A stretch of DNA of 64,000 nt, from contig NZ_VOAK01000022.1 of the NCBI RefSeq assembly GCF_007859075.1, forward strand, positions 186,001 to 250,000, read 5' to 3'. Shown here piece after piece: positions 1 to 64,000 of this stretch. Under the pieces are notes generated by a model. The model saw only the letters and a list, made by a program, of their open reading frames with translations, was not told where the DNA came from and did no database searches. Positions within the stretch are counted from its first letter, which is position 1. The number at the start of each line of letters is the position of its first letter. Made by a program: the position numbers and the translations under genes. This DNA comes from Gemmobacter aquaticus (GTDB lineage Bacteria; Pseudomonadota; Alphaproteobacteria; Rhodobacterales; Rhodobacteraceae).

Positions 1-2585
1 CGGGCGAGCGGGCCGAGTTGCTGCGCCTTGCCTCGCCGGATGTGGAACTGGCCGAGGCATCACCGTGCCCAATCACGCGCTTCGAGGCGATCGCCGCGGC
101 ACAGCCCGAAGCCTGGGCGCTGATCTCCGACACCGATGGCGATGCCATCACCTACGTTCAGCTTGACCGGCGGGCGAACGCGCTTGCCCACCGGCTGGGC
201 AAGGTAGGCTGCGGCCCCGAGCGCATCTGTGCGATCAACCTGCCGCGCGGGGTGGAATTCATCATCGCAATGCTCGCGGTCCTGAAGTGCGGGGGTGCCT
301 TCCTGCCTCTGGACATGGCGCTCCCCGAGACCGAGCGCGCTATTCGCGCGGCCGAGGCAGGCGTCGATGTCGTGATCGGGCATGAGGGGCTGGCCGGTCT
401 TGCGGTTGCCGTTCTGGCCCCGGATGCAGCGCAGCGGGACGATCCGCCGGCGCGCCCGGCACCCGATGTCGGACGGCTGGCCTATCTGATCCATACGTCG
501 GGTTCGACCGGGCGGCCAAAGGGGGTCATGGGCACCACCGGCGCGCTCTCGGCACACGCCTCGGCGGTGATCGCGGCCTATGGTCTTCACGCTGAAGATC
601 GGGTCCTGCACTTTGCCTCGCCGGGCTTTGACGTCGCGCTGGAAGAGATTTTCCCGACGCTCCTTTGCGGCGCTCTCCTCGTCGTCCGGGCCGAGGACAG
701 GGCTGAATCGATAAATGCGTTCCTCACGCTTCTGCAGGCCAGGAAGCTGACTGTGCTGAACCTGCCTGCAAGTTTCTGGCATGTTCTGGTCACTGAGATG
801 GCCCATCGCAACCTGCGTTTGCCCGAGTCGGTTCGACTTGTCGTCACCGGCAGCGAGCGGATCCTGCCCGCGGCGCTGGCGCAATGGCAGCAGCTTGCGC
901 CGGGATGCAGATGGATCAATGGCTATGGCCCGACCGAGACCACCATTACCGCGACGATCCACGCGCCCGATTTGACGGGACCGCCCGTTGACCCTGTTGC
1001 CGATGTTCCCATCGGGCGCCCGCTGGCCCATGCGACGGCGCATGTCCTTGCATTTGATGGAAGTCTTGCCCCCCCTGGGGCAGAGGGGACACTGCACATC
1101 GGTGGCCCGGCCGTAACGCGCGGCTATCTGCACCAGCCTGAGGCGACGGCCGCAGTCTTCGGGTCAGATCCGTTCGGGTCAGTGGGTGGACGTCTCTACA
1201 ACACCGGCGACAGGGCGCGCTGGCGTCCCGATGGGGCGCTTGACTTCCTCGGGCGGCGTGACCGGCAGGTGAAGCTGCGCGGGCAGCGCATCGACCTTGG
1301 CGAGATCGAGCGTGCCCTAGGCCAGTTTGACGCGGTGCGCGAGGCACGTGTGGCGGTTGACGCCGCGGGAACGGATGCCGCGCGGCTGATCGCGTGGGTC
1401 ACCGGCCCGGATATGGCCGAAGGTCGGCCTGTGCCTGCGGGATTGGTCGAGAATGTCGCGCGCCATATGTCGGGGGCGACACGACCTGTGATCGTGCCGG
1501 TGTCGGGTTTTCCACTAAAGCCGAATGGCAAGGTGGATATGGCAGCCCTGCCCCGCCCGGTCTTCCGAGGCGGCGCGCCAGAGTCTGGCCCGGTTGATGC
1601 GCAGACCGAGGCCGTCCTCGCCTGCCTGGCCGAGGTTCTGGGCAAGGGTGCGACAGATCCGGACATGGACATTCGCGACCTCGGGGCGAATTCATTGGTC
1701 GCGCTACGGCTCGCCTCGGTGCTGGAGGGGCGCTTTGGCCGCCCGGTTGTAGCGACAGATCTCTATCGAAACCCGACAGCGCGCAAGATTGCCCGCTTTC
1801 TTGAAACTGAGTTCGACGTTCCGCGCACGGTGGTGCCAATCCAGACCGGCGGCACCAAGCCCCCCTTCCTTGCGGTGCATGTGCTGGGCGAGAAAGAGAT
1901 GCTGTTCCGCCCGCTTGCTGCCGCTCTTGGCCCGGACTATCCGGTCTATGGGCTGACGGTAGGCCCACCGTCCAGCCTGTCGGAAGTTACAGTCGAGGGG
2001 GTGGCGCGCCGGTACTTCGAGGATGTGCAGAAAGCCTTCCCGCAGGGCCCGCTCGCCTTGGGGGGGGTCTCGATGGCTGCATACTTCGCGTATGAACTGG
2101 CCCAGCAGTTGATCGCCGCCGGACGGGATGTGCGTGTTCTTGCGGCCATTGATGCCGATGGGCCGGGTGGCCGTCCGGCCCTGCGCGGGATGCGCAGGCT
2201 GGGCGCCCATATGCGGCAGTTTCTGACCCATGGGATCGACCATCTTGCCGCAATTGCCCGCAGCCGGATTGAGGCGCGTCGCGAGGCACGCGAGCTTGCC
2301 AATACCCCGCCCGACGAGGTGACCGGGCTGAGCCTCGTGATGGCGAATGTCCACGCGGTTGAAAGCTATCAACCCGCGCCATTCACGCGGCCGATCGCGG
2401 TGTTTCGGGCTGGCGACAGCTACTGGGACAGCGACGAGGCGCTACGGTCGAAGCTGGGGTGGGAACCCGTCGCGCGTGGTGGGCTGACCATGGTGGATGT
2501 CCCCGGCGATCACCTGACACTGCTGCATGCCCAGAATGTGGGTCAGATGGCGCAGCACCTCGCGATGCTTATCGGCGGCGTCTGA
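1..2585 (+). CDS. Nonribosomal peptide synthetase, 3' part (A-PCP-TE)
   Basis: The reading frame is open to the left edge (first full codon at 3), so this is the C-terminal part of a larger protein. Counting from the in-frame TTG at 18, the first residues (ERAELL... before RFEAIAAAQPEA) look like a condensation-adenylation linker. The adenylation domain follows, with ATP motif HTSGSTGRPKG (~159-169), NGYGPTETT, YNTGDRARW and the catalytic Lys loop PLKPNGKVD. A carrier domain has its phosphopantetheine Ser near 559 (DLGANSL). A type I thioesterase has nucleophile Ser about 685 in GGVSMAA and His about 832 in GDHLTLL. It should activate one amino acid and release the finished peptide. By comparison with the GrsA pocket the substrate residues read roughly D-V-E-N-V-G-G-I-T; I cannot assign a substrate. 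The product is unknown; a siderophore or small peptide is possible. Confidence 0.85.
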   Translation, partial: GERAELLRLASPDVELAEASPCPITRFEAIAAAQPEAWALISDTDGDAITYVQLDRRANALAHRLGKVGCGPERICAINLPRGVEFIIAMLAVLKCGGAFLPLDMALPETERAIRAAEAGVDVVIGHEGLAGLAVAVLAPDAAQRDDPPARPAPDVGRLAYLIHTSGSTGRPKGVMGTTGALSAHASAVIAAYGLHAEDRVLHFASPGFDVALEEIFPTLLCGALLVVRAEDRAESINAFLTLLQARKLTVLNLPASFWHVLVTEMAHRNLRLPESVRLVVTGSERILPAALAQWQQLAPGCRWINGYGPTETTITATIHAPDLTGPPVDPVADVPIGRPLAHATAHVLAFDGSLAPPGAEGTLHIGGPAVTRGYLHQPEATAAVFGSDPFGSVGGRLYNTGDRARWRPDGALDFLGRRDRQVKLRGQRIDLGEIERALGQFDAVREARVAVDAAGTDAARLIAWVTGPDMAEGRPVPAGLVENVARHMSGATRPVIVPVSGFPLKPNGKVDMAALPRPVFRGGAPESGPVDAQTEAVLACLAEVLGKGATDPDMDIRDLGANSLVALRLASVLEGRFGRPVVATDLYRNPTARKIARFLETEFDVPRTVVPIQTGGTKPPFLAVHVLGEKEMLFRPLAAALGPDYPVYGLTVGPPSSLSEVTVEGVARRYFEDVQKAFPQGPLALGGVSMAAYFAYELAQQLIAAGRDVRVLAAIDADGPGGRPALRGMRRLGAHMRQFLTHGIDHLAAIARSRIEARREARELANTPPDEVTGLSLVMANVHAVESYQPAPFTRPIAVFRAGDSYWDSDEALRSKLGWEPVARGGLTMVDVPGDHLTLLHAQNVGQMAQHLAMLIGGV

Positions 2586-2650
2586 CGACGCGCTCACCAC
2601 CTGCTGCCCACGTAACCCATTTCAAATACACCAGGTTTTGCGGTTTTCTG

Positions 2651-2670
2651 CAGCCGCACGGATGCGGCTG
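2651..2670. repeat. Inverted repeat downstream of the synthetase gene
   Basis: An 8-bp perfect stem, CAGCCGCA / TGCGGCTG, with a 4-base loop lies 66 bases after the synthetase stop. No T-run follows on either strand, so it is not a classical intrinsic terminator. It may be a factor-dependent end or part of the promoter region of the next operon. Confidence 0.45.
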
Positions 2671-2684
2671 TGCAGATGCAGGAT

Positions 2685-2704
2685 TACTATCTTTGCATAT
2701 AGTA
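2685..2704. promoter_or_regulatory. Candidate operator/promoter region of the ytfQ operon
   Basis: TACTAT-N8-ATAGTA forms an interrupted palindrome in an unusually AT-rich stretch (about 2680-2712), 67 bases before the ytfQ start. The operon encodes its own FCD-type GntR regulator, and such proteins bind short palindromes, so this is the best candidate for its operator. The sequence is not a textbook FadR-subfamily site. The assignment is inference from position and symmetry. Confidence 0.4.
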
Positions 2705-2770
2705 TTACTTTTGCTAGCGTCATGGACGAGCCACGTTGAGGAGCGTGGCCATAATCACATGGGAGGAATC

Positions 2771-3739
2771 ATGGCACTTTATAAGCAACTCGCGCTCGGC
2801 GCGGGACTGGCCGCGCTTTTGTCCACCGCAGCCCATGCCGATCTTTCCGGCAAGGTCATCGGCTTTTCGCAGATCGGCTCTGAGTCGGGCTGGCGCGCGG
2901 CGGAAACCTCTGTGACCAAGGCCGAGGCCGAAAAGCGTGGCGTCGACCTGAAGTTCGCGGATGCCCAACAAAAGCAGGAAAACCAGATCAAGGCGATCCG
3001 CGGGTTCATCGCGCAGGGCGTCGATGCGATCCTTGTCGCCCCGGTTGTCTCGACCGGCTGGGACGAGGTGCTGACCGAGGCCAAGGAAGCATCGATCCCC
3101 GTGGTGCTGCTGGATCGCGGCATCGACGCCTCACAAGACCTCTATCTGACCTCTGTTGCGTCGGATCAGGTGAAGGAAGGCCGCGTCGCAGGCGAATGGC
3201 TGGTCAAGACCGTGGGTGACAAGCCCTGCAACGTGGTCGAATTGCAAGGCACCGTCGGCTCGTCGCCCGCGATCAACCGCAAGCAGGGATTCGAAGAGGG
3301 CATCGCAGGTCACGCCAACATCACGCTGACCCGCAGCCAGACCGGTGACTTCACCCGCGCCAAGGGCAAAGAGGTCATGGAAGGCTTCCTGAAAGCCGAA
3401 GGTGGCGGCAAGTCGATCTGCGCCGTCTACGCCCATAACGACGATATGGCGGTTGGCGCCATTCAGGCGATCAAGGATGCAGGTCTCAAACCCGGCAGCG
3501 ATATCCTTGTCGTGTCCATCGACGCCGTGCCGGATATCTTCGCCGCCATGGCTGCAGGCGAGGCCAATGCGACGGTGGAACTGACCCCCAACATGGCTGG
3601 CCCGGCCTTCGATGCGCTGGATGCCTTCCTGAACGGCGGCACGGTGCCTGAAAAGTTCATCATCACGGAATCGAAGCTCTATACCCCTGCCGACAATCCG
3701 CAGGGTGAATATGAAGCCCGCAAGGGCCTGGGTTACTAA
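2771..3739 (+). CDS. ytfQ: Sugar ABC transporter substrate-binding protein, galactofuranose type (YtfQ)
   Basis: Periplasmic binding protein of a CUT2-family importer, 322 residues. The start is the ATG preceded by GGGAGGA at 2761. It gives a clean signal peptide (MALYKQLALGAG... to AAHA, cleavage about residue 23); the longer open frame upstream lacks this. The mature part follows E. coli YtfQ closely: GFSQIGSESGWRAAET, QQKQENQIKAIRGFIAQGVD, PCNVVELQGTVG, AHNDDMAVGAIQAIKDAG and VELTPNMAGPAFDAL. YtfQ binds galactofuranose (and galactopyranose more weakly), so the ligand is probably a hexose of this type. It is the first gene of ytfQRT-yjfF-gntR-epimerase. Confidence 0.93.
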   Translation: MALYKQLALGAGLAALLSTAAHADLSGKVIGFSQIGSESGWRAAETSVTKAEAEKRGVDLKFADAQQKQENQIKAIRGFIAQGVDAILVAPVVSTGWDEVLTEAKEASIPVVLLDRGIDASQDLYLTSVASDQVKEGRVAGEWLVKTVGDKPCNVVELQGTVGSSPAINRKQGFEEGIAGHANITLTRSQTGDFTRAKGKEVMEGFLKAEGGGKSICAVYAHNDDMAVGAIQAIKDAGLKPGSDILVVSIDAVPDIFAAMAAGEANATVELTPNMAGPAFDALDAFLNGGTVPEKFIITESKLYTPADNPQGEYEARKGLGY

Positions 3740-3749
3740 ACTGCCAATT

Positions 3750-3785
3750 CCTCCGGCCGGGTGCCCCTGGCCGGAGGTTGCTTTT
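3750..3785 (+). terminator. Stem-loop between ytfQ and ytfR (attenuator-like)
   Basis: A perfect 9-bp stem CCTCCGGCC / GGCCGGAGG with a 10-base loop is followed by TTGCTTTT. It sits 11 bases after the ytfQ stop and before ytfR. Such partial terminators usually let the binding protein be made in excess over the membrane components, or protect the 3' end of its message. Confidence 0.7.
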
Positions 3786-3845
3786 GAACCGCCCCGGCAT
3801 GACACTTGTGGGCGGAGGAACATCCAAGGGGGGAGGGGCTTGCGC

Positions 3846-5372
3846 ATGCAGGCAACAGAGGGGGTGCCGGTTCTCGATGCACGCGGCATCGTCAAGGTGT
3901 TTGGCCAGCACACGGCGCTTGGCGGGGTGGATTTCGATCTGCGCGCAGGCGAGGTGCATGCCCTTCTGGGCGAGAATGGCGCCGGCAAATCGACACTGAT
4001 CAAGATCCTGACCGGTGCCTATCAGCCCGATGGCGGGACAGTATTGCTCGATGGCGCGCCGGTCAGTTTTCGCGACCCACTTCAGGCACAGGGGTATGGC
4101 ATTGGCACGGTCTATCAAGAGGTGAACCTGCTGCCGAACCGGTCAGTGGCCGAGAATCTGTTTCTGGGCCGCCAGCCCACCCGGTTCGGGCTGGTCCGCC
4201 GGCGCGAGATCGAGAGCCGCGCCCGAACCTTGCTTGCCGATTACGGGCTGGAGATCGATGTGCGGGCCGAGCTTTCCGAGTATTCCGTCGCCGTTCAGCA
4301 GATCGTGGCCATTGCGCGTGCGGTTGAACTCTCGGGCAAGGTGCTGGTGCTGGACGAACCGACCGCCAGCCTTGACCGGAACGAGGTGCAGCGGCTTTTC
4401 GACGTCGTGCGCAACCTCAAGGCGCGCGGGCTTGGCATCATCTTCATCACGCATTTTCTGGATCAGGTCTTTGAGCTTTCCGATCGCGTGACCATCCTGC
4501 GCAACGGGCGCAAGATCGCGACACAGCCGCTGGCCGGACTGTCCACCGCCGATGTGGTGCGGATGATGCTGGGCAAGGATGTGTCGCTTGATCACCATGT
4601 GACCGGTATCGCCGATGCCGCGCGCGGGGCAACACGGGTCACGTTCCGCGACCTTGGACGCACGGGCAGCGTGGCCCCGATCACGCTCTCGGTGCATGAG
4701 GGTGAGGTTGTCGGCGTCGCGGGTCTTCTCGGCTCGGGCCGGACAGAGGTGGCGCGGCTCATGTTCGGCGTCGATGCGGCCGACAGCGGTGAAATCCTCG
4801 TGGACGGCGCCCCTGTCACCATCCGAAATCCGGCACAAGCGGTGGCTGCGGGCTTTGGCTTCTGCCCCGAAGACCGGAAAATCGACGGCATCTTCGGTGA
4901 TCTTTCAGTGCGCGAGAACATCATCATCGCGCTTCAGGCCAAACTCGGATGGTTCCGCGCGCTGAACCGCGAGGATCAGGTCGAACTTGCCGGTCGCTAT
5001 GCCGAGGCGCTGGACATCCGGGCCGCCAATCACGACATGCCGGTCAAGCTTCTGTCCGGGGGAAACCAGCAAAAGGTCATCCTCGCTCGCTGGCTTGCGC
5101 TGGATCCGAACTTTCTGATCCTTGATGAGCCCACGCGTGGCATCGACGTCGGCGCCCATGCCGAGATCGTGCGCACGATCAACCGTTTGCGTGAAGAGGG
5201 GCTCGCGCTCTTTGTCATCTCGTCCGAACTCGACGAGGTTGTGGCCTATTCGAACCGTGTCGTGGTGATGCGCGACCGCGAGATGGTGGCTGAACTGACA
5301 GGCGCGGCTGTGGCGCCCGATTCCATCGTGCAGGCCATTGCAGGCGTTCCCGCCGTAGAGGTGGCGCAATGA
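3846..5372 (+). CDS. ytfR: Sugar ABC transporter ATP-binding protein (YtfR)
   Basis: Duplicated ATPase of a CUT2 sugar importer, 508 residues from the ATG at 3846, which follows a GGGGAGGGG ribosome site. The first half has Walker A GENGAGKST, Walker B VLVLDEPTAS and a divergent signature (YSVAVQQ). The second half has the degenerate P-loop usual for this family (GLLGSGRTE), a full signature LLSGGNQQK and Walker B LILDEPTRGID. It powers uptake through YtfT and YjfF. Its stop codon overlaps the ytfT start (ATGA). Confidence 0.93.
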   Translation: MQATEGVPVLDARGIVKVFGQHTALGGVDFDLRAGEVHALLGENGAGKSTLIKILTGAYQPDGGTVLLDGAPVSFRDPLQAQGYGIGTVYQEVNLLPNRSVAENLFLGRQPTRFGLVRRREIESRARTLLADYGLEIDVRAELSEYSVAVQQIVAIARAVELSGKVLVLDEPTASLDRNEVQRLFDVVRNLKARGLGIIFITHFLDQVFELSDRVTILRNGRKIATQPLAGLSTADVVRMMLGKDVSLDHHVTGIADAARGATRVTFRDLGRTGSVAPITLSVHEGEVVGVAGLLGSGRTEVARLMFGVDAADSGEILVDGAPVTIRNPAQAVAAGFGFCPEDRKIDGIFGDLSVRENIIIALQAKLGWFRALNREDQVELAGRYAEALDIRAANHDMPVKLLSGGNQQKVILARWLALDPNFLILDEPTRGIDVGAHAEIVRTINRLREEGLALFVISSELDEVVAYSNRVVVMRDREMVAELTGAAVAPDSIVQAIAGVPAVEVAQ

Positions 5373-6415
5373 CCCGGCCGACAGTGGAGTTGCGCCCCGC
5401 GCATGAACCGCCGGGGCACCGGCACAGGCCATGGGCCGAGGCGCTGTTGCGACCGCAGTTCCTTGCGCTGGCCGCAGTCCTGCTTGTAAACTGGCTGCTC
5501 TTTCCTGGCTTCTTTACGATCACCTGGCAGGATGGCCGCCTGTTCGGCAGCCTGATCGACGTGTTGAACCGTGGGGCGCCGGTCGCCATCCTCGCCATCG
5601 GCATGACGGCCGTGATCGCGACCAAGGGCGTCGATCTGTCGGTCGGTGCGGTTATGGCGATAGCAGGGGCCGTCGCCGCCTCGATGGTGGTCGCGGGCTG
5701 GCCCGCCGGTCTTGCCGTTCTGGCCGCGCTGGCGGTGGGGCTGGTCTGCGGGCTGTGGAACGGGGTTCTGGTCACGGTCCTGCAAATCCAGCCGATCATT
5801 GCCACGCTGGTCCTGATGGTCGCCGGGCGCGGGCTTGCGCAATTGGTGACGGAGGGTTCGATCGTCACCTTCTCGGACCCGCTGCTGATCTTCATCGGTA
5901 CCGGTTCGGTGCTGGGTTTGCCGACGCCCGTTGTCATCGCCTTGTCCCTGATGCTGTGCGCCACGCTTCTGGTGCGGCGTACGGCGCTGGGGCTTCTGAT
6001 CGAGGCGGTCGGCGTCAACCGATCAGCCGCGCGATTTGCGGGGATCCGCGCCTCGGCGTTGCTTCTGCTCGTCTATGCCTTTGCCGGGCTCTGCGCGGCC
6101 ATCGCCGGCCTGATCGTGACGGGCGACATCCGGGGGGCTGACGCGAACAACGCAGGCCTCTGGCTGGAGCTTGACGCAATCCTTGCCGTAGTCATCGGCG
6201 GCACATCGCTTCTGGGCGGGCGCTTCTCGATCCCGATGTCGGTCGTGGGTGCCATGATCATCCAGGCGATGAATACCGGCATCCTGATTTCCGGCTTCTC
6301 GCCCGAATTCAACCTTGTCGTCAAATCGGGGGTCATCATCGTCATCCTCGTTCTGCAATCACCCATGGCCGCCAGCATCCTGCAGAAGCGCCGCATCAAG
6401 GGGGGCCGGGCATGA
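5369..6415 (+). CDS. ytfT: Sugar ABC transporter permease (YtfT)
   Basis: Integral membrane permease of the galactofuranose-type importer, 348 residues, starting at the ATG that overlaps the ytfR stop. It has the multiple hydrophobic segments and the conserved CUT2 permease signature KGVDLSVGAVMAIAGAV (about residues 88-104). A later conserved loop is ELDAILAVVIGGTSLLGG. It pairs with YjfF, the next gene, to form a heterodimeric channel. A basic, Pro-rich cytoplasmic N-terminus of about 30 residues precedes the first membrane segment. Confidence 0.92.
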   Translation: MTRPTVELRPAHEPPGHRHRPWAEALLRPQFLALAAVLLVNWLLFPGFFTITWQDGRLFGSLIDVLNRGAPVAILAIGMTAVIATKGVDLSVGAVMAIAGAVAASMVVAGWPAGLAVLAALAVGLVCGLWNGVLVTVLQIQPIIATLVLMVAGRGLAQLVTEGSIVTFSDPLLIFIGTGSVLGLPTPVVIALSLMLCATLLVRRTALGLLIEAVGVNRSAARFAGIRASALLLLVYAFAGLCAAIAGLIVTGDIRGADANNAGLWLELDAILAVVIGGTSLLGGRFSIPMSVVGAMIIQAMNTGILISGFSPEFNLVVKSGVIIVILVLQSPMAASILQKRRIKGGRA

Positions 6416-7389
6416 ACCGCAGCCTGAGACCGCTTCTGGCCACGGCCACCATCTTTGTGCTGGCCTATATTCTTGCCGTCGCCCAGTTTCCGGGCATGCT
6501 GTCCACACGTGTCCTGGGCAACTTTCTGACCGACAATGCCTTTCTCGGCATCGCCGCCGTGGGGATGACCTTCGTGATCCTGTCGGGCGGGATCGATCTG
6601 TCGGTGGGCGCGGTGATCGGCTTTACCACGGTGTTGATCGCGGCTCTGGTGATGTGGGTGGGCCTGCATCCGCTGGCTGCCTTTGGGATTGCCCTGATCG
6701 TTGCGGCAGCCTTTGGCGCCGCCATGGGGGCTGCTATCCACTATCTGCAGGTTCCAAGCTTCATCGTGACGCTGGCGGGGATGTTCCTTGCGCGTGGCGC
6801 GGCCTCGGTCCTGTCGCCGGACAGCATTGGCATCAAGCATGAGTTCTACACCGCGATATCCAAATCCTACATCCTTCTGCCGGGCGGTGGGCGACTGACG
6901 GTGATCGGTATGATCATGCTGGCGGTCTTTGCGGTTGGCATACTTCTGGCGCATCGCACGCGGTTTGGCTCCAATGTCTATGCCTTGGGCGGGTCGGAAA
7001 GTTCGGCGGCGCTGATGGGTGTTCCGGTGGCGCGGACGACAGTGCTGATCTACATGCTGTCGTCGACGCTGGCAGGGCTCGCCGGGGTGGTGTTCTCTCT
7101 CTACACCTCGGCGGGCTACTCGCTTTCGGCACTGGGGGTCGAACTTGACGCGATTGCCGCCGTTGTCATTGGCGGCACCCTTCTGACCGGCGGATACGGG
7201 CTTGTAGCGGGCACCTTCATCGGGGTCATGCTGCAAGGGCTGGTGCAGACCTACATCGTCTTTGACGGAACCTTGTCCAGCTGGTGGACCAAGATTGTCA
7301 TCGGCGGGCTTTTGTTTATGTTCATCCTGCTGCAGCGGCTGGTATTCACCGCGACGCCCCGCCGACGGAAGCTTGCTTGGAAGACATGA
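6412..7389 (+). CDS. yjfF: Sugar ABC transporter permease (YjfF)
   Basis: Second permease of the importer, 325 residues, with a 4-base start-stop overlap with ytfT. It has the same family signature, SGGIDLSVGAVIGFTTV, and the loop GVELDAIAAVVIGGTLLTGG. Gene order and sequence match E. coli ytfQRT-yjfF. Its stop is one base before the start of the downstream regulator gene, so translation of the two is probably coupled. Confidence 0.92.
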   Translation: MNRSLRPLLATATIFVLAYILAVAQFPGMLSTRVLGNFLTDNAFLGIAAVGMTFVILSGGIDLSVGAVIGFTTVLIAALVMWVGLHPLAAFGIALIVAAAFGAAMGAAIHYLQVPSFIVTLAGMFLARGAASVLSPDSIGIKHEFYTAISKSYILLPGGGRLTVIGMIMLAVFAVGILLAHRTRFGSNVYALGGSESSAALMGVPVARTTVLIYMLSSTLAGLAGVVFSLYTSAGYSLSALGVELDAIAAVVIGGTLLTGGYGLVAGTFIGVMLQGLVQTYIVFDGTLSSWWTKIVIGGLLFMFILLQRLVFTATPRRRKLAWKT

Positions 7390-7390
7390 C

Positions 7391-8113
7391 ATGAGCGAAC
7401 CCGGGAGCCTGATCCGCGCGCTCACCGGGCGCCAGCCGGCCAGAAACTACCACTCCTTCGTCATCAACGAGGTCGGGCTTGCCATCGTGTCAGGGCGGAT
7501 GCCGGTTGGATCGATCCTGCCGGGTGATGCCGAGATGATGGACCGCTTCGGCGTCTCGCGCACTGTGCTGCGCGAGGCGCTGAAGACGCTTGAGGCCAAG
7601 GGGTTGGTCGAGGCGCGCGCCAAGGTCGGAACGCGTGTCCTGCCACAGCCACGGTGGAACCTGTTCGACCGGCAGGTTCTGTCCTGGCTGCTGGAGAGCG
7701 GGCCTTCGCCTGCGCTTTTGCAGCACTTCCATACTGTGCGCCTGGCATTGGAGCTGGAGGCCGCCGAGGGGGCTGCCCGCAACCGTGAGGCCGAGCATAT
7801 GCGGCTTCTGCATTACTGGCTCAAGCAGCGTGGCCTCATGTCGATGCAGCCCGAGCCCTTCGCGTTGGCCGAGTTCGAGATCCATCGCGTGGTGGCCGAG
7901 GCGTCGGGCAATCCGTTTCTGCGGGCGGCGACGGCTCTTTCAGAATTCGGTGTGGCGTCAATCGTTCTGCGTCAGCTCGGCCCCGCGTTGCAGCCCCCGG
8001 CCGAGGGTCTGGCAGGCACCCGTGCCGATGGCTATTCCCGCCTTGTCGCTGCCATCGAGGCAGGAGACGCGGGACTTTCCCGGCAGATCATGTCTGGGCT
8101 GCTGTCGGCGTAA
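7391..8113 (+). CDS. FCD-domain GntR-family transcriptional regulator
   Basis: DNA-binding regulator of the FadR subfamily, 240 residues. I chose the ATG just after the yjfF stop (7391); the open frame extends upstream only as overlap with yjfF. The winged helix lies near residues 20-85 (FGVSRTVLREALKTLEAKGLVEARAKVGTRV). The C-terminal all-helical FCD ligand domain contains FEIHRVVAEASGNPF, a usual metal/ligand site. Being cotranscribed with the transporter, it probably responds to the imported sugar or a metabolite and controls this operon; the palindrome at 2685 is a candidate site. Confidence 0.88.
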   Translation: MSEPGSLIRALTGRQPARNYHSFVINEVGLAIVSGRMPVGSILPGDAEMMDRFGVSRTVLREALKTLEAKGLVEARAKVGTRVLPQPRWNLFDRQVLSWLLESGPSPALLQHFHTVRLALELEAAEGAARNREAEHMRLLHYWLKQRGLMSMQPEPFALAEFEIHRVVAEASGNPFLRAATALSEFGVASIVLRQLGPALQPPAEGLAGTRADGYSRLVAAIEAGDAGLSRQIMSGLLSA

Positions 8114-8182
8114 GGCGCAGACCGCTCGACAGGGCGGGTCCCAGCCGATACCCATTTCAAACGACATACCCGAGGAGACCCC

Positions 8183-9436
8183 ATGCCAGCGCCCGCCGCC
8201 CCTGATGCAGCCCTGCCCTGGTGGGGCACCGCCGCACATGACGCCTATCTCCTGAATGACGCAGCCCGGCAGTTCGCCTTCTTTGGCCGCAGCCTTGATC
8301 CGGCTGGCGGATTTCACGCGCAGGCCATGGACGGAAGCATCCTTTCCGGAGCGGTGAAGGAACTGCACGCGACGACGCGCATGGTCCATTCCTACGCGCT
8401 TGGGCATCTGGCCGGGTTGGCCGGTGCGGATCGCATGATCGATCATGGCATGACCGCGCTCCGCCAGTTGCATCGCGACAGTGACCATGGCGGCTATGTC
8501 TGGTCCTTTGCGCCCGATGGCACGGTCGCCGATGGCGCCAAGCTGGCCTATGGTCACGCCTTCGTCCTGCTGGCGGCCTCCAGCGCGCGCATGGCAGGGC
8601 ATCCGGATGCAGCCGCACTGCATGATGATATCTGCGAGGTGATCGACGCGCGCTTCTGGGATCACGCGGCTGGCCGCATGCGTGAGGAATTCGCCCGCGA
8701 CTGGCAGAAGATCTCGGCCTACCGCGGGATGAACGCGAACATGCATATGGCCGAGGCGCTACTCGCCGCCTTCGAGGCTACGGGCGAGCGGATGTTTCTG
8801 GACCGCGCGATCGGGATCTTCAATTTCTTCATCGGCAAGGTGGGGGCGGCGCAGAACTGGCGCCTGCCCGAGCATTTTACCGAAGACTGGTCCGTCGATG
8901 CGGGATACGAGGGTAATCCGATGTTTCGCCCCGCGGGCACGACACCGGGCCATTCCTTCGAGTTTGCGCGATTGATGCTGCAAGCCTGGGATCTCGACGG
9001 GTGCCGCAATGATGATCTGCGGGATTGGGCGGTGCACCTCTATCAGCGCGCTCTGGCCGATGGCTGGGACCACGCCCGAGGGGGTATCTTCTACACGGTC
9101 GGCGCGGATGGCGCCCCGATGCGGCGCAGCCGATACTGGTGGCCGCTGACCGAGGCGATCGGGGCCGCCGCCGCACTGCTGAAGGCTGGACTTGGCGCTT
9201 CCGACGACTATAGCCTCTTCTGGGCGACGGTGGACCGGCTGTTCATCGACAAGACGCATGGCGGCTGGATTCCCGAGATCGACGAGGACGATCGCCCCGA
9301 CGATAGCCAGTTCACCGGAAAGCCTGATATCTATCATGCGATCCAGGCCTGCCTTTTCCCACTTTTGCCCAGCCTTTCACACGCAGCGCGCGAGCTTCCC
9401 GGCCTGCGGGGGCGTCTGGCTGTGCGCGTGGATTGA
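8183..9436 (+). CDS. AGE-family sugar epimerase/isomerase
   Basis: Predicted alpha/alpha barrel enzyme of the N-acylglucosamine 2-epimerase family, 417 residues, with GAGGAG upstream of the ATG. Family-like stretches include ATTRMVHSYALGHLAG, GGYVWSFAPDG, YGHAFVLLAASSA, NANMHMAEALLAAFEATG, PGHSFEFARLM and RRSRYWWPLTEAIGAAAAL, carrying the His, Arg and Glu positions used for aldose-ketose isomerisation. Members act on N-acetylglucosamine, mannose or sulfoquinovose-type sugars. Position at the end of the ytf operon suggests it converts the imported sugar; the exact substrate is not determinable. Confidence 0.85.
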   Translation: MPAPAAPDAALPWWGTAAHDAYLLNDAARQFAFFGRSLDPAGGFHAQAMDGSILSGAVKELHATTRMVHSYALGHLAGLAGADRMIDHGMTALRQLHRDSDHGGYVWSFAPDGTVADGAKLAYGHAFVLLAASSARMAGHPDAAALHDDICEVIDARFWDHAAGRMREEFARDWQKISAYRGMNANMHMAEALLAAFEATGERMFLDRAIGIFNFFIGKVGAAQNWRLPEHFTEDWSVDAGYEGNPMFRPAGTTPGHSFEFARLMLQAWDLDGCRNDDLRDWAVHLYQRALADGWDHARGGIFYTVGADGAPMRRSRYWWPLTEAIGAAAALLKAGLGASDDYSLFWATVDRLFIDKTHGGWIPEIDEDDRPDDSQFTGKPDIYHAIQACLFPLLPSLSHAARELPGLRGRLAVRVD

Positions 9437-9442
9437 GAGCGC

Positions 9443-10072
9443 CTACCAGCGCAGAACACGCCCGCCAGCCAGTGCGCAGAGCCCCGCAACAATCACAATC
9501 GCGGCGCCGTACCAGGTCACGAAGAACAGAGGATTGTCCTGCACGCAAAAGAGCGAATAGCCTGTGGCCACACCCGCAGCAACCGCCAGACCCACCAAGG
9601 CGCCACTGATGCGTGGCGAGGTCGTAGCCCCTCTGGAAAGCCAGCGCAGAGCCAGCGCCGCAGGCAGGGCGGAAAGCAGCAGGATCAACCCCATGCATTC
9701 GGCAAGTGCCGGGACCGATACGTCGGCAAAACGCTGGGCTGGCGGCTGAGAGGCATAGGACCAAATCCAAAGCCCCGTGGCGGCGCCAAGCGGCAAGAGC
9801 AGGGGCAACACGCGCGCATCGCGCTCGGGCCGCGTCAGGCGCAACGCGAGGGCAAGGGCGACAAGGCAAAGAACCGCAGGCAGGACCGTCTTTGTCAGAA
9901 CCACGGGTTTCGACATCGCCTGCATCAGTTCATCGCGCGGCCCGGCAATCAGCAGGAACAGTGCCGACACGACCCCGACCACCGTCACGATCTGCAGCCC
10001 GATGCTGCGCGGGTGAAGGGCGGGCAAGGCGGTCTCGGCTGACAGCCGGTCAATCAATTCATGTGTCTTCAT
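9443..10072 (-). CDS. nrsF: NrsF-family (DUF1109) membrane anti-sigma factor
   Basis: Predicted polytopic inner-membrane protein of 209 residues with about six hydrophobic segments after a short cytoplasmic N-terminus (MKTHELIDRLS). It belongs to the DUF1109/NrsF family, which holds the ECF factor SigF inactive until metal or redox stress. Cysteines fall at 69, 126 (ALAECMG), 176 (YSLFCVQDN) and 199. C126 and C176 are 50 residues apart in conserved-looking motifs, fitting the pair thought to sense stress in Caulobacter NrsF. Its start overlaps the sigF stop (ATGA), so the two are cotranscribed. It converges on the epimerase gene. Confidence 0.9.
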   Translation of the reverse strand: MKTHELIDRLSAETALPALHPRSIGLQIVTVVGVVSALFLLIAGPRDELMQAMSKPVVLTKTVLPAVLCLVALALALRLTRPERDARVLPLLLPLGAATGLWIWSYASQPPAQRFADVSVPALAECMGLILLLSALPAALALRWLSRGATTSPRISGALVGLAVAAGVATGYSLFCVQDNPLFFVTWYGAAIVIVAGLCALAGGRVLRW

Positions 10073-10611
10073 CTCTCGTCTCTCCGGACATGCACGGCCA
10101 TGCGTTTCATCGCACGGTGCAGCGCCACGCGCACAGCGCCCTCGCTTATTCCAAGCCGCTTCCCGACTGCGCCTGCGGTTTCGCCCTCAAGACTGATGGC
10201 GCGGACGATCCCGGCCGATCGCGGATCGAGCTGGCCGAGCAGGTATTCGCTATCATGTGCCACTGTGGGATCATCGATGGCAGTCTCCAGTGACTCGGCG
10301 AAGTCCTCGATCGGCAAATGAACGCGGTTACCGCGACGGCGAAAGGCGTCGACGATCTTGTAGCGCGTGATGGCATAGAGCCAGGGCAGCAACGGCGCGG
10401 CACTATCCCAGGTCTGACGTTTGGCGTGGATCGCGATCAGCACCTCTTGCACGATATCCTCATGGTGGTCAGGCGGCAGCGATGACCCTCGCGCCCGGAC
10501 GATTCCGCGCAGGACGGGGCTGACGGCATGCAGGAACCGGGCATAGGCACGCCCATCCCCTGCAATCGCGGCCCTCAGCAGCGCCGCCCATTCGTCTTCA
10601 CGCGTTGTCAT
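10069..10611 (-). CDS. sigF: ECF RNA polymerase sigma factor SigF
   Basis: Extracytoplasmic-function sigma factor, 180 residues from the ATG at 10611 (MTTREDEWAALL). An upstream in-frame TTG at 10641 would lie within the predicted promoter and is less likely. Region 2 is at about 20-90 (DIVQEVLIAIHAKRQTWD, WLYAITRYKIVDAFRRRG). Region 4 has the helix-turn-helix GETAGAVGKRLGISEGAVRVALHRAMKRM. It is paired with the anti-sigma factor NrsF. In Caulobacter this pair responds to metals such as chromium, cadmium and copper. The upstream GTAAC/CGAA boxes suggest autoregulation. Confidence 0.9.
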   Translation of the reverse strand: MTTREDEWAALLRAAIAGDGRAYARFLHAVSPVLRGIVRARGSSLPPDHHEDIVQEVLIAIHAKRQTWDSAAPLLPWLYAITRYKIVDAFRRRGNRVHLPIEDFAESLETAIDDPTVAHDSEYLLGQLDPRSAGIVRAISLEGETAGAVGKRLGISEGAVRVALHRAMKRMAVHVRRDER

Positions 10612-10623
10612 CGTAGCTGTCCA

Positions 10624-10648
10624 TTCGCCGGAACAGCGCAAGTGTTAC
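10624..10648 (-). promoter_or_regulatory. Predicted SigF-type promoter of sigF-nrsF
   Basis: On the minus strand GTAAC (10648-10644) is followed after 16 bases by CGAA (10627-10624). This resembles the SigF consensus GTAACC-N16-CGAA but with one base less spacing. The 14 bases GGCGAATGGACAGC around the -10 box are identical to those upstream of the bufferin operon. Transcription would start only a few bases before the ATG at 10611, giving an almost leaderless message. Confidence 0.65.
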
Positions 10649-10699
10649 ACGTGAAATGCAAGATTGTGCGGATCTTGCTGTGTCACGGCGAATTGTGGG

Positions 10700-12478
10700 T
10701 CACGGTTGCGGTCTTCGACCCGCATCCGCTGTGATCCGTTCACTTTCCTCAACCAGTCGCTTTGCCGCCGATAGGCCAAGTGGCACCTGCGGTGGAAGCG
10801 TGGTTGCTGCGCCGTCGCGGGGCGGTACAGGGGCAGGGGCATCCGAAGGCCCTTGTAATTGCACGACAGGATACTCGTCTGCCAAATCGGCCAAACGTGT
10901 GCCCGGCGTAAGCGGACCATGCCCTGCCCGCTCTTCCCAGAAGCGCGCCTCATCCCCAAAGCCGAGCGCGCGGAACCGCTTTGCGAGTTGGGTGCTGGTT
11001 TCCACGTCTTGTATCTCTGCGGCAGCAGATCGGCCCACATGCAAAAGCAAGTCGTTATCCGAGCCTTTATGTGCCAGTACTCCGATCACCTCGGCCTGCA
11101 CCCCCGGCGTGCTTTCAGAAAGCTTGAGCGCCGCTTCAAACTGCCCGGCATTGGCCCTGGCAAGTGCGAGCGCTCGCAATAGCGCCTCTCTGTCCTCGGG
11201 TCTTCGGGTCTGATGCAAAAGGGCGTCAAGGTCATCTACTGTGCCTGCTGACACCTCCTGACCGGCCGCCAGCCTGTCGAGGGTATCCTTTGCACGGGCT
11301 GCGGCCTCACGTGGGGTGCGCAAACTGGCGGGCGGTGCAAGCAGATCTGCCGCATTTCGATAGCGCGCGTCAGCCTCTTCAGCCGCCAGCAATCGATCCA
11401 TATCGTTGTGCAGGCGCGTGATCTCGGCCTCGTATCCTGCCTCGGAGAGGCGGCTTACAAGGTCCGGGAAGATCCCCATCTTGAGGTTCGGGGGCAACTG
11501 GAGAAAGGCAATGACGATGTCAGCCGCGGCAACAGGCTCTGCGGGGCGCAGGTGATCGCGTGCCAGAACTGCCCAAAGGGCGGCAGGCGAGCGGCAGGTT
11601 TCCAGCCCGTTCAATCGCGGTTCAGCGATTCCCGGAGCATCGATCAGGCGCGCCACGGCGCCCAGCATCGCCGGCCCGATATCGTCTTCACCGACAAGGC
11701 CGAGGATCTGCAGCGCCTCGGCCCCAAAGCCAGCGGCAATATAGCGCTGCGCAAGGGTCATCGCGGCTTCGGTGTCCAGAGCGTCGCGGGCATCCATCAC
11801 CTCCGAACGTGCCGATGCGATCCCAGATGCAAGATCGCCGTCAAGTGGCGCCCAACTGGCGATGTCGAGGTCGGCACCAATCCTGCATGGATCAGCCTCC
11901 GGCAAGGCGCCTGCACCGGCGGCTGCAACCTCTCCCGTGGTGTCGCCGAGGCTGAGATTGCGCTCGGTGGCGATCGATCGCGCGAACTGCAAAACCATGT
12001 CATTGCGTGACACATCCGGCATCATTGGACCCGCGCCTGGTTCGGTGATTGCAGGCAGGGTCTTGTCTGTCAGAGCGACCGTCGGAAAAATCGGGATTTC
12101 GGGGGGCGCCTCGGGTTTGCCGTCCCGAAAATCGACAACGACAATGCCGGGGCGGAACTCGAATGCCTCTGCCCGACATTCACAAGGATCGCCCTCATTG
12201 ATCCGCAAGACCCCCGGCTCGGCACCGAGCTTGCGAATACGGGTTTGATCGATCCGTGCGAAAGCTTCGGTCAGGTCGAATTGGAGTTTGCCTTCATCCA
12301 CGGTCAGATCGTAGCCCGTCGCGGTCTGCCGCAGCGACCAGTCGGCAGGCGCTGGCAGCATGACCACCAGCCGGGTGAAGTCGCGGTGCTCGCCCGTGCG
12401 AACCCGGGCCTGCTGCGCCGAGGCGGGCAGGGCGAGAAGAGCGATCGAACATGCAAGCGACGCGACACCGCGTTTCAT
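10700..12478 (-). CDS. Large exported protein of unknown function in a flagellar operon
   Basis: 592 residues with a clear signal peptide (MKRGVASLACSIALLALPASA, cleavage about residue 21), so predicted periplasmic. I recognise no named domain. The N-terminal 110 residues look beta-rich and contain a tight cysteine pair (DPCECRAEAF). The middle and C-terminal parts are helical and alanine-rich with leucine spacing resembling TPR or Sel1-type solenoids (for example YIAAGFGAEALQILGLVG and ALALARANAGQFEAALKLSE). Its start overlaps the motA stop, so it is translated with MotA. A periplasmic role in stator assembly or flagellar function is inferred from this position only. Confidence 0.7.
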   Translation of the reverse strand: MKRGVASLACSIALLALPASAQQARVRTGEHRDFTRLVVMLPAPADWSLRQTATGYDLTVDEGKLQFDLTEAFARIDQTRIRKLGAEPGVLRINEGDPCECRAEAFEFRPGIVVVDFRDGKPEAPPEIPIFPTVALTDKTLPAITEPGAGPMMPDVSRNDMVLQFARSIATERNLSLGDTTGEVAAAGAGALPEADPCRIGADLDIASWAPLDGDLASGIASARSEVMDARDALDTEAAMTLAQRYIAAGFGAEALQILGLVGEDDIGPAMLGAVARLIDAPGIAEPRLNGLETCRSPAALWAVLARDHLRPAEPVAAADIVIAFLQLPPNLKMGIFPDLVSRLSEAGYEAEITRLHNDMDRLLAAEEADARYRNAADLLAPPASLRTPREAAARAKDTLDRLAAGQEVSAGTVDDLDALLHQTRRPEDREALLRALALARANAGQFEAALKLSESTPGVQAEVIGVLAHKGSDNDLLLHVGRSAAAEIQDVETSTQLAKRFRALGFGDEARFWEERAGHGPLTPGTRLADLADEYPVVQLQGPSDAPAPVPPRDGAATTLPPQVPLGLSAAKRLVEESERITADAGRRPQP

Positions 12479-13344
12479 GCCGCCGCCTGCTTGATTGATT
12501 TCAGCGCGGCTTCAATGTCATTGAAGGTTGGACGCAAGGTCGAAGGGGTCGTTTGCCGCCCTACTTCGATGCAGATATGTGCCGGGTGGCTATGCAGATT
12601 TGCAACCAGAACCTCCTGGATAAGCTGCAGGAAGTATCCGTCTTGCTCGACAACCGCCTTCAGCCGCGTCGCGAAAGGTCCGATCAGCCCATAGGCCAGA
12701 AACACGCCCAGAAATGTGCCGACCAGCGCACCGCCGATCATTTTCCCAAGGATTTCAGGCGGCTGGTCGATGGAACCCATGGTCTTGATCACCCCCAGAA
12801 CCGCCGCGACAATCCCAAGCGCGGGTAGCGCGTCTGCGACCGTCTGGAGCGCATGGCTCGAATGGAGCGCAGCATGGCGCGTGGACTCCATCCGGTGGGC
12901 GAGAAGTTCCTCAACCTGATGTGGGTCGTTGTAGTTCATTGATGACGCGCGGAAGGTGTCGCAGATCAGGTCCACAACCTCATGATCGGCCTGGATCTTG
13001 GGGTATTGCCCGAAGATGCCTGAGTTTGCGGGTGCCTCGACATGTTCCTCGAGTGCGACCGGATTGCTGCGCGACAGCCGGATCAGTTCGAACAGCAGGC
13101 ACAGCAGATTTCGGTAGTCCTCTGGCAGCCACTTCGGTCCCTTGAACACCTTTGCGATGTCCTTCAGCGTGTGCCTGACCGAGCTCATGTCATTCGACAA
13201 CAGGAACGTCCCCGTGGCGGCGCCGGCGATCATGATCATCTCGAAGGGCAGAGATTTCAGGATGATCCCCATCTTGCCACCGGCCAGCGTGTAGCCGCCG
13301 AACACCATGACAAAGATGATGACGATCCCGACGATGCCGAACAT
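12475..13344 (-). CDS. motA: Flagellar motor stator protein MotA
   Basis: Proton-channel subunit of the flagellar motor, 289 residues from the ATG at 13344, which has AGGAG upstream; a longer open frame starts eight codons earlier. Four membrane segments are visible, and the cytoplasmic loop carries the rotor-interaction stretch RLSRSNPVALEEH. Conserved prolines occur in DALPALGIVAAVLGVIKTMG and GLIGPFATRLKAV. No motB is present nearby, so the partner subunit must be encoded elsewhere. Part of the leftward unit fliL - small membrane protein - motE-like - motA - exported protein. Confidence 0.93.
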   Translation of the reverse strand: MFGIVGIVIIFVMVFGGYTLAGGKMGIILKSLPFEMIMIAGAATGTFLLSNDMSSVRHTLKDIAKVFKGPKWLPEDYRNLLCLLFELIRLSRSNPVALEEHVEAPANSGIFGQYPKIQADHEVVDLICDTFRASSMNYNDPHQVEELLAHRMESTRHAALHSSHALQTVADALPALGIVAAVLGVIKTMGSIDQPPEILGKMIGGALVGTFLGVFLAYGLIGPFATRLKAVVEQDGYFLQLIQEVLVANLHSHPAHICIEVGRQTTPSTLRPTFNDIEAALKSIKQAAA

Positions 13345-13400
13345 GGGGCGCTCCTGTCTGTTGCTCAAACCATGACTGACTGATTCGGCTTGATGGTCGG

Positions 13401-13961
13401 TTACTGCCGGGGCACATCGGTATTGCGTCCGGCCAGAAGGGCGCTGATGGCGTATGCCGCGCCGGGATCCATCCCGGCCATGATGCCCGCCGCCTCGGCT
13501 GGCCGCATCCGCCCAAGAAAACCGGCGACGAACTGCGGATCCATCCCATTGAACAGCGCCGCTGCTTCCTTTGGCTTCATGGCCTGATAAATCTCGGTCA
13601 GTTGCTGCACATCCCGCTCTGCCGCGCCCTCGGCGAGCGATATCGTCTTGCGCAACTCATCCTCGGCCGATCGCATCGTCGCTACCTGCGCCTCCACCTC
13701 TTTCCGCAGGGCGTCGAGTCGGGTCGCCTCGGCGGTCAACTCGGCCTCGCGCGTGCGCAAGGTTGCCTCACGTTGAAGCAGGGCCTTGGCGATCTCGGCC
13801 GGCGGCTCGGGGCAGGTCAGGGGGGCTATGGCAGCTGTGGGCTTTTCGGTGGCGGCCACCGCCGCATCTGCATGGGCACCAATCCGAAGGGCTGCGCTGG
13901 TGACCAGACAGGCGCCGATTCCCCACATCAGGCTGCGCTGAAGCATCCTCGTAGCGTTCAT
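13401..13961 (-). CDS. MotE-like flagellar protein with MgtE-N-type C-terminal domain
   Basis: 186 residues with an N-terminal hydrophobic segment (about 10-30) acting as signal or anchor, a coiled coil (about 60-115; AKALLQREATLRTREAELTA) and a C-terminal helical domain (about 118-175) with repeats PKEAAALFNGMD and PAEAAGIMAGMD. This matches the MotE/MgtE intracellular N-domain family found in alphaproteobacterial flagellar loci, where MotE acts as a periplasmic chaperone for stator protein MotC in Sinorhizobium. It overlaps the neighbouring small membrane gene by 4 bases and lies just upstream of motA. Confidence 0.75.
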   Translation of the reverse strand: MNATRMLQRSLMWGIGACLVTSAALRIGAHADAAVAATEKPTAAIAPLTCPEPPAEIAKALLQREATLRTREAELTAEATRLDALRKEVEAQVATMRSAEDELRKTISLAEGAAERDVQQLTEIYQAMKPKEAAALFNGMDPQFVAGFLGRMRPAEAAGIMAGMDPGAAYAISALLAGRNTDVPRQ

Positions 13962-14323
13962 AATGCGTCCTCCTCGACTGCCCGGGAGGTCTTGCGTCGG
14001 ATAAATCGCAACGGTCGGCTGTCCGTGGCGCGGTCGGGTGAGGGGAGGTCGTGCATGGAAGCCAGCAACACCTCCATTCGCGCGGCGGCCATTTCGGCAC
14101 GCGCCGTCAATGCTTCAAGCCCCGTGGCCGAGGCCTGCGCCGAGCCGCGCGCGCGATCAAGCGCCCTCGTCATGTCATCGACCTGCGCGGACAGTAGGGC
14201 AACTGCGCTGCCCATGCCCGATTCCAGCGTGGCGAACTTTCGCAACCGCGCTGAAAGCACATAACAATAGGCCGCGACGGCCAAAGTGCCCGCGACAAGC
14301 AGGATGTCTGCAAGAAGTCCCAT
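13958..14323 (-). CDS. Small single-pass membrane protein of the flagellar operon (DUF6468-like)
   Basis: 121 residues: one N-terminal membrane segment (about 5-24, LLADILLVAGTLAVAAYCYVL), then a mostly helical cytoplasmic region that may form a coiled coil (SAQVDDMTRALDRARGSAQ), and a basic tail (RPLRFIRRKTSR). It resembles the short DUF6468 proteins encoded beside fliL in alphaproteobacteria, but I assign that by size and position rather than by a firm motif. Lies between fliL and the motE-like gene. Confidence 0.65.
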   Translation of the reverse strand: MGLLADILLVAGTLAVAAYCYVLSARLRKFATLESGMGSAVALLSAQVDDMTRALDRARGSAQASATGLEALTARAEMAAARMEVLLASMHDLPSPDRATDSRPLRFIRRKTSRAVEEDAL

Positions 14324-14334
14324 TCGGCCCCCGT

Positions 14335-14823
14335 TCAGTTCAGCAGGAATTCGGTGATCAGCAGATCGTGCACGCCATCATCGCCGGTCACGATCTTGAT
14401 GCGCCGCAGCAGGTGCGCCCTTATGCGAACCAGTGCCGCGCGATCCTCAAGCTCGGCCACGTCAACGGCGCGCAGGTAGGTGTTGATCACATCAAGTATG
14501 CGCGGCATCAGATGGGCGACGTTTGTGGCCTGCGCGGGCGCGACCTCCAGCTGCGCACCAAGACGCAGCATCTGATGCCCCCCGGCCTCGCCCAGCGGGA
14601 TCGTGATCGCATCGATCGGGACGAAGGCAATGTCCGGCAGCGGCTGATGCGCGGACGCGCTTGCCGCATGATCGGAATGCCCTGAAAAGGGGATTCGCTC
14701 GAACCACGCCACGGCAAATCCGGCAGTGCCAGCCCCCAAGGCGGCAAGAATCGCCAGTGCGCTCAATACCTTTGCTCCGCGTTTCGATGCGGTAGGCGGT
14801 TGCTGGGTCGCGTCGTCGGCCAT
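14335..14823 (-). CDS. fliL: Flagellar basal body-associated protein FliL
   Basis: Single-pass membrane protein, 162 residues, that associates with the stator around the MS ring. I chose the ATG at 14823 (MADDATQQPP), which has GGAGAG five bases upstream; the open frame continues 22 codons further but lacks a ribosome site. A cytoplasmic N-terminus is followed by the membrane segment (ALAILAALGAGTAGFAVAW, about 22-40) and a periplasmic stomatin-like FliL domain ending ...RIRAHLLRRIKIVTGDDGVHDLLITEFLLN. Divergent from fliF. Confidence 0.9.
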   Translation of the reverse strand: MADDATQQPPTASKRGAKVLSALAILAALGAGTAGFAVAWFERIPFSGHSDHAASASAHQPLPDIAFVPIDAITIPLGEAGGHQMLRLGAQLEVAPAQATNVAHLMPRILDVINTYLRAVDVAELEDRAALVRIRAHLLRRIKIVTGDDGVHDLLITEFLLN

Positions 14824-14941
14824 GTGGCTCTCCATCGTCCGGATGGCCCACGAATAGCGTTTGGACACTAACCGATTCTTAAGCTGCATCCCTGATCAAG
14901 AAGGCGGATGCGGCAGAAGCCGTCGATGTCGGAGACGTGCC

Positions 14942-16531
14942 TTGAGGAATATCAGCGCGATTTGGTCGGGTCTTAGCAATGCGCGCCGCGGTGCACTTGT
15001 CGGGGCGCTGGTGGCGATGGCCGTCGCGGTTCTGATGCTGGGCCGCATGGGCGGGGCGAGCGAGACAGCCCTGCTGTATGCCGGGCTCGATCCACGCGTG
15101 GCCGGAGAGGTCGTAGCCGCGCTGGAGCAACGGGGTGTGCCCTATCAGGTGCAGGGCGAATCGATCCTCGTGGATCGCGCCCTGCGCGACAGATTGCGTC
15201 TCGATCTTGCGGCCGCAGGGCTGCCAGCAACTGGTCCACAGGGCTATGAATTGCTCGATTCGATGTCGGGGTTTGGCACCACCTCCCAGATGTTCGATGC
15301 GGCGCTCTTGCGTGCGAAAGAGGGAGAGCTGGCGCGCACCATTCTCGCGATGCCGGGGGTCAGCTCGGCGCGCGTTCATATCGCCGCAGCGCCGGACGGC
15401 CCGTTTCAGCGGGACCGGCGGCCGACCGCATCGATCACGGTTGCGCAGGCGTCAGGGACCATCGGTTCGTCGCAGGCCAAAGCGATCCAGCATCTGGTCG
15501 CAGCCTCGGTCGGCGGTATGACGGCCAGCGATGTCACCGTAATCGACCCGGTCGCGGGGATTGTCTCGGACCAGGGCAAGGACAGTCCGTTGCCGCAGGA
15601 CGCCCAGGATCGGGCCAAAGCGCTGAAGGAAAAGGCCGAGCGGCTGCTCTTCGCGCGTGTCGGCGATGGGCGCGCGGTCGTGGAGGTCAGCCTCGATCTG
15701 GTGTCCGACCGCGAGCAGATTTCCGAGCGTCGCATAGACCCTGAGGGCCGCGTTGCAATCTCGACCGACTCGCAAGAAAAGTCGGATCAGTCGACGGATG
15801 CACCGGCTGATGTCACCGTCGCCTCAAACCTGCCCGATGGCGATGCGCAGAACGGGCAGGGCACTGAAAGCCGGTCGAGCGAGACCAGGGAACGCGTCAA
15901 CTTCGAAGTGTCCGAGGTTCACCGGGAGCTTCTGCGCGAGCCCGGCGCGATCCGCCGCATGACCGTAGCCGTTCTGGTCGACAATCCGCCCGCAGAGGGC
16001 TCTGGCGCGTCCCCGCGAACGCCAGAGGAACTGGATGACCTTCGCCAGCTTGTCGCATCGGCGGTGGGATATGATGAGGCGCGTGGCGATGTGCTGACGC
16101 TGAAATCCATGACGTTCTCGCCGGTGCCGTCCCTCGGAACCGGCGCAGAGGCGGTCGCCCCGGCTGGCGCAGTGGATATCGCAGGTCTCGTCAAGATGGC
16201 GCTTGCTGCGGCTGTGGCCATCGCGCTTGCGGCCTTTGTGGTGCGTCCGGCACTGATGTCGCGCGCAAGGCCTGTCCTGCCGGCGGCAGATCCATTGGCG
16301 ATTGCAGGCTCAGGTCGGGCTGGCTGGGAAGATAACCCCGTCGCCCCGCGTGTCGTCACGGGTGAGATCGAGGATGCGGCCGATGGCACGCGCAGCGGCC
16401 TTGTCGATGTCGAGGCGACCGAGCTGCCCAACGATCCGGTCGAACGCCTGCGCCGGATGATCGACCAGCGTCAGGCCGAGTCGCTGGAGATTCTGCGCGG
16501 CTGGCTGGATCGGGGTGAGGAGACAGCATGA
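14942..16531 (+). CDS. fliF: Flagellar MS-ring protein FliF
   Basis: Forms the membrane-embedded MS ring, 529 residues. I placed the start at the TTG (14942) seven bases after GGAG; an open frame runs further upstream but encodes a Cys/Arg-rich stretch unlike FliF. First membrane segment about 15-35. The ring-building YscJ-like domain contains LYAGLDPRVAGEVVAALEQRGVPYQ and MPGVSSARVHIA. A Ser/Gln/Thr-rich linker (about 275-320) follows, then a second membrane segment (MALAAAVAIALAAFVV) and the cytoplasmic FliG-binding tail ending ILRGWLDRGEETA. No fliG is present in the window. Confidence 0.92.
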   Translation: MRNISAIWSGLSNARRGALVGALVAMAVAVLMLGRMGGASETALLYAGLDPRVAGEVVAALEQRGVPYQVQGESILVDRALRDRLRLDLAAAGLPATGPQGYELLDSMSGFGTTSQMFDAALLRAKEGELARTILAMPGVSSARVHIAAAPDGPFQRDRRPTASITVAQASGTIGSSQAKAIQHLVAASVGGMTASDVTVIDPVAGIVSDQGKDSPLPQDAQDRAKALKEKAERLLFARVGDGRAVVEVSLDLVSDREQISERRIDPEGRVAISTDSQEKSDQSTDAPADVTVASNLPDGDAQNGQGTESRSSETRERVNFEVSEVHRELLREPGAIRRMTVAVLVDNPPAEGSGASPRTPEELDDLRQLVASAVGYDEARGDVLTLKSMTFSPVPSLGTGAEAVAPAGAVDIAGLVKMALAAAVAIALAAFVVRPALMSRARPVLPAADPLAIAGSGRAGWEDNPVAPRVVTGEIEDAADGTRSGLVDVEATELPNDPVERLRRMIDQRQAESLEILRGWLDRGEETA

Positions 16532-17127
16532 AGCCGCTTCTGAACCTGGAAGAGTTTGTAGACCCCGCAGCAGCCCCGATCGAGGAGGCCGAGGCCGAGG
16601 GAGATGCGGCAGAACAGGGCCGGCTCGCCGCCTATGAACAAGGCTATACCGCCGGATGGGAGGATGCCGCCCGCACGCTGGGCGACGAGCAGACAACCAT
16701 CCGAGCGGATCTGGCGCGGAACCTCGCGGCTCTTGACCTGACGCTGGAAACCGCTCGGGCACAGGTGCTTGCTGGGCTTGGGCCTGCTGTGCTGGAACTG
16801 TGCCATCTCTTATTGCCGCGCCTTGCGCGGGAAAGCCTTGGGGCGGTTCTTTCCGACGAATTGGGCGCGCTGACCGAGGGCATGGGCAATAGCCGGATCA
16901 TCCTGCGCATCTCTCCGCAAGACCAGCCGGCGGTCGCCTCGCTGATCGAGGATCGTGGCGAGGTGATCACGCTGGAGCTTGAGCCAAGTCTGGCAGCCGG
17001 CCAAGTGCTGATCCGGCTTGAGGATCAGGAGCTGGAGATCGACATGCCGCGCGCGGTCGAGGCGCTGCTGTCGACGATAGCGACATGTCTCAATTCCCCG
17101 AACAGGAGCAGGCAATGGACGACCTGA
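16528..17127 (+). CDS. fliH: FliH-like flagellar assembly protein
   Basis: 199 residues; a stator-like regulator of the export ATPase FliI. The acidic N-terminus is followed by the typical FliH stretch AAYEQGYTAGWEDAARTLG, helical regions, and a C-terminal domain (SRIILRISPQDQPAVASLIE, PSLAAGQVLIRLEDQELEID). It overlaps the fliF stop by ATGA and the start of fliN by 13 bases. FliI itself is not in the window. Assigned from the motif and the FliF-FliN context. Confidence 0.82.
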   Translation: MKPLLNLEEFVDPAAAPIEEAEAEGDAAEQGRLAAYEQGYTAGWEDAARTLGDEQTTIRADLARNLAALDLTLETARAQVLAGLGPAVLELCHLLLPRLARESLGAVLSDELGALTEGMGNSRIILRISPQDQPAVASLIEDRGEVITLELEPSLAAGQVLIRLEDQELEIDMPRAVEALLSTIATCLNSPNRSRQWTT

Positions 17128-17384
17128 CCGAAACCCACCCCTTCGCGCTTGTGCCGATCGAAATCACGATCTCTGTCGGAAAGGCCCGGCCGCTGGTGCG
17201 TGATCTGATGCGGCTGCAAAAGGACACTGTTCTGGCGCTCGACCGTCGGATCGAGGACCCGGTCGAGATTTATGTCGGAGACCGCCTGATTGCCCGTGGC
17301 GAGTTGCAGGAGCTTGAGGGAGAGCCCGCCGGACAGTTGGCCGTGCGCTTGCTGGAAGTTGCCCCGATCCGGGGAGAGTTCTGA
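17115..17384 (+). CDS. fliN: Flagellar motor switch protein FliN
   Basis: C-ring subunit of 89 residues containing essentially only the SpoA/FliN domain: VPIEITISVGKARPLVRDLMRLQKDTVLALDRRIEDPVEIYVGDRLIARGE. I prefer the ATG at 17115, with AGGAG six bases upstream; an alternative ATG at 17085 would add ten residues. It overlaps the fliH end by 13 bases and its stop overlaps the fliP start (TGATG). FliM, its usual partner, is not encoded here. Confidence 0.9.
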   Translation: MDDLTETHPFALVPIEITISVGKARPLVRDLMRLQKDTVLALDRRIEDPVEIYVGDRLIARGELQELEGEPAGQLAVRLLEVAPIRGEF

Positions 17385-18106
17385 TGCGGCAGCTTCTGCT
17401 GGGCGCGGTGCTGCTGGCCGTGGCTGTGCCGGCTTGGGCGCAGGGAGGACCGGCAGATCTGATCGCGGGCAACAGTGAGCTGTCTCTGCGTTCCGTCCAG
17501 TTGATCGGGCTGATCACGGTGCTGAGCCTCGTGCCCGGCATCGCGGTGATGGTGACCTGCTTTCCCTTCATCGTGACCGTGTTGTCGATCCTGCGTCAGG
17601 CCATCGGGTTGCAGCAGGCGCCGCCCAACATGCTGATCGTCAGTCTGTCGATGTTCCTGACCTGGTTTGTCATGGACCCGGTGCTGCAAGAGGCCTGGCA
17701 GGCCGGGATCGGCCCGTTCAGCCGTGGCGAGATGGAGTTGCAGCAGGCGTTTCCACTCGCGATGCAGCCCGTCCGCGTCTTTCTCGCGGCCCGGCTCGAT
17801 CCCGATACCTTTGCAGCCCTTCTGGACCTCCGCCCCGGATTTGAGGGCGCAGCGGTTGACGCCCCCCTGTCGCTCCTCGTGCCCTCCTTCATGCTGTCCG
17901 AGATCCAGCGCGCCTTTGAGGTGGGCTTTCTGATCTACCTGCCATTTCTGGTGATCGACATGGTGGTTTCGGCGATCCTCATGTCGATGGGCATGATGAT
18001 GGTGCCACCGGCAATCGTCTCATTGCCGGTGAAGCTCGCGTTCTTCGTGGTGGCCGATGGCTGGGCGCTGGTCACTGCCGCACTGGTGCGCGGTTACACC
18101 GGTTGA
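17384..18106 (+). CDS. fliP: Flagellar type III export protein FliP
   Basis: Core membrane component of the flagellar export gate, 240 residues. It has an N-terminal signal peptide (MRQLLLGAVLLAVAVPAWA), as is normal for FliP. Family stretches are VMVTCFPFIVTVLSILRQAIGLQQAPPN, LIVSLSMFLTWFVMDPV, SFMLSEIQRAFEVGFLIYLPFLVIDMVVSAILMSMGMMMVPPA and VKLAFFVVADGW. Last gene of the fliF-H-N-P unit; fliQ and fliR do not follow. It converges on lldD with only seven bases between the stops. Confidence 0.95.
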   Translation: MRQLLLGAVLLAVAVPAWAQGGPADLIAGNSELSLRSVQLIGLITVLSLVPGIAVMVTCFPFIVTVLSILRQAIGLQQAPPNMLIVSLSMFLTWFVMDPVLQEAWQAGIGPFSRGEMELQQAFPLAMQPVRVFLAARLDPDTFAALLDLRPGFEGAAVDAPLSLLVPSFMLSEIQRAFEVGFLIYLPFLVIDMVVSAILMSMGMMMVPPAIVSLPVKLAFFVVADGWALVTAALVRGYTG

Positions 18107-18113
18107 ACGCAGC

Positions 18114-19259
18114 TTATCGCAGGCGCAGATTGGCCCGACCCAGATCGGCGACCGAGCGTGCGCCCATCAACCGCATGTCACGCTGAAGCTCGGCCTGCAT
18201 CAAGGCCAGCGCGCGTTCGACCCCGGCCTGCCCGGCCGCAGCCAGCGGGAACAGGTAGAACCGCCCCAGACCGACAGCCTTTGCGCCCAGCGACAGCGCC
18301 TTGAGAACATGGGTGCCCCGCTGGATGCCCCCGTCGATCATGATGTCGATCCGGTCGCCCACGGCCTGAACGACCTCATCCAGAGCCTCGAACCCGGTGC
18401 GCGACCCGTCAAGCTGGCGACCCCCGTGGTTTGAGAGCACGATCCCGGTACAGCCGATGTCGGCTGCACGCCGTGCATCATCGGCGCTGATCACGCCCTT
18501 CAAACAGAACTGGCCGCCCCATTCGGCAACCATCTGCGCCACGTCGTCCCAGCTCATCGCCGGGTCCAGCATCTCGGTGAAGTAGCGCCCGATGGTCAGG
18601 CTGTCGCCCTTCATGTCGATATGGGCATCGAGCTGCGGCAGGCTGAACTTCTCGTGCGTGACGTAGTTGATGCCCCACATGGGCTTCATGGCGAACTGCA
18701 TCATCCCGCCCAATGTCAGCCGGAAGGGAATGGAAAATCCGGTTCGCAGATCGCGTTCGCGATTGCCGCCGGTGATGCTGTCGACGGTCAGCATCATCAC
18801 CTTGATGCCACTGTTCTTGGCCTTCTGCATCATGGCGCGGTTCAGCCCGCGATCCTTGTGGAAGTAGAACTGATAGACCTGCGGGGTGCGGTGCTTCTGC
18901 GCCAGTTCTTCCATCGAGACGGTGCCCAGCGATGACACCCCGAACATCGTGCCAAACCGTTCGGCCGCGGCGGCGGTTGCGCGTTCGCCCTGATGATGGA
19001 ACAGCCGCTGCAATGCGGTAGGAGAAAGGTAGACCGGCAATGCCAGCTTCTGCCCCATGACGGTCACCGAAAGGTCCACGTCACTGACGCCCCGCAGCAC
19101 ATTCGGGATCAGGTCCACGGCCTCGAAGGCTGCGGTGTTCCGGCGCAGCGTCACCTCGTCGTCGGCGCCGCCGTCGATATAGTTGAAGATCGGGCCGGGC
19201 AGGCGGCGCTGCGCCAGACGGCGGAAGTCGTGAAAGTTGTGGCAATCTGTCAGGCGCAT
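18114..19259 (-). CDS. lldD: FMN-dependent L-lactate dehydrogenase (LldD family)
   Basis: Membrane-associated flavoenzyme oxidising L-lactate to pyruvate with electrons to the quinone pool, 381 residues. Typical alpha-hydroxyacid oxidase motifs: FNYIDGGADDEVTLRRNTAAF, LSPTALQRLFHHQGE, LTVDSITGGNRERDLRTGF, the catalytic loop SNHGGRQLDG and the phosphate-binding IMIDGGIQRGTHVLKALSLGAKAVGLGR. It is the last gene of the rhaR-rhaSTPQ-rhaM-rhaK unit, nine bases after rhaK. That placement fits oxidation of the L-lactate produced from L-lactaldehyde during rhamnose breakdown. Confidence 0.9.
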   Translation of the reverse strand: MRLTDCHNFHDFRRLAQRRLPGPIFNYIDGGADDEVTLRRNTAAFEAVDLIPNVLRGVSDVDLSVTVMGQKLALPVYLSPTALQRLFHHQGERATAAAAERFGTMFGVSSLGTVSMEELAQKHRTPQVYQFYFHKDRGLNRAMMQKAKNSGIKVMMLTVDSITGGNRERDLRTGFSIPFRLTLGGMMQFAMKPMWGINYVTHEKFSLPQLDAHIDMKGDSLTIGRYFTEMLDPAMSWDDVAQMVAEWGGQFCLKGVISADDARRAADIGCTGIVLSNHGGRQLDGSRTGFEALDEVVQAVGDRIDIMIDGGIQRGTHVLKALSLGAKAVGLGRFYLFPLAAAGQAGVERALALMQAELQRDMRLMGARSVADLGRANLRLR

Positions 19260-19268
19260 GGCGGTCTT

Positions 19269-20621
19269 TCAGGTTCTCTGCTGCCAGCGTTTGGCATAGG
19301 CTGTCAGGACTTGTGCCGTGTCGGGGCGTCGGACAGCACGGGTTGCGGGCGCAGTAACGGCCCCGAGGCTGAGAAGTGCTGCGCCAACCGAGGTCCCTGT
19401 GGCCGAGGTTGCGATCTCTATCCCTTCCGGCCACAGGCTCGACAGCATGTCAAGGTAGTCGAGGTTCCGGGCAAAGGGGCCCTCGACGATCACCGGACCG
19501 CGTGCGCCGATCAGGCCAAGGCAGGTATGCGTCATCAGGGCCAGATACCAGGACAGAGCCACCAATCGCGCGCCGTCAGTCCCGGGTTCTGCAGTCCAGC
19601 GCATCTGGTGGGTGGGAAACGGGCCTGATCCGGGCTCTACAGTCGGCAGAAGGGCGATGTCGCGGTCCAGCACCATGTGGCGGTCGCTGTCGTCGGGTTG
19701 CACGGTCGATCCGGCCCTGATCACCTCGAACTCGCGCCCGCCCATGAAGCGGGCCGATGGCACGGGCGCCCCGAGTGCATTCACATTGACCAGCACGTCG
19801 CGGGTGGGGTCCAGCGCCGGGGTTTCGCCCCCGACCGCCATTGCGACCACCCATGTCCCGGTCGAGACAACCGAGAACGCCCCGTCGCGCCCCAGAACAT
19901 GTGGATAGAGCGAGGCATTGGAATCGTGGATACCGACCGTTACTGGCGTATCGGGCGACAGGCCTGTGGCCGCAGCGAGATCGGGTAAAAGATGGCCTAA
20001 CACCGCGTCAGGGCGTTGCGGTGGCGCAATCTTTCCGGCGATGCCGAGCCGGTCAGCCAGATCCGAAAACTGCGCACGCCATGGGTCCCACAGATCGGTG
20101 TGGCAGCCCAGCGAACAGACATCGCAGGCCATCTGCCCGGTCAGCCGCCAGCCCCAGTACTGGGGATAGGTCAGAACATGGGCGAGGCGATCGCTCAGTC
20201 CTGCCTGGGTTTCAAGCAGCCAATGCAATTGAGCGCCAAGGTTGAGACCGTGTGGCAGGCGGGCCGAACCTGTCTGGGCAAAGGCGGGCCGGAGGGCATC
20301 GTAGTCCTGGGCCAGATCGTCCGGGCCGCCGTGTTCGTAGTCGAGCATCGGAGTGGCAAGCGCACCTTTTGCATCCAGCAGCACTGCTGAGGCACCGTGG
20401 GTGGTGACCGAGATCGCATCCACGCCATGCTGGGCATGAAACGCAGCCAGATTGCGGATCAGGAAATCCCAATGCCCTTCAAGGTCGAAATGCGGATAGG
20501 GCGGCCCCGCCAGCACGGTGTTCGGCCGCGTGACGACCGCGATTTCCTGCAGCGAGCCATCCTCGACCAGTGCCAGTTTGGCATTGGTCTTGCCGATATC
20601 GATGACGGCGACGTGCTTCAT
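19269..20621 (-). CDS. rhaK: L-rhamnulokinase (FGGY family)
   Basis: Sugar kinase of 450 residues that phosphorylates L-rhamnulose at O1. N-terminal ATPase fold with phosphate loop [16 protein letters not shown] and catalytic region [15 protein letters not shown]. The C-terminal domain has [29 protein letters not shown] and a final glycine-rich segment [19 protein letters not shown]. It overlaps the rhaM stop by four bases. Order rhaRSTPQ-M-K matches the Rhizobium rhamnose operon, which supports the substrate. Confidence 0.9.
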
Positions 20622-20932
20622 GGCAGATGGAACATCGGAACCAGCGGCACGGCGACGGGTTCGTTGTCAGGGTGTGTCGCCATGATATCGGCCATATGCG
20701 CCCACCATTTCTGCATGACCGGATGGGTCGGCAGATCGGCCATGCCATGATCCTCTGGCCGCCAGAGCACGCCGAACAGCGCGTTGGTTTCAGGGTCCAG
20801 ATGGATCGAATAGTCACGCACCCCGGCCTCGTGCAGCAGCGCGACCAGTTCGGGCCAGATCGCATCATGGCGGCGGCGGTATTCCTCGGCCATGCCGGGT
20901 TTCAGCGTCATGCGGAAGGCGTACTTCTCCAT
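20618..20932 (-). CDS. rhaM: L-rhamnose mutarotase
   Basis: Interconverts the alpha and beta anomers of L-rhamnose. From the ATG at 20932 it is 104 residues, the same length as E. coli RhaM; an ATG three bases upstream is an alternative, and GGAGG lies just before them. Conserved points: [27 protein letters not shown] (catalytic His in RRH), [26 protein letters not shown] and [11 protein letters not shown]. Its start overlaps the rhaQ stop and its end overlaps rhaK. Called rhaU in Rhizobium. Confidence 0.93.
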
Positions 20933-21960
20933 CATTTCCTCCACATCGCCCATAGCCGGGGCAGGGCGATCACCCCGATCAGCAGGGCACCCACGATAAT
21001 CGACATGACGATCCCCGGCACGTTCAGAAGCCCCAAGCCAAAGGTGACGAGTCCCATGACCAGCGCCGCGATGACGACGCCGGGGATCGATCCCGATCCA
21101 CCAAGGATGTTCACACCGCCCAGAACGACCATCGTCACGACCTCAAGCTCGAACCCTGTGGCGATGGAGGGCCGGGTCGATCCGAGGCGCGAGGTGAGGC
21201 AGACCGCCGCGATGCCGCTCATCAGCCCGGTCAGCAGGAACAGGATGAAGCGGATCCGCTCCACCCGGACGCCCGAAAAACGCGCGGCGGTCGCGTTATT
21301 GCCGATGACATAGACCATGCGGCCAAAGTTGGTGCGATGCAGCAGGATGCCGAAGACGATGGCCGCGATGACAAACAGCGCCAGCTCGACGCTGAACACC
21401 CACCAGACATAGCCCTGCCCGAACCAGCCGAAGGCCTCGGGGTAGCCAGTGTAGGCCCCGTCGCCCAGAACGATATAGCTGATCCCACGAAAGAGGCTCA
21501 TGGTTCCGATGGTCACGACGATCGAGGGCAGGCCCAGCCCGGCAACCAGCGCGCCATTGATCGCGCCGCAGACGAGCCCCGTGCCAAGTCCCAGCACCAC
21601 CAGCATCCAGACCGGGGCGCCCGCTGTCATGGCAAGGCCCATCACGGTGGAGGCGAGCGCGATGATAGAGGCCACCGACAGATCGATCTCACCCGCGATG
21701 ATCAGCATCGCCATGGCAAAGGCGATCATCGCTTTCTCGGTAAAGTTGAAGCTGGCGTCCGACAGATTCCACGGATCGAGGAAGTAGGGAGAGGCGATGG
21801 AGTTGGCGATGAAGATCGCGACTGCCACGACAAAGAGCAACATCTCCCAGCTTTTCAGCGCGCGGGCGGCAGGAGAGGTCAGACGGTCAGGGATATGGCG
21901 TCCCGCGCCGGTTTTACCCGCTTGGTCCTGGCCCGCTTGGTCTTCGGTCGTGGCGGTCAT
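20932..21960 (-). CDS. rhaQ: L-rhamnose ABC transporter permease (RhaQ)
   Basis: Membrane permease, 342 residues, with a hydrophilic N-terminus of about 37 residues and then the CUT2 core: [63 protein letters not shown]. Together with RhaP it forms the channel of the rhamnose importer. Overlaps rhaP (upstream) and rhaM (downstream) by a few bases, so the operon is tightly coupled. P/Q naming follows the order in the Rhizobium operon. Confidence 0.9.
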
Positions 21961-22934
21961 GCCCGGTGCTCCGCTTGTTTCAGGATGATGCGGCCCTTCG
22001 GCCCCTGGCCACGGGCGTTGAACGCAATGGCGATCAGGATGGCCGAGCCCGAAATGGCCATCTGCCAGAAGGGAGAGATGCCCACGACCGGAAGCGCGTT
22101 CTTGACGATGCCAAGGAAGAGCGCCCCCATGACGGCCCCCGCGACCGAGCCCGCGCCGCCTGCGATGGCGATGCCCCCGATCACGCAGGCCGCCACGACA
22201 TCAAGCTCGAACCCGCCTGCGATATCGACATAGGCCACGGCATAGCGCGCAACCCACAGATAGCCGGTCAGCCCTGCCAAGGCGCCTGAAAGGACAAAGG
22301 CCATGAACTGCGTCCGGCCCACCGAAATCCCGGTATAGACCGCCGCATGGGGGTTGCCCCCCACGGCAAACAGCGCGCGGCCCGGCGCCGTGCGGTTTAC
22401 AAAGAGCGCAAAGCCCAGAACCACGCCGACCGCGATCCAGGCCATGACCGGCAGGCCAAGGATCACGGCGCGCGGAAAGGCCTTGAATCCCTCGCTCATC
22501 TGATGCGCGTTGATCCATTTGCCATCGGTCAGAACGAAGATGATGCCGCGATAGATCGTCATTGTGCCCAGCGTGACCACGATCGAGGGGATGTTGAGCT
22601 TCCACACCAGAAGCCCGTTCACCGCGCCAAGGCCCGCCCCAAGAGCGACCACCGCAATCAGGATCAGGGGCAGCGGCACGCCGATCCCGTTCAGGATCGC
22701 GGCGATCATCCCGCAAAGCGCGAGGTTCGCTGCGACCGACAGGTCGATGCACTTGGTCAGGATCACCGCCATCTGGCCAAGCGCCAGAATGATCAGTGGC
22801 GAGGTGTCGGTCAGCACATTCGCCAGATTGGCCGGGGCAACAAAGCCCGGAAAGCGGAAGGCGATCACCGCCAGCAGCGCAAGGATGGCCAGCGCCAGAA
22901 TGGCCTCGCGCGATTTCAGGAAGGTGGTCATCAT
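21957..22934 (-). CDS. rhaP: L-rhamnose ABC transporter permease (RhaP)
   Basis: Permease of 325 residues from the ATG at 22934 next to the rhaT stop; a longer open frame exists only as overlap with rhaT. It has the family signature TKCIDLSVAANLALCGMIAAIL, then NIPSIVVTLGTMTIYRGIIFVLTDGKWINAHQMSEGF and GGFELDVVAACVIGGIAIAGG. It works with RhaQ. The rhamnose-type assignment comes from the complete surrounding operon. Confidence 0.9.
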   Translation of the reverse strand: MMTTFLKSREAILALAILALLAVIAFRFPGFVAPANLANVLTDTSPLIILALGQMAVILTKCIDLSVAANLALCGMIAAILNGIGVPLPLILIAVVALGAGLGAVNGLLVWKLNIPSIVVTLGTMTIYRGIIFVLTDGKWINAHQMSEGFKAFPRAVILGLPVMAWIAVGVVLGFALFVNRTAPGRALFAVGGNPHAAVYTGISVGRTQFMAFVLSGALAGLTGYLWVARYAVAYVDIAGGFELDVVAACVIGGIAIAGGAGSVAGAVMGALFLGIVKNALPVVGISPFWQMAISGSAILIAIAFNARGQGPKGRIILKQAEHRA

Positions 22935-22935
22935 C

Positions 22936-24456
22936 TCAGGCGGCCTCCTCGATGCCGACGGCTGCGCGCACAAGGTTTTCCGGCGTCATTGCATCACCGG
23001 TGAACTCGGCGGCGATCCGGCCTTCACGCATGACGATGACGCGGTCCGACATGCCCAGAACCTCGGGAATTTCCGAGCTGACCATGATGACGGCAAGGCC
23101 CTGCGCGGCAAGTTCGGACATGAAGTCATGCACGGCCGCTTTCGATCCGATGTCGATGCCCTTGGTTGGCTCGTCCAGAATGATGACGCGGGGGCGCGTG
23201 GCCAGCCATTTGGCGATCACCACCTTTTGCTGGTTGCCGCCCGACAGAAGCGCCACGTCCTGATCGAGGCTTGCAGCCCTGAGGTCGAGCCGCCGGGTGT
23301 ATTCGCGAGCCAGCGCGAATTCTTCGGCCAGCTGCAGAAAGCCTGCGCGGCTGGTGCGTCCCAGTGAGGGCAGGGTGACGTTCTGGAAGATGGGCAGGCC
23401 CTTGACCGCACCCTGCTTGCCGCGATCCTCGGGCACATAGACGATGCCTGCATCGACCGCCTCGGCGGTGGAGCGGATGACCCGCACGCTGCCCTCAATG
23501 CGGCAGGCGCCTTTTGATGGCTTCGTGATGCCGAAAAGCGCCTGCATCACCTCGGAACGCCCGGCGCCCACAAGGCCGTAGAAGCCCAGAATCTCGCCTC
23601 GGTGCAGGGTAAAGCCGATATCCTCGAATTCGGTCGGGTGGCTGTAGCCCGATACGGTCAGCACCGGCTCGCCAATCGTGGCCGGGCGTTTGGGATAGAT
23701 CTGATCGACCGCGCGGCCCACCATCATCTGCACCAGCCGCGCCTCGGTCACGTCAGCCATGCGGCCTTCGCCCACGAACTGGCCGTCGCGGAACACGGTC
23801 CAGCGATCGGCGATGCGAAAGATCTCGTCGAACTTGTGCGAGATGAACAGGATCGCCTTGCCCTGCTGGCGCAGTTTGTCGACCAGCTCGTAAAGCTCGT
23901 TTATCTCTTTGTGGCTCAGCGCGGCGGTGGGTTCGTCCATGATCACGACGCGCGCGTCGATTGATAGCGCGCGGGCGATGGCGACCAGGTGCTTGGAAGC
24001 GATGCCCAGATCACGCAGCCGCACCTTCGGATCAAGCTCGGCACCGATGGAGGAGAGCAGGCGCTGCGCCTCGGCCTCCATCCGGCGGGTATCGATCAGG
24101 CCGAAACGACCCCGTGGCGCATGGCCGATGAAGATGTTCTCGGCGACCGTCATCTCGTCAAAGAGCACAGTCTCCTGATGGATGGCCGTGACGCCCGCTG
24201 CGCCCGCCGCCTGTGCTGTCGGGAACTGTGTCTCTTTCCCGTCGACTTCAATCGTGCCGTCGTCGGGCTGGTAGATGCCGGTCAGGATCTTGACGATTGT
24301 GGACTTGCCCGCGCCATTTTCGCCGATCAGGGCGGTGACCTGTCCGGGGTAGAGGTCAAGCTGCACGCCATTCAATGCACGCACGCCTGGAAAGGATTTC
24401 GAGATGCCACGAAGGCACAGCACCGGGGCGGTGCCGGGGGCGGATTGCGACTGCAT
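22936..24456 (-). CDS. rhaT: L-rhamnose ABC transporter ATP-binding protein (RhaT)
   Basis: Duplicated sugar ATPase, 506 residues from the ATG at 24456 (MQSQSAPGTAPVL); an 18-codon upstream extension runs through the hairpin region and is unlikely. First domain: Walker A GENGAGKSTIVKIL, signature-like RDLGIASKHLVAIARAL, Walker B VVIMDEPTAAL. Second domain: degenerate P-loop GLVGAGRSEVMQALFG, signature LLSGGNQQKVVIAKWL, Walker B VIILDEPTKGID. In rhizobia RhaT together with the kinase is needed for uptake. Not the unrelated enterobacterial RhaT symporter. Confidence 0.9.
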   Translation of the reverse strand: MQSQSAPGTAPVLCLRGISKSFPGVRALNGVQLDLYPGQVTALIGENGAGKSTIVKILTGIYQPDDGTIEVDGKETQFPTAQAAGAAGVTAIHQETVLFDEMTVAENIFIGHAPRGRFGLIDTRRMEAEAQRLLSSIGAELDPKVRLRDLGIASKHLVAIARALSIDARVVIMDEPTAALSHKEINELYELVDKLRQQGKAILFISHKFDEIFRIADRWTVFRDGQFVGEGRMADVTEARLVQMMVGRAVDQIYPKRPATIGEPVLTVSGYSHPTEFEDIGFTLHRGEILGFYGLVGAGRSEVMQALFGITKPSKGACRIEGSVRVIRSTAEAVDAGIVYVPEDRGKQGAVKGLPIFQNVTLPSLGRTSRAGFLQLAEEFALAREYTRRLDLRAASLDQDVALLSGGNQQKVVIAKWLATRPRVIILDEPTKGIDIGSKAAVHDFMSELAAQGLAVIMVSSEIPEVLGMSDRVIVMREGRIAAEFTGDAMTPENLVRAAVGIEEAA

Positions 24457-24483
24457 TGGGATTGGCCCTGCAATAAGGGGATT

Positions 24484-24508
24484 GGCCCGGCCGGGAGCTG
24501 GCCGGGCC
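24484..24508 (-). terminator. Stem-loop between rhaS and rhaT
   Basis: Perfect 9-bp stem GGCCCGGCC / GGCCGGGCC with a 7-base loop, 18 bases after the rhaS stop. No T-run follows on the coding strand, so it more likely stabilises the rhaS message or causes partial read-through than gives full termination. It occupies the same position in the operon as the ytfQ-ytfR stem-loop. Confidence 0.55.
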
Positions 24509-24526
24509 ATGGGTCAGACCGTCAGA

Positions 24527-25519
24527 TCAGAAGATCGACGAGAACTGATCGATGTTCGAGGCGTCGTAGGTGAAGGGGTCCGCCATGGCGCCTTCCTTGT
24601 TGTCGTCAAGCTTCACCGTGCCCATGCGGCCCATCGGGATCTCGGCACCAGCTTCGGCCTTTGCAGTGCCGTTCGACAGGTTGTAGGCGATCATGGTCGC
24701 GGCATAGCCCAGATCGATCGGGTTCCAGATCGCAAACGACTTGGATGCGCCCGACTTCACATGGCCCGCCATTTCCGAGGGCAGGCCAAGGCCGGTCACA
24801 TTGACCGATCCGATCTTGCCTGCATCGGTCACCGCCTGTGCCGCAGCCACGATACCGACCGAGGTGGGCGCGATGATCGCCTTCAGGTCGGGATAGGTCT
24901 GCAGCAGGCCCTGGGTTTCGCGATAGGACTTGTCGGCCAGGTCATCGCCGTAAACGGTCGCGACAATGTTGATGCCCGGATAGTTCGGCAGCACCTTCTT
25001 GGCCTCTTCGATCCAGACGTTCTGGTTGGTCGAGGTGGTGGTGGCCGAGAGGATCGCCACATCGCCGCCATCGGGCAGATGGTCTGCCGCAAGCTTGACG
25101 ATGGTGTTACCGATCAGCGCCGAGGACGAGGGGTTAAGGTGCATCAGGCGGCCATCGGGGGCTACGCCCGAATCCCAGCTGATGACGGTGATGCCGCGGT
25201 CCATTGCTTTTTTCAGCGTGGGCACCAGCGCGTCGGTGTCGTTGGCCGAAACCGCAATCGCATCCACCTTCTGCGCGATCAGGCTGTTGATGACCTCGAT
25301 CTGGCCTTCTGCGGTGGTATCGGTCGGACCGGTGTAGATGATCTCGACATCGCCAAGCTCCTTGGCGGCCTCTTCGGCGCCCTTGGCTGCGGCTTCAAAG
25401 AAGCCGATCCCGAGTGCCTTCACGACCAGCGCGATGCGCTTGGTCTCGGCATGGGCGCCGGTCGCCATCAGCACGGTTGCCAGTGCCGCCGTGGTCAGTG
25501 CCTTCTTCAGAATGCTCAT
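24527..25519 (-). CDS. rhaS: L-rhamnose-binding periplasmic protein (RhaS)
   Basis: Substrate-binding protein of the importer, 330 residues. The start at 25519 follows GGAGGAG and gives a good signal peptide (MSILKKALTTAALATVLMATGAHA). The mature protein begins ETKRIALVVKALGIGFFEAAAKGAEEAAKELG and has the usual periplasmic-binding fold with VISWDSGVAPDGRLMHLNPSS, ATTTSTNQNVWIEEAKKVL and DLKAIIAPTSVGIVAAAQAV. Longer upstream reading frame is rejected because it lacks a signal and ribosome site. Second gene of the rhaR operon. Confidence 0.92.
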   Translation of the reverse strand: MSILKKALTTAALATVLMATGAHAETKRIALVVKALGIGFFEAAAKGAEEAAKELGDVEIIYTGPTDTTAEGQIEVINSLIAQKVDAIAVSANDTDALVPTLKKAMDRGITVISWDSGVAPDGRLMHLNPSSSALIGNTIVKLAADHLPDGGDVAILSATTTSTNQNVWIEEAKKVLPNYPGINIVATVYGDDLADKSYRETQGLLQTYPDLKAIIAPTSVGIVAAAQAVTDAGKIGSVNVTGLGLPSEMAGHVKSGASKSFAIWNPIDLGYAATMIAYNLSNGTAKAEAGAEIPMGRMGTVKLDDNKEGAMADPFTYDASNIDQFSSIF

Positions 25520-25572
25520 GTGGTCTCCTCCCTGAGCGTTACCCGGTTTCGCCGGGGCTGTGTTCGGTCGCG

Positions 25573-26382
25573 TCAGTCCTGCTGGGCGCGAAGCGTTCGG
25601 TCCGAGGCCGGAACCTCGGCCACGATCAGCCGCACCTCTGCCGCCTCCAGCATCTGGGCGGCACGGTCGTCGATGCGGTCGTCGGTGATAACGGTATGGA
25701 TGCGGGCCAAGGGGCACAGAAGCAGGCTTGATCGCTGTGCAAACTTGGAACTGTCGGCCAGCACGATCAACTCATCCGCCTGTCCGATCAGCTTCTGCTC
25801 GGCCTGGATCAGAAGCGGGTCTCCCTCCATCAATCCAAGCGGGCCAAGTCCACGACATCCCATGAACATGCGGCGGGCATAGAAATGCCGGCTGCCATCC
25901 TCGTCAAAGGGCGACAGGATGATGTTCTGCTCGCGGTAGATCGCCCCTGCCGGCAAGAGCACGGTGTTCTTGGAATGCTTCAGAAGGTGTTCCGCAATGG
26001 GAAAGCTGTTGGTGAAGACCTGCAGCCGCTTGGCGGTCAGCGGGTGGACCATCTGAAAGGTCGTCGTGCCCCCGTTGATGATGATCGCATCGCCATCGGC
26101 ACAAAGATCGACCGCCGCGCGGGCAATCGCGCGCTTTTCGGCGGAATGGATGGTTTCCTGTACCGAGAATGGCCGCGCGTTGATGCCGACGAACGAAGGT
26201 GGAGCAATGGCTTCGGCGCCACCACGCACGCGGCGCAGCTTTTTCTGCATGTGAAGCTGCGCGATATCGCGCCGGATCGTGGCTTCCGATGCGCCTGTCA
26301 GCTGGCACAGATCAGGCACCGTGACGACGGGCCGTTCCTGAACTGCGGACAGAATGATCCTGTGGCGTTCGCTTTCGTGCAT
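25573..26382 (-). CDS. rhaR: DeoR-family regulator of the rhamnose genes (RhaR)
   Basis: 269 residues from the ATG at 26382, which has GGGAGGA upstream. N-terminal DeoR helix-turn-helix (RPVVTVPDLCQLTGASEATIRRDIAQLHMQKKLRRVRGGA, about 17-56). C-terminal sugar-phosphate sensor domain with GDAIIINGGTTTFQMV, VFTNSFPIAEHL, LPAGAIYREQNIILSP and a DSSKF motif. It is probably a repressor relieved by a phosphorylated rhamnose metabolite. Unrelated to the AraC-type RhaR of E. coli. Adjacent phased repeats at 26414 and 26470 are its likely sites. Confidence 0.9.
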   Translation of the reverse strand: MHESERHRIILSAVQERPVVTVPDLCQLTGASEATIRRDIAQLHMQKKLRRVRGGAEAIAPPSFVGINARPFSVQETIHSAEKRAIARAAVDLCADGDAIIINGGTTTFQMVHPLTAKRLQVFTNSFPIAEHLLKHSKNTVLLPAGAIYREQNIILSPFDEDGSRHFYARRMFMGCRGLGPLGLMEGDPLLIQAEQKLIGQADELIVLADSSKFAQRSSLLLCPLARIHTVITDDRIDDRAAQMLEAAEVRLIVAEVPASDRTLRAQQD

Positions 26383-26413
26383 CGGTTCCTCCCTGCAGCC
26401 GAGAGTGGTGCGC

Positions 26414-26443
26414 GATTCGATCATTGTCAATCATTTTCAATCG
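26414..26443 (-). promoter_or_regulatory. Predicted RhaR operator, rhaR side (three phased repeats)
   Basis: Read on the minus strand it is three consecutive 10-base units, CGATTGAAAA / TGATTGACAA / TGATCGAATC, sharing TGATYGA. The exact one-turn spacing fits a DeoR-family protein binding as an oligomer on one face of the helix. The array ends 31 bases upstream of the rhaR start and would control rhaR-STPQMK-lldD. Confidence 0.7.
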
Positions 26444-26469
26444 CAGAACTTCATTCTGCATCTGCATAA

Positions 26470-26499
26470 TGATTGAATCTGATCGAATATGATTGACTT
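26470..26499 (+). promoter_or_regulatory. Predicted RhaR operator, rhaD side (three phased repeats)
   Basis: Plus-strand units TGATTGAATC / TGATCGAATA / TGATTGACTT, again at exactly 10-base spacing and in opposite orientation to the array at 26414. The 26 bases between the two arrays (26444-26469) would hold the divergent promoter elements. The array lies 66 bases before the rhaD start and should control rhaD-rhaA. Confidence 0.7.
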
Positions 26500-26565
26500 T
26501 CGGTCAGACACTGGCATGTTCTTCCCCGGAGGCGCGGCGAATGTCCCGCGCAGATGGAGGACAGG

Positions 26566-28668
26566 ATGACCACGACCCCCGCCGCCAACCGGCTTGAAAA
26601 CCTTTGGGATGACGCGACGGCTGCGTCGATGAGCGAATCGGAAAAGCTGCTCTATCGCTCGAATCTTCTAGGGTCGGACAAGCGCGTGACGAACTATGGC
26701 GGCGGCAATACCTCGGCCAAGGTGATGGAGCGCGATCCCCTGACCGGCGCTATGGTCGAGGTGCTGTGGGTCAAAGGCTCCGGCGGGGACATCGGTTCCA
26801 TGAAGATGGACGGATTTTCAACGCTTTACATGGACAAGCTGCGCGCACTGAAGGGCAAGTACCGGGGCGTTGCCTTCGAGGATGAGATGGTCGGCTATCT
26901 GCCGCACTGCACCTTCAACCTGAACCCGCGCGCCGCCTCCATCGATACGCCGCTGCATGCCTATGTGCCGAAGAAACATGTCGATCACGTCCACTCGGAT
27001 TCGATCATCGCGATTGCTGCTTCGGTCAATTCTCGCGAACTGACGGCAGAGTTGTTTGGCGACGAGATCGGCTGGCTGCCGTGGAAGAAGCCGGGCTACG
27101 AGCTGGGCCTCTGGCTTGAGAAGCTTGCGACCGAGAACCCCCAGATGCGGGGCGCGGTGCTTGAAAGCCATGGGCTTTTCACCTGGGCGGATGACGCCAA
27201 GGACTGCTACCTGACCACGCTCGACATCATCAACAAGGCGGCCGCCTGGCTGGAAGCCAGAACTGCGGGCAAGCCTGCGTTCGGTGGCCAGAAGCTGCCG
27301 ACCCTGCCGGCGGATCAGCGCCGTGCCGTCGCCGCCCGCCTTATGCCGGCGATTCGCGGGCTGATCTCGCAGGATCGGCACAAAGTGGGCCATTTTGACG
27401 ACCAGCCTGCCGTGCTGGAGTTCGTGGGTTCACAAATGCTGCAAGATCTGGCGCCGCTTGGCACGTCTTGCCCCGATCACTTCTTGCGCACCAAGATCCG
27501 CCCGCTGGTCGTCGATTTCGACCCGGAAAATCCGGATCTGGATGCAACCCTTGCCGGTCTCTCCGCCGCGGCCGAGGCGTATCGCGCCGACTATGCCGCC
27601 TATTACGACCGCTGCAAGAAATCCGACTCGCCCGCGCTGCGCGACCCGAATGCGGTGGTCTGGCTGGTTCCCGGCGTGGGCATGATCACCTTCGCGCTCG
27701 ACAAGGCGACGGCGCGCATTTCGGGTGAGTTCTATGTGAATGCGATCAACGTGATGCGCGGCGCATCAGGTATCTCGACCTATCAGGGCCTGCCCGAGCA
27801 GGAGGCCTTTGACATCGAGTACTGGCTTCTGGAAGAGGCCAAGCTGCAACGGATGCCCAAGCCGAAAAGCCTTGCCGGGCGGGTGGCGCTGGTGACGGGG
27901 GGTGCAGGTGGCATCGGATCAGCGACGGCCGAACGTTTCCTGAAAGAGGGGGCCTGCGTTGTTCTGGCCGATATCGATGGCAAGGCGGCCTCTGATGTTG
28001 CAGCCGGTATGGCCAAGGTCTTTGGCGCCGATCAGGTTCGCGCGGTGCAGATGAATGTCACGGACGAAGTGCAGGTGATTGGCGCCTATGCCGATGCTGC
28101 GGTCGAGTTTGGCGGCGTGGATATCCTTGTCTCGAACGCGGGCATCGCATCCTCGGCACCCGTCGAGGAGACCACGCTCGCGCTTTGGAACAAGAACATG
28201 GACATCCTCTCGACCGGCTATTTTCTGGTCAGCCGCGAGGCGTTCAAGACCTTCCGCACGCAAGGCATCGGCGGATCGGTGGTGTTTGTCGCCTCGAAGA
28301 ACGGGCTCGCCGCCAGCCCCAATGCCAGCGCCTATTGCACGGCCAAGGCCGCCGAGATCCATCTGGCGCGGTGCCTCGCGCTGGAGGGCGCCGAGGCTGG
28401 AATCCGCGTCAACGTGGTGAACCCCGATGCCGTGCTGCGCGGATCAAAGATCTGGTCGGGCGAATGGCTGGATCAGCGCGCCTCGACCTACAAGACCGAC
28501 AAGGAGGGGCTGGAAGAGATGTATCGCCAGCGTTCGATGCTGAAGCGGTCGGTCCTGCCCGAGGATATCGCCGAGGCGGCCTATTTCTTTGCCTCTGAAC
28601 TTGCGGGCAAATCGACCGGCAACATTCTCAATGTCGATGCCGGCAATGTTCAGGCGTTCACGCGATAA
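26566..28668 (+). CDS. rhaD: Bifunctional L-rhamnulose-1-phosphate aldolase / L-lactaldehyde dehydrogenase
   Basis: Fusion protein of 700 residues (RhaEW type; rhaD in rhizobia). I chose the ATG at 26566, after GGAGG; a second in-frame ATG lies 12 bases upstream. Residues about 1-420 are a class II aldolase domain: NYGGGNTSAK, zinc-binding HVDHVHSDS and ESHGLF. Residues about 430-700 are a short-chain dehydrogenase with cofactor loop VTGGAGGIGSATAERF, SNAGIASSAPV and catalytic YCTAK. It splits L-rhamnulose-1-phosphate to DHAP and L-lactaldehyde and oxidises the aldehyde to L-lactate. First gene of the rhaD-rhaA unit. Confidence 0.93.
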   Translation: MTTTPAANRLENLWDDATAASMSESEKLLYRSNLLGSDKRVTNYGGGNTSAKVMERDPLTGAMVEVLWVKGSGGDIGSMKMDGFSTLYMDKLRALKGKYRGVAFEDEMVGYLPHCTFNLNPRAASIDTPLHAYVPKKHVDHVHSDSIIAIAASVNSRELTAELFGDEIGWLPWKKPGYELGLWLEKLATENPQMRGAVLESHGLFTWADDAKDCYLTTLDIINKAAAWLEARTAGKPAFGGQKLPTLPADQRRAVAARLMPAIRGLISQDRHKVGHFDDQPAVLEFVGSQMLQDLAPLGTSCPDHFLRTKIRPLVVDFDPENPDLDATLAGLSAAAEAYRADYAAYYDRCKKSDSPALRDPNAVVWLVPGVGMITFALDKATARISGEFYVNAINVMRGASGISTYQGLPEQEAFDIEYWLLEEAKLQRMPKPKSLAGRVALVTGGAGGIGSATAERFLKEGACVVLADIDGKAASDVAAGMAKVFGADQVRAVQMNVTDEVQVIGAYADAAVEFGGVDILVSNAGIASSAPVEETTLALWNKNMDILSTGYFLVSREAFKTFRTQGIGGSVVFVASKNGLAASPNASAYCTAKAAEIHLARCLALEGAEAGIRVNVVNPDAVLRGSKIWSGEWLDQRASTYKTDKEGLEEMYRQRSMLKRSVLPEDIAEAAYFFASELAGKSTGNILNVDAGNVQAFTR

Positions 28669-28679
28669 GGATGGCGAGC

Positions 28680-29915
28680 ATGACCTATGATTCCGCGCGC
28701 GCTGCCTTTGCCGATTGGGGCGTCGATACCGAGGCCGCGATCAAGACGCTGCTTTCCATCCCGATCTCGGTTCATTGCTGGCAGGGCGATGATGTCGGCG
28801 GGTTTGAACGCAAGACAGGCGCCTCGGGGGGCGGCATTCAGGCGACGGGCAACTACCCCGGTCGCGCGCGCAATGCCGCCGAGCTGCGCGCGGATCTTGA
28901 GTTCGCCTATAGCCTCATCCCCGGCATGCACCGTCTGAACCTGCACGCCTTTTACCTTGATACCGATGAGACGCCTGACCGTGACGCCATCGAGTACCGT
29001 CACTTTGCCACTTGGGTTGACTGGGCGAAGGAACAGGGGCTGGGACTTGATTTCAACCCGACCTTCTTTGCCCATGCCAAGGCCGACGACAACCTGACGC
29101 TCTCGCACCCCGATGCGGGCATCCGTGCCTTCTGGATCGAGCATGGTCGCCGCTGTCGCGAGATCGCAGCCCGCATGGGGGCCGAGCTTGGCAGTCCTGC
29201 GGTGAACAACATCTGGGTGCCTGACGGATCGAAGGACATCCCGGTTGACCGTATGGCTGCGCGGCGCAGGCTCGAAGCCTCGCTCGATGCCATGTTGGCC
29301 GGGGATCTGCCAAAGACCCAGATCATCGATGCGGTGGAATCGAAGCTGTTCGGTATCGGGGTTGAGGCCATGACCGTCGGCAGCCACGAGTTCTACATGG
29401 GCTATGCCATTCGTCGTGGAACGGCGCTCTGCCTTGACATGGGGCATTTTCACCCGACCGAAAGCGTGGCCGACAAGCTGAGCGCGGTGGCCCTGTCGGT
29501 GGATCACATGCTGCTGCATGTCAGCCGACCGATGCGGTGGGACAGCGATCACGTGGTGCTGCTGAATGACGATCTGCTGGCAATGGCGCAGGAGCTGGTC
29601 TTTGCTGATCTTCTGGCGCGCACCAGTATCGGGCTCGATTTCTTCGATGCCACGATCAGCCGGACGGCTGCCTGGGTTCTGGGCGTGCGCAACATGCAAA
29701 AGGCGCTTCTGCGCGCATTGCTTCTGCCGCAGGACAGGCTCAAATCGGCTGAAGCCGCGCTTGATTACACTACGCGTCTGGTTCTGACCGAAGAGGCCAA
29801 GGACCTGCCCTTTGCTGCCGTCTGGGCCGAGGTCTGCGCCCGCGCCAATATGCCAACGGGTGCCGCGCTGCTCTCGGACCTGGATGCCTATCAGGCCAGC
29901 GTCAGCGGGCGGTAA
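28680..29915 (+). CDS. rhaA: L-rhamnose isomerase
   Basis: Metal-dependent isomerase converting L-rhamnose to L-rhamnulose, 411 residues from the ATG at 28680 (an in-frame ATG at 28671 is nearer the upstream stop and badly spaced from AAGG). Close match to E. coli RhaA: SVHCWQGDDVGGFE, GGIQATGNYPGRARNA, LGLDFNPTFFAHAKADDNLTLSH, NIWVPDGSKDIPVDR, AVESKLFGIGVEAMTVGS, ALCLDMGHFHPTE, SRPMRWDSDHVVLLND. This is the RhaA type and not the RhaI type common in rhizobia. Eleven bases after rhaD. Confidence 0.95.
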   Translation: MTYDSARAAFADWGVDTEAAIKTLLSIPISVHCWQGDDVGGFERKTGASGGGIQATGNYPGRARNAAELRADLEFAYSLIPGMHRLNLHAFYLDTDETPDRDAIEYRHFATWVDWAKEQGLGLDFNPTFFAHAKADDNLTLSHPDAGIRAFWIEHGRRCREIAARMGAELGSPAVNNIWVPDGSKDIPVDRMAARRRLEASLDAMLAGDLPKTQIIDAVESKLFGIGVEAMTVGSHEFYMGYAIRRGTALCLDMGHFHPTESVADKLSAVALSVDHMLLHVSRPMRWDSDHVVLLNDDLLAMAQELVFADLLARTSIGLDFFDATISRTAAWVLGVRNMQKALLRALLLPQDRLKSAEAALDYTTRLVLTEEAKDLPFAAVWAEVCARANMPTGAALLSDLDAYQASVSGR

Positions 29916-29920
29916 TCGCA

Positions 29921-29948
29921 GTGACGCGCCCGTGTCAGGGCGCGTCAC
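29921..29948. terminator. Strong stem-loop between convergent rhaA and bufD
   Basis: Perfect 11-bp stem GTGACGCGCCC / GGGCGCGTCAC with a 6-base loop, beginning six bases after the rhaA stop and 28 bases from the end of the doxX gene. No T-run is visible on either strand. Because the genes converge, it may end or protect both transcripts. Confidence 0.5.
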
Positions 29949-29975
29949 CGGCGCAACCGGGCCTGCGTTTGCGCT

Positions 29976-30449
29976 CTATCTGGCAGCCCGGTTTGCAGCG
30001 GCGCCGGACCCCTCTGCCCCGACATCAAGCCCCAGAAGCCGGTCTAGAGACCAAGCCCCCGGTCCGCCCGCGATCAGGGCAAAGAGCGCCGCAGCCCAAA
30101 GGCCATGGGTGATCCAGGCATCGGGATAGACGAAGATCTGGATCACCGCGGTCATCCCCAAAAGGCCAAGTGCGGCAAATCGCGTGCCCAGCCCGATGAT
30201 CATCAGCGCGGGCAGCAGATGCTCCGCCGTGGTGGCGAGAACCGCCGCGAGGTTCGACGGGAGGATCGGGAGGGCATATTCATGCTCAAACAGAAACCAG
30301 GTCGACTCCTTGATGGAGAACAGCCCCTCGACCTTGGTTCTGCCGGATTGCAGGAAGACAATCGCCGGGAAAACGCGCAGCGCCAGTGCCGCGACATTCC
30401 ACGGAATACGGTCGAACAGCGCATTCAGAGTGCGGATTTGGGCGCGCAT
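29976..30449 (-). CDS. DoxX-family membrane protein (BufD-type)
   Basis: 157 residues with about four membrane segments ([71 protein letters not shown]). The first segment and the hydrophilic YPDAWITH loop are typical of DoxX proteins found as the last gene of bufferin operons. Its function there is not established; membrane redox chemistry or metal handling has been suggested for relatives. It overlaps bufC by 25 bases, so it belongs to the buf operon. Confidence 0.82.
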
Positions 30450-31207
30450 TCCGGGGTCTCCATTGCATCGAGGATTGCCCCGGACTGGATCAGCCGCAGG
30501 ACAAGGGGTTGGGGGTCATGTTGCGGCTCGGCCCAATGCGCCATCTCGGCAGCGGCCATGAGGGTCGCCCCCTGGCCAAGCTGCTCGATCAGTGCGGCGT
30601 CTCCGGCCGAGATTGCGAAAACCGGCACGTTGAAGGCCCGGTCGCGCAGGATGAGCGCAATCTCGGGCTGTGTCTGGGTCAGCGGTGCAGGCGCGCTGCC
30701 GGGCTGGTTGAGCGTCCAGATCGAGACGGCCGGGCTGGTCAGGCGCAGCACCTGTACCGACGGGTGCAGCCGCAGGCGCAGCCGCGACGGGTCGGCGCTG
30801 GCAAAGACCTCGGGCGCCGCCGGTGGGGCGTCGGCGGCATGAAAGGCGACGCCGCGGGCAAACTCGATCGCCGCCACATCGGCCATGTAGGGATAGGTCT
30901 GCAGCGGGGGGAAGCCTGCCAGAAAGTCCGGAAAGCTGTCGCCCCATTCCAGAAGAACCGGCGAGCGGGGCCGTTTGGCCTCGGCATAGAGCCGCGCCAT
31001 GGCGGCAAAGAACTCTGCCCCGACGAGGCGCTGGATCACGGGATACCGCCGGGCCAGAGCCTCGGTCAGGCTGCTTGCGACATTGTTGCGATAGACGGCA
31101 AAACGACGTTCGGTCTCGTCCGGTGCGCAAGCGGTCACGCCGGGCGGCAAAGTGGCGCCCTTCAGGCTGGCGTCAAAGGCCGCGATGAATTCACGATGCG
31201 CGTGCAA
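30425..31207 (-). CDS. bufC: BufC-type partner protein (DUF2063, HvfC/BufC family)
   Basis: 260 residues from a TTG at 31207 placed seven bases after AGGGGGGAA; an upstream in-frame ATG at 31288 would overlap bufB by 98 bases and looks unlikely. The N-terminal DUF2063 domain contains [30 protein letters not shown] and [22 protein letters not shown] followed by [14 protein letters not shown]. In bufferin and related systems this protein pairs with the MNIO enzyme and recognises the precursor peptide. The C-terminal half is beta-rich. It overlaps bufB by 17 bases. Confidence 0.85.
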
Positions 31208-32057
31208 GCGCTGTTCCCCCCTGATGATCGAGCATCGACTGCGCGCGATGTGCCTCGGCCAGAAGAACCGGCCATTCGGGCAGATCATTGTCCCATTCGA
31301 TCAGGGTGGGGCGCGGACCGCCGCGCGCAATGGCCTCGGCATAAAGTACCCAGACCGGCTCTGCCACCGGGGTGCCATGCGCGTCGATCAGAAGCGGCCC
31401 CGACGGCAGTTCCTCGGCGTCATGGCCGCCAAGATGGACCTCTCCGACCATCTCCAGCGGAAATGCCGCCAGATAGGCGCGGGCATCCATGCGATGGTTG
31501 GTGGCCGAAACGAACACATTGTTCACATCGAGCAGCAGACCGCAGCCAGAACGCCGGGCGACTTCGGTCAGGAAATCAACTTCGGGGATCGTCGACTGTT
31601 CGAACAGCACATAGGTTGAAGGGTTTTCCAGCAGCATGCGTCGGCCCAGAACCTCTTGCACCTCATCGACATGGTCGCAGACGATGGCCAGGGTCTCTTC
31701 GGTATAGGGCAGCGGCAGCAGGTCGTTCAGATAGTCGGCACCATGGCTGGACCAGGCCAGATGTTCGGAAAAGCTCTCGGGCTCATAGCGGTCGCAAAGG
31801 GTACGCAGGCGCATCAAGTGATTGCGGTTCAGTCGCCCAGGACCGCCGATGGACAGACCTACGCCATGCAGCGACAAGGCGTAGTCAGCGCGCAGCGCGG
31901 CAAGCTGTGCATGCGGCAGGCCACCGGCGCCCATGTAGTTCTCGGCGTGCACCTCGAAGAAACCGACGGACGCAGCACTTTGACGGATTGCCGCGAAATG
32001 CTCGGGCTTGAAGCCCAGTCCAGCGCGGTTTGGCAGGCCTTGCATCGTGTCACCCAT
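31191..32057 (-). CDS. bufB: MNIO-family bufferin maturase (DUF692)
   Basis: Predicted TIM-barrel multinuclear non-heme iron oxidase, 288 residues. Metal-binding positions of the family can be seen in order: His64 ([12 protein letters not shown]), Glu98-His99 (FSEHLAW), Glu144-Asn145 (LLENPSTY), Asp177 with Asn179/180 (LLDVNNVF), His208 and His212 (EVHLGGH), Asp225/His227 (IDAHG) and Glu254 (LIEWDND). Such enzymes convert peptide cysteines into thiooxazole-type heterocycles. Its substrate is almost certainly the BufA peptide encoded 51 bases upstream. The start could be the ATG at 32057 or, less likely, 32045. Confidence 0.9.
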
Positions 32058-32072
32058 TTGTCAGCGTGGCTA

Positions 32073-32100
32073 CGGCGAGGCAGGCTGACCCGCCTCGCCG
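32073..32100 (-). terminator. Stem-loop between bufA and bufB
   Basis: Perfect 9-bp stem CGGCGAGGC / GCCTCGCCG with a 10-base loop, lying in the 51-base gap between the precursor gene and the enzyme gene. No T-run follows. It probably raises the amount of bufA message relative to the maturation genes by partial termination or by protecting the 3' end. Confidence 0.55.
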
Positions 32101-32108
32101 GGCTGTGA

Positions 32109-32417
32109 TCAGGAGGCCATGTCGCGCATCAGGGGTTCCAGAGAGCCGGCGCGTGCCATGCCATCGCTGGCTGCGGGCAGTTCCATCGTTGCGCAGGTGC
32201 CCGCCGGAACCAGCTTCCAGGCGTTGCCCTGATAGTCCACCTTGGATGTACCGGCGCAGGTCGTTCCCGGGCCTGCCGCGCAGTCGTTCTGGCCGGCAAG
32301 CGCCACGCCGTAGCACTTTTCCATTTCGCCTTCGGCGCTGGCGGTGGTTGCAGCCGCCAGTGTCAATGCGCAAGCAAGCGATGCGCCAAGGCCAAGGGTC
32401 GATTTCATAAGGGTCAT
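32109..32417 (-). CDS. bufA: Bufferin-type RiPP precursor (BufA1/DUF2282)
   Basis: 102-residue exported peptide. The start at 32417 has GGAG six bases upstream and gives a signal peptide ([20 protein letters not shown]... to ASA, about residue 28). The mature part has the bufferin core: [17 protein letters not shown], then TTCAGTSKV and WKLVPAGTC. This puts four cysteines at 35, 46, 54 and 75. In Caulobacter such cysteines are modified by the MNIO enzyme and the product binds copper in the periplasm. A 27-residue tail after the last cysteine lacks cysteine and seems long for the family. Larger open frame upstream has no support. Confidence 0.92.
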
Positions 32418-32469
32418 GTCGTTCTCCATGTCAGACCAGGTGGTCCTTCCATCGGGCCACGGCTGTCCA

Positions 32470-32495
32470 TTCGCCCCTTTAGCCGCCGACGTTAC
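32470..32495 (-). promoter_or_regulatory. Predicted SigF promoter of the bufferin operon
   Basis: Minus strand GTAAC (32495-32491), 17 bases, then CGAA (32473-32470), which equals GTAACN-N16-CGAA, the SigF consensus spacing. The -10 region GGCGAATGGACAGC is identical over 14 bases to that in front of sigF. Transcription would begin about 45 bases upstream of the bufA ATG. Confidence 0.75.
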
Positions 32496-32594
32496 GCCGC
32501 TCACGATTTCGTGTTCCTTGGGGGTGGTTCGCCCGACGGCGGCCAAACCGGGCCGACACTGTTCGCGCAGCCCGGATTGGTCTATCGCTAAAGC

Positions 32595-33641
32595 ATGGCC
32601 ATAACGCTGACATGCTTGACTGACCTCGCCCGGCACGGATTCGATGACATCATCGATGTCCGCGCCCCGACAGAATATGCAGAGGACCACCTGCCCGGTG
32701 CGATCAGCCTGCCGGTTCTGGATGATGCCGAACGTGCGCGCGTCGGGACGATCTACAAGCAGGTTGCCCCCTTCACGGCACGCAAGGTCGGTGCGGCATT
32801 GGTGGCGCGCAATGCGGCAGCGCATCTTGAAGGGGCTCTGGCCGACAAGCCGGGCGGCTGGCGGCCGCTGGTCTACTGCTGGCGGGGCGGACAACGGTCA
32901 GGCTCTTTCGCCTCGATCCTCTCGCAGATCGGCTGGCGGGTTGAAACCATCGCAGGGGGCTACAAGGCGTGGCGCGCGCTCGTCTTGCGCGAACTGGGCG
33001 AGGCGCCGATCCGCGCGCCTCTGCGCGTACTGGATGGCAATACCGGATCGGCCAAGACGGAGCTTCTGGCCCACCTGCGTCAGCGAAATGTGCAGGTCAT
33101 CGACCTTGAGGCGATGGCAGGCCATCGTGGATCCTTGTTCGGGGCGAAGGGCGCACAGCCGTCGCAGCGCATGTTCGAGGGTCGCTTGGCACATGCACTT
33201 GCCGCCCTCGATCCCGCACGCCCGGTGGTGGTCGAGGCGGAAAGCTCAAAGATCGGCGAGTGCCGCATTCCGCCTGTTCTGTGGCGGGCCATGTGCGCGG
33301 CGCCACGGATCGAAGTTGTGGCGCCGCGCGCCGAGCGTGCCGCCTATCTTGCGCGGACCTACACCGATCTCGTCGCCGAGCCAGCCCGGTTGATCGGCGT
33401 CATCGCGCGGTTGCGTCCGTATCATCCAGCCGAGCGGATCGCCGACTGGATCAGGCTGGCCGAACGGGGCAACTTTGTTGAACTGGCCGAGGGACTGATG
33501 CAGGCGCACTATGATCCGCGCTATGCCAAGCATCGTGCAAGGACGCAGGTCCCGCGTAACGAACTGCCGGTCGATAGCCTGAGCCCGGCGGCTATCGCAG
33601 ATGTCGCCGATCAACTGACCGCGATGGTGGGTGAGACTTGA
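32595..33641 (+). CDS. mnmH: tRNA 2-selenouridine synthase (MnmH/SelU)
   Basis: 348 residues; replaces sulfur by selenium (via a geranylated intermediate) at wobble 2-thiouridine of some tRNAs. N-terminal rhodanese domain with [20 protein letters not shown] and catalytic Cys95 in [14 protein letters not shown]-terminal P-loop domain with [11 protein letters not shown] (about 148-158; Ala replaces the usual Gly before Lys). The segment [15 protein letters not shown] is characteristic. It is divergent from bufA with a 177-base gap. It converges on the DUF1217 gene. Confidence 0.93.
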
Positions 33642-33656
33642 TCGGGGCCCCGACCC

Positions 33657-34463
33657 TCAATAGCGGGACTGAAAGCCAGAGCTTGCGTTTTGCAGCAGCG
33701 AAACTGCTGTGCTGGTGGTCGTGACACCCTCGGCGATCTGGTTCTTGATAAGGTAGAGCTTGATCAGCTTCTCCACCTTTGCCGGGTCAGAGAACTGGCC
33801 GACCGAACCGCTTCCCAGCAACTGGCGCGATTTTCGCTGCAGCATGTCCACCTGCAGATCCACATCAAGCGCCCCGAAAGAGGACGAAAGGCCAAAAGCG
33901 GTCTGAAAGACCTCGATCAGCGCAGTCGACCCGATCACCGAATACCATTTGGTCCTTTCGCTACTGGTGCTCGTCGCCATGTTCGGCAGTTGCGACTCGG
34001 CAAAAAGTGCGGTCCGGTACGATGAATTGACATCACCAACAGCTTTTTCGAACGTCTGTTCACGATAGCGTTGCAGAATGCGGTCAGCGAAGCCCTCGTC
34101 TGTGGTTGCGGGTGTTCCGTCTGCGAAACCGAAGGCGTCGGTCAATTGCGCATAGCGCTTGTCCGACAGTTTGTTTGCAAGATCGGTGGCGGCATCGGTG
34201 CCTTCGGAGAGTACCTTTGTTATGAAGTAGGTCTTGCCCACGTCACCCTCCAGCCCAAAGGCGCGCAGGGCGACGCGCAGCAGGCGCTTGTCCTTTACCA
34301 GAGCTTCGGCCGTTGTTGCGCCCTGAATGCGGGACCGGAAGTAAGTCTCGTCTCGACTGACTTGCGGGTCTTTCGCAAGAACCGCCATCTGCCGATCTTG
34401 CGTGCGCTTCAGGAAGGTCCACCCGGAGTAGCCTGAAAGTGGAAGGGAAACGCTGTAGGTCAT
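33657..34463 (-). CDS. DUF1217-family flagellar locus protein
   Basis: 268 residues, no signal peptide, largely helical. It belongs to the DUF1217 family found in alphaproteobacterial flagellar gene clusters: MTYSVSLPLSGYSGWTFLKRTQDRQ, DETYFRSRIQGATTAEALVKDKRLLRVALRAFGLE and YREQTFEKAVGDVNSSYR. The biochemical role is unknown. Overlaps flbT by four bases and is the last gene of the leftward flagellin unit. Confidence 0.82.
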   Translation of the reverse strand: MTYSVSLPLSGYSGWTFLKRTQDRQMAVLAKDPQVSRDETYFRSRIQGATTAEALVKDKRLLRVALRAFGLEGDVGKTYFITKVLSEGTDAATDLANKLSDKRYAQLTDAFGFADGTPATTDEGFADRILQRYREQTFEKAVGDVNSSYRTALFAESQLPNMATSTSSERTKWYSVIGSTALIEVFQTAFGLSSSFGALDVDLQVDMLQRKSRQLLGSGSVGQFSDPAKVEKLIKLYLIKNQIAEGVTTTSTAVSLLQNASSGFQSRY

Positions 34464-34864
34464 GTCGGATGCGCAGCCATCAGGCGTTCTTCACGCGGCA
34501 GCAGTCCGCGCAGCGATTTCAGCACCTGATAATGCTGGTCGTCGAGCACGGCCCTCGTGGCTTCGGCCAGACAGGCGCGGCTGTCGGAGTCGGTCAGAAC
34601 CTGGCTTAGTTGTTCGATGCCGCGCAGAAGTTGCAGCCGCGCTTCGGCAGGGACGGCATCTCCGGATAGAACAAGCTGTGCGATGTAGCAGACGCGCCGG
34701 ACCGGGGTATTGACCTCTTCCGGGTGGATCGCATCACGCAGGCGCAGGATGTTGGCATTGGGACTTTTGATCGACAGGCGCGACCGCCTCTCGCCGTTCT
34801 CGATCACCGCGCCATTGATCAGGACACGCTCATGTGGCCCGAGTTTGAGAACGAGGCCCGTCAT
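34460..34864 (-). CDS. flbT: Flagellar biosynthesis repressor FlbT
   Basis: 134 residues. FlbT proteins bind the 5' leader of flagellin mRNA and limit its translation until the hook is complete. Typical sequence: LVLKLGPHERVLINGAVIENGERRSRLSIKSPNANILRLRDAI and the RRVCYIAQLVLSGD segment. Start overlaps the flaF stop by four bases; together with FlaF it sits directly downstream of the flagellin gene it is expected to control. Confidence 0.92.
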   Translation of the reverse strand: MTGLVLKLGPHERVLINGAVIENGERRSRLSIKSPNANILRLRDAIHPEEVNTPVRRVCYIAQLVLSGDAVPAEARLQLLRGIEQLSQVLTDSDSRACLAEATRAVLDDQHYQVLKSLRGLLPREERLMAAHPT

Positions 34865-35238
34865 TGCCTTGCCCCCTCACCACGCAGGCCGCGCATGATG
34901 GCCGTGTTGATGTCGATCAGCGCCGAGAGGTCGGCTGCGCCCTTCAAGGCCTTGTGGCTGTGCAGGCGCGTGAACTCGCCGAGGTAAGTAAGACGCGCCC
35001 GCAACTCGCTTGGCAGGCCATTTCCCGGGCGCGAGACATCTGCCGACAAGACCCGCCAGAGACGCATGTTGTCATGCACGGCGCGAGCGAAGCCCGGCAT
35101 GTCATCTGCAGGCGCGGCATTCGCCTGTTTCATCTGGCGCGTCACGCGGGCAAACACCTCGTATTCGACCTGGCGCGCGGACCGTTCGCGAGATGTCGCC
35201 CCGTCATAGGCGGCGCGCGCGGAAAGGTTCGTGGTCAT
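34861..35238 (-). CDS. flaF: Flagellar biosynthesis regulator FlaF
   Basis: 125 residues, helical. FlaF is needed for flagellin translation or secretion and acts opposite to FlbT in Caulobacter. Recognisable by ARQVEYEVFARVTRQMK, FARAVHDNMRLWRVLSADVS and LRARLTYLGEFTRLHSHKAL. It lies 70 bases downstream of the flagellin gene on the same strand. Confidence 0.92.
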   Translation of the reverse strand: MTTNLSARAAYDGATSRERSARQVEYEVFARVTRQMKQANAAPADDMPGFARAVHDNMRLWRVLSADVSRPGNGLPSELRARLTYLGEFTRLHSHKALKGAADLSALIDINTAIMRGLRGEGARQ

Positions 35239-35308
35239 GGGTCAGTCCCCTGAAAGCTGAGGTTCGTGGGGTGCCCGTGGCGCGCGATCACGCCACGGGC
35301 CAGCGTGC

Positions 35309-36589
35309 TCAGCGGAACAGCGACATGATGTTCTGCGGCGCCTGGTTGGCGATCGACAGAGCCTGAACACCCAACTGTTGCTGGGTCTGCAGGGCCTGCA
35401 GCCGTGCCGATGCCTCTTCCATGTCGGCATCGACCATGGAACCAATGCCGGTGGTCAGCGCATCCGACATCTTCGAGACAAAGTCCGATTGGGTCTCAAG
35501 CCGCGTCTCGACCGAACCGAAGGCCGAGGAGGCATCGGTCGCCGCCTGGATCATCGTCTCGACCGAGGCGAGCGCCGCCGCAGCACCCGCGTCACTCGTC
35601 ACGTTCATCGTCTCAAGCCCTGACAATGCGCCGGCGCCACGGGTTGCCGTGAATTCAACCCCATGATTCGTCTCGTTCGACAGATTGGTCACGGTCAGTT
35701 CCCCTGCCGTTCCAATATCCAGCGAGAACTTCGACGAATCGAGCCCGTTGGAGGTCAGCGAGTTCTTGAGCCCCGCCAGGATCGCATCTTCGGTGTCGCC
35801 AGCCTTCACCGAGTAGGTGCCCTCGACCGTGCCAATGCGCAGACGCATGGTATCGCCTTCGATCAGGCCGGTGTTCAGCGCCGGATCGGCTGCCGCATCG
35901 GTGCTGGCAAGCGCCGTGCCACCTCCCTGAAGGGCCAGACCTGTCAGGGTGATCGCATCGTTCGCGCCACCCGATGCCGTCAGCGCGAGGGCGCCGATGC
36001 TGGGGTTCGCACCATCCAGCGTTGCGCCAATAGTGCCCGTCAGCGTGACGCCCTGTTCGGTTGAAAGGTTCTGTGCATCGACACCGATATAGCTCGCCGT
36101 CACCGTGCCATCGCTGTCGCGATCCAGCGAGGCAAGCACGTTCACCCCGGTTTCACCGTTGACGTTGGTATTGGCTGTGGTGCCGTTCACCAGATTGAGG
36201 CCGTTGTATTGCGCCGCGCCGACGACCGACTTGATCTGCTTGGTCATCGATTCGATTTCGGTCTGCAGCTTGGCGCGGTCGACGTTCTGCTCTTGTGCCG
36301 AGATGATGGTCTTCTTCATGTTCGTCAGCAGCGAGGTCACCGACTCGGATGCCTGACGGGCCACCGACACGGTCGATGAGCCAAGATCGAGGCTGTCTCC
36401 GATCGCGTCAAAGCCTTGAACATCCGATTCCATGACCTTGGAGATCGCCCAGACGGCGGCGTTGTCCTTGGCAGTGGCCACGGTCTTTCCAGTGGAGATT
36501 TCGCTCTGGACCTTGTTCAGGCCGCTGTTGATGCCCTTCAGCGTTTGCAGGGCGACCATCGCGCTGGTGTTGGTGAGAATGGACGACAT
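35309..36589 (-). CDS. fliC: Flagellin
   Basis: Filament subunit, 426 residues, preceded by GAAAGGAAC. The conserved N-terminal D0/D1 helices (MSSILTNTSAMVALQTLKGINSGL... to QYNGLNLVNG, about 1-125) and C-terminal D1/D0 helices (from about 330, GSVETRLETQSDFVSKM to SIANQAPQNIMSLFR) flank a variable region rich in Gly, Thr and Asn (about 126-325). The motif QYNGLNLVNG is normal for alphaproteobacterial flagellins. It is the only flagellin gene in the window. Confidence 0.95.
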   Translation of the reverse strand: MSSILTNTSAMVALQTLKGINSGLNKVQSEISTGKTVATAKDNAAVWAISKVMESDVQGFDAIGDSLDLGSSTVSVARQASESVTSLLTNMKKTIISAQEQNVDRAKLQTEIESMTKQIKSVVGAAQYNGLNLVNGTTANTNVNGETGVNVLASLDRDSDGTVTASYIGVDAQNLSTEQGVTLTGTIGATLDGANPSIGALALTASGGANDAITLTGLALQGGGTALASTDAAADPALNTGLIEGDTMRLRIGTVEGTYSVKAGDTEDAILAGLKNSLTSNGLDSSKFSLDIGTAGELTVTNLSNETNHGVEFTATRGAGALSGLETMNVTSDAGAAAALASVETMIQAATDASSAFGSVETRLETQSDFVSKMSDALTTGIGSMVDADMEEASARLQALQTQQQLGVQALSIANQAPQNIMSLFR

Positions 36590-36791
36590 TTCATGTTCCT
36601 TTCAATGCGCCGAGGGCATGCCTGCGGCGATCTCTGCCTTGTGGCTGTTGCGGCTTTCTCGCCCTGCGGAGCGTCTGTTCGGTTCCGCGCCAACCCGGTC
36701 GGGATGCCCTTCGATTGATGCCCGCCAACCGCTAACAGATCGCTAAGGCACAAGCGGCAGCGCCATCCAGATGCGTGGCATTTGAGACAGA

Positions 36792-37124
36792 TCAGAAACG
36801 CTTTGCGAGGATCTGACCTTGCGCCATCGTGGCGCCCAGTCTGCCGCGGCGATCATAGAAACTCTGCCCCGCCAGAACGCGCTCGATCTCGGCCAGGCGA
36901 CGCTTGGCGCTGCGCAATCCGCGTCCGCTTGCCTGCAGCAACGGGCGTATGTCTTCCGCGCGCGAGGCAAGCCTGCGTCGATCCGCCGTTGTCAGGGTTG
37001 CGGTGGGGGTCACTTCTGCCAGCCGGGCTTCGATGGTTTCCAGCCTTGTCAGGTCACCGGTCAGCAGCGCCTTGTGCAGATCATCAAGCAGCCCTGCGAT
37101 TGCGCGCGCGCCGTCAGTTTTCAT
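36792..37124 (-). CDS. FlgN-like small flagellar locus protein
   Basis: 110 residues, basic and predicted almost wholly helical: DLTRLETIEARLAEV, LLQASGRGLRSAKRRLAEIERVLAGQSFYDRRGRLG. Size, helical character and position upstream of flagellin fit a FlgN-type export chaperone for hook-filament junction proteins, but no decisive motif is visible. Its start overlaps the end of the rod-binding gene by 11 bases. The 200 bases between it and flagellin would contain the flagellin promoter; I found no convincing sigma-28 or sigma-54 boxes there. Confidence 0.65.
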   Translation of the reverse strand: MKTDGARAIAGLLDDLHKALLTGDLTRLETIEARLAEVTPTATLTTADRRRLASRAEDIRPLLQASGRGLRSAKRRLAEIERVLAGQSFYDRRGRLGATMAQGQILAKRF

Positions 37125-37407
37125 TGCCCTCTGCCCCCTTCATCGCCTCGAAAATTGACTCTGCAAGACCCAGGCCGCCGTGCTGGGCGATAGCGTTCGC
37201 CTGTTCGCGCCGCAGGAACGATGCGAACTGCTCTTCCCCGATCCCGCCGGTCATCGCGCCCTGCGCCTCGGCGACGCCGGCATGGGCCAGCATCTCGGCG
37301 AGAAATGCCGCCTCCAGCTCTTGCGCCTTGTGACGCATCCGGGATTCGCGCTGGTCGGCTGTGGCCTGTGTGGTCGTGGGGGCCGGAAGGCTGGTCGGGA
37401 TCATCAT
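37114..37407 (-). CDS. Rod-binding protein (FlgJ N-terminal domain type)
   Basis: 97 residues from the ATG at 37407, which has GGAG six bases upstream; a much longer open frame (to 37665) overlaps fliK and lacks support. It contains the rod-binding domain of FlgJ (MRHKAQELEAAFLAEMLAHAG, EEQFASFLRREQANAIAQHGGLGLAESIFEAM) without the peptidoglycan hydrolase half, as is usual in alphaproteobacteria. Expected to act as a periplasmic scaffold for rod assembly. Divergent from fliK. Confidence 0.82.
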   Translation of the reverse strand: MMIPTSLPAPTTTQATADQRESRMRHKAQELEAAFLAEMLAHAGVAEAQGAMTGGIGEEQFASFLRREQANAIAQHGGLGLAESIFEAMKGAEGNEN

Positions 37408-37502
37408 CTGCGTCTCCATGGCTGATTTCGGCAGTCTGGCTGCAGGTGGGTAAACACTCGGTAACTCATTCATCCGAGACTGCCGGTATCGCTGACCGGA
37501 GC

Positions 37503-38654
37503 ATGCCGCCGATGATTCCCGCCCTTGATGCCATGGCCGCCATCTTGCCCAAGCCTGTAGCCGCGCCTGCCCTGTTGGGCGATGGCACCTTTGCGGCACT
37601 TCTGCCGCTTGAGGGCGAGGCGGTTGAAGAGGATGAGGCGACCGAACCTCTATCTGCCGAGACATGCCCGCCGCTGGTCGCAGCGCAGATCCTGCTTATG
37701 CCGCCGCCAGCCCAGTTGCCCGATTCCGGTGACGCGATGATGGCAGAGGTACCGGGCAAGCCCGGTACAATGCCGGGTGCGCCGTCTGTGTCCCTGACTT
37801 CTGCCGTGCCTGGGGCTACAGCGGCCGAGCCGGAACTGGTCGGGATCGCCGCTGATCCACACTCATCAGAAAAGGTAGCTATACCTGATTCTGCCCTCAA
37901 TACGCCGAAAGATGCCTTGGCCGAGGTCCGCGCCCGGCACCTGCCCCCGCAGACCGCAGAGCGCGCCGAGTCCGCCGGGCGCATATTGTTTGAGGGTCGG
38001 CATCTGGCGTTCATGCCGCAAGAATCGGGTGCGGCGCTTGCCGGTGGGGGTGCTGCACGCTCTGACGGATCGGTTGAGACGGCAGAAAGCTCCGAGGTCG
38101 CGTCCTTCGGGATGCCCGATGATGCCAGGCCTGCCCCGACCGAAGCGTCGGCGCCATCGAGCGGTGCCATTCTTGCGGTGCGGGCTGAAGGGGTCGACCG
38201 ATCCGCGCCACCGCCCGTTGCCTCGCAGATCCGGCGCGCTGTGCAATCTGCACTGCCCGCTCCCGTCGTAACCCATTCCCTCGATGTCGCGTCGGGGCAG
38301 GTAACGGACCGGCAGATCGAACTTCGCCTTGATCCGGCGGAACTGGGCGCGGTCTCCATCGTTCTTCAGGGCAACGAAGATTCGCTGGTCGTGCGAATCA
38401 CGGCCGAGCGGCCCGATACGCTTGATCTGATGCGCCGCAATTCGGATCAGTTGCTGGCAGAGTTGCGCGCGGCCGGAATCGGCGATGCGCAGATGAGCTT
38501 TGATATGGGGCGTGACCCGTCCCACACGAACCGGTCTGCTGCGGAAGCTGCGATTATGGATGCACTGGAAGAGATGCCTCCGGGCCCGGTGACATCGACG
38601 TTGCAATCGGCGCCGATCCCGGCAGGCGACACGGGCCTATGCATCCGAGTTTGA
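37503..38654 (+). CDS. fliK: Flagellar hook-length control protein FliK
   Basis: About 383 residues. The long N-terminal part is low-complexity, rich in Ala, Pro, Glu and Ser, as expected for the molecular ruler. The conserved C-terminal domain is at about 250-345: RQIELRLDPAELGAVSIVLQGNEDSLVVRITAERPDTLDLMRRNSDQLLAELRAAG. The start is uncertain: ATG at 37503 or the in-frame ATG at 37512, which is better spaced from GGAG. It is followed by flgD after 11 bases. Confidence 0.85.
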   Translation: MPPMIPALDAMAAILPKPVAAPALLGDGTFAALLPLEGEAVEEDEATEPLSAETCPPLVAAQILLMPPPAQLPDSGDAMMAEVPGKPGTMPGAPSVSLTSAVPGATAAEPELVGIAADPHSSEKVAIPDSALNTPKDALAEVRARHLPPQTAERAESAGRILFEGRHLAFMPQESGAALAGGGAARSDGSVETAESSEVASFGMPDDARPAPTEASAPSSGAILAVRAEGVDRSAPPPVASQIRRAVQSALPAPVVTHSLDVASGQVTDRQIELRLDPAELGAVSIVLQGNEDSLVVRITAERPDTLDLMRRNSDQLLAELRAAGIGDAQMSFDMGRDPSHTNRSAAEAAIMDALEEMPPGPVTSTLQSAPIPAGDTGLCIRV

Positions 38655-38665
38655 AGGGACAGCAC

Positions 38666-39319
38666 ATGCAGATCAGCAGCGCATCCAGCGCCACCCAGAC
38701 CACCGCCAGCGGCACCACCGGCTCCAGTTCACTGACGTCGGATTTCCAGACCTTCCTGCGCCTGATGACCACGCAGATGCAGGAACAGGATCCCCTGTCG
38801 CCGATGGACAGCACACAGTTCCTGTCGCAACTCGCCAGCTTCTCTGCGGTCGAGCAGCAGACTCTGACCAACAGCCAACTCTCGGCACTGAACATGCAGA
38901 TCGGCGCACTTGGCCTTGCGCAGGCGGCGTCCTGGGTCGGAAGCGAGGCGCGCGCGGTGATGCCGGCGCTTGTCGAAGGGGGAACGCCGATTCCGATCCT
39001 GCCGCAGATCGCAGATGGGGCGGACCGGGCTGTCCTTGTCGTCACGGACGAGGATGGAATGGTGGTCAACCGGATTGACCTGCCCGTTGACGCCGAGAGC
39101 TATCACTGGACCCCGTCCGACATGACTGGGGGCGCCCTGCCGGACGGGCTTTATGATCTGACCGTCGAGAACTATCGCGACGGCACGCAACTCGACACGA
39201 CCGCGGTTCAGCTTTACGGCCAGATCACCGAAGTGCAGGGTCTGGCGGGCGATCTGACGGTCATCTTTGATGGCGGACGCGAGGTGCCGATGGCCGAAGT
39301 TTCGGCAATTCGGGCCTGA
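38666..39319 (+). CDS. flgD: Flagellar hook assembly protein FlgD
   Basis: Hook-cap protein, 217 residues from the ATG at 38666 (AAGGGAC upstream). The N-terminal FlgD domain is clear: SDFQTFLRLMTTQMQEQDPLSPMDSTQFLSQLASFSAVEQQT. The C-terminal part has the Ig-like and Tudor-like region (VVNRIDLPVDAESYHWTPSDMTGGALPDGLYDL). No flgE follows. End of the second flagellar block. Confidence 0.94.
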   Translation: MQISSASSATQTTASGTTGSSSLTSDFQTFLRLMTTQMQEQDPLSPMDSTQFLSQLASFSAVEQQTLTNSQLSALNMQIGALGLAQAASWVGSEARAVMPALVEGGTPIPILPQIADGADRAVLVVTDEDGMVVNRIDLPVDAESYHWTPSDMTGGALPDGLYDLTVENYRDGTQLDTTAVQLYGQITEVQGLAGDLTVIFDGGREVPMAEVSAIRA

Positions 39320-39379
39320 CCTATCGGGTGTCGCATTCACGCTTGCCCGGTCGGGGGGCCGCAACTAACGTCTGCCGCC

Positions 39380-40246
39380 ATGACGATCTGCCGCGCCTCC
39401 CTTCTCCGTTCCCGTCCGCGTTCCGCCATGGGCAACGCGAACGAGGAACAGGCGCATGCAAGCCAGCCGGATCCTGCGTTGGTGCGGGAACTGTCTGCCG
39501 CGCTGTCCCTTCCGCTCAGGGATTGGAGGCCGCTGGCGGGGGGGCGGTCCAACCGGGTCTGGCGGTCGGACGATGTGGTGCTGAAGCAGGTGCTTCCTGA
39601 TACCGGGACGCCGCTCTTCCCGAACGACCCGAGGGCTGAGGTTGCGGCGCTTCGTGCCCTGTCGCCACTGTTGGTGCCGCAGCTTCTGGCCGAGGGGGCG
39701 GGTTGGTTTGCCTATGCGCATGTCCCCGGACGGGCGTGGACCAATGACCCAGGCCCCGTCGCACGCCTGCTGGCAGAGGTCCATGCGACCCCCGCGCCCA
39801 AAGGCATGCGGCTTCTTCCGATGGGTGGGCAAGCCATCGCCGAACAGGCGCGGGGCTTTGGCGCGACCGGCCTGCCGGAATGCCCGGTGATCGACGATCC
39901 CGGCCCGACATGCCGGGCGCTGGTGCATGGCGATCCGGTGCCAGCAAACATCGTCGTCGCGGCTGAGGGGCTGCGGCTGATCGACTGGCAATGCCCCGGC
40001 CTGGGCGATCCGGTCGACGATCTGGCGCTGTTTCTGTCGCCTGCGATGCAGGTCCTCTATCGCGGCCGGCCCTTGACGGCAGAAGAGGGCGCGGCTTTCC
40101 TTGACGCCTATCCGAACCGCACGACCGTTGAACGCTACCTGCGACTGGCGCCCCTGCTGGGTTGGCGCATCGCCGCGCATTGCGCATTGCGCGCGGCACG
40201 CGGTGACCAAGGATACGCCGAGGCGCTACGGCTGCAACTCGCCTAG
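39380..40246 (+). CDS. Aminoglycoside/choline kinase-like phosphotransferase
   Basis: Up to 288 residues; an ATG at 39428 is an alternative start and neither has a good ribosome site. Protein-kinase-like fold of the APH/choline kinase family. N-lobe LAGGRSNRVWRSDDVVLKQVLP, catalytic loop CRALVHGDPVPANIVV (His, Asp and Asn present) and metal-binding LIDWQCPGLGDPVDDLALFL. The substrate is unknown; choline- or thiamine-kinase-like activity is possible. Its stop overlaps that of ubiB in the shared palindrome CTAG. Confidence 0.8.
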   Translation: MTICRASLLRSRPRSAMGNANEEQAHASQPDPALVRELSAALSLPLRDWRPLAGGRSNRVWRSDDVVLKQVLPDTGTPLFPNDPRAEVAALRALSPLLVPQLLAEGAGWFAYAHVPGRAWTNDPGPVARLLAEVHATPAPKGMRLLPMGGQAIAEQARGFGATGLPECPVIDDPGPTCRALVHGDPVPANIVVAAEGLRLIDWQCPGLGDPVDDLALFLSPAMQVLYRGRPLTAEEGAAFLDAYPNRTTVERYLRLAPLLGWRIAAHCALRAARGDQGYAEALRLQLA

Positions 40247-41766
40247 AGCAGCGCGCCGATCAACACGCCGCAGCCGACCAATGCGCCCCCGCCGATCATC
40301 CACCAGACCGGATGGGGTTTCTGCTGCGGTGCGGGCGTGGTGGTCGTCTGCCGGATCAGTCGCGCTTCGACCATCCCGGGCAGGCGGGGGCCAAACCGGC
40401 CCAGAACCTGCGCTGTCAGCACAAGATCCCGCAACAGGGCCCGAGGCCCGATATTGGTCTTGATGTAGTCCTCGACCACCGGGCGCGCGACCTGCCAGAT
40501 GTTGATATGTGGGTCGAGACTGCGTGCGACCCCTTCGACCACGACCATGGTGCGCTGCAGAAGGATCAGCTCGGTCCGGGTCTCCATCCCGAATTTCTCG
40601 GTCACTTCGAAGAGGTAGGACAGCAGTCGCGCCATCGAGATGCGGCTGGCCTCCATACCGAAGATCGGCTCGCCAACCACCCGCAACGCGCGAGCGAATT
40701 CGTCGATGTCGCGGTCGGCAGGTACATAGCCGGCCTCGAAATGCACCTCGGCCACCCGGCGATAGTCCTTGCGGATGAAGCCAAACAGGATCTCGGCATA
40801 GACGCGGCGGGTATAGACGTCGAGCCGCCCCATGATGCCAAAGTCATAGGCAACCAGCGCGCCATCAGCGGCAACTTTGAGGTTACCCTGATGCATATCT
40901 GCGTGGAAGTAGCCATCGCGCAGGGCGTGTTGCAGGAAAAGCTGCAGCACCCGCTGGCCAAGCGCCACCCGGTCATGTCCGGCCGCATCCAGTGCGGCAT
41001 TGTCGGCCAGCGCGATCCCCTCTGCCCAATCGATGGTCATTACCTGCCGCGAGGACAGCGCCCAGACCGGCTTTGGCACGCGAAGGCCCTCGTCCTGCGC
41101 GGTATTCGCGGCGAACTCGGCGGCGGCGGCGGCCTCAAGCCGCAGGTCCAGCTCGCCCATGACCACGCCCTCGAAGTGGCGGATCACCTCCATCGGGCGC
41201 AGCCGGCGCGAAGAGGGCGACAGCGTCTCGATCGCGCGGGCGGCGAAATAGAAGGCGTCGATGTCCTTGCGGAAGGCCCGCTCGATCCCCGGCCGCAGCA
41301 CCTTGACGGCGACTTCCTCATCCGTGGTGGCAAGTCGCGCCCGATGCACCTGTGCAATCGAGGCGGCCGCGACGGGCTCGGAAAACTCGCTGAACAGCTG
41401 ATCCACCGGCACCATCAACTCGGCCGCGATCGTGGCCTTGGCAACCTCAACCGGGAAAGGGGGCAGCTTGTCTTGCAGATACTTGAGCTGGTCCGCCATC
41501 TCCTCGCCCACGATATCGGGGCGGGTCGACAGGATCTGGCCGAATTTGATATAGGCGGGCCCAAGCGCCGTCAGCGCCCGCGTGATCGGGGGCAGCGCGG
41601 GGTCGCCCTTCAACCCCAGCCATTTGAACGGCCAGCCCAGAATGCGCGCAACCGCCCGCAGGCGGGGTGGCGCGTCCATGGCCGCCAGCACCTGATTGAT
41701 CGCACCGGTGCGCTCCATCGTGGCCAGAGTCCGGACCAGACGGATGATGTTGTGCGGCCCCCGCAT
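40243..41766 (-). CDS. ubiB: Ubiquinone biosynthesis ATPase-like kinase UbiB
   Basis: Atypical kinase of the ABC1/ADCK/UbiB family needed for ubiquinone synthesis, 507 residues. The family KxGQ helix is visible (AYIKFGQILSTRPDIVGEEMADQLKYLQDKLPPF, about 111-144). Further family elements are the Ala-rich loop VAAASIAQVHRARL, catalytic region GYFHADMHQGNLKV and metal-binding YDFGIMGRL. A C-terminal hydrophobic pair (WWMIGGGALVGCGVLIGALL) anchors it to the membrane. Start overlaps the ubiE stop by one base. Confidence 0.95.
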   Translation of the reverse strand: MRGPHNIIRLVRTLATMERTGAINQVLAAMDAPPRLRAVARILGWPFKWLGLKGDPALPPITRALTALGPAYIKFGQILSTRPDIVGEEMADQLKYLQDKLPPFPVEVAKATIAAELMVPVDQLFSEFSEPVAAASIAQVHRARLATTDEEVAVKVLRPGIERAFRKDIDAFYFAARAIETLSPSSRRLRPMEVIRHFEGVVMGELDLRLEAAAAAEFAANTAQDEGLRVPKPVWALSSRQVMTIDWAEGIALADNAALDAAGHDRVALGQRVLQLFLQHALRDGYFHADMHQGNLKVAADGALVAYDFGIMGRLDVYTRRVYAEILFGFIRKDYRRVAEVHFEAGYVPADRDIDEFARALRVVGEPIFGMEASRISMARLLSYLFEVTEKFGMETRTELILLQRTMVVVEGVARSLDPHINIWQVARPVVEDYIKTNIGPRALLRDLVLTAQVLGRFGPRLPGMVEARLIRQTTTTPAPQQKPHPVWWMIGGGALVGCGVLIGALL

Positions 41767-42515
41767 CAGATCTTCCAGCCCGAATGCAGCGCCGCGATGC
41801 CCATCGACAGGTTGCGATACTTGGCCTGCTGGAACCCGGCCTGACGGATCATGCCAAGAAACGTCTCCTGATCGGGAAACTTGCGGATGCTTTCGACCAG
41901 ATACTGATAGCTGTCGCGGTCGCCCGCAATGATCTGGCCCATGACCGGGATCACATTGAAACTGTAAAGGTCATAAGCCTTTTGCATCAGGTCGTTCGGC
42001 AACTGGCTGAATTCCAGCACCATAAGCCGCCCGCCCGGGCGCAACACGCGATAGGCCTCGTTCAGCGCGTCCTGAACGCGGGTCACGTTCCGGATTCCGA
42101 AGCTGATGGTGTAGACGTCGAAACTGTTGGCGGGGAAGGGCAGGGCCATGGCATCGCCCACGACCCAGTCGAGATGTTCTGCCATGCGATCGGCCTCGGC
42201 GCGCTGGCGCCCCTCGACCAGCATCGATTCCGTCATATCGAGCACCGTGGCATGGGCACCCGGCGCGCGTTTGAGATAGCGGAAGGAAACGTCACCGGTG
42301 CCGCCTGCCACATCAAGGAGTTTCGTTCCCGGCCGCGGGGCCAGCCAGTCCATCATCGCATCCTTCCAGATGCGGTGGATGCCCACGCTCATCACATCGT
42401 TCATGATGTCGTATTTGCTGGCGACGCGGGTGAAGACGCCGTGCACCATTCCGGCCTTTTCGGTCTCGTTCACGGTCTGAAAGCCGAAATGCGTGGTTTT
42501 ATGTTCGTCAGTCAT
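41766..42515 (-). CDS. ubiE: Ubiquinone/menaquinone methyltransferase UbiE
   Basis: SAM-dependent C-methyltransferase of ubiquinone synthesis, 249 residues from the ATG at 42515 ([15 protein letters not shown]); two upstream in-frame ATGs at 42521 and 42524 would add three residues at most. Motifs: [29 protein letters not shown] loop [49 protein letters not shown] and [16 protein letters not shown]. Divergent from mutM; cotranscribed with ubiB. Confidence 0.95.
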
Positions 42516-42607
42516 TGGCATCATCCGGGTCTTGCCCTTCCGGGCGTTGCACCTCTTATAGGGCGCAAAGCGGGCGCTGCAATGCGCCGATCTGTCCGGA
42601 GGACGCG

Positions 42608-43462
42608 ATGCCCGAATTGCCCGAGGTCGAAACCGTGCGCCGGGGGCTGGAACCGGTGATGACCGGCCGGCGTATCCTGCAGGCCGATGTGCGCCGCCCT
42701 GACCTGCGTTGGCCCTTTCCGCCGGGTATGGCCGAACGGCTGACCGGGGCGCATGTCGTCGCCCTGCGGCGGCGGTCGAAGTACATCCTCGCCGATCTTT
42801 CGACGGCCGAGACGCTGCTGATCCATCTGGGCATGTCAGGGCGGCTTCTGATCTCGGGCGCGACACTGGGCTCATTCCATCATCCCCACCCCGCACCGGC
42901 CAAGCATGATCATGTCGTGCTGGATCTTGAGGGCGGCGCCCGCATCACCTTCAACGACGCCCGCCGCTTTGGTGCGATGGACCTGATGCCGACCGAAGGG
43001 GCAGGGGCGCATCCGCTGCTGTCTGCCCTGGGTCCCGAACCCATGGGCAACGACTTTCACGCGGCCTATCTGGCAGCACGCCTGCGGGGGCGCGCGACGC
43101 CCATCAAGACGGCGCTGCTGGACCAGCATCTCGTGGCGGGGTTGGGCAACATCTACGTCTGCGAGGCGCTTTTCCGCGCAGGCATCCATCCCGCACGGCT
43201 GGCCCGTGACCTGACGGGCGCGGAGGTGGAGCGGCTGGTGCCCATCATCCGCGACGTGCTGGTGGACGCGATTGACGCGGGCGGCTCATCGCTAAAGGAC
43301 TATCGACAGGCGGATGGCGAGCTTGGTTACTTCCAGCACAGCTTTCGCGTCTATGACCGTGAGGGGCAGGTTTGCGTCACGCCGGGCTGCGGTGCGATTG
43401 TGCAGCGTATCGTGCAGTCGGGACGCTCCAGCTTCTTCTGCCCGTGCTGCCAGCCGCAATAG
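42608..43462 (+). CDS. mutM: Formamidopyrimidine-DNA glycosylase (Fpg/MutM)
   Basis: Base-excision repair enzyme removing 8-oxoguanine, 284 residues. The start MPELPEVET at 42608 provides the catalytic N-terminal Pro and Glu. Other features: [68 protein letters not shown] and a C-terminal zinc finger ([26 protein letters not shown]). The longer upstream open frame is rejected because the Pro must be residue 2. Confidence 0.96.
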
Positions 43463-43521
43463 GTTTGCAAGCCCGAACCTAGCTGCTAGGAGTCTGGCCC
43501 AAAGAAGATTGGAGCCGCCTC

Positions 43522-44298
43522 ATGGCCTATGAAACGCTGATCGTCGAGATCGAGGACAACGTCGCGCTGATCCGGTTGAACCGGCCTGACGCGTTGAATG
43601 CCCTGAACAGCACCCTGCTGGGAGAGTTGTCAAAGGCGCTTGCAGCCGCCGACAAGGACGATGCAGTGCGCTGTATCATCATCACCGGATCGGAAAAGGC
43701 CTTTGCCGCCGGGGCCGATATCAAGGAGATGGCCGAGAAGGGCTTTGTCGAGATGTTCGGCGAAGATTTCTTCGCGGCCGAGGCCGAGGCGATCATCCGC
43801 ACCCGTAAGCCGATCATCGCGGCCGTATCGGGCTATGCCCTGGGCGGCGGCTGCGAGCTGGCCATGGCCTGTGATTTCATCATCTGCTCGGACACTGCGA
43901 AGTTCGGCCAGCCCGAGATCAATCTGGGCATCGTCGCGGGCCTTGGTGGCACGCAGCGGCTGACCCGGTTTGTCGGCAAGTCGAAATCCATGGACATGCA
44001 CCTGACCGGCCGCTTCATGGATGCCGCCGAAGCCGAGCGTTGCGGGCTGGTGAGCCGGGTTGTGCCGGCCAAGGACCTTCTCACCGAAGCCAAGAAGGCG
44101 GGCGCCAAGATCGCCGAGAAGTCGGTGCTGACGGCGATGGTTGTCAAGGAGTGCGTCAGCCGCAGCTATGAGACCACGCTGCGCGAGGGCACGCTGTTCG
44201 AGCGGCGGGCCTTCCACGCACTCTTTGCGAGCGAGGACCAGAAAGAAGGCATGGCCGCCTTCCTTGAAAAGCGGACCCCGCAATTCCGCGACAAGTGA
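43522..44298 (+). CDS. Enoyl-CoA hydratase
   Basis: Crotonase-fold enzyme, 258 residues, with GGAG ahead of the start. Family stretches: [20 protein letters not shown], oxyanion-hole region [64 protein letters not shown] (both catalytic glutamates present, in GGCELAM and GQPEINLG). It hydrates trans-2-enoyl-CoA in fatty acid beta-oxidation, FadB1x/Ech type. Followed by rpsT, 147 bases on. Confidence 0.92.
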
Positions 44299-44334
44299 GG
44301 GGTTTCCAACCCCGGTAAATTGCACTATAGCCCC

Positions 44335-44354
44335 GGCCCACATGCGCGTGGGCC
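44335..44354. repeat. Inverted repeat between the hydratase gene and rpsT
   Basis: Stem GGCCCAC / GTGGGCC with a 6-base loop, 37 bases after the hydratase stop; a smaller GGGG-N7-CCCC hairpin directly follows that stop (44299-44313). Either could end the upstream transcript, although no T-run follows. A weak sigma-70-like pair (TTTCCA at 44303, TATAGC at 44326, 17 bases apart) is a possible rpsT promoter. Confidence 0.35.
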
Positions 44355-44445
44355 CGCTTAGGCAAGAATCAGATCCCCTCTTTCCAGAGGTGGTCGTCCT
44401 TGGGTCTTTGCTGCAATCGAAACAAAGATCTGAAGGAAAAGTCCC

Positions 44446-44712
44446 ATGGCAAATACGCCCCAGTCCAAAAAGCGCGCCCGCCAGTCGGAAACCCGCTACG
44501 CCATCAACAAGGCGCGCCGTTCGCGCATCCGCACCTACCTGCGCAAGGTCGAAGAAGCGATCGCTTCGGGCGACCAGACTGCTGCTGCCGAGGCGCTGAA
44601 GAATGCCCAGCCGGAGCTGGCTCGCGGCATCACCAAAGGCGTTCTGCACAAGAACACCGTCGCGCGCAAAATGTCGCGCCTGTCCTCGCGTGTGAAGGCC
44701 CTGAACGCCTGA
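44446..44712 (+). CDS. rpsT: 30S ribosomal protein S20
   Basis: 88 residues, highly basic: [39 protein letters not shown], ending [23 protein letters not shown]. It binds 16S rRNA in the lower part of the small subunit. Ribosome site AAGGAAAAG. The rpsT-dnaA neighbourhood is conserved in many alphaproteobacteria. A strong terminator follows. Confidence 0.97.
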
Positions 44713-44761
44713 ACCTACCCTGCCGACCCGAATCCGGGTGGTGCATGAAGAGCTTGCCTTA

Positions 44762-44785
44762 AGCGCGCCGATCGGCGCGCTTTTT
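44762..44785 (+). terminator. Intrinsic terminator of rpsT
   Basis: The 20-base perfect palindrome AGCGCGCCGATCGGCGCGCT (effective stem of eight pairs with a four-base loop) runs into a T-run. It is 49 bases downstream of the rpsT stop. Confidence 0.9.
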
Positions 44786-45255
44786 GCATTTTCAAGGGAA
44801 TTTTCGCGCAATTCCGATGATTTTAGGTACCTGCGTGGCGCTTTTGCACTGCTTTCCGGATTCGCTACGACGACTCTCGTGTCAACAGCGAAGTTCGGTT
44901 GCAGGCCCTGCGGCGGCCTTGCTAGCTTGCCGATGCGATTCACGGAGTCCTGGGGGACGAGCCGGGAACGCGACCCAGAGGAACGGGCTGCCACCTTGCG
45001 TCATAAGACGCAGGATTCCGCAATTCCAGGTCGCGATCACATGCTTGAGGGTCTGCGCAGCCTTGCGCCAGATTCGTAGATAGTCAGCGCGTCAGGGTCT
45101 TCTCTGACGTGGCTGGTTTCTGCGTGCCAAGCTTATCCCCTGTCAGGCCTCGCCGGTGTCCGGATTCGTTCGGGCATGGGTCATGTGGGACGTGTTTAAA
45201 CGGGCGAAATCGCCCCAATCAGGCCGAAAACGGCGCGGGACGGGTTGGAAGAAAA
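44786..45255. promoter_or_regulatory. dnaA upstream region with a GANTC cluster
   Basis: This is the only gap over 300 bases. I see no protein gene in it. GANTC sites start at 44859, 44872, 44937, 44945, 45014, 45071 and 45163, with 44730 before it and 45265 and 45279 just inside dnaA. About one is expected per 300 bases. In Caulobacter, CcrM methylation of GANTC controls dnaA transcription timing. Two small inverted repeats occur: TGCGTC-ATAA-GACGCA (44997-45012) and CGTCAG-N8-CTGACG (45090-45109). No good DnaA box is visible; the nearest is TTATCCCCT at 45133, with two mismatches, so an origin here is unsupported. Confidence 0.6.
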
Positions 45256-46671
45256 ATGACGAATGATTCTTGGGGTGAGATTCGTGAGCAGCTTGAGCAC
45301 CGCCTGGGGAAGAACAACTACACCACCTGGATCGAGCCGCTGAAGCTTTCGGATCTGAAGAATGGTGTCGCCCGATTCGAGGTGCCGACGTCTTTCTTTG
45401 GTGACTGGGTGAACCGCAATTTTGCCGACCACATCCGCACGCATCTGAATGCGAACGGCGTTCAGGTTGAACGGGTGGAGTTTGCCGTGCGTCCAGGCAC
45501 GCGCCGCGCGGCTGCGTCGGCGCAGGCCGCGGCGGCCAATGGTGCGGCCCCGCGAGCGAAGACTGCATCTGCTGAACGCGCCCCTGCCACCAAGGCGCGC
45601 GCCGCCCGGCCGCGCGTGGCAGACGAGGATCTGCCCGGCGCACCGCTCGATGCGCGCTTCACTTTTGACAGCTTTGTCGTCGGCAAGCCGAACGAGCTTG
45701 CCCATGCCGCCGCGAAACGGGTGAGCGAGGGGGGGCCGGTCTCGTTCAATCCGCTGTTTCTTTATGGCGGCGTGGGGCTCGGCAAGACGCACCTGATGCA
45801 TGCCATCGCGCATGAGCTGCAGGCCCGCCGGCCTGACCTGCGTGTTCTTTATCTCTCGGCCGAGCAGTTCATGTATCGTTTCGTGCAGGCCCTGCGTGAC
45901 CGGTCGGTGATGGACTTCAAGGAGATGTTCCGCTCGGTCGATGTGCTGATGGTCGATGATGTACAGTTCATCGCCGGCAAGGATTCGACGCAGGAAGAGT
46001 TCTTCCACACCTTCAACGCGCTGGTTGACCAGAACAAGCAGATCGTGATTTCTGCCGATCGCGCGCCGGGCGAGATCAAGGATCTGGAAGAGCGGATCAA
46101 GAGCCGCCTGCAATGCGGCCTGGTGGTCGATCTTCACCCGACCGACTATGAACTGCGCCTTGGCATCCTGCAGCAGAAGGCCGACTTCTATCGCGACCAG
46201 TACCGGGGGCTGACCATCGCACCGGGCGTGCTGGAGTTTCTGGCCCATCGCATCACGACCAACGTGCGGGTGCTGGAAGGCGCTCTGACCCGCCTCTTTG
46301 CTTTTGCGAGCCTAGTCGGGCGCGAGATCACCCTTGATCTGACGCAAGACTGCCTTGCCGACATCCTGCGCGCATCGGACCGAAAGGTCACGATCGAGGA
46401 GATCCAGCGCAAGGTGGCAGAGCATTACAACATTCGGCTCTCGGACATGATCGGGCCAAAGCGTCTGCGCAACATCGCCCGTCCGCGCCAGATTGCGATG
46501 TATCTCTCCAAGCAGCTGACGCCGCGCAGCCTGCCCGAGATTGGCCGCCGGTTTGGCGGGCGCGACCACACGACCATCATGCATGGCGTGCGCAAGATCG
46601 AAGAGCTTATGGCGACGGACAGCCAGCTTGCAGATGATCTCCAGCTGCTGAAGCGTTTGCTTCAGGGCTGA
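45256..46671 (+). CDS. dnaA: Chromosomal replication initiator protein DnaA
   Basis: 471 residues from the ATG at 45256 (MTNDSWGEIREQLEHRLG). Domain I is about 1-80. Domain II is about 81-123, an Ala-rich linker (AASAQAAAANGAA). The AAA+ domain has Walker A GGVGLGKTHL (171-180) and Walker B VLMVDDVQFIA (about 230-240), and GEIKDLEERIKSRLQCGL holds the sensor and arginine residues. The DNA-binding domain IV carries the signature IGRRFGGRDHTTIMHGVRKIEEL. An upstream in-frame extension into the regulatory region is not supported. Terminator downstream. Confidence 0.97.
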   Translation: MTNDSWGEIREQLEHRLGKNNYTTWIEPLKLSDLKNGVARFEVPTSFFGDWVNRNFADHIRTHLNANGVQVERVEFAVRPGTRRAAASAQAAAANGAAPRAKTASAERAPATKARAARPRVADEDLPGAPLDARFTFDSFVVGKPNELAHAAAKRVSEGGPVSFNPLFLYGGVGLGKTHLMHAIAHELQARRPDLRVLYLSAEQFMYRFVQALRDRSVMDFKEMFRSVDVLMVDDVQFIAGKDSTQEEFFHTFNALVDQNKQIVISADRAPGEIKDLEERIKSRLQCGLVVDLHPTDYELRLGILQQKADFYRDQYRGLTIAPGVLEFLAHRITTNVRVLEGALTRLFAFASLVGREITLDLTQDCLADILRASDRKVTIEEIQRKVAEHYNIRLSDMIGPKRLRNIARPRQIAMYLSKQLTPRSLPEIGRRFGGRDHTTIMHGVRKIEELMATDSQLADDLQLLKRLLQG

Positions 46672-46683
46672 GGTTGGCGAGGG

Positions 46684-46712
46684 AAAAGGGGGCACTTGCC
46701 CCCTTTTCTTTT
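46684..46712 (+). terminator. Intrinsic terminator of dnaA
   Basis: Stem AAAAGGGGGC / GCCCCCTTTT with a 4-base loop, then CTTTT, 12 bases after the dnaA stop. It separates dnaA from dnaN, which must have its own promoter in the next 190 bases (for example around TTGACG near 46787); no -10 box is convincing. Confidence 0.88.
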
Positions 46713-46899
46713 GACGTCAGCAACTTGCCCAGACAGAGACTGTGGCGCGCAGGACCCTTCCGTCGTGCAGTGGCGTGCCCTTCCGCTTGACGGCACTGCC
46801 GTTTCTTCGGAATGTCTGCGGAAAATCGCTTGTGAACCGGCGGGAACAGGATAACGTCTGTGTCCCGCCAGCAAGGCCGGAACCTAGAGGACCATAGGG

Positions 46900-48018
46900 A
46901 TGAAGATCAGCATCGAACGCAGCACGCTTCTGAAGGCCGTGGGGCAGGCGCAATCGGTGGTGGAACGCCGCAACACCATCCCGATCCTTGCGAACGTTCT
47001 GATCGAGGCCGAGGGCAATCAGGTCAGCTTCCGCGCGACCGATCTGGACATCGAGGTGGTCGATAAGGCGCCCGCGATGGTGGAGCGTCCCGGCGCCACC
47101 ACGGTCTCGGCTGTCATGCTGCACGAGATCGTCCGCAAGCTGCCCGACGGCGCGCTGGTCACGCTGGCCGAGGATGCTGCAGCCGGTCGTCTGACGGTGA
47201 CCGCGGGGCGGTCCACCTTCAACCTTGCGACCCTTCCGCGCGAGGATTTCCCGGTCATGGCGACCTCGGAATACACCACGAACTTTGCCGCCCCCGCCCC
47301 TGTCCTGCGCCGGCTTTTCGACAAGGCAAAATTCGCGATCTCGACCGAGGAGACGCGGTACTACCTGAACGGCGTCTATATGCATGTCGCAACCGGCGAG
47401 GATGGCCAGGTGCTGCGCTGCGTGGCGACCGATGGCCACCGGTTGGCCCGTATCGATGCGCCCCTGCCCGAGGGGGCAACCGGCATGCCGGGCGTCATCG
47501 TGCCGCGCAAGACCGTGAACGAATTGCGCAAGCTCTTGGATGATGACGAGGCGCAGATTGCGGTTTCGGTCTCGGAGACCAAGGTGCGCTTTGCGACCCC
47601 GACGATCACGCTGACCTCGAAGGTGATCGACGGCACCTTCCCCGACTACACCCGCGTCATCCCGGTGAACAATACCCGCCGGCTGGAGGTTGATGCCTCG
47701 GATTTCGCCAAGGCTGTGGACCGTGTCGCAACCGTATCTTCCGAGCGCAGCCGCGCGGTAAAGCTGAGCCTTGACGAGGACCGGCTGGTCCTGTCAGTCA
47801 ACGCCCCGGACAGCGGCGCTGCCGAGGAAGAACTGGCCGTCGCCTATGGGGATGAGCGGCTGGAGATCGGCTTCAACGCCAAGTATCTGCTGGAAATCGC
47901 AAGCCAGGTGGACCGCGAGAACGCTGTCTTTCTGTTCAACTCGTCGGGTGATCCGACGCTGATGCGCGAAGGCAATGATACCTCGGCGGTCTACGTGGTG
48001 ATGCCGATGCGCGTCTGA
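46900..48018 (+). CDS. dnaN: DNA polymerase III beta subunit (sliding clamp)
   Basis: 372 residues, the usual length for a three-domain beta clamp. MKISIERSTLLKAVGQAQSVVERRNTIPILANVLIEA at the N-terminus, GRSTFNLATLPREDFPVM, YYLNGVYMHV, RCVATDGHRLARIDAPLPEG and a C-terminal PGDSG-equivalent ...DPTLMREGNDTSAVYVVMPMRV. It encircles DNA and tethers the replicative polymerase. Separate transcript from dnaA; recF follows 68 bases later. Confidence 0.97.
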   Translation: MKISIERSTLLKAVGQAQSVVERRNTIPILANVLIEAEGNQVSFRATDLDIEVVDKAPAMVERPGATTVSAVMLHEIVRKLPDGALVTLAEDAAAGRLTVTAGRSTFNLATLPREDFPVMATSEYTTNFAAPAPVLRRLFDKAKFAISTEETRYYLNGVYMHVATGEDGQVLRCVATDGHRLARIDAPLPEGATGMPGVIVPRKTVNELRKLLDDDEAQIAVSVSETKVRFATPTITLTSKVIDGTFPDYTRVIPVNNTRRLEVDASDFAKAVDRVATVSSERSRAVKLSLDEDRLVLSVNAPDSGAAEEELAVAYGDERLEIGFNAKYLLEIASQVDRENAVFLFNSSGDPTLMREGNDTSAVYVVMPMRV

Positions 48019-48028
48019 GCGGCGCGCG

Positions 48029-48047
48029 CCGGGGGTTTTGCCCCCGG
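48029..48047. repeat. GC-rich palindromic element between dnaN and recF
   Basis: CCGGGGG-TTTTG-CCCCCGG, followed by ACCCCCAAGG. I recall very similar GGGGGTTTTGCCCCC-type hairpins scattered between genes in Rhodobacteraceae genomes, so it may be a REP-like repeat, terminating or processing the dnaN transcript. Only one copy is evident in this window. Confidence 0.5.
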
Positions 48048-48086
48048 ACCCCCAAGGTAAGTGGACCAGAATGAAAGGGGAGCGGC

Positions 48087-49184
48087 GTGAGTGGCTTGGC
48101 CATCCTCTCGCTGGTACTGTCGCATTTCCGTAGCCATCGCGCCGCCCGGCTGGAGTTTGACGGGCGGCCTGTGGCGCTGGTGGGGGCGAACGGGGCGGGC
48201 AAGACCAATATTCTCGAGGCGATATCGCTGCTGTCACCTGGCCGGGGGCTGCGTGGTGCATCGGCGGATGAGTTGGGCCGGCGGCCCGAAGCGATCGGCT
48301 GGAAGGTTCAGGCGCGCGTCGCGGGGATTTCTGCCGCCCATGAGGTCGAAACATGGGCCGAGGGTGGCGCGGCGCGACTGGTGCGCGTCGATGGAAAATC
48401 CGCACCACAGGTGGCCTTGGCCCGCATCCTGCGGATGGTCTGGCTGGTGCCCAGCATGGACCGGCTCTGGCTTGAGGGCGCCGAGGGGCGGCGGCGATTT
48501 CTGGACCGTCTGACCCTGAGCTTTGCCCCCGATCACGCCGAGGCGGTTCTGGCCTATGACAAGGCGATGCGCGACCGCAACCGCCTGTTGAGGGACGAGG
48601 TATCGGACCCCCATTGGTATGGGGCGCTCGAGGCGCAGATGGCATCCTCGGGTGCTGCGATCCAGCGGAACCGGTCCGCGACCGTCGCGCGGTTGCTGGC
48701 GGCGCAAGAAGGGGCCGAGACCGCGTTCCCGCAGGCGAGCCTTGCCATCGTTTCCCCCGATGAATTGCCTGACGATCTGGCGCAGGCTCTGGCGCAAAAC
48801 CGTCGGCGCGATATGGCCGCAGGGCGCGCGCTGGTGGGACCGCATCGTGCCGATCTGGCGGCTGTGTTCACGGCCAAGGGCGTGGCTGCGGACCAGTGTT
48901 CGACTGGTGAGCAAAAGGCGCTGTTGATCAGCCTGATCCTTGCCAATGCGCGCGCGCTTGCAGCCGATCTGGGGCGACCCCCGATCCTGCTGCTCGATGA
49001 GGTTGCGGCGCATCTGGACGCAGGCCGCCGGGCCGCGCTTTATGACGAGCTTTGTGCCGTGGGGGCGCAGGCGATCATGACGGGAACCGAGCCCGGCCTG
49101 TTTGACAGTCTGGGTGCGCGCGGGCAAAGCTTCATGGTCGCCGATGAGGGCGGACAGTCGATCATCACGGAGGTGAAGGCATGA
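48087..49184 (+). CDS. recF: DNA replication and repair protein RecF
   Basis: 365 residues starting at GTG (48087) after AAAGGGGAG. SMC-like ATPase that loads RecA at gaps: HFRSHRAARLEFDGRPVALVGANGAGKTNILEAI (Walker A), SPGRGLRGASADEL, the signature-bearing STGEQKALLISLILANARAL and Walker B PPILLLDEVAAHLDAGRRAALYDEL. Overlaps the VOC gene by four bases. Confidence 0.95.
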   Translation: MSGLAILSLVLSHFRSHRAARLEFDGRPVALVGANGAGKTNILEAISLLSPGRGLRGASADELGRRPEAIGWKVQARVAGISAAHEVETWAEGGAARLVRVDGKSAPQVALARILRMVWLVPSMDRLWLEGAEGRRRFLDRLTLSFAPDHAEAVLAYDKAMRDRNRLLRDEVSDPHWYGALEAQMASSGAAIQRNRSATVARLLAAQEGAETAFPQASLAIVSPDELPDDLAQALAQNRRRDMAAGRALVGPHRADLAAVFTAKGVAADQCSTGEQKALLISLILANARALAADLGRPPILLLDEVAAHLDAGRRAALYDELCAVGAQAIMTGTEPGLFDSLGARGQSFMVADEGGQSIITEVKA

Positions 49185-49609
49185 CCCCGCAGCGCGTGAC
49201 GCTGATCACCCTTGGCGTGGCCGATCTGCCGGCCTCGCGTGGTTTTTATGCCCGGCTTGGATGGCAGGAGCATGGGGAAAGCCAGGAGGCTGTCGCCTTC
49301 TACCAGATGAACGGCCTTGCGCTGGCCCTGTTCGGCCTTGCCGATCTGGCCGCGGATCAGGGCCGTGCCGGGGCCGCGCTTGGAACCGGGGCGATGACTT
49401 TGGCCCAGAACTTTCTGACCGAGGCCGAGGTCGATGCCGCATTTGAAGCGGCCCTTGCCGCCGGGGCCACGGCACTGAAACGCCCCGAGAAGGTATTCTG
49501 GGGCGGCTATTCCGGCTACTGGGCAGATCCCGATGGCCATGTGTGGGAGGTTGCGATGAACCCGTATTGGCCGCTTGGTGCCGATGGATCGCTGAGGTTG
49601 CCGGGATGA
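49181..49609 (+). CDS. VOC-family (glyoxalase/bleomycin resistance-like) protein
   Basis: 142 residues with the paired beta-alpha-beta-beta-beta fold: VTLITLGVADLPASRGFYARLGWQEHGES and FWGGYSGYWADPDGHVWEVAMNPYW. The Glu in WEVAMNP is a normal metal ligand, whereas the first-half ligand is not obvious, so catalysis is uncertain. Tightly linked between recF and the LysE gene with ATGA overlaps on both sides. Confidence 0.85.
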   Translation: MTPQRVTLITLGVADLPASRGFYARLGWQEHGESQEAVAFYQMNGLALALFGLADLAADQGRAGAALGTGAMTLAQNFLTEAEVDAAFEAALAAGATALKRPEKVFWGGYSGYWADPDGHVWEVAMNPYWPLGADGSLRLPG

Positions 49610-50226
49610 CCGTCACCTTCTGGCAACTTCTGGTCTATGCAGGCGGCATGGCCGCACTTTGGGCGGTGCCCGGTCCGGTCTGGGTGGCACTTCTGGCGCG
49701 GGCGCTCTCTGGCGGCTTTGCAGCCGCATGGCCATTGGCGGTGGGCGTGGCGCTCGGCGATTTGCTGTGGCCGCTTTCGGCAATCCTCGGCTTGTCGTGG
49801 ATCCATTCGGTTTATGGCGACATCCTGAGCCTGCTCAGATGGGTGGCGGCGGCGGTCTTTCTCGGCATGGGGATCCTGCTGATCCGCAAGAAGCCGCAGG
49901 CGCCGGGCACCGACAGCCGCTTGACGCGGCCTGGGATCTGGGCGGGGTTCTCGGTTGGTGTGGCGGCCGTGGTGGGCAACCCCAAGGCGATCCTCTTCTA
50001 CATGGGTGCGCTACCGGGATTTTTTGATCTGTCGCGTCTGACCGCGCCCGACATCACGGCGATCATCCTGATTTCGGCCCTGGTGCCGATGGCCGGAAAC
50101 CTTGCGCTTGCGCTGTTTCTTGACCGTGCCCGGCAACTGCTGTCCTCGCCCAAAAACATCCATCGGCTGAACCTTGCCTCGGGCATCATGCTGATCGGTG
50201 TCGCGCTGGCGATTCCCTTCCTGTGA
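49606..50226 (+). CDS. LysE/RhtB-family exporter
   Basis: 206 residues and about six membrane segments. The start is the ATG overlapping the VOC stop. Family stretches: GGMAALWAVPGPVWVALLARALSGGFAAAWPLAVGVALGDLLWP and GFSVGVAAVVGNPKAILFYMGALPGFF. Members export amino acids or homoserine lactones; the substrate here is unknown. Confidence 0.88.
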   Translation: MTVTFWQLLVYAGGMAALWAVPGPVWVALLARALSGGFAAAWPLAVGVALGDLLWPLSAILGLSWIHSVYGDILSLLRWVAAAVFLGMGILLIRKKPQAPGTDSRLTRPGIWAGFSVGVAAVVGNPKAILFYMGALPGFFDLSRLTAPDITAIILISALVPMAGNLALALFLDRARQLLSSPKNIHRLNLASGIMLIGVALAIPFL

Positions 50227-50276
50227 CCCCAAATATTGTGTCGCAGGGGTGACATTCCCCGCCCCAACCGCTATAA

Positions 50277-52757
<2,481 letters not shown>

Positions 52758-52778
52758 ACCGGGCCCCTGGTGCCTGAT

Positions 52779-52805
52779 GCAGGGGCCTCGGCCCCTGCTT
52801 TGTTT
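52779..52805 (+). terminator. Intrinsic terminator of gyrB
   Basis: Stem GCAGGGGCC / GGCCCCTGC with a tiny loop, followed by TTTGTTT, 22 bases after the gyrB stop and just before serB. Confidence 0.85.
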
Positions 52806-52819
52806 CGCGGAGTAACCCC

Positions 52820-53695
52820 ATGTTCACCGTCACCCTGCTGACCAACCCGGACACCCCGCTGGTCGATCGCGCCACCGTCGAATCCCTGCGTAATGCCTGG
52901 GGTGGTGGCGATGCGCGCTGGCTCGACCCCGGCGTAGCTGCGGAATTCGCGGTGCCCGCAATGCCCGAAAACCGCTGGCAGGTGTGGGAGGATATGCAGT
53001 CCCTGAAAGTCGATCTGGTGGTGCAGCCGACGGAAGGGCGCCGCAAGCGCCTGTTGCTGGCGGATATGGACAGCACGATGATCCAGCAGGAATGCATCGA
53101 CGAGCTTGCCGACGAGGCTGGCGTGGGGGCTTACGTTGCGGGCATCACCGCGCGCGCCATGAACGGCGAGCTGGATTTCGAGGCGGCGCTGAAGGAGCGG
53201 GTGGGTCTGTTGAAGGGTCTGCCCGAGGCGGTGATTGAGCGGGTGTATCGCGACCGCATCACCTTTATGCCCGGTGGGCGGGACCTGATTGCCACGATGA
53301 AAGCCAATGGTGGCCATGCGGCCCTGGTCTCGGGGGGGTTCACCGCCTTTACGGCGCGGGTGGCCGAGGCTTTGGGTTTCGACGAGAACCGCGCGAATAC
53401 CCTTCATGCCGAGGATGGCAAGCTGACCGGCACCGTGGCCGAGCCAATCCTTGGCAAACAGGCGAAGCTCGACGCGCTGGAACAGATCAGCGCCCGGCTT
53501 GGTCTCGACATGGGCGAAACCATGGCAGTGGGCGATGGCGCCAATGATCTGGCCATGCTCAACCGTGCGGGCGCGGGGGTTGCGCTGCATGCCAAACCCT
53601 CGGTCGCGGCGCAATGCGATATCCGCGTGAACCATGGCGATCTGACGGCGCTTTTGTTCATTCAGGGCTATGCGCGCGAAGATTTCGTAGCCTGA
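52820..53695 (+). CDS. serB: Phosphoserine phosphatase SerB
   Basis: Final step of serine synthesis, 291 residues. The N-terminal about 70 residues form a small regulatory-like domain. The HAD phosphatase core has LLLADMDSTMIQQECIDELADEAG (nucleophile and acid Asp), ALVSGGFTAFTARVAEALGFD, ILGKQAKLDAL and MGETMAVGDGANDLAMLNRAGAGVAL. Ribosome site GGAG. Terminator upstream isolates it from gyrB. Confidence 0.95.
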   Translation: MFTVTLLTNPDTPLVDRATVESLRNAWGGGDARWLDPGVAAEFAVPAMPENRWQVWEDMQSLKVDLVVQPTEGRRKRLLLADMDSTMIQQECIDELADEAGVGAYVAGITARAMNGELDFEAALKERVGLLKGLPEAVIERVYRDRITFMPGGRDLIATMKANGGHAALVSGGFTAFTARVAEALGFDENRANTLHAEDGKLTGTVAEPILGKQAKLDALEQISARLGLDMGETMAVGDGANDLAMLNRAGAGVALHAKPSVAAQCDIRVNHGDLTALLFIQGYAREDFVA

Positions 53696-53708
53696 CCGCA
53701 TAGCGCAG

Positions 53709-54467
53709 ATGCTTGAGGTTTCTGTCGATCCTGCGCTGATGCTGGTCGCAGCGGCCTTCGCTGCGGGCTTTGTCGACAGCATCGCAGGCGGTGGCGGGCT
53801 GATATCCTTGCCCGCCTTGATGCTGGCAGGGGCTGATCCGGTACAGGCGCTTTCGACGAACAAGGTCCAGGGCAGCTTTGGCGCGGCGACAGCGGCGGTT
53901 TCCTATGCGCGGGCCGGGCATGTCGACGTGCGGGCGCAGATCGGCACGGCAGCGCTGGCCTTTGTCGTTGCCGCAACGGGCGCGATGCTGGTCAGCCGGA
54001 TCTCGACCGATGTGCTGCGGCTTGGCCTTCCGGTGCTTCTGGTGGGAATCGCGCTCTTTTTCGCGCTGAAGCCCGGCCTGACCGACGAGGATCGCATTGC
54101 CCGCATCTCTCCGGCGCTCTTCTCGGCGGTGATCGTTCCGATGATCGGATTCTATGACGGGCTGATCGGTCCAGGGGCCGGTGCTTTCTATATGATCGGA
54201 TTCGTGCTGCTCGCGGGCCATGGCGTGCTGAAGGCGACCGCACATACCAAGTTCCTGAACTTTGCCTCGAACCTTGGTGGGCTTGCTGTCTTTGCCCTGC
54301 AGGGCGCGCCATGGTGGGCGGTGGGGCTTGTCATGGGGGCCGCGCAGATCGGGGGTGCCCGGCTGGGGTCGCGGGTGGCGATGCGCATCGGCGCGCGCGT
54401 CATCAAGCCTTTGCTTGTGGTGACCTCTTCCCTGCTCGCGGCACGGCTGATCTGGCAGATGACCTGA
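53709..54467 (+). CDS. TauE/SafE-family (TSUP) membrane permease
   Basis: 252 residues, about seven to eight membrane segments, with the two family repeats: AAFAAGFVDSIAGGGGLISLPALMLAGADPVQALSTNKVQGSFGA and FYDGLIGPGAGAFYMIGFVLLAGHGVLKATAHTKFLNFASNLGG. TSUP proteins move sulfite, sulfoacetate or other organosulfur anions. Thirteen bases after serB and possibly cotranscribed with it. Confidence 0.88.
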   Translation: MLEVSVDPALMLVAAAFAAGFVDSIAGGGGLISLPALMLAGADPVQALSTNKVQGSFGAATAAVSYARAGHVDVRAQIGTAALAFVVAATGAMLVSRISTDVLRLGLPVLLVGIALFFALKPGLTDEDRIARISPALFSAVIVPMIGFYDGLIGPGAGAFYMIGFVLLAGHGVLKATAHTKFLNFASNLGGLAVFALQGAPWWAVGLVMGAAQIGGARLGSRVAMRIGARVIKPLLVVTSSLLAARLIWQMT

Positions 54468-54607
54468 GAGCGGATTCGCGCAGGGGCAGAGTCACCGGCC
54501 TGCCATGATTTCGTGATTAATTGGCTTATTCCGATGCATGGGGGTTGACGGCACACCCGCCGGGCCGTCTCTTTCGACCAAAGCTGCCAACAACTGCCGA
54601 GTCCATC

Positions 54608-55447
54608 GTGAAAAATCTGCTGAAACCCATCGCCGCGCTTGTCGCGCTTGTTCTGCTTTCGGCTTGTGCGGCGCCGTCGCCGAAGTCGACCACTCCGGGC
54701 ACTCTGCCGGGGTATGAAGGTGTGCAAGACGGCAACTTCTTTATTCCGCAGGTCAATGACAACCATCTGCGTGACGGTGTGCCCCGCAAGCAGGTTGGCT
54801 ACGCAGGTGACGAACGGCCCGGCTCGATCGTGATCGATCCCTATGTGCGCAAGCTTTACTATGTGCTCGATGACGGGCAGGCGATGCAGTACTCGATCGC
54901 CGTCGGGCGTGCGGGCCTTGGCTTCAAGGGTTCTGCCGTCGTGCGCCGCAAGGAGGAATGGCCGGCCTGGACGCCGACAGCGAACATGGTCCGCACCATG
55001 CCCGAGATGTATGCCGAATACGCAGGCGGTCTGCCTGGCGGGCTTGAGAACCCGCTTGGTGCGCGGGCGCTCTATCTCTATCGGAATGGCCGCGACACCT
55101 ATTACCGGATCCACGGCACCGTCGACAACAAATCGATCGGGCGCGCGACCTCGGCGGGCTGCATCCGTCTGTTCAACCAGGATGCCATCGACCTCTATAA
55201 CCGGACCGAACTGGGAACCGTGGTGCGTGTCCGCACAAGGGACGAATCCGAGCAGCTTGAAGGCAAGTGGATGGATGACGAATACGGCTTCCTGATCCCC
55301 TATGACGAGGCGCTTATTCCCGTGATCGAGCAGCGCAAGCTGGAGCTTGAAGCGAGAGAGGCTGCCGAGGCTGAAGCCGCAGCCGAGCTGGAAGCGACCC
55401 GGACTTCGGCGCAGCGCGATGCCGAACTGGAAGGAACACAGGGCTGA
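54608..55447 (+). CDS. L,D-transpeptidase (YkuD) lipoprotein
   Basis: 279 residues from the GTG at 54608, which creates a good lipoprotein signal (VKNLLKPIAALVALVLLSAC, lipobox LSAC, lipidated Cys20). The YkuD domain spans about 75-205 with IVIDPYVRKLYYVLDDGQAMQYSIAVGR, the catalytic block YRIHGTVDNKSIGRATSAGCIRLFNQDAIDLYNR (His and Cys present). A Glu/Ala-rich C-terminal helix (about 235-279) is likely a coiled coil. It cross-links peptidoglycan or attaches proteins to it. An earlier in-frame ATG at 54521 would destroy the signal. Confidence 0.9.
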   Translation: MKNLLKPIAALVALVLLSACAAPSPKSTTPGTLPGYEGVQDGNFFIPQVNDNHLRDGVPRKQVGYAGDERPGSIVIDPYVRKLYYVLDDGQAMQYSIAVGRAGLGFKGSAVVRRKEEWPAWTPTANMVRTMPEMYAEYAGGLPGGLENPLGARALYLYRNGRDTYYRIHGTVDNKSIGRATSAGCIRLFNQDAIDLYNRTELGTVVRVRTRDESEQLEGKWMDDEYGFLIPYDEALIPVIEQRKLELEAREAAEAEAAAELEATRTSAQRDAELEGTQG

Positions 55448-55468
55448 CCTGCCTGTCAAAGCCTGGAG

Positions 55469-55507
55469 ACGGCCCCGACGTGTGTCACGCCGGGGCCGTT
55501 TCTTTTT
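55469..55507 (+). terminator. Intrinsic terminator of the transpeptidase gene
   Basis: Stem ACGGCCCCG / CGGGGCCGT with an inner CGTG-TGT-CACG hairpin, followed by TTCTTTTT, 22 bases after the stop and facing the convergent cupin gene. Confidence 0.87.
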
Positions 55508-55517
55508 GGCGGGGCCG

Positions 55518-55859
55518 TCAGGTCAGGATGACATAGTCCTTCACCGTGGTTTCCACACATTCCCATGTGCCGCGAAAGCCCGGACGGATGACCCAGCTGT
55601 CACCCGCCTTCAGTTTCGTCGCGTTCCCCTCGCTGTCCGTCAGGATCGACACGCCTTCAAGGATGTGGACATACTCCCATTCCTCATAGGCGACGGTCCA
55701 TTTTCCGGGGGTCGATTGCCAGATGCCGCAATAGAGCCCGTCGCGATCCTCAAGGTTCCAGGTGGTGTGAACTGGATCGCCGGCAATGACCTTCTCGGGC
55801 GCGGGGCGCTCCACCTCGGGGGTAGCTGCGGTCCGGTCGAGGCGTTGTAGAAGCTGCAT
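55518..55859 (-). CDS. Small cupin-domain protein
   Basis: 113 residues from the ATG at 55859, with AAGGAC upstream. Single cupin barrel of the DUF861/EutQ-like type: [56 protein letters not shown]. The metal-binding His set is reduced (one His in YVHILEG), so it may bind a ligand without metal catalysis. Divergent from panB, 148 bases apart. Function unknown. Confidence 0.82.
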
Positions 55860-56007
55860 GTTCTGTCCTTGGATGATGCTGCGCCACATATCGCATTGGC
55901 TGATGGCCCGGCGTCAAGTGTGCGGCAAGGGCAAGTTCCGCTGGAACGACAACGGGGTGGCGGCTATACAAGGCGCAAGGTTCGTCCAGAGGAAGAGCAA
56001 GAGCGGT

Positions 56008-56847
56008 ATGAGCGCATCCAGCCCCCTACGCCCGGTCCTGCCCGCCGACATCAAGTCGCGCAAGGGTGGTGCCCCTCTGGTGGTGCTGACCGCCTATACC
56101 ACGCCAATTGCCCGAATCGTCGATCGGCACTGCGAGATCGCGTTGGTAGGAGATTCCGTGGGCATGGTGCTGCATGGCATGCCCTCGACGCTGGGCGTGA
56201 CGATGGAGATGATGATCCTGCACGGTCGTGCGGTTGTGCGCGGACTGTCCAAGGCGATGGCGGTCATCGACATGCCCTTCGGGTCCTATGAAGAAAGCCC
56301 TCAGCAGGCCTTCCGCAATGCCTCGCGCCTGATGGCCGAGACGGGCGCCCCTGCCGTCAAGCTTGAGGGTGGCCAGCACATGGCCGAGACGATTGCCTTC
56401 CTGACGGCGCGCGGCGTGCCGGTCATGGCGCATATCGGCCTTACTCCGCAGTCGGTGAATACGCTGGGCGGCTACAAGGTCGTAGGGCGCGATGATGAAG
56501 CTGCCCGCGTACTTTCCGATGCAAAGGCGGTCGAGGCGGCCGGGGCCTTCTCGGTCGTCCTGGAAAAGGTGCCCGAGGGGCTGGCAGGGCGGATCACCGC
56601 GCAGCTTTCGATCCCGACCATCGGCATCGGCGCGGGTGTCAACTGTGACGGTCAGGTGCTTGTCATTGACGATATGCTAGGTCTCTTCACCGATTTCCGG
56701 CCCAAATTCGTCAAGCGCTATGGCGAGCTTGGGCAGGCAGCCGACGAGGCTATCGCCGCATATGCCGCTGAGGTGCGCGCCCGCACCTTCCCTGCCGCCG
56801 AACATGCCTTCCCGGATGTGCTGCCCTCGAAGGGGCCGAAAAGCTGA
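56008..56847 (+). CDS. panB: 3-methyl-2-oxobutanoate hydroxymethyltransferase PanB
   Basis: First committed step of pantothenate synthesis, making ketopantoate; 279 residues from the ATG at 56008, since the upstream open frame crosses the cupin promoter region. Motifs: [33 protein letters not shown] (Mg-binding Asp), [73 protein letters not shown]. Its stop overlaps the panC start. Confidence 0.95.
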
Positions 56848-57683
56848 TGCAAATTCTTAGAACGGTTGCCGAATTGCGCACGCGCGTGCGCGGCTGGAAA
56901 CAGGATGGCCGTCAGGTTGGCGTGGTGCCCACCATGGGCGCCCTGCACGAAGGCCATATGAGCCTCGTGCGCGCGGCACGTCGCGGCTGCGACAGGGTGA
57001 TCGTGACGATCTTCGTCAACCCGATGCAGTTCAACAATCCTGACGATCTGTCGAAATATCCGCGAACCGAGGATGCGGACGCCGCGCTTCTGTTCCGCGA
57101 AGGTGTCGACATCCTGTTCGCCCCCGGACCGGATGAGGTTTATCCGCAGGGATTTGACAGCCGCGTTCTTGTTGGTGGCGTGACCGCGCCGCTGGAGGGT
57201 GAGATGCGTCCCGGCCATTTCGAAGGCGTGGCGACGGTTGTGGCCAAGCTCTTCGGTATGACGCAGGCCGACCGCGCCTACTTTGGCCAGAAGGATTGGC
57301 AGCAGTTGCAGGTCGTGCGCCGCATGGTGACCGATCTCAATATCCCGGTCGAGGTGGTGGGATGTGAGACGATCCGCGAGGCTGACGGGCTTGCGATGTC
57401 GTCGCGCAATGCGCGTCTTGATCCGCTCAGCCGCGCGCAGGCACCGGCCTTGCACCGGATTATGGTGAAGACCGCCGCCCAGATCCGTGGCGGTAGCGAG
57501 ATCGCGGCAAGCCTTGCACAGGCGCGCGACGATCTGCGTCAGGCGGGCTTCACCGAGGTCGAATATCTGGATCTGCGTACCGCGGCGATGCTCGAACCCG
57601 CGACAGGTATCGAACAGCCGGTTCGCCTGCTGGCGGCGGCCTGGATCGGTGGTGTGCGGCTGATCGACAATATTCCGGTCTGA
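56847..57683 (+). CDS. panC: Pantothenate synthetase PanC
   Basis: Condenses pantoate and beta-alanine with ATP, 278 residues. Nucleotidyltransferase fold with [20 protein letters not shown] (HIGH-like), [62 protein letters not shown] and the KMSKS-like MSSRNARL. Cotranscribed with panB (TGATG overlap). No panD in the window. Confidence 0.95.
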
Positions 57684-57722
57684 TCGGACAGGCATGCCGG
57701 CCAAGGGCACGTGCCCGGTAAT

Positions 57723-59000
57723 TCAGCCCAGCAGGTCGGCCAGAACCAGCGCCATGACCAGTGCGCTATCGGCCATGTCCTGAATGCCCACCCATTCGTC
57801 AGGCTGATGCGCCAGATGCAGCAGGCCCGGCCCATAGGCGATGCAGTTCTTCATCCGTCCGATCCGGTCGATGTGCTTCTGGTCATAGGTGCCGGGGGAC
57901 ACGACATGTTCGGCGACCCGCCCCAGAACCCGCTCGATCGCCGCTGCGGTTGAGCGCACGATCGGCGCATCGGGCGATGTCTGGGTGGGACGCACTTCAA
58001 ACAGGTCGCGGATGGTATAGTCGAACCCTGGTCGGCGGTCGCGCAGGGTATCGAGCAGCCCTGTCACCTCGGCCTTCACCTCTGTCAGATCCTCTTCGAT
58101 CAGGAAGCGGCGGTCGAGGATGATGCGGCAGCGGTCGGCGACGCAAGGGGCGGGCAGGCCGGTATAGCCGGGCTCGGGTTCGGCCTCGCCGCCATGGATC
58201 GAGTTTATGTTCAGCGTCGAGGCGCGTGCGCCTTCGGGGACCACTGGCATGGCGGTGCGTTTGGTTGCCAGAAGCGGATAGAGCTTGCGCTCGATCTCTT
58301 CCAGAACCGCGCCCATGTGGCGGATGGCGCTGTCGCCCAGAAACGGCATCGATCCATGCGCGATGCGGCCCTTGGTCTCGACCTCGGCCCACCAGACGCC
58401 GCGATGGCCCAGGCAGATGCGGTCCTTGTGCAGCGGTTCGGGGATGATCACATGCTGCACGCGGTCAGGATCGAACCAGCCCTGTTCGGCGAGATAAGCC
58501 ACGCCGCCATAGCCGCCGGATTCCTCGTCTGCCGTCGCGCTGATCTCGATGGCGCCGCGAAAATCGGGGCAGGCGGCGATAAACGCCTCGGCTGCGATGA
58601 TGCTGGCGGCAAGGCCCCCCTTCATGTCGCAGGCGCCCCGGCCAAAGATCTGGTCGCCTTCGACCGAGCCGCCGAACGGATCGCGGGTCCAGCCGTGGCC
58701 TACCTCGACGACGTCGTGATGGCTGTTGAAATGCACGCAATCGCCCGGACGCGGCCCTTCACGCCGGGCGATCAGGTTCCAGCGCGGATGCGCCTCGCTG
58801 TCGCCCGGTGTCCCTTCGGCCCGCACCAGCGCCGTGACGAACCCCTGCGCCGACAGCCGGTCAGAGAGGTAGTCGCAGATCTCGCGGTAGCACCGGCCCG
58901 GCGGGTTCAGCGTGGGGATGCGGATCAGGTCCTGCGTCAGCGCGATCAGGCTGTCGCGACGGGCGGCAATCTCGGCGAAAAGGCGGGCGGTCAGATCCAT
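57723..59000 (-). CDS. M20-family peptidase / deacylase (ArgE/DapE-like)
   Basis: 425 residues, di-zinc amidohydrolase. Metal ligands appear in order: His of FNSHHDVVEVG, Asp of GRGACDMKGGLAAS, the catalytic pair in ATADEESGGYGG, and a late His in LLHLAHQPDEW. A dimerisation domain is inserted in the middle (about 205-325). Substrate could be an N-acyl amino acid, such as acetylornithine or succinyl-diaminopimelate. Isolated from arginine and lysine genes, so I do not assign argE or dapE. Converges on panC. Confidence 0.88.
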   Translation of the reverse strand: MDLTARLFAEIAARRDSLIALTQDLIRIPTLNPPGRCYREICDYLSDRLSAQGFVTALVRAEGTPGDSEAHPRWNLIARREGPRPGDCVHFNSHHDVVEVGHGWTRDPFGGSVEGDQIFGRGACDMKGGLAASIIAAEAFIAACPDFRGAIEISATADEESGGYGGVAYLAEQGWFDPDRVQHVIIPEPLHKDRICLGHRGVWWAEVETKGRIAHGSMPFLGDSAIRHMGAVLEEIERKLYPLLATKRTAMPVVPEGARASTLNINSIHGGEAEPEPGYTGLPAPCVADRCRIILDRRFLIEEDLTEVKAEVTGLLDTLRDRRPGFDYTIRDLFEVRPTQTSPDAPIVRSTAAAIERVLGRVAEHVVSPGTYDQKHIDRIGRMKNCIAYGPGLLHLAHQPDEWVGIQDMADSALVMALVLADLLG

Positions 59001-59073
59001 GCCGACAGCCTAGCCGCAGCAGGCGTCATGGCAAGTGCTTGCTGTGGAAGGCCCGGGTCTTTACCCTGTGCGC

Positions 59074-59664
59074 ATGACCTGGATCGACCTCACCCGCCCG
59101 ATGGATGGGCACCTGCCGATCTATGCCGAGGCCGGCTATGCGGACCCGCCCTTTGCCGTGCACGACTGGTGCGCGGTCGAGGGGCAGGGTTATGCGGTGC
59201 AGCGGCTGGATCTTGGCACGCAAACCGGAACGCATATCGACGCGCCTGCCCATATGGTTGCCGGCGGGGCCACGCTGGAGGCGCTGTCCCCCTCACGGCT
59301 GATCGGGCGCTACGTCACCTTCAGGCCCGGGGAGGTGCTGCCTGACCGGGGCGAAGCGGTGCTTCTGTTCCTGAACGCCCCTGATGGCGGCGAGGTCAGC
59401 CGCGCGCTCTTCGATGCGGCGCTGGCGCTTGGCTTTCCGGTCTGGGTCATGGCGGGCAGCCTGCGTGTCAGGGGTGAAGAGCCACTTTTTCTGCACCGCG
59501 CGCTTGCAAGGGCGGGCGTCTTTCTGGTCGAGGATCTGGACGCCGAGGCCGCGCGCCCTCTGCCCGACCGGGGCGAGATGATTGCGGCCCCCCTGCGTCT
59601 GATCGGCACCTCTGGCGCGCCATGCCGGGTGCTTGCGCGTGCCATGGCTGGCGAAGGCCGTTGA
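59074..59664 (+). CDS. Cyclase-family protein (kynurenine formamidase-like)
   Basis: 196 residues from the ATG at 59074. The cyclase family metal motif is clear: DLGTQTGTHIDAPAHMVAGGATLEAL (HxGTHxD-type, with Gln in place of the first His). The N-terminus WIDLTRPMDGHLPIYAE and C-terminus RGEMIAAPLRLIGTSGAPCRVLARA also fit. Members hydrolyse formylkynurenine or related amides; without kyn genes nearby the substrate is open. Confidence 0.83.
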   Translation: MTWIDLTRPMDGHLPIYAEAGYADPPFAVHDWCAVEGQGYAVQRLDLGTQTGTHIDAPAHMVAGGATLEALSPSRLIGRYVTFRPGEVLPDRGEAVLLFLNAPDGGEVSRALFDAALALGFPVWVMAGSLRVRGEEPLFLHRALARAGVFLVEDLDAEAARPLPDRGEMIAAPLRLIGTSGAPCRVLARAMAGEGR

Positions 59665-59706
59665 AAACACCTATCTCTGTCAGGAAACCTGCTGTCGGGG
59701 GCTGGA

Positions 59707-59979
59707 ATGCTGGGTATCCTCAGGGCGTGGCTTGTCGCGCTGGTCATTCTGACAGTGTTCTACTGGCTGCTCAGGACCTACTTTCGATCAACCCGCCGCG
59801 AGGCGCTGGAGAAGCGCTTTGACGAAGAGGGTCTGACCGGAGACCGCGACATCTGGGTCGAGGCGCAGATGAAGGACTATGGCCGTAGCCTGAAGCTGCG
59901 GCTTCTATGGCTGGTCTATATCCTGCCCCTGGCCGCGATTGCCGGCATCATCTTTTACGTGAACCACTATTACTACTGA
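59707..59979 (+). CDS. Small two-segment membrane protein, function unknown
   Basis: 90 residues: membrane segment at about 4-22 (ILRAWLVALVILTVFYWLL), a charged cytoplasmic stretch (FRSTRREALEKRFDEEGLTGDRDIWVEAQMKDYGRSLKLR), second segment at about 67-86 ending NHYYY. I do not recognise a characterised family. It lies 13 bases before the DUF1523 gene and probably forms a pair with it. Confidence 0.75.
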   Translation: MLGILRAWLVALVILTVFYWLLRTYFRSTRREALEKRFDEEGLTGDRDIWVEAQMKDYGRSLKLRLLWLVYILPLAAIAGIIFYVNHYYY

Positions 59980-59992
59980 AGGATCGTCGCCC

Positions 59993-60646
59993 ATGTGGAC
60001 ATATATCAAATGGGGCATCCGGCTGACGCTTCTGGCGATCGTCGCGGCCTTTTTGCACTACACCTTGCCGCAGCGCGATGTGGTGCGCATCACCGGCACC
60101 TATAACCGTATGACCGAAGTTGGCGCGAACTCGATCTTCTACGCCTCGCCCGACAGCGGCACCACGACCAGCACCGTGGACCGCCGCGACATCCGCTTCA
60201 TCGAGGCCGTTTTCCCGAACAACAAGCCCATGGTCTACCGCAACGAGGATACGGGCTGGATCTGGCCGCCCTACTTCAAATACGACAGCTCGAACCTGCA
60301 GGCAGAGGCGACAAACAGCATTTCGGCCAAGGACAAGCCGGAATGGGTGGCGGTCACACATTATGGCTGGCGGCTGCCCATCTTTTCGATCTACCCGAAC
60401 GCCGTGAAGATCCGCGCGGTCGAGGGGCCCGATGTTCGGCTGATCCCTTGGGTCAACATCATCGTCCTGACCCTGCTGGCGGGTCTTGTGCTGATGCTGT
60501 GGCGGATGTGGGCACAGTTCAAGGAACGCATGATAGAGCCAGCGGTGGACGACCTCAGCAACACGCTTGATGCGATGGATGCGCGGGCCGATGCGGCGCG
60601 TGACAGGGCCAAGGGCTTCTGGGGTCGCCTCTTCGGTCGGAAATGA
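59993..60646 (+). CDS. DUF1523-family membrane protein
   Basis: 217 residues: N-terminal membrane segment (about 8-25), a periplasmic domain of about 130 residues (RDVVRITGTYNRMTEVGANSIFYA, DRRDIRFIEAVFPNNKPMVYRNEDTGWIWPPYFKYDSSNLQAEA, WVAVTHYGWRLPIFSIYPNAVKIR), a second membrane segment (about 155-174) and a basic helical cytoplasmic tail. The DUF1523 family is of unknown function and common in Rhodobacterales. Confidence 0.85.
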   Translation: MWTYIKWGIRLTLLAIVAAFLHYTLPQRDVVRITGTYNRMTEVGANSIFYASPDSGTTTSTVDRRDIRFIEAVFPNNKPMVYRNEDTGWIWPPYFKYDSSNLQAEATNSISAKDKPEWVAVTHYGWRLPIFSIYPNAVKIRAVEGPDVRLIPWVNIIVLTLLAGLVLMLWRMWAQFKERMIEPAVDDLSNTLDAMDARADAARDRAKGFWGRLFGRK

Positions 60647-60672
60647 AAAAGGGGGCCGCACGGCCCCCTTTC
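60646..60672. terminator. Bidirectional terminator between DUF1523 gene and pheT
   Basis: Stem AAAGGGGGCC / GGCCCCCTTT (60648-60671) with a 4-base loop, giving A-tracts and T-tracts on both strands. It sits at the end of the DUF1523 gene and 22 bases from the pheT stop, so it can end both convergent transcripts. Confidence 0.88.
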
Positions 60673-60693
60673 CATTCGTTCCGTCACGCCCGG

Positions 60694-63111
60694 TTATTTC
60701 CGCAGCGTGCCACCGGTCGCCTTGGCGACCTTTTCGACGATCTTGGCTGAAACTGCCTCGATGTCCTTGTCGGTCAGCGTGGTGTCCTGCGGTTGCAGGC
60801 GCACGGTGATGGCGATCGATTTCTTGCCCGCGCCCATCTGCGCCTCGGCCTTTTCGCCGGTGAACTGGTCAAACACCCGGACGCTCTCGATCAGGGCCTT
60901 GTCCGAACCAAGCGCCGCATTCACCAGCGTCAGTGCCTCGACCCCGCTGTCGACGACAAAGGCGAAATCGCGATCGACGGCTTGCAGGTCAGAAATGGCA
61001 AGCGCCGGGCGCGTGGGCGTCTTGGTCTTGGGCAGGGGTACATTCGCAATCTGCACGCTAAAGGCCACGGCCGGGCCCTTCACGTCAAAGGCCTGCAGGA
61101 TGCGCGGATGCACCTCGCCGAAGGTTGCAAGCGTGTTGGGCCCAAGCCCGATTGCGCCCGAGCGGCCGGGGTGCCACCAGCCGGGCACCTTGCGGCTGAT
61201 CTGCACCTTGGCAGGTGCTGCCAACGCGGCGAGAACCGCCTCGACATCGGCTTTGGCGTCATAGACATCGACCGGGCGGCGCGACCCGAAAGTGTCGCGC
61301 GCGGCGCTGGCACCAACCAGAAGGCCAGTGGCGACTGTCGCCTGCTCACCGGGTTCGCCGCCGGCAAAGACGGGGCCAACCTCGAACAGCGCCAGATCGG
61401 CAAAGCCACGCGCCTGATTGCGGCTCGCGGCGCGCAGAAGGCCCGGCAGCAGGTCAGGGCGCAGGTGGCTCATCTCGGAGGAGATCGGATTGTCGACGCG
61501 CACGGCATCAGACCCGCCACCGAACGCCTCGGCGGCAGCCTTGTCGATGAAGCTGTAGGTCACGCATTCATTGTAGCCGAGCGCCGCGATGGTGCGTCGG
61601 GCGGCCTTCTCGCGGATCTGCAGGGGCGTCAGGATCGGCTTCGGCACGCCCGGCAGCGTGCGCGCCATGGGTTTGCCCACAAGCTTGGTCAGCGAGGCAA
61701 CGCGCGCCACCTCTTCGACCAGATCGGCCTCGCCCTGCACATCGGGGCGCCAGCTGGGTGGTGCGGCCTGATCACCGGTCAGGGTGAAGCCAAGCGCCTC
61801 CAGCGTGGCGCGCTGCTCGGCCTCGGGGATCTCCATGCCGACCAGGCGCTCGACCCGCGCGGGATCAAAACGGTAGCTGCGCGCGGTATCGGGCACGGCA
61901 CCGTCGATCACCAGTTCGGACGCCTCACCCCCGCACAGATCAAGGATCATCTGCGTCGCAAGCTCCAGCCCAGGAACGGTGAAGGCCGGATCGACGCCCC
62001 GCTCGAACCGGTAGCGTGCATCCGAGTTGATCTTCAGCGCACGGCCCGTGGTCGCAATGGTGATCGGATCCCAATAGGCAGATTCGAGGAAGACATCGAC
62101 CGTCTCCTCGGTGCAGCCCGAAAGCTCGCCGCCCATGATGCCTGCCAGCGATTCCGGCTGCGCATCATCCGAGATCAGCATCATGCCCGGTTGCAGCACA
62201 TAGGTCTTGCCATCCAGCGCAAGCAGCTCTTCGCCGCCCTTCGCTGCATGGATGCGCAGGTCGCCCTGCACCTTGGCGACGTCAAAGACGTGCAGCGGGC
62301 GGTTCAGCCCGAAGGTGAAATAGTTGGTGATATCGACCAGCGTCGAAATCGGCCGCAGCCCGATGGCCTTCAGACGCGCGGCCAGCCAGTCGGGCGAGGG
62401 GCCGTTCTTCACGCCCCGAATGGTGCGCCCGGCAAAGAGCGGGCAGCCCTTGGCCTTCAGGCCGTCCTCGATCCGGACACCCACGGGCGAGGCGAAGCTG
62501 CCTTTGATTGCGGGCACCTCAAGCGGCTTCAGGGTGCCAAGGTCACGCGCCGCCAGATCGCGTGCAATACCGCGCACGCCGAGCGCATCGGGGCGGTTTG
62601 GCGTGATCTTCACATAGATCATCGGGTCGTTCAGACCCTTCCAGTCGATGAAGCGCACGCCGACCGGTGCATCCTCGGGCAGGTCGATGATGCCGTTGTG
62701 ATCGTCCGAGAGCTCAAGCTCGCGCTCGGAACAGAGCATGCCGTTCGAATCCACGCCCCGGATACTTCCCGGCTTGAGGTCGACCCCGGTGCCGGGGACA
62801 TGGGTGCCGGCGGGGGCAAAGACCCCAACAAGGCCCGTGCGGGCGTTCGGGGCGCCGCAGACCACCTGAACCTCTTCCATCGCGCCATCAGGGCCGTTCG
62901 GCCATGTCGCCACGCGACAAACGCGCAGACGGTCAGCATTCGGGTGCTGGACGGCCTCGATCACCCGGCAGATGCGAAAGGCGCCCAGCTTCACCTCGGG
63001 GTTCTCGACCTCTTCGACCTCGTGCCCAAGGTCGGTCAGCGCGGTCAGGATCTGGTCCAGCGTCGCGCTTGTCTCAAGGTGATCCTTCAACCAGGACAGG
63101 GTGAACTTCAT
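60694..63111 (-). CDS. pheT: Phenylalanine-tRNA ligase beta subunit
   Basis: 805 residues. N-terminal tRNA-binding OB fold (MKFTLSWLKDHLETSATLDQILTALTDLGHEVEEV, LRVCRVATWPNGPDG), B3/B4 editing domain, B5 domain (FTLTGDQAAPPSWRPDVQGEADLVEEVARV), catalytic-like core (VTYSFIDKAAAEAFGG, NPISSEMSHLRPDLLPGLLRAASRNQARG) and C-terminal anticodon-binding ferredoxin-like fold (DRDFAFVVDSGVEALTLVNAAL, MGAGKKSIAITVRLQPQDTTLTDKDIE). pheS is not adjacent: the gene upstream on this strand is a GNAT acetyltransferase. Confidence 0.97.
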   Translation of the reverse strand: MKFTLSWLKDHLETSATLDQILTALTDLGHEVEEVENPEVKLGAFRICRVIEAVQHPNADRLRVCRVATWPNGPDGAMEEVQVVCGAPNARTGLVGVFAPAGTHVPGTGVDLKPGSIRGVDSNGMLCSERELELSDDHNGIIDLPEDAPVGVRFIDWKGLNDPMIYVKITPNRPDALGVRGIARDLAARDLGTLKPLEVPAIKGSFASPVGVRIEDGLKAKGCPLFAGRTIRGVKNGPSPDWLAARLKAIGLRPISTLVDITNYFTFGLNRPLHVFDVAKVQGDLRIHAAKGGEELLALDGKTYVLQPGMMLISDDAQPESLAGIMGGELSGCTEETVDVFLESAYWDPITIATTGRALKINSDARYRFERGVDPAFTVPGLELATQMILDLCGGEASELVIDGAVPDTARSYRFDPARVERLVGMEIPEAEQRATLEALGFTLTGDQAAPPSWRPDVQGEADLVEEVARVASLTKLVGKPMARTLPGVPKPILTPLQIREKAARRTIAALGYNECVTYSFIDKAAAEAFGGGSDAVRVDNPISSEMSHLRPDLLPGLLRAASRNQARGFADLALFEVGPVFAGGEPGEQATVATGLLVGASAARDTFGSRRPVDVYDAKADVEAVLAALAAPAKVQISRKVPGWWHPGRSGAIGLGPNTLATFGEVHPRILQAFDVKGPAVAFSVQIANVPLPKTKTPTRPALAISDLQAVDRDFAFVVDSGVEALTLVNAALGSDKALIESVRVFDQFTGEKAEAQMGAGKKSIAITVRLQPQDTTLTDKDIEAVSAKIVEKVAKATGGTLRK

Positions 63112-63189
63112 GACGGCCTCTGCGGAATTGGATGCCTTGGCCTTAACGCATCAGAACACGAAGGAAAAGGGCATCACCTCGGCACCGGC

Positions 63190-63798
63190 CTAGGGCCCTG
63201 CAATGGTGCGGGCCGATGAAATGTCGCGCACCATGGTCGCGGCCGAGGAAAAGCCGAAGGCGTGGCGCAGCAGCCCAAGCTCATCATGCTTTATGGTGCG
63301 GAAGCCCACCTGTTCATAAAGAGACCGGGCGCGCACATTGGTGTCGATGACCTCGAGCCGTATCGCCGGATAGCCGCGCCGGGCGGCCTCGTCACACAGG
63401 GCCTCGATCAGCGCGCGGCCGATGCCTTGGCCGCGATGCGCACGACCCACGCAGATGCCGTCGATCAGGAAGCGCTCGTTGTCGACCTCGCTTTGCAGGG
63501 CGCCCAAAAGGGCAAGGCGCCAAAGCGCGCCCATGCGGCCATAGACCATGCGCATATCGCGCCAGTTTCCGCTGGCAAAGGCCCCGGAAGGGGTTTTGAA
63601 GCCGGCAAGGCCCACCAGCTGATTCCCAGCTACGGCGGTAATCACGTGATCGCCGCGCATCACCCGGTCGAGGTAGGCAAGTGCCCGCGGCGCAGGGCCC
63701 ATGACCCGTCCAAGCTTGCCCCCGAAGGCCTCCCAATACATGCGGGCTGCGGCGGGGCGGTGCTCTTCGGGCAGGCCGGACTGCAAGGTGATCTCCAT
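63190..63798 (-). CDS. GNAT-family N-acetyltransferase
   Basis: 202 residues with the acetyl-CoA-binding motif IDGICVGRAHRGQGIGRALIEALCDEAARRG and following IRLEVIDTNVRARSLYEQVGF. The N-terminal part is longer than minimal (LQSGLPEEHRPAAARMYWEAFGGKLGRVMGP). The acetyl acceptor is unknown. Start overlaps the mobA stop (ATGA), so it is translated with mobA. Confidence 0.9.
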   Translation of the reverse strand: MEITLQSGLPEEHRPAAARMYWEAFGGKLGRVMGPAPRALAYLDRVMRGDHVITAVAGNQLVGLAGFKTPSGAFASGNWRDMRMVYGRMGALWRLALLGALQSEVDNERFLIDGICVGRAHRGQGIGRALIEALCDEAARRGYPAIRLEVIDTNVRARSLYEQVGFRTIKHDELGLLRHAFGFSSAATMVRDISSARTIAGP

Positions 63799-64000
63799 CA
63801 GGCACCTTCCCGCAGGGCCTGCTCGGCCAGTGCCAGATCGTCGGGCGTGTTGATGTTCAGGAAAGGGTCAGGCGCCTCGGGTGCGAACCGGGCGCGCGCC
63901 ACGCCGTTGCGGTCGCAGAACTCCATCATCCGGGCGCCACCTGATGACAGAAAAGCCCGCAGGTCCGGCGCCAGACTGCGTGGCCAAAGAGCGCAGACCG
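63798..64000 (-). CDS. mobA: Molybdenum cofactor guanylyltransferase MobA, C-terminal part
   Basis: The minus-strand frame is open to the right edge and ends at 63798. The visible 66 residues include LWPRSLAPDLRAFLSSGG, RMMEFCDRNGVARARF and PDPFLNINTPDDLALAEQAL. The FxNINTPxDL ending is typical of MobA, which attaches GMP to molybdopterin. The N-terminal nucleotide-binding part is outside the window, so the call rests on the C-terminus only. Confidence 0.75.
   Translation of the reverse strand, partial: VCALWPRSLAPDLRAFLSSGGARMMEFCDRNGVARARFAPEAPDPFLNINTPDDLALAEQALREGA

Follow-up and report, generated by a model that had tools for sequence, protein, structure and literature searches.

Predicted SigF-type promoters upstream of sigF-nrsF and of a bufferin operon in Gemmobacter aquaticus and related Rhodobacteraceae

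Two sites in a 64-kb stretch of Gemmobacter aquaticus DNA (the window; C22:186001-250000 in a genome of 3,986,766 bases), one upstream of sigF-nrsF and the other upstream of the bufferin operon bufABC-doxX, are very probably SigF (ECF16) promoters from which SigF, held by NrsF and freed by stress, would drive both operons. It is almost certain that transcription at both is started by one and the same stress-response sigma factor. Sequence comparison across the family shows the sites, that they are conserved and that they depend on sigF-nrsF being present; it extends the Caulobacter SigF-bufferin regulon to Gemmobacter and its relatives among the Rhodobacteraceae, sharpens the motif and ties the bufA promoter to whether a genome carries the sigma factor.

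Both operons lie on the reverse strand. sigF (10069..10611) encodes an ECF sigma factor with Pfam Sigma70_r2 and r4 domains over cut-off and an NCBIfam PRK12512.1 score of 208.8 bits (cut-off 198). Directly downstream, with a 4-nt frame overlap, nrsF (9443..10072) encodes a membrane anti-sigma factor matching the NrsF/DUF1109 family (PF06532) at 128.6 bits (cut-off 26.8) and scoring 59.5 against the narrow NCBIfam AntiSigF_NrsF model, far under its cut-off of 300; it carries Cys 69, 126, 176 and 199, of which C126 and C176 occupy two sensor-type places in a context that by eye is like that of relatives. The bufferin operon comprises bufA (32109..32417), encoding a DUF2282 (Buf1-type) bufferin precursor (PF10048, 93 bits; cut-off 22.4); bufB (31191..32057), encoding an MNIO bufferin maturase (NCBIfam MNIO_BufB, 385.2 bits; cut-off 310); bufC (30425..31288, start uncertain, the open frame running from 31288 and the scanned part covering 30425-31207), encoding a DUF2063 partner; and, as its last gene, doxX (29976..30449). 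BufA has a predicted signal peptide, read from the sequence, and five cysteines, one in the apparent signal region and four outside it. BufC (PF09836) and DoxX (PF07681) were over the Pfam cut-offs and below those of the NCBIfam HvfC and HvfX models. A search for Buf1-type precursors turned up a single DUF2282 gene.

The predicted promoter of bufABC-doxX (32470..32495, reverse strand) consists of a -35 box GTAAC (32491-32495) and a -10 box CGAA (32470-32473) separated by N17, and that of sigF-nrsF (10624..10648, reverse strand) of GTAAC (10644-10648) and CGAA (10624-10627) separated by N16. Each -10 box is extended by TGG (32467..32469 and 10621..10623, reverse strand), so that the sites read GTAAC-N17-CGAATGG at bufABC-doxX and GTAAC-N16-CGAATGG at sigF-nrsF. 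As GTAAC-N15..18-CGAAT they are the only two matches in the window (32469-32495 and 10623-10648, reverse strand), against a shuffle mean of 0.07 and two matches in 0 of 100 shuffles. The sequence GGCGAATGGACAGC is exact at both 10616-10629 and 32462-32475; because its search tolerated two mismatches, and at least two such matches arose in 33 of 100 shuffles, only the exactness is informative. The boxes and the 14 identical bases around the -10 box described in the sequence-only reading of this DNA are therefore both present. That reading had further called the two loci, 22 kb apart in the window, otherwise unrelated, which did not hold: sigF-nrsF lies within about 4 kb of bufA in 7 of the 8 genus genomes having both, and the same holds for 12 of the 17 further family genomes with both, the remaining 5 carrying them on different contigs. 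Adjacency is thus usual in relatives, and the split of the window differs from most. The interval between the two loci (10700-30000) contains flagellar genes, with FliF confirmed, and an operon for sugar use, with an FGGY kinase and an ABC ATPase confirmed, which we read as of rhamnose type.

The upstream regions of bufA were then compared with the presence of NrsF. Of 149 family genomes, 23 have NrsF (PF06532; 22 of these over the cut-off) and 106 have DUF2282, including 18 of the 23 with NrsF, so that mere co-occurrence is weak at family level; within the genus, 8 of 11 genomes carry both NrsF and bufA and the remaining 3 carry neither. The 106 family genomes and 7 more of the genus gave 113 with bufA, of which 112 were scorable: G098 was dropped since its upstream sequence is missing at a contig end, leaving 87 without NrsF, and one bufA was scored per genome (G007 and G100 carry two). 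The motif GTAAC-N16/17-CGWA was present upstream of bufA in 17/25 genomes with NrsF and 0/87 without (Fisher p 2e-14, relatedness ignored). Two of the 25, G118 (partial) and G129 (below cut-off, with two stops), were kept despite doubtful NrsF matches, and without both the exact motif is found in 17/23. When one mismatch was allowed the counts were 20/25 and 12/87, the latter mostly at other distances; requiring in addition a G at the third base after the -10 box (+3 G) gave 19/25 and 2/87. With CGAA only and N15-18, they were 15/25 and 1/87, the single one having N15 at -265. No CGAA-type site (≤1 mismatch, N15-18) was found in G083, G118, G129 and G130 of the 25, and the NrsF calls of G083 and G130 are not doubtful. 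The regulon joining sigF to bufferin production, proposed from the shared promoter type, is strongly backed by this comparison, although the link itself is not new.

A wider set was obtained from an alignment of 20 of the 27 collected SigF proteins, which gave 519 relatives among the sequences of genome_contigs, the best 80 of which were studied as named loci, partly overlapping the family and genus genome set. Among these best 80 of 519, bufA is present at 56, with the motif at ≤1 mismatch in 47/56; in the remaining nine, of which four have Pararhodobacter in their titles, GTAAC is by eye in place and CGTC-NTG sits 17 nt on. The sigF motif is present in 66 of the 80, a few at unusual distances, and absent from 14, namely nine loci in which bufA lies upstream on the same strand and five others, three of which start at a contig end. 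All nine same-strand loci have the bufA motif and no sigF motif, with doxX directly before sigF in five and about 1.2 kb between them in four; this is the pattern expected if the bufA promoter also serves sigF, and we infer that the genes may be cotranscribed. The four window genes that flank the two halves had no matches in these best 80 of 519 loci. One record (L192), titled Exiguobacterium profundum, carries a Rhodobacteraceae-type sigF-buf sequence and is probably a mislabelled metagenome assembly.

Beside the bufA promoter lies a second conserved element, the inverted repeat ACACG-AAAT-CGTGA (32501..32514, reverse strand), which ends 5 nt upstream of GTAAC. It is possible, though rather less than probable, that bufA is controlled mainly by another regulator acting at this repeat with a housekeeping sigma factor, SigF being an added second input. 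CACG-N4-CGTGA (≤1 mismatch) was found upstream of bufA in 18/25 genomes with NrsF and 65/87 without, and in control regions of the same genomes in 0/25 and 1/87; CAC-N5-CGTGA was found at bufA in 37 of the 56 named loci (from the best 80 of 519). WCACG-N4-CGTGA occurs in five places in this genome, namely at bufA, upstream of a fasciclin-domain gene (L307), beside an L,D-transpeptidase gene that precedes a CobW-type gene (L310), upstream of an OmpR-type response regulator (L311) and in one unclear context. Against control chiefly from the repeat, genomes carrying sigF keep the GTAAC and CGWA boxes, and in Caulobacter the buf promoter has been reported as solely SigF-dependent (PMC3511200). No regulator gene for it was found adjoining bufA among the bufA loci, and no title or abstract opening dealt with the CACG-N4-CGTGA repeat or a bufA hairpin in a literature search barely aimed there, the absence being weak evidence.

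A class II tRNA synthetase gene (class from Pfam, run on one representative), probably thrS by our own reading (L113 and similar), lies directly upstream of bufA in 70/113 genomes, 68 of them without NrsF and the others being G129 and G135. This synthetase-linked bufA is a second, SigF-free locus type, and G135 joins both types, having a synthetase-linked bufA with GTAAC-N18-CGTA. Since the SigF-less copies beside the synthetase gene keep the repeat, the repeat would be ancestral, and we tentatively suggest, as something that could well be so without being probable, that in Rhodobacteraceae the promoter of bufA works as a module with two inputs: an ancestral, family-wide putative CACG-N4-CGTGA operator for a regulator, a SigF promoter beside it adding envelope-stress control where sigF-nrsF is carried, and a covarying leader hairpin, present with promoters of either type, tuning mRNA stability or translation. 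The putative operator and the hairpin are leads on bufferin control in the many family members that lack SigF.

Returning to the SigF promoters, the motif was refined from 85 loci (74 sigF and 57 bufA promoters; nonredundant by identical spacers only). The third base after CGAA, which was not used in site selection, is G in 93% of sigF and 98% of bufA promoters. GTAAC is followed by A in 68% of sigF sites and by G in 79% of bufA sites, and the spacing is N17 in 53/57 bufA promoters, and N16 in 30/74 and N17 in 44/74 sigF promoters. The earlier claim that the 14 shared bases extend the known consensus thus survives in part: CGWA-N-K-G is conserved across the 85 loci, whilst ACAGC is not, and the full 14-mer was rejected as a motif beyond CGWA-N-K-G. 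The exact 14-mer identity might alternatively have arisen by promoter duplication or gene conversion when a divergent locus was split, which we consider unlikely. Identity between the sigF and bufA sites over the 10 flanking bases averages 4.70 within genomes (n=46) and 3.76 between genomes (n=2070), and this genome is extreme in having 10/10 identical, a value reached by 0 of the 2070 between-genome pairs, three of which reach 9; against such an origin, the two sites differ in class-specific ways, sigF having GTAACA with N16 and bufA GTAACG with N17, and their spacers are unlike.

Across the whole genome, GTAAC-N15..18-CGAAT has 5 matches (reversed control 6), of which only the bufA and sigF sites have N16 or N17. 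GTAAC-N16/17-CGWA has 12 matches (reversed control 137), and the refined motif GTAAYR-N15/16-CGWANKG has 4, two being the sigF and bufA sites (reversed control 17); the reversed words of these latter two motifs differ in composition, and the values 137 and 17 are therefore no fair null. Since the core motif is not enriched genome-wide (5 vs 6), the evidence rests on position and conservation, and although the core is no commoner than its reversed control, the idea that a large genome produced these two matches by chance can be dismissed, as it is already contradicted by the comparative data and by the position of the sites, their linkage to sigF-nrsF and the conservation of a +3 G that played no part in the site search.

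A search for third SigF targets in this genome yielded no convincing candidate. Most of the 10 other GTAAC-N16/17-CGWA matches lie inside long ORFs on either strand. The two remaining refined-motif matches are L177/L267 and L179/L278. The former lies between two merR-type genes and is weak as a target, no clear gene following it in the direction in which it points; the latter is antisense to two genes that we read as rpsB and tsf, close to where they meet. Also weak are L181, which precedes an ABC transporter gene by about 43 nt, and L180, at one frame's 3' end and ahead of a second frame; neither has the +3 G. A genus scan with the refined motif gave 45 places, 30 of which became loci and were examined; in SigF-carrying genomes the motif was found at bufA in 8/8 and at sigF in 7/8, counts that are not independent as these sites helped derive it. 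Independent matches precede an msrP-type gene in both G157 and G151, 32-33 nt from its ATG, and a DsbD_TM/CcdA-type gene in G151, at a distance of 20 nt; the Pfam assignments (Oxidored_molyb for the msrP type) come from the G151 proteins alone. In G150 and G154, msrP is preceded by a site with one mismatch. The msrP of the present genome (L299) has no site at ≤1 mismatch, and by eye a decayed GTAAT-N17-CGAC stands at the syntenic place. msrP is reported as a SigF target in Caulobacter (PMC3511200), and a DsbD-like gene as co-regulated by EcfF (PMC3420878).

The sigF ATG starts 12 nt after CGAA. Among 64 named sigF promoters with distinct spacers (from the best 80 of 519), 52 have their homology-aligned start 10-14 nt after CGAA and 54 have an ATG 8-17 nt after it. 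If transcription begins as far from the -10 box as was measured for ecfF, 6 nt downstream (PMC3420878), the leader would be only some 4-8 nt long, and the sigF mRNA is probably near-leaderless. Near the bufA mRNA start lies a possible leader hairpin, GTGG(C)CC...GG(A)CCAC (32440..32460, reverse strand), which covaries in relatives and folds weakly in this genome (z -0.71, stem run 4). The mean folding z of 59 distinct bufA leaders was -2.56, with z below -1 in 54/59 and the 5' arm at a median of 9 nt after CGAA, hairpin windows and scores having been set after the leaders had been viewed. An RNAalifold consensus on a MAFFT alignment (40 of 50 selected leaders) contained no pairs; because MAFFT ignores structure and the loops vary, a swap test was used in its place, in which arm complementarity was 5.04 with own and 3.88 with swapped 3' halves (0/2000 permutations; n=50). 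The leaders of genomes without NrsF (mean z -1.10, n=87; control regions -0.29, -0.24) and with NrsF (-1.24, n=25; control regions -0.58, -0.09) have similar z, so the hairpin may go with bufA and not with SigF.

Taken with what is reported for relatives, the preferred reading of the two sites as SigF promoters would operate as follows. NrsF, a membrane protein with two conserved cysteines, would hold SigF inactive until stress, which by analogy may be copper, chromate, cadmium or peroxide, inactivates it. Freed SigF would bind GTAAC(A/G)-N-CGWA-N-K-G, raise its own operon via the near-leaderless transcript and switch on bufABC-doxX, the product of which, judged from relatives, would be a copper-binding modified peptide. 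Metal or redox sensing by NrsF is an extrapolation from systems in which inactivation of the anti-sigma factor by metal or oxidant frees the sigma factor, as supported in relatives (PMC3511200, PMC3420878).

The closest known system is that of Caulobacter crescentus, in which the reported SigF-NrsF regulon comprises CC3252-3253, CC3254-3257, CC2907-2905 and CC2748, with support from 5'RACE, lacZ and mutant data, and SigF drives DUF2282-DUF692-DUF2063-DoxX from a GTAACC-N16-CGAA promoter (PMC3511200); copper is reported to induce this regulon (PMC8224329). Common to both are the ECF sigma factor, NrsF, the DUF2282-DUF692-DUF2063-DoxX operon and GTAAC-N-CGAA promoters (PMC3511200), whilst here the loci are 22 kb apart, bufA has N17, one DUF2282 gene was found and the msrP site is decayed. 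Caulobacter sigF is described as not strongly autoregulated, with a second factor also driving it (PMC3511200). In Sinorhizobium meliloti, RpoE7-EcfR7 (ECF16) adjoins the divergent genes SMb20527-20530, unlike the arrangement here, and RpoE7 raises the expression of these four genes, which are described as orthologues of CC3254-3257, the promoter fusions reported there showing no response to peroxide, cadmium or chromate (PMC6180224). Published work on Caulobacter and S. meliloti thus already contains the SigF-bufferin link, with the genes named by DUF or locus, and the novelty of the present case is largely one of sequence detail. The ECF16 systems EcfF-OsrA of Bradyrhizobium and BcrS-AbcS of Brucella share the promoter type, and the OsrA cysteines C129/C179 correspond to C126/C176 of NrsF here; unlike here, the targets named in the available portions of these sources include msr-type repair genes with no mention of a bufferin operon (PMC3420878, PMC8315932). 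The EcfF transcript start is reported to overlap the annotated ATG (PMC3420878). Finally, Buf1 clusters are described that, like the one here, hold a DUF2282 precursor, MNIO, DUF2063 and DoxX, with sigma factor and NrsF genes also reported (PMC12452194).
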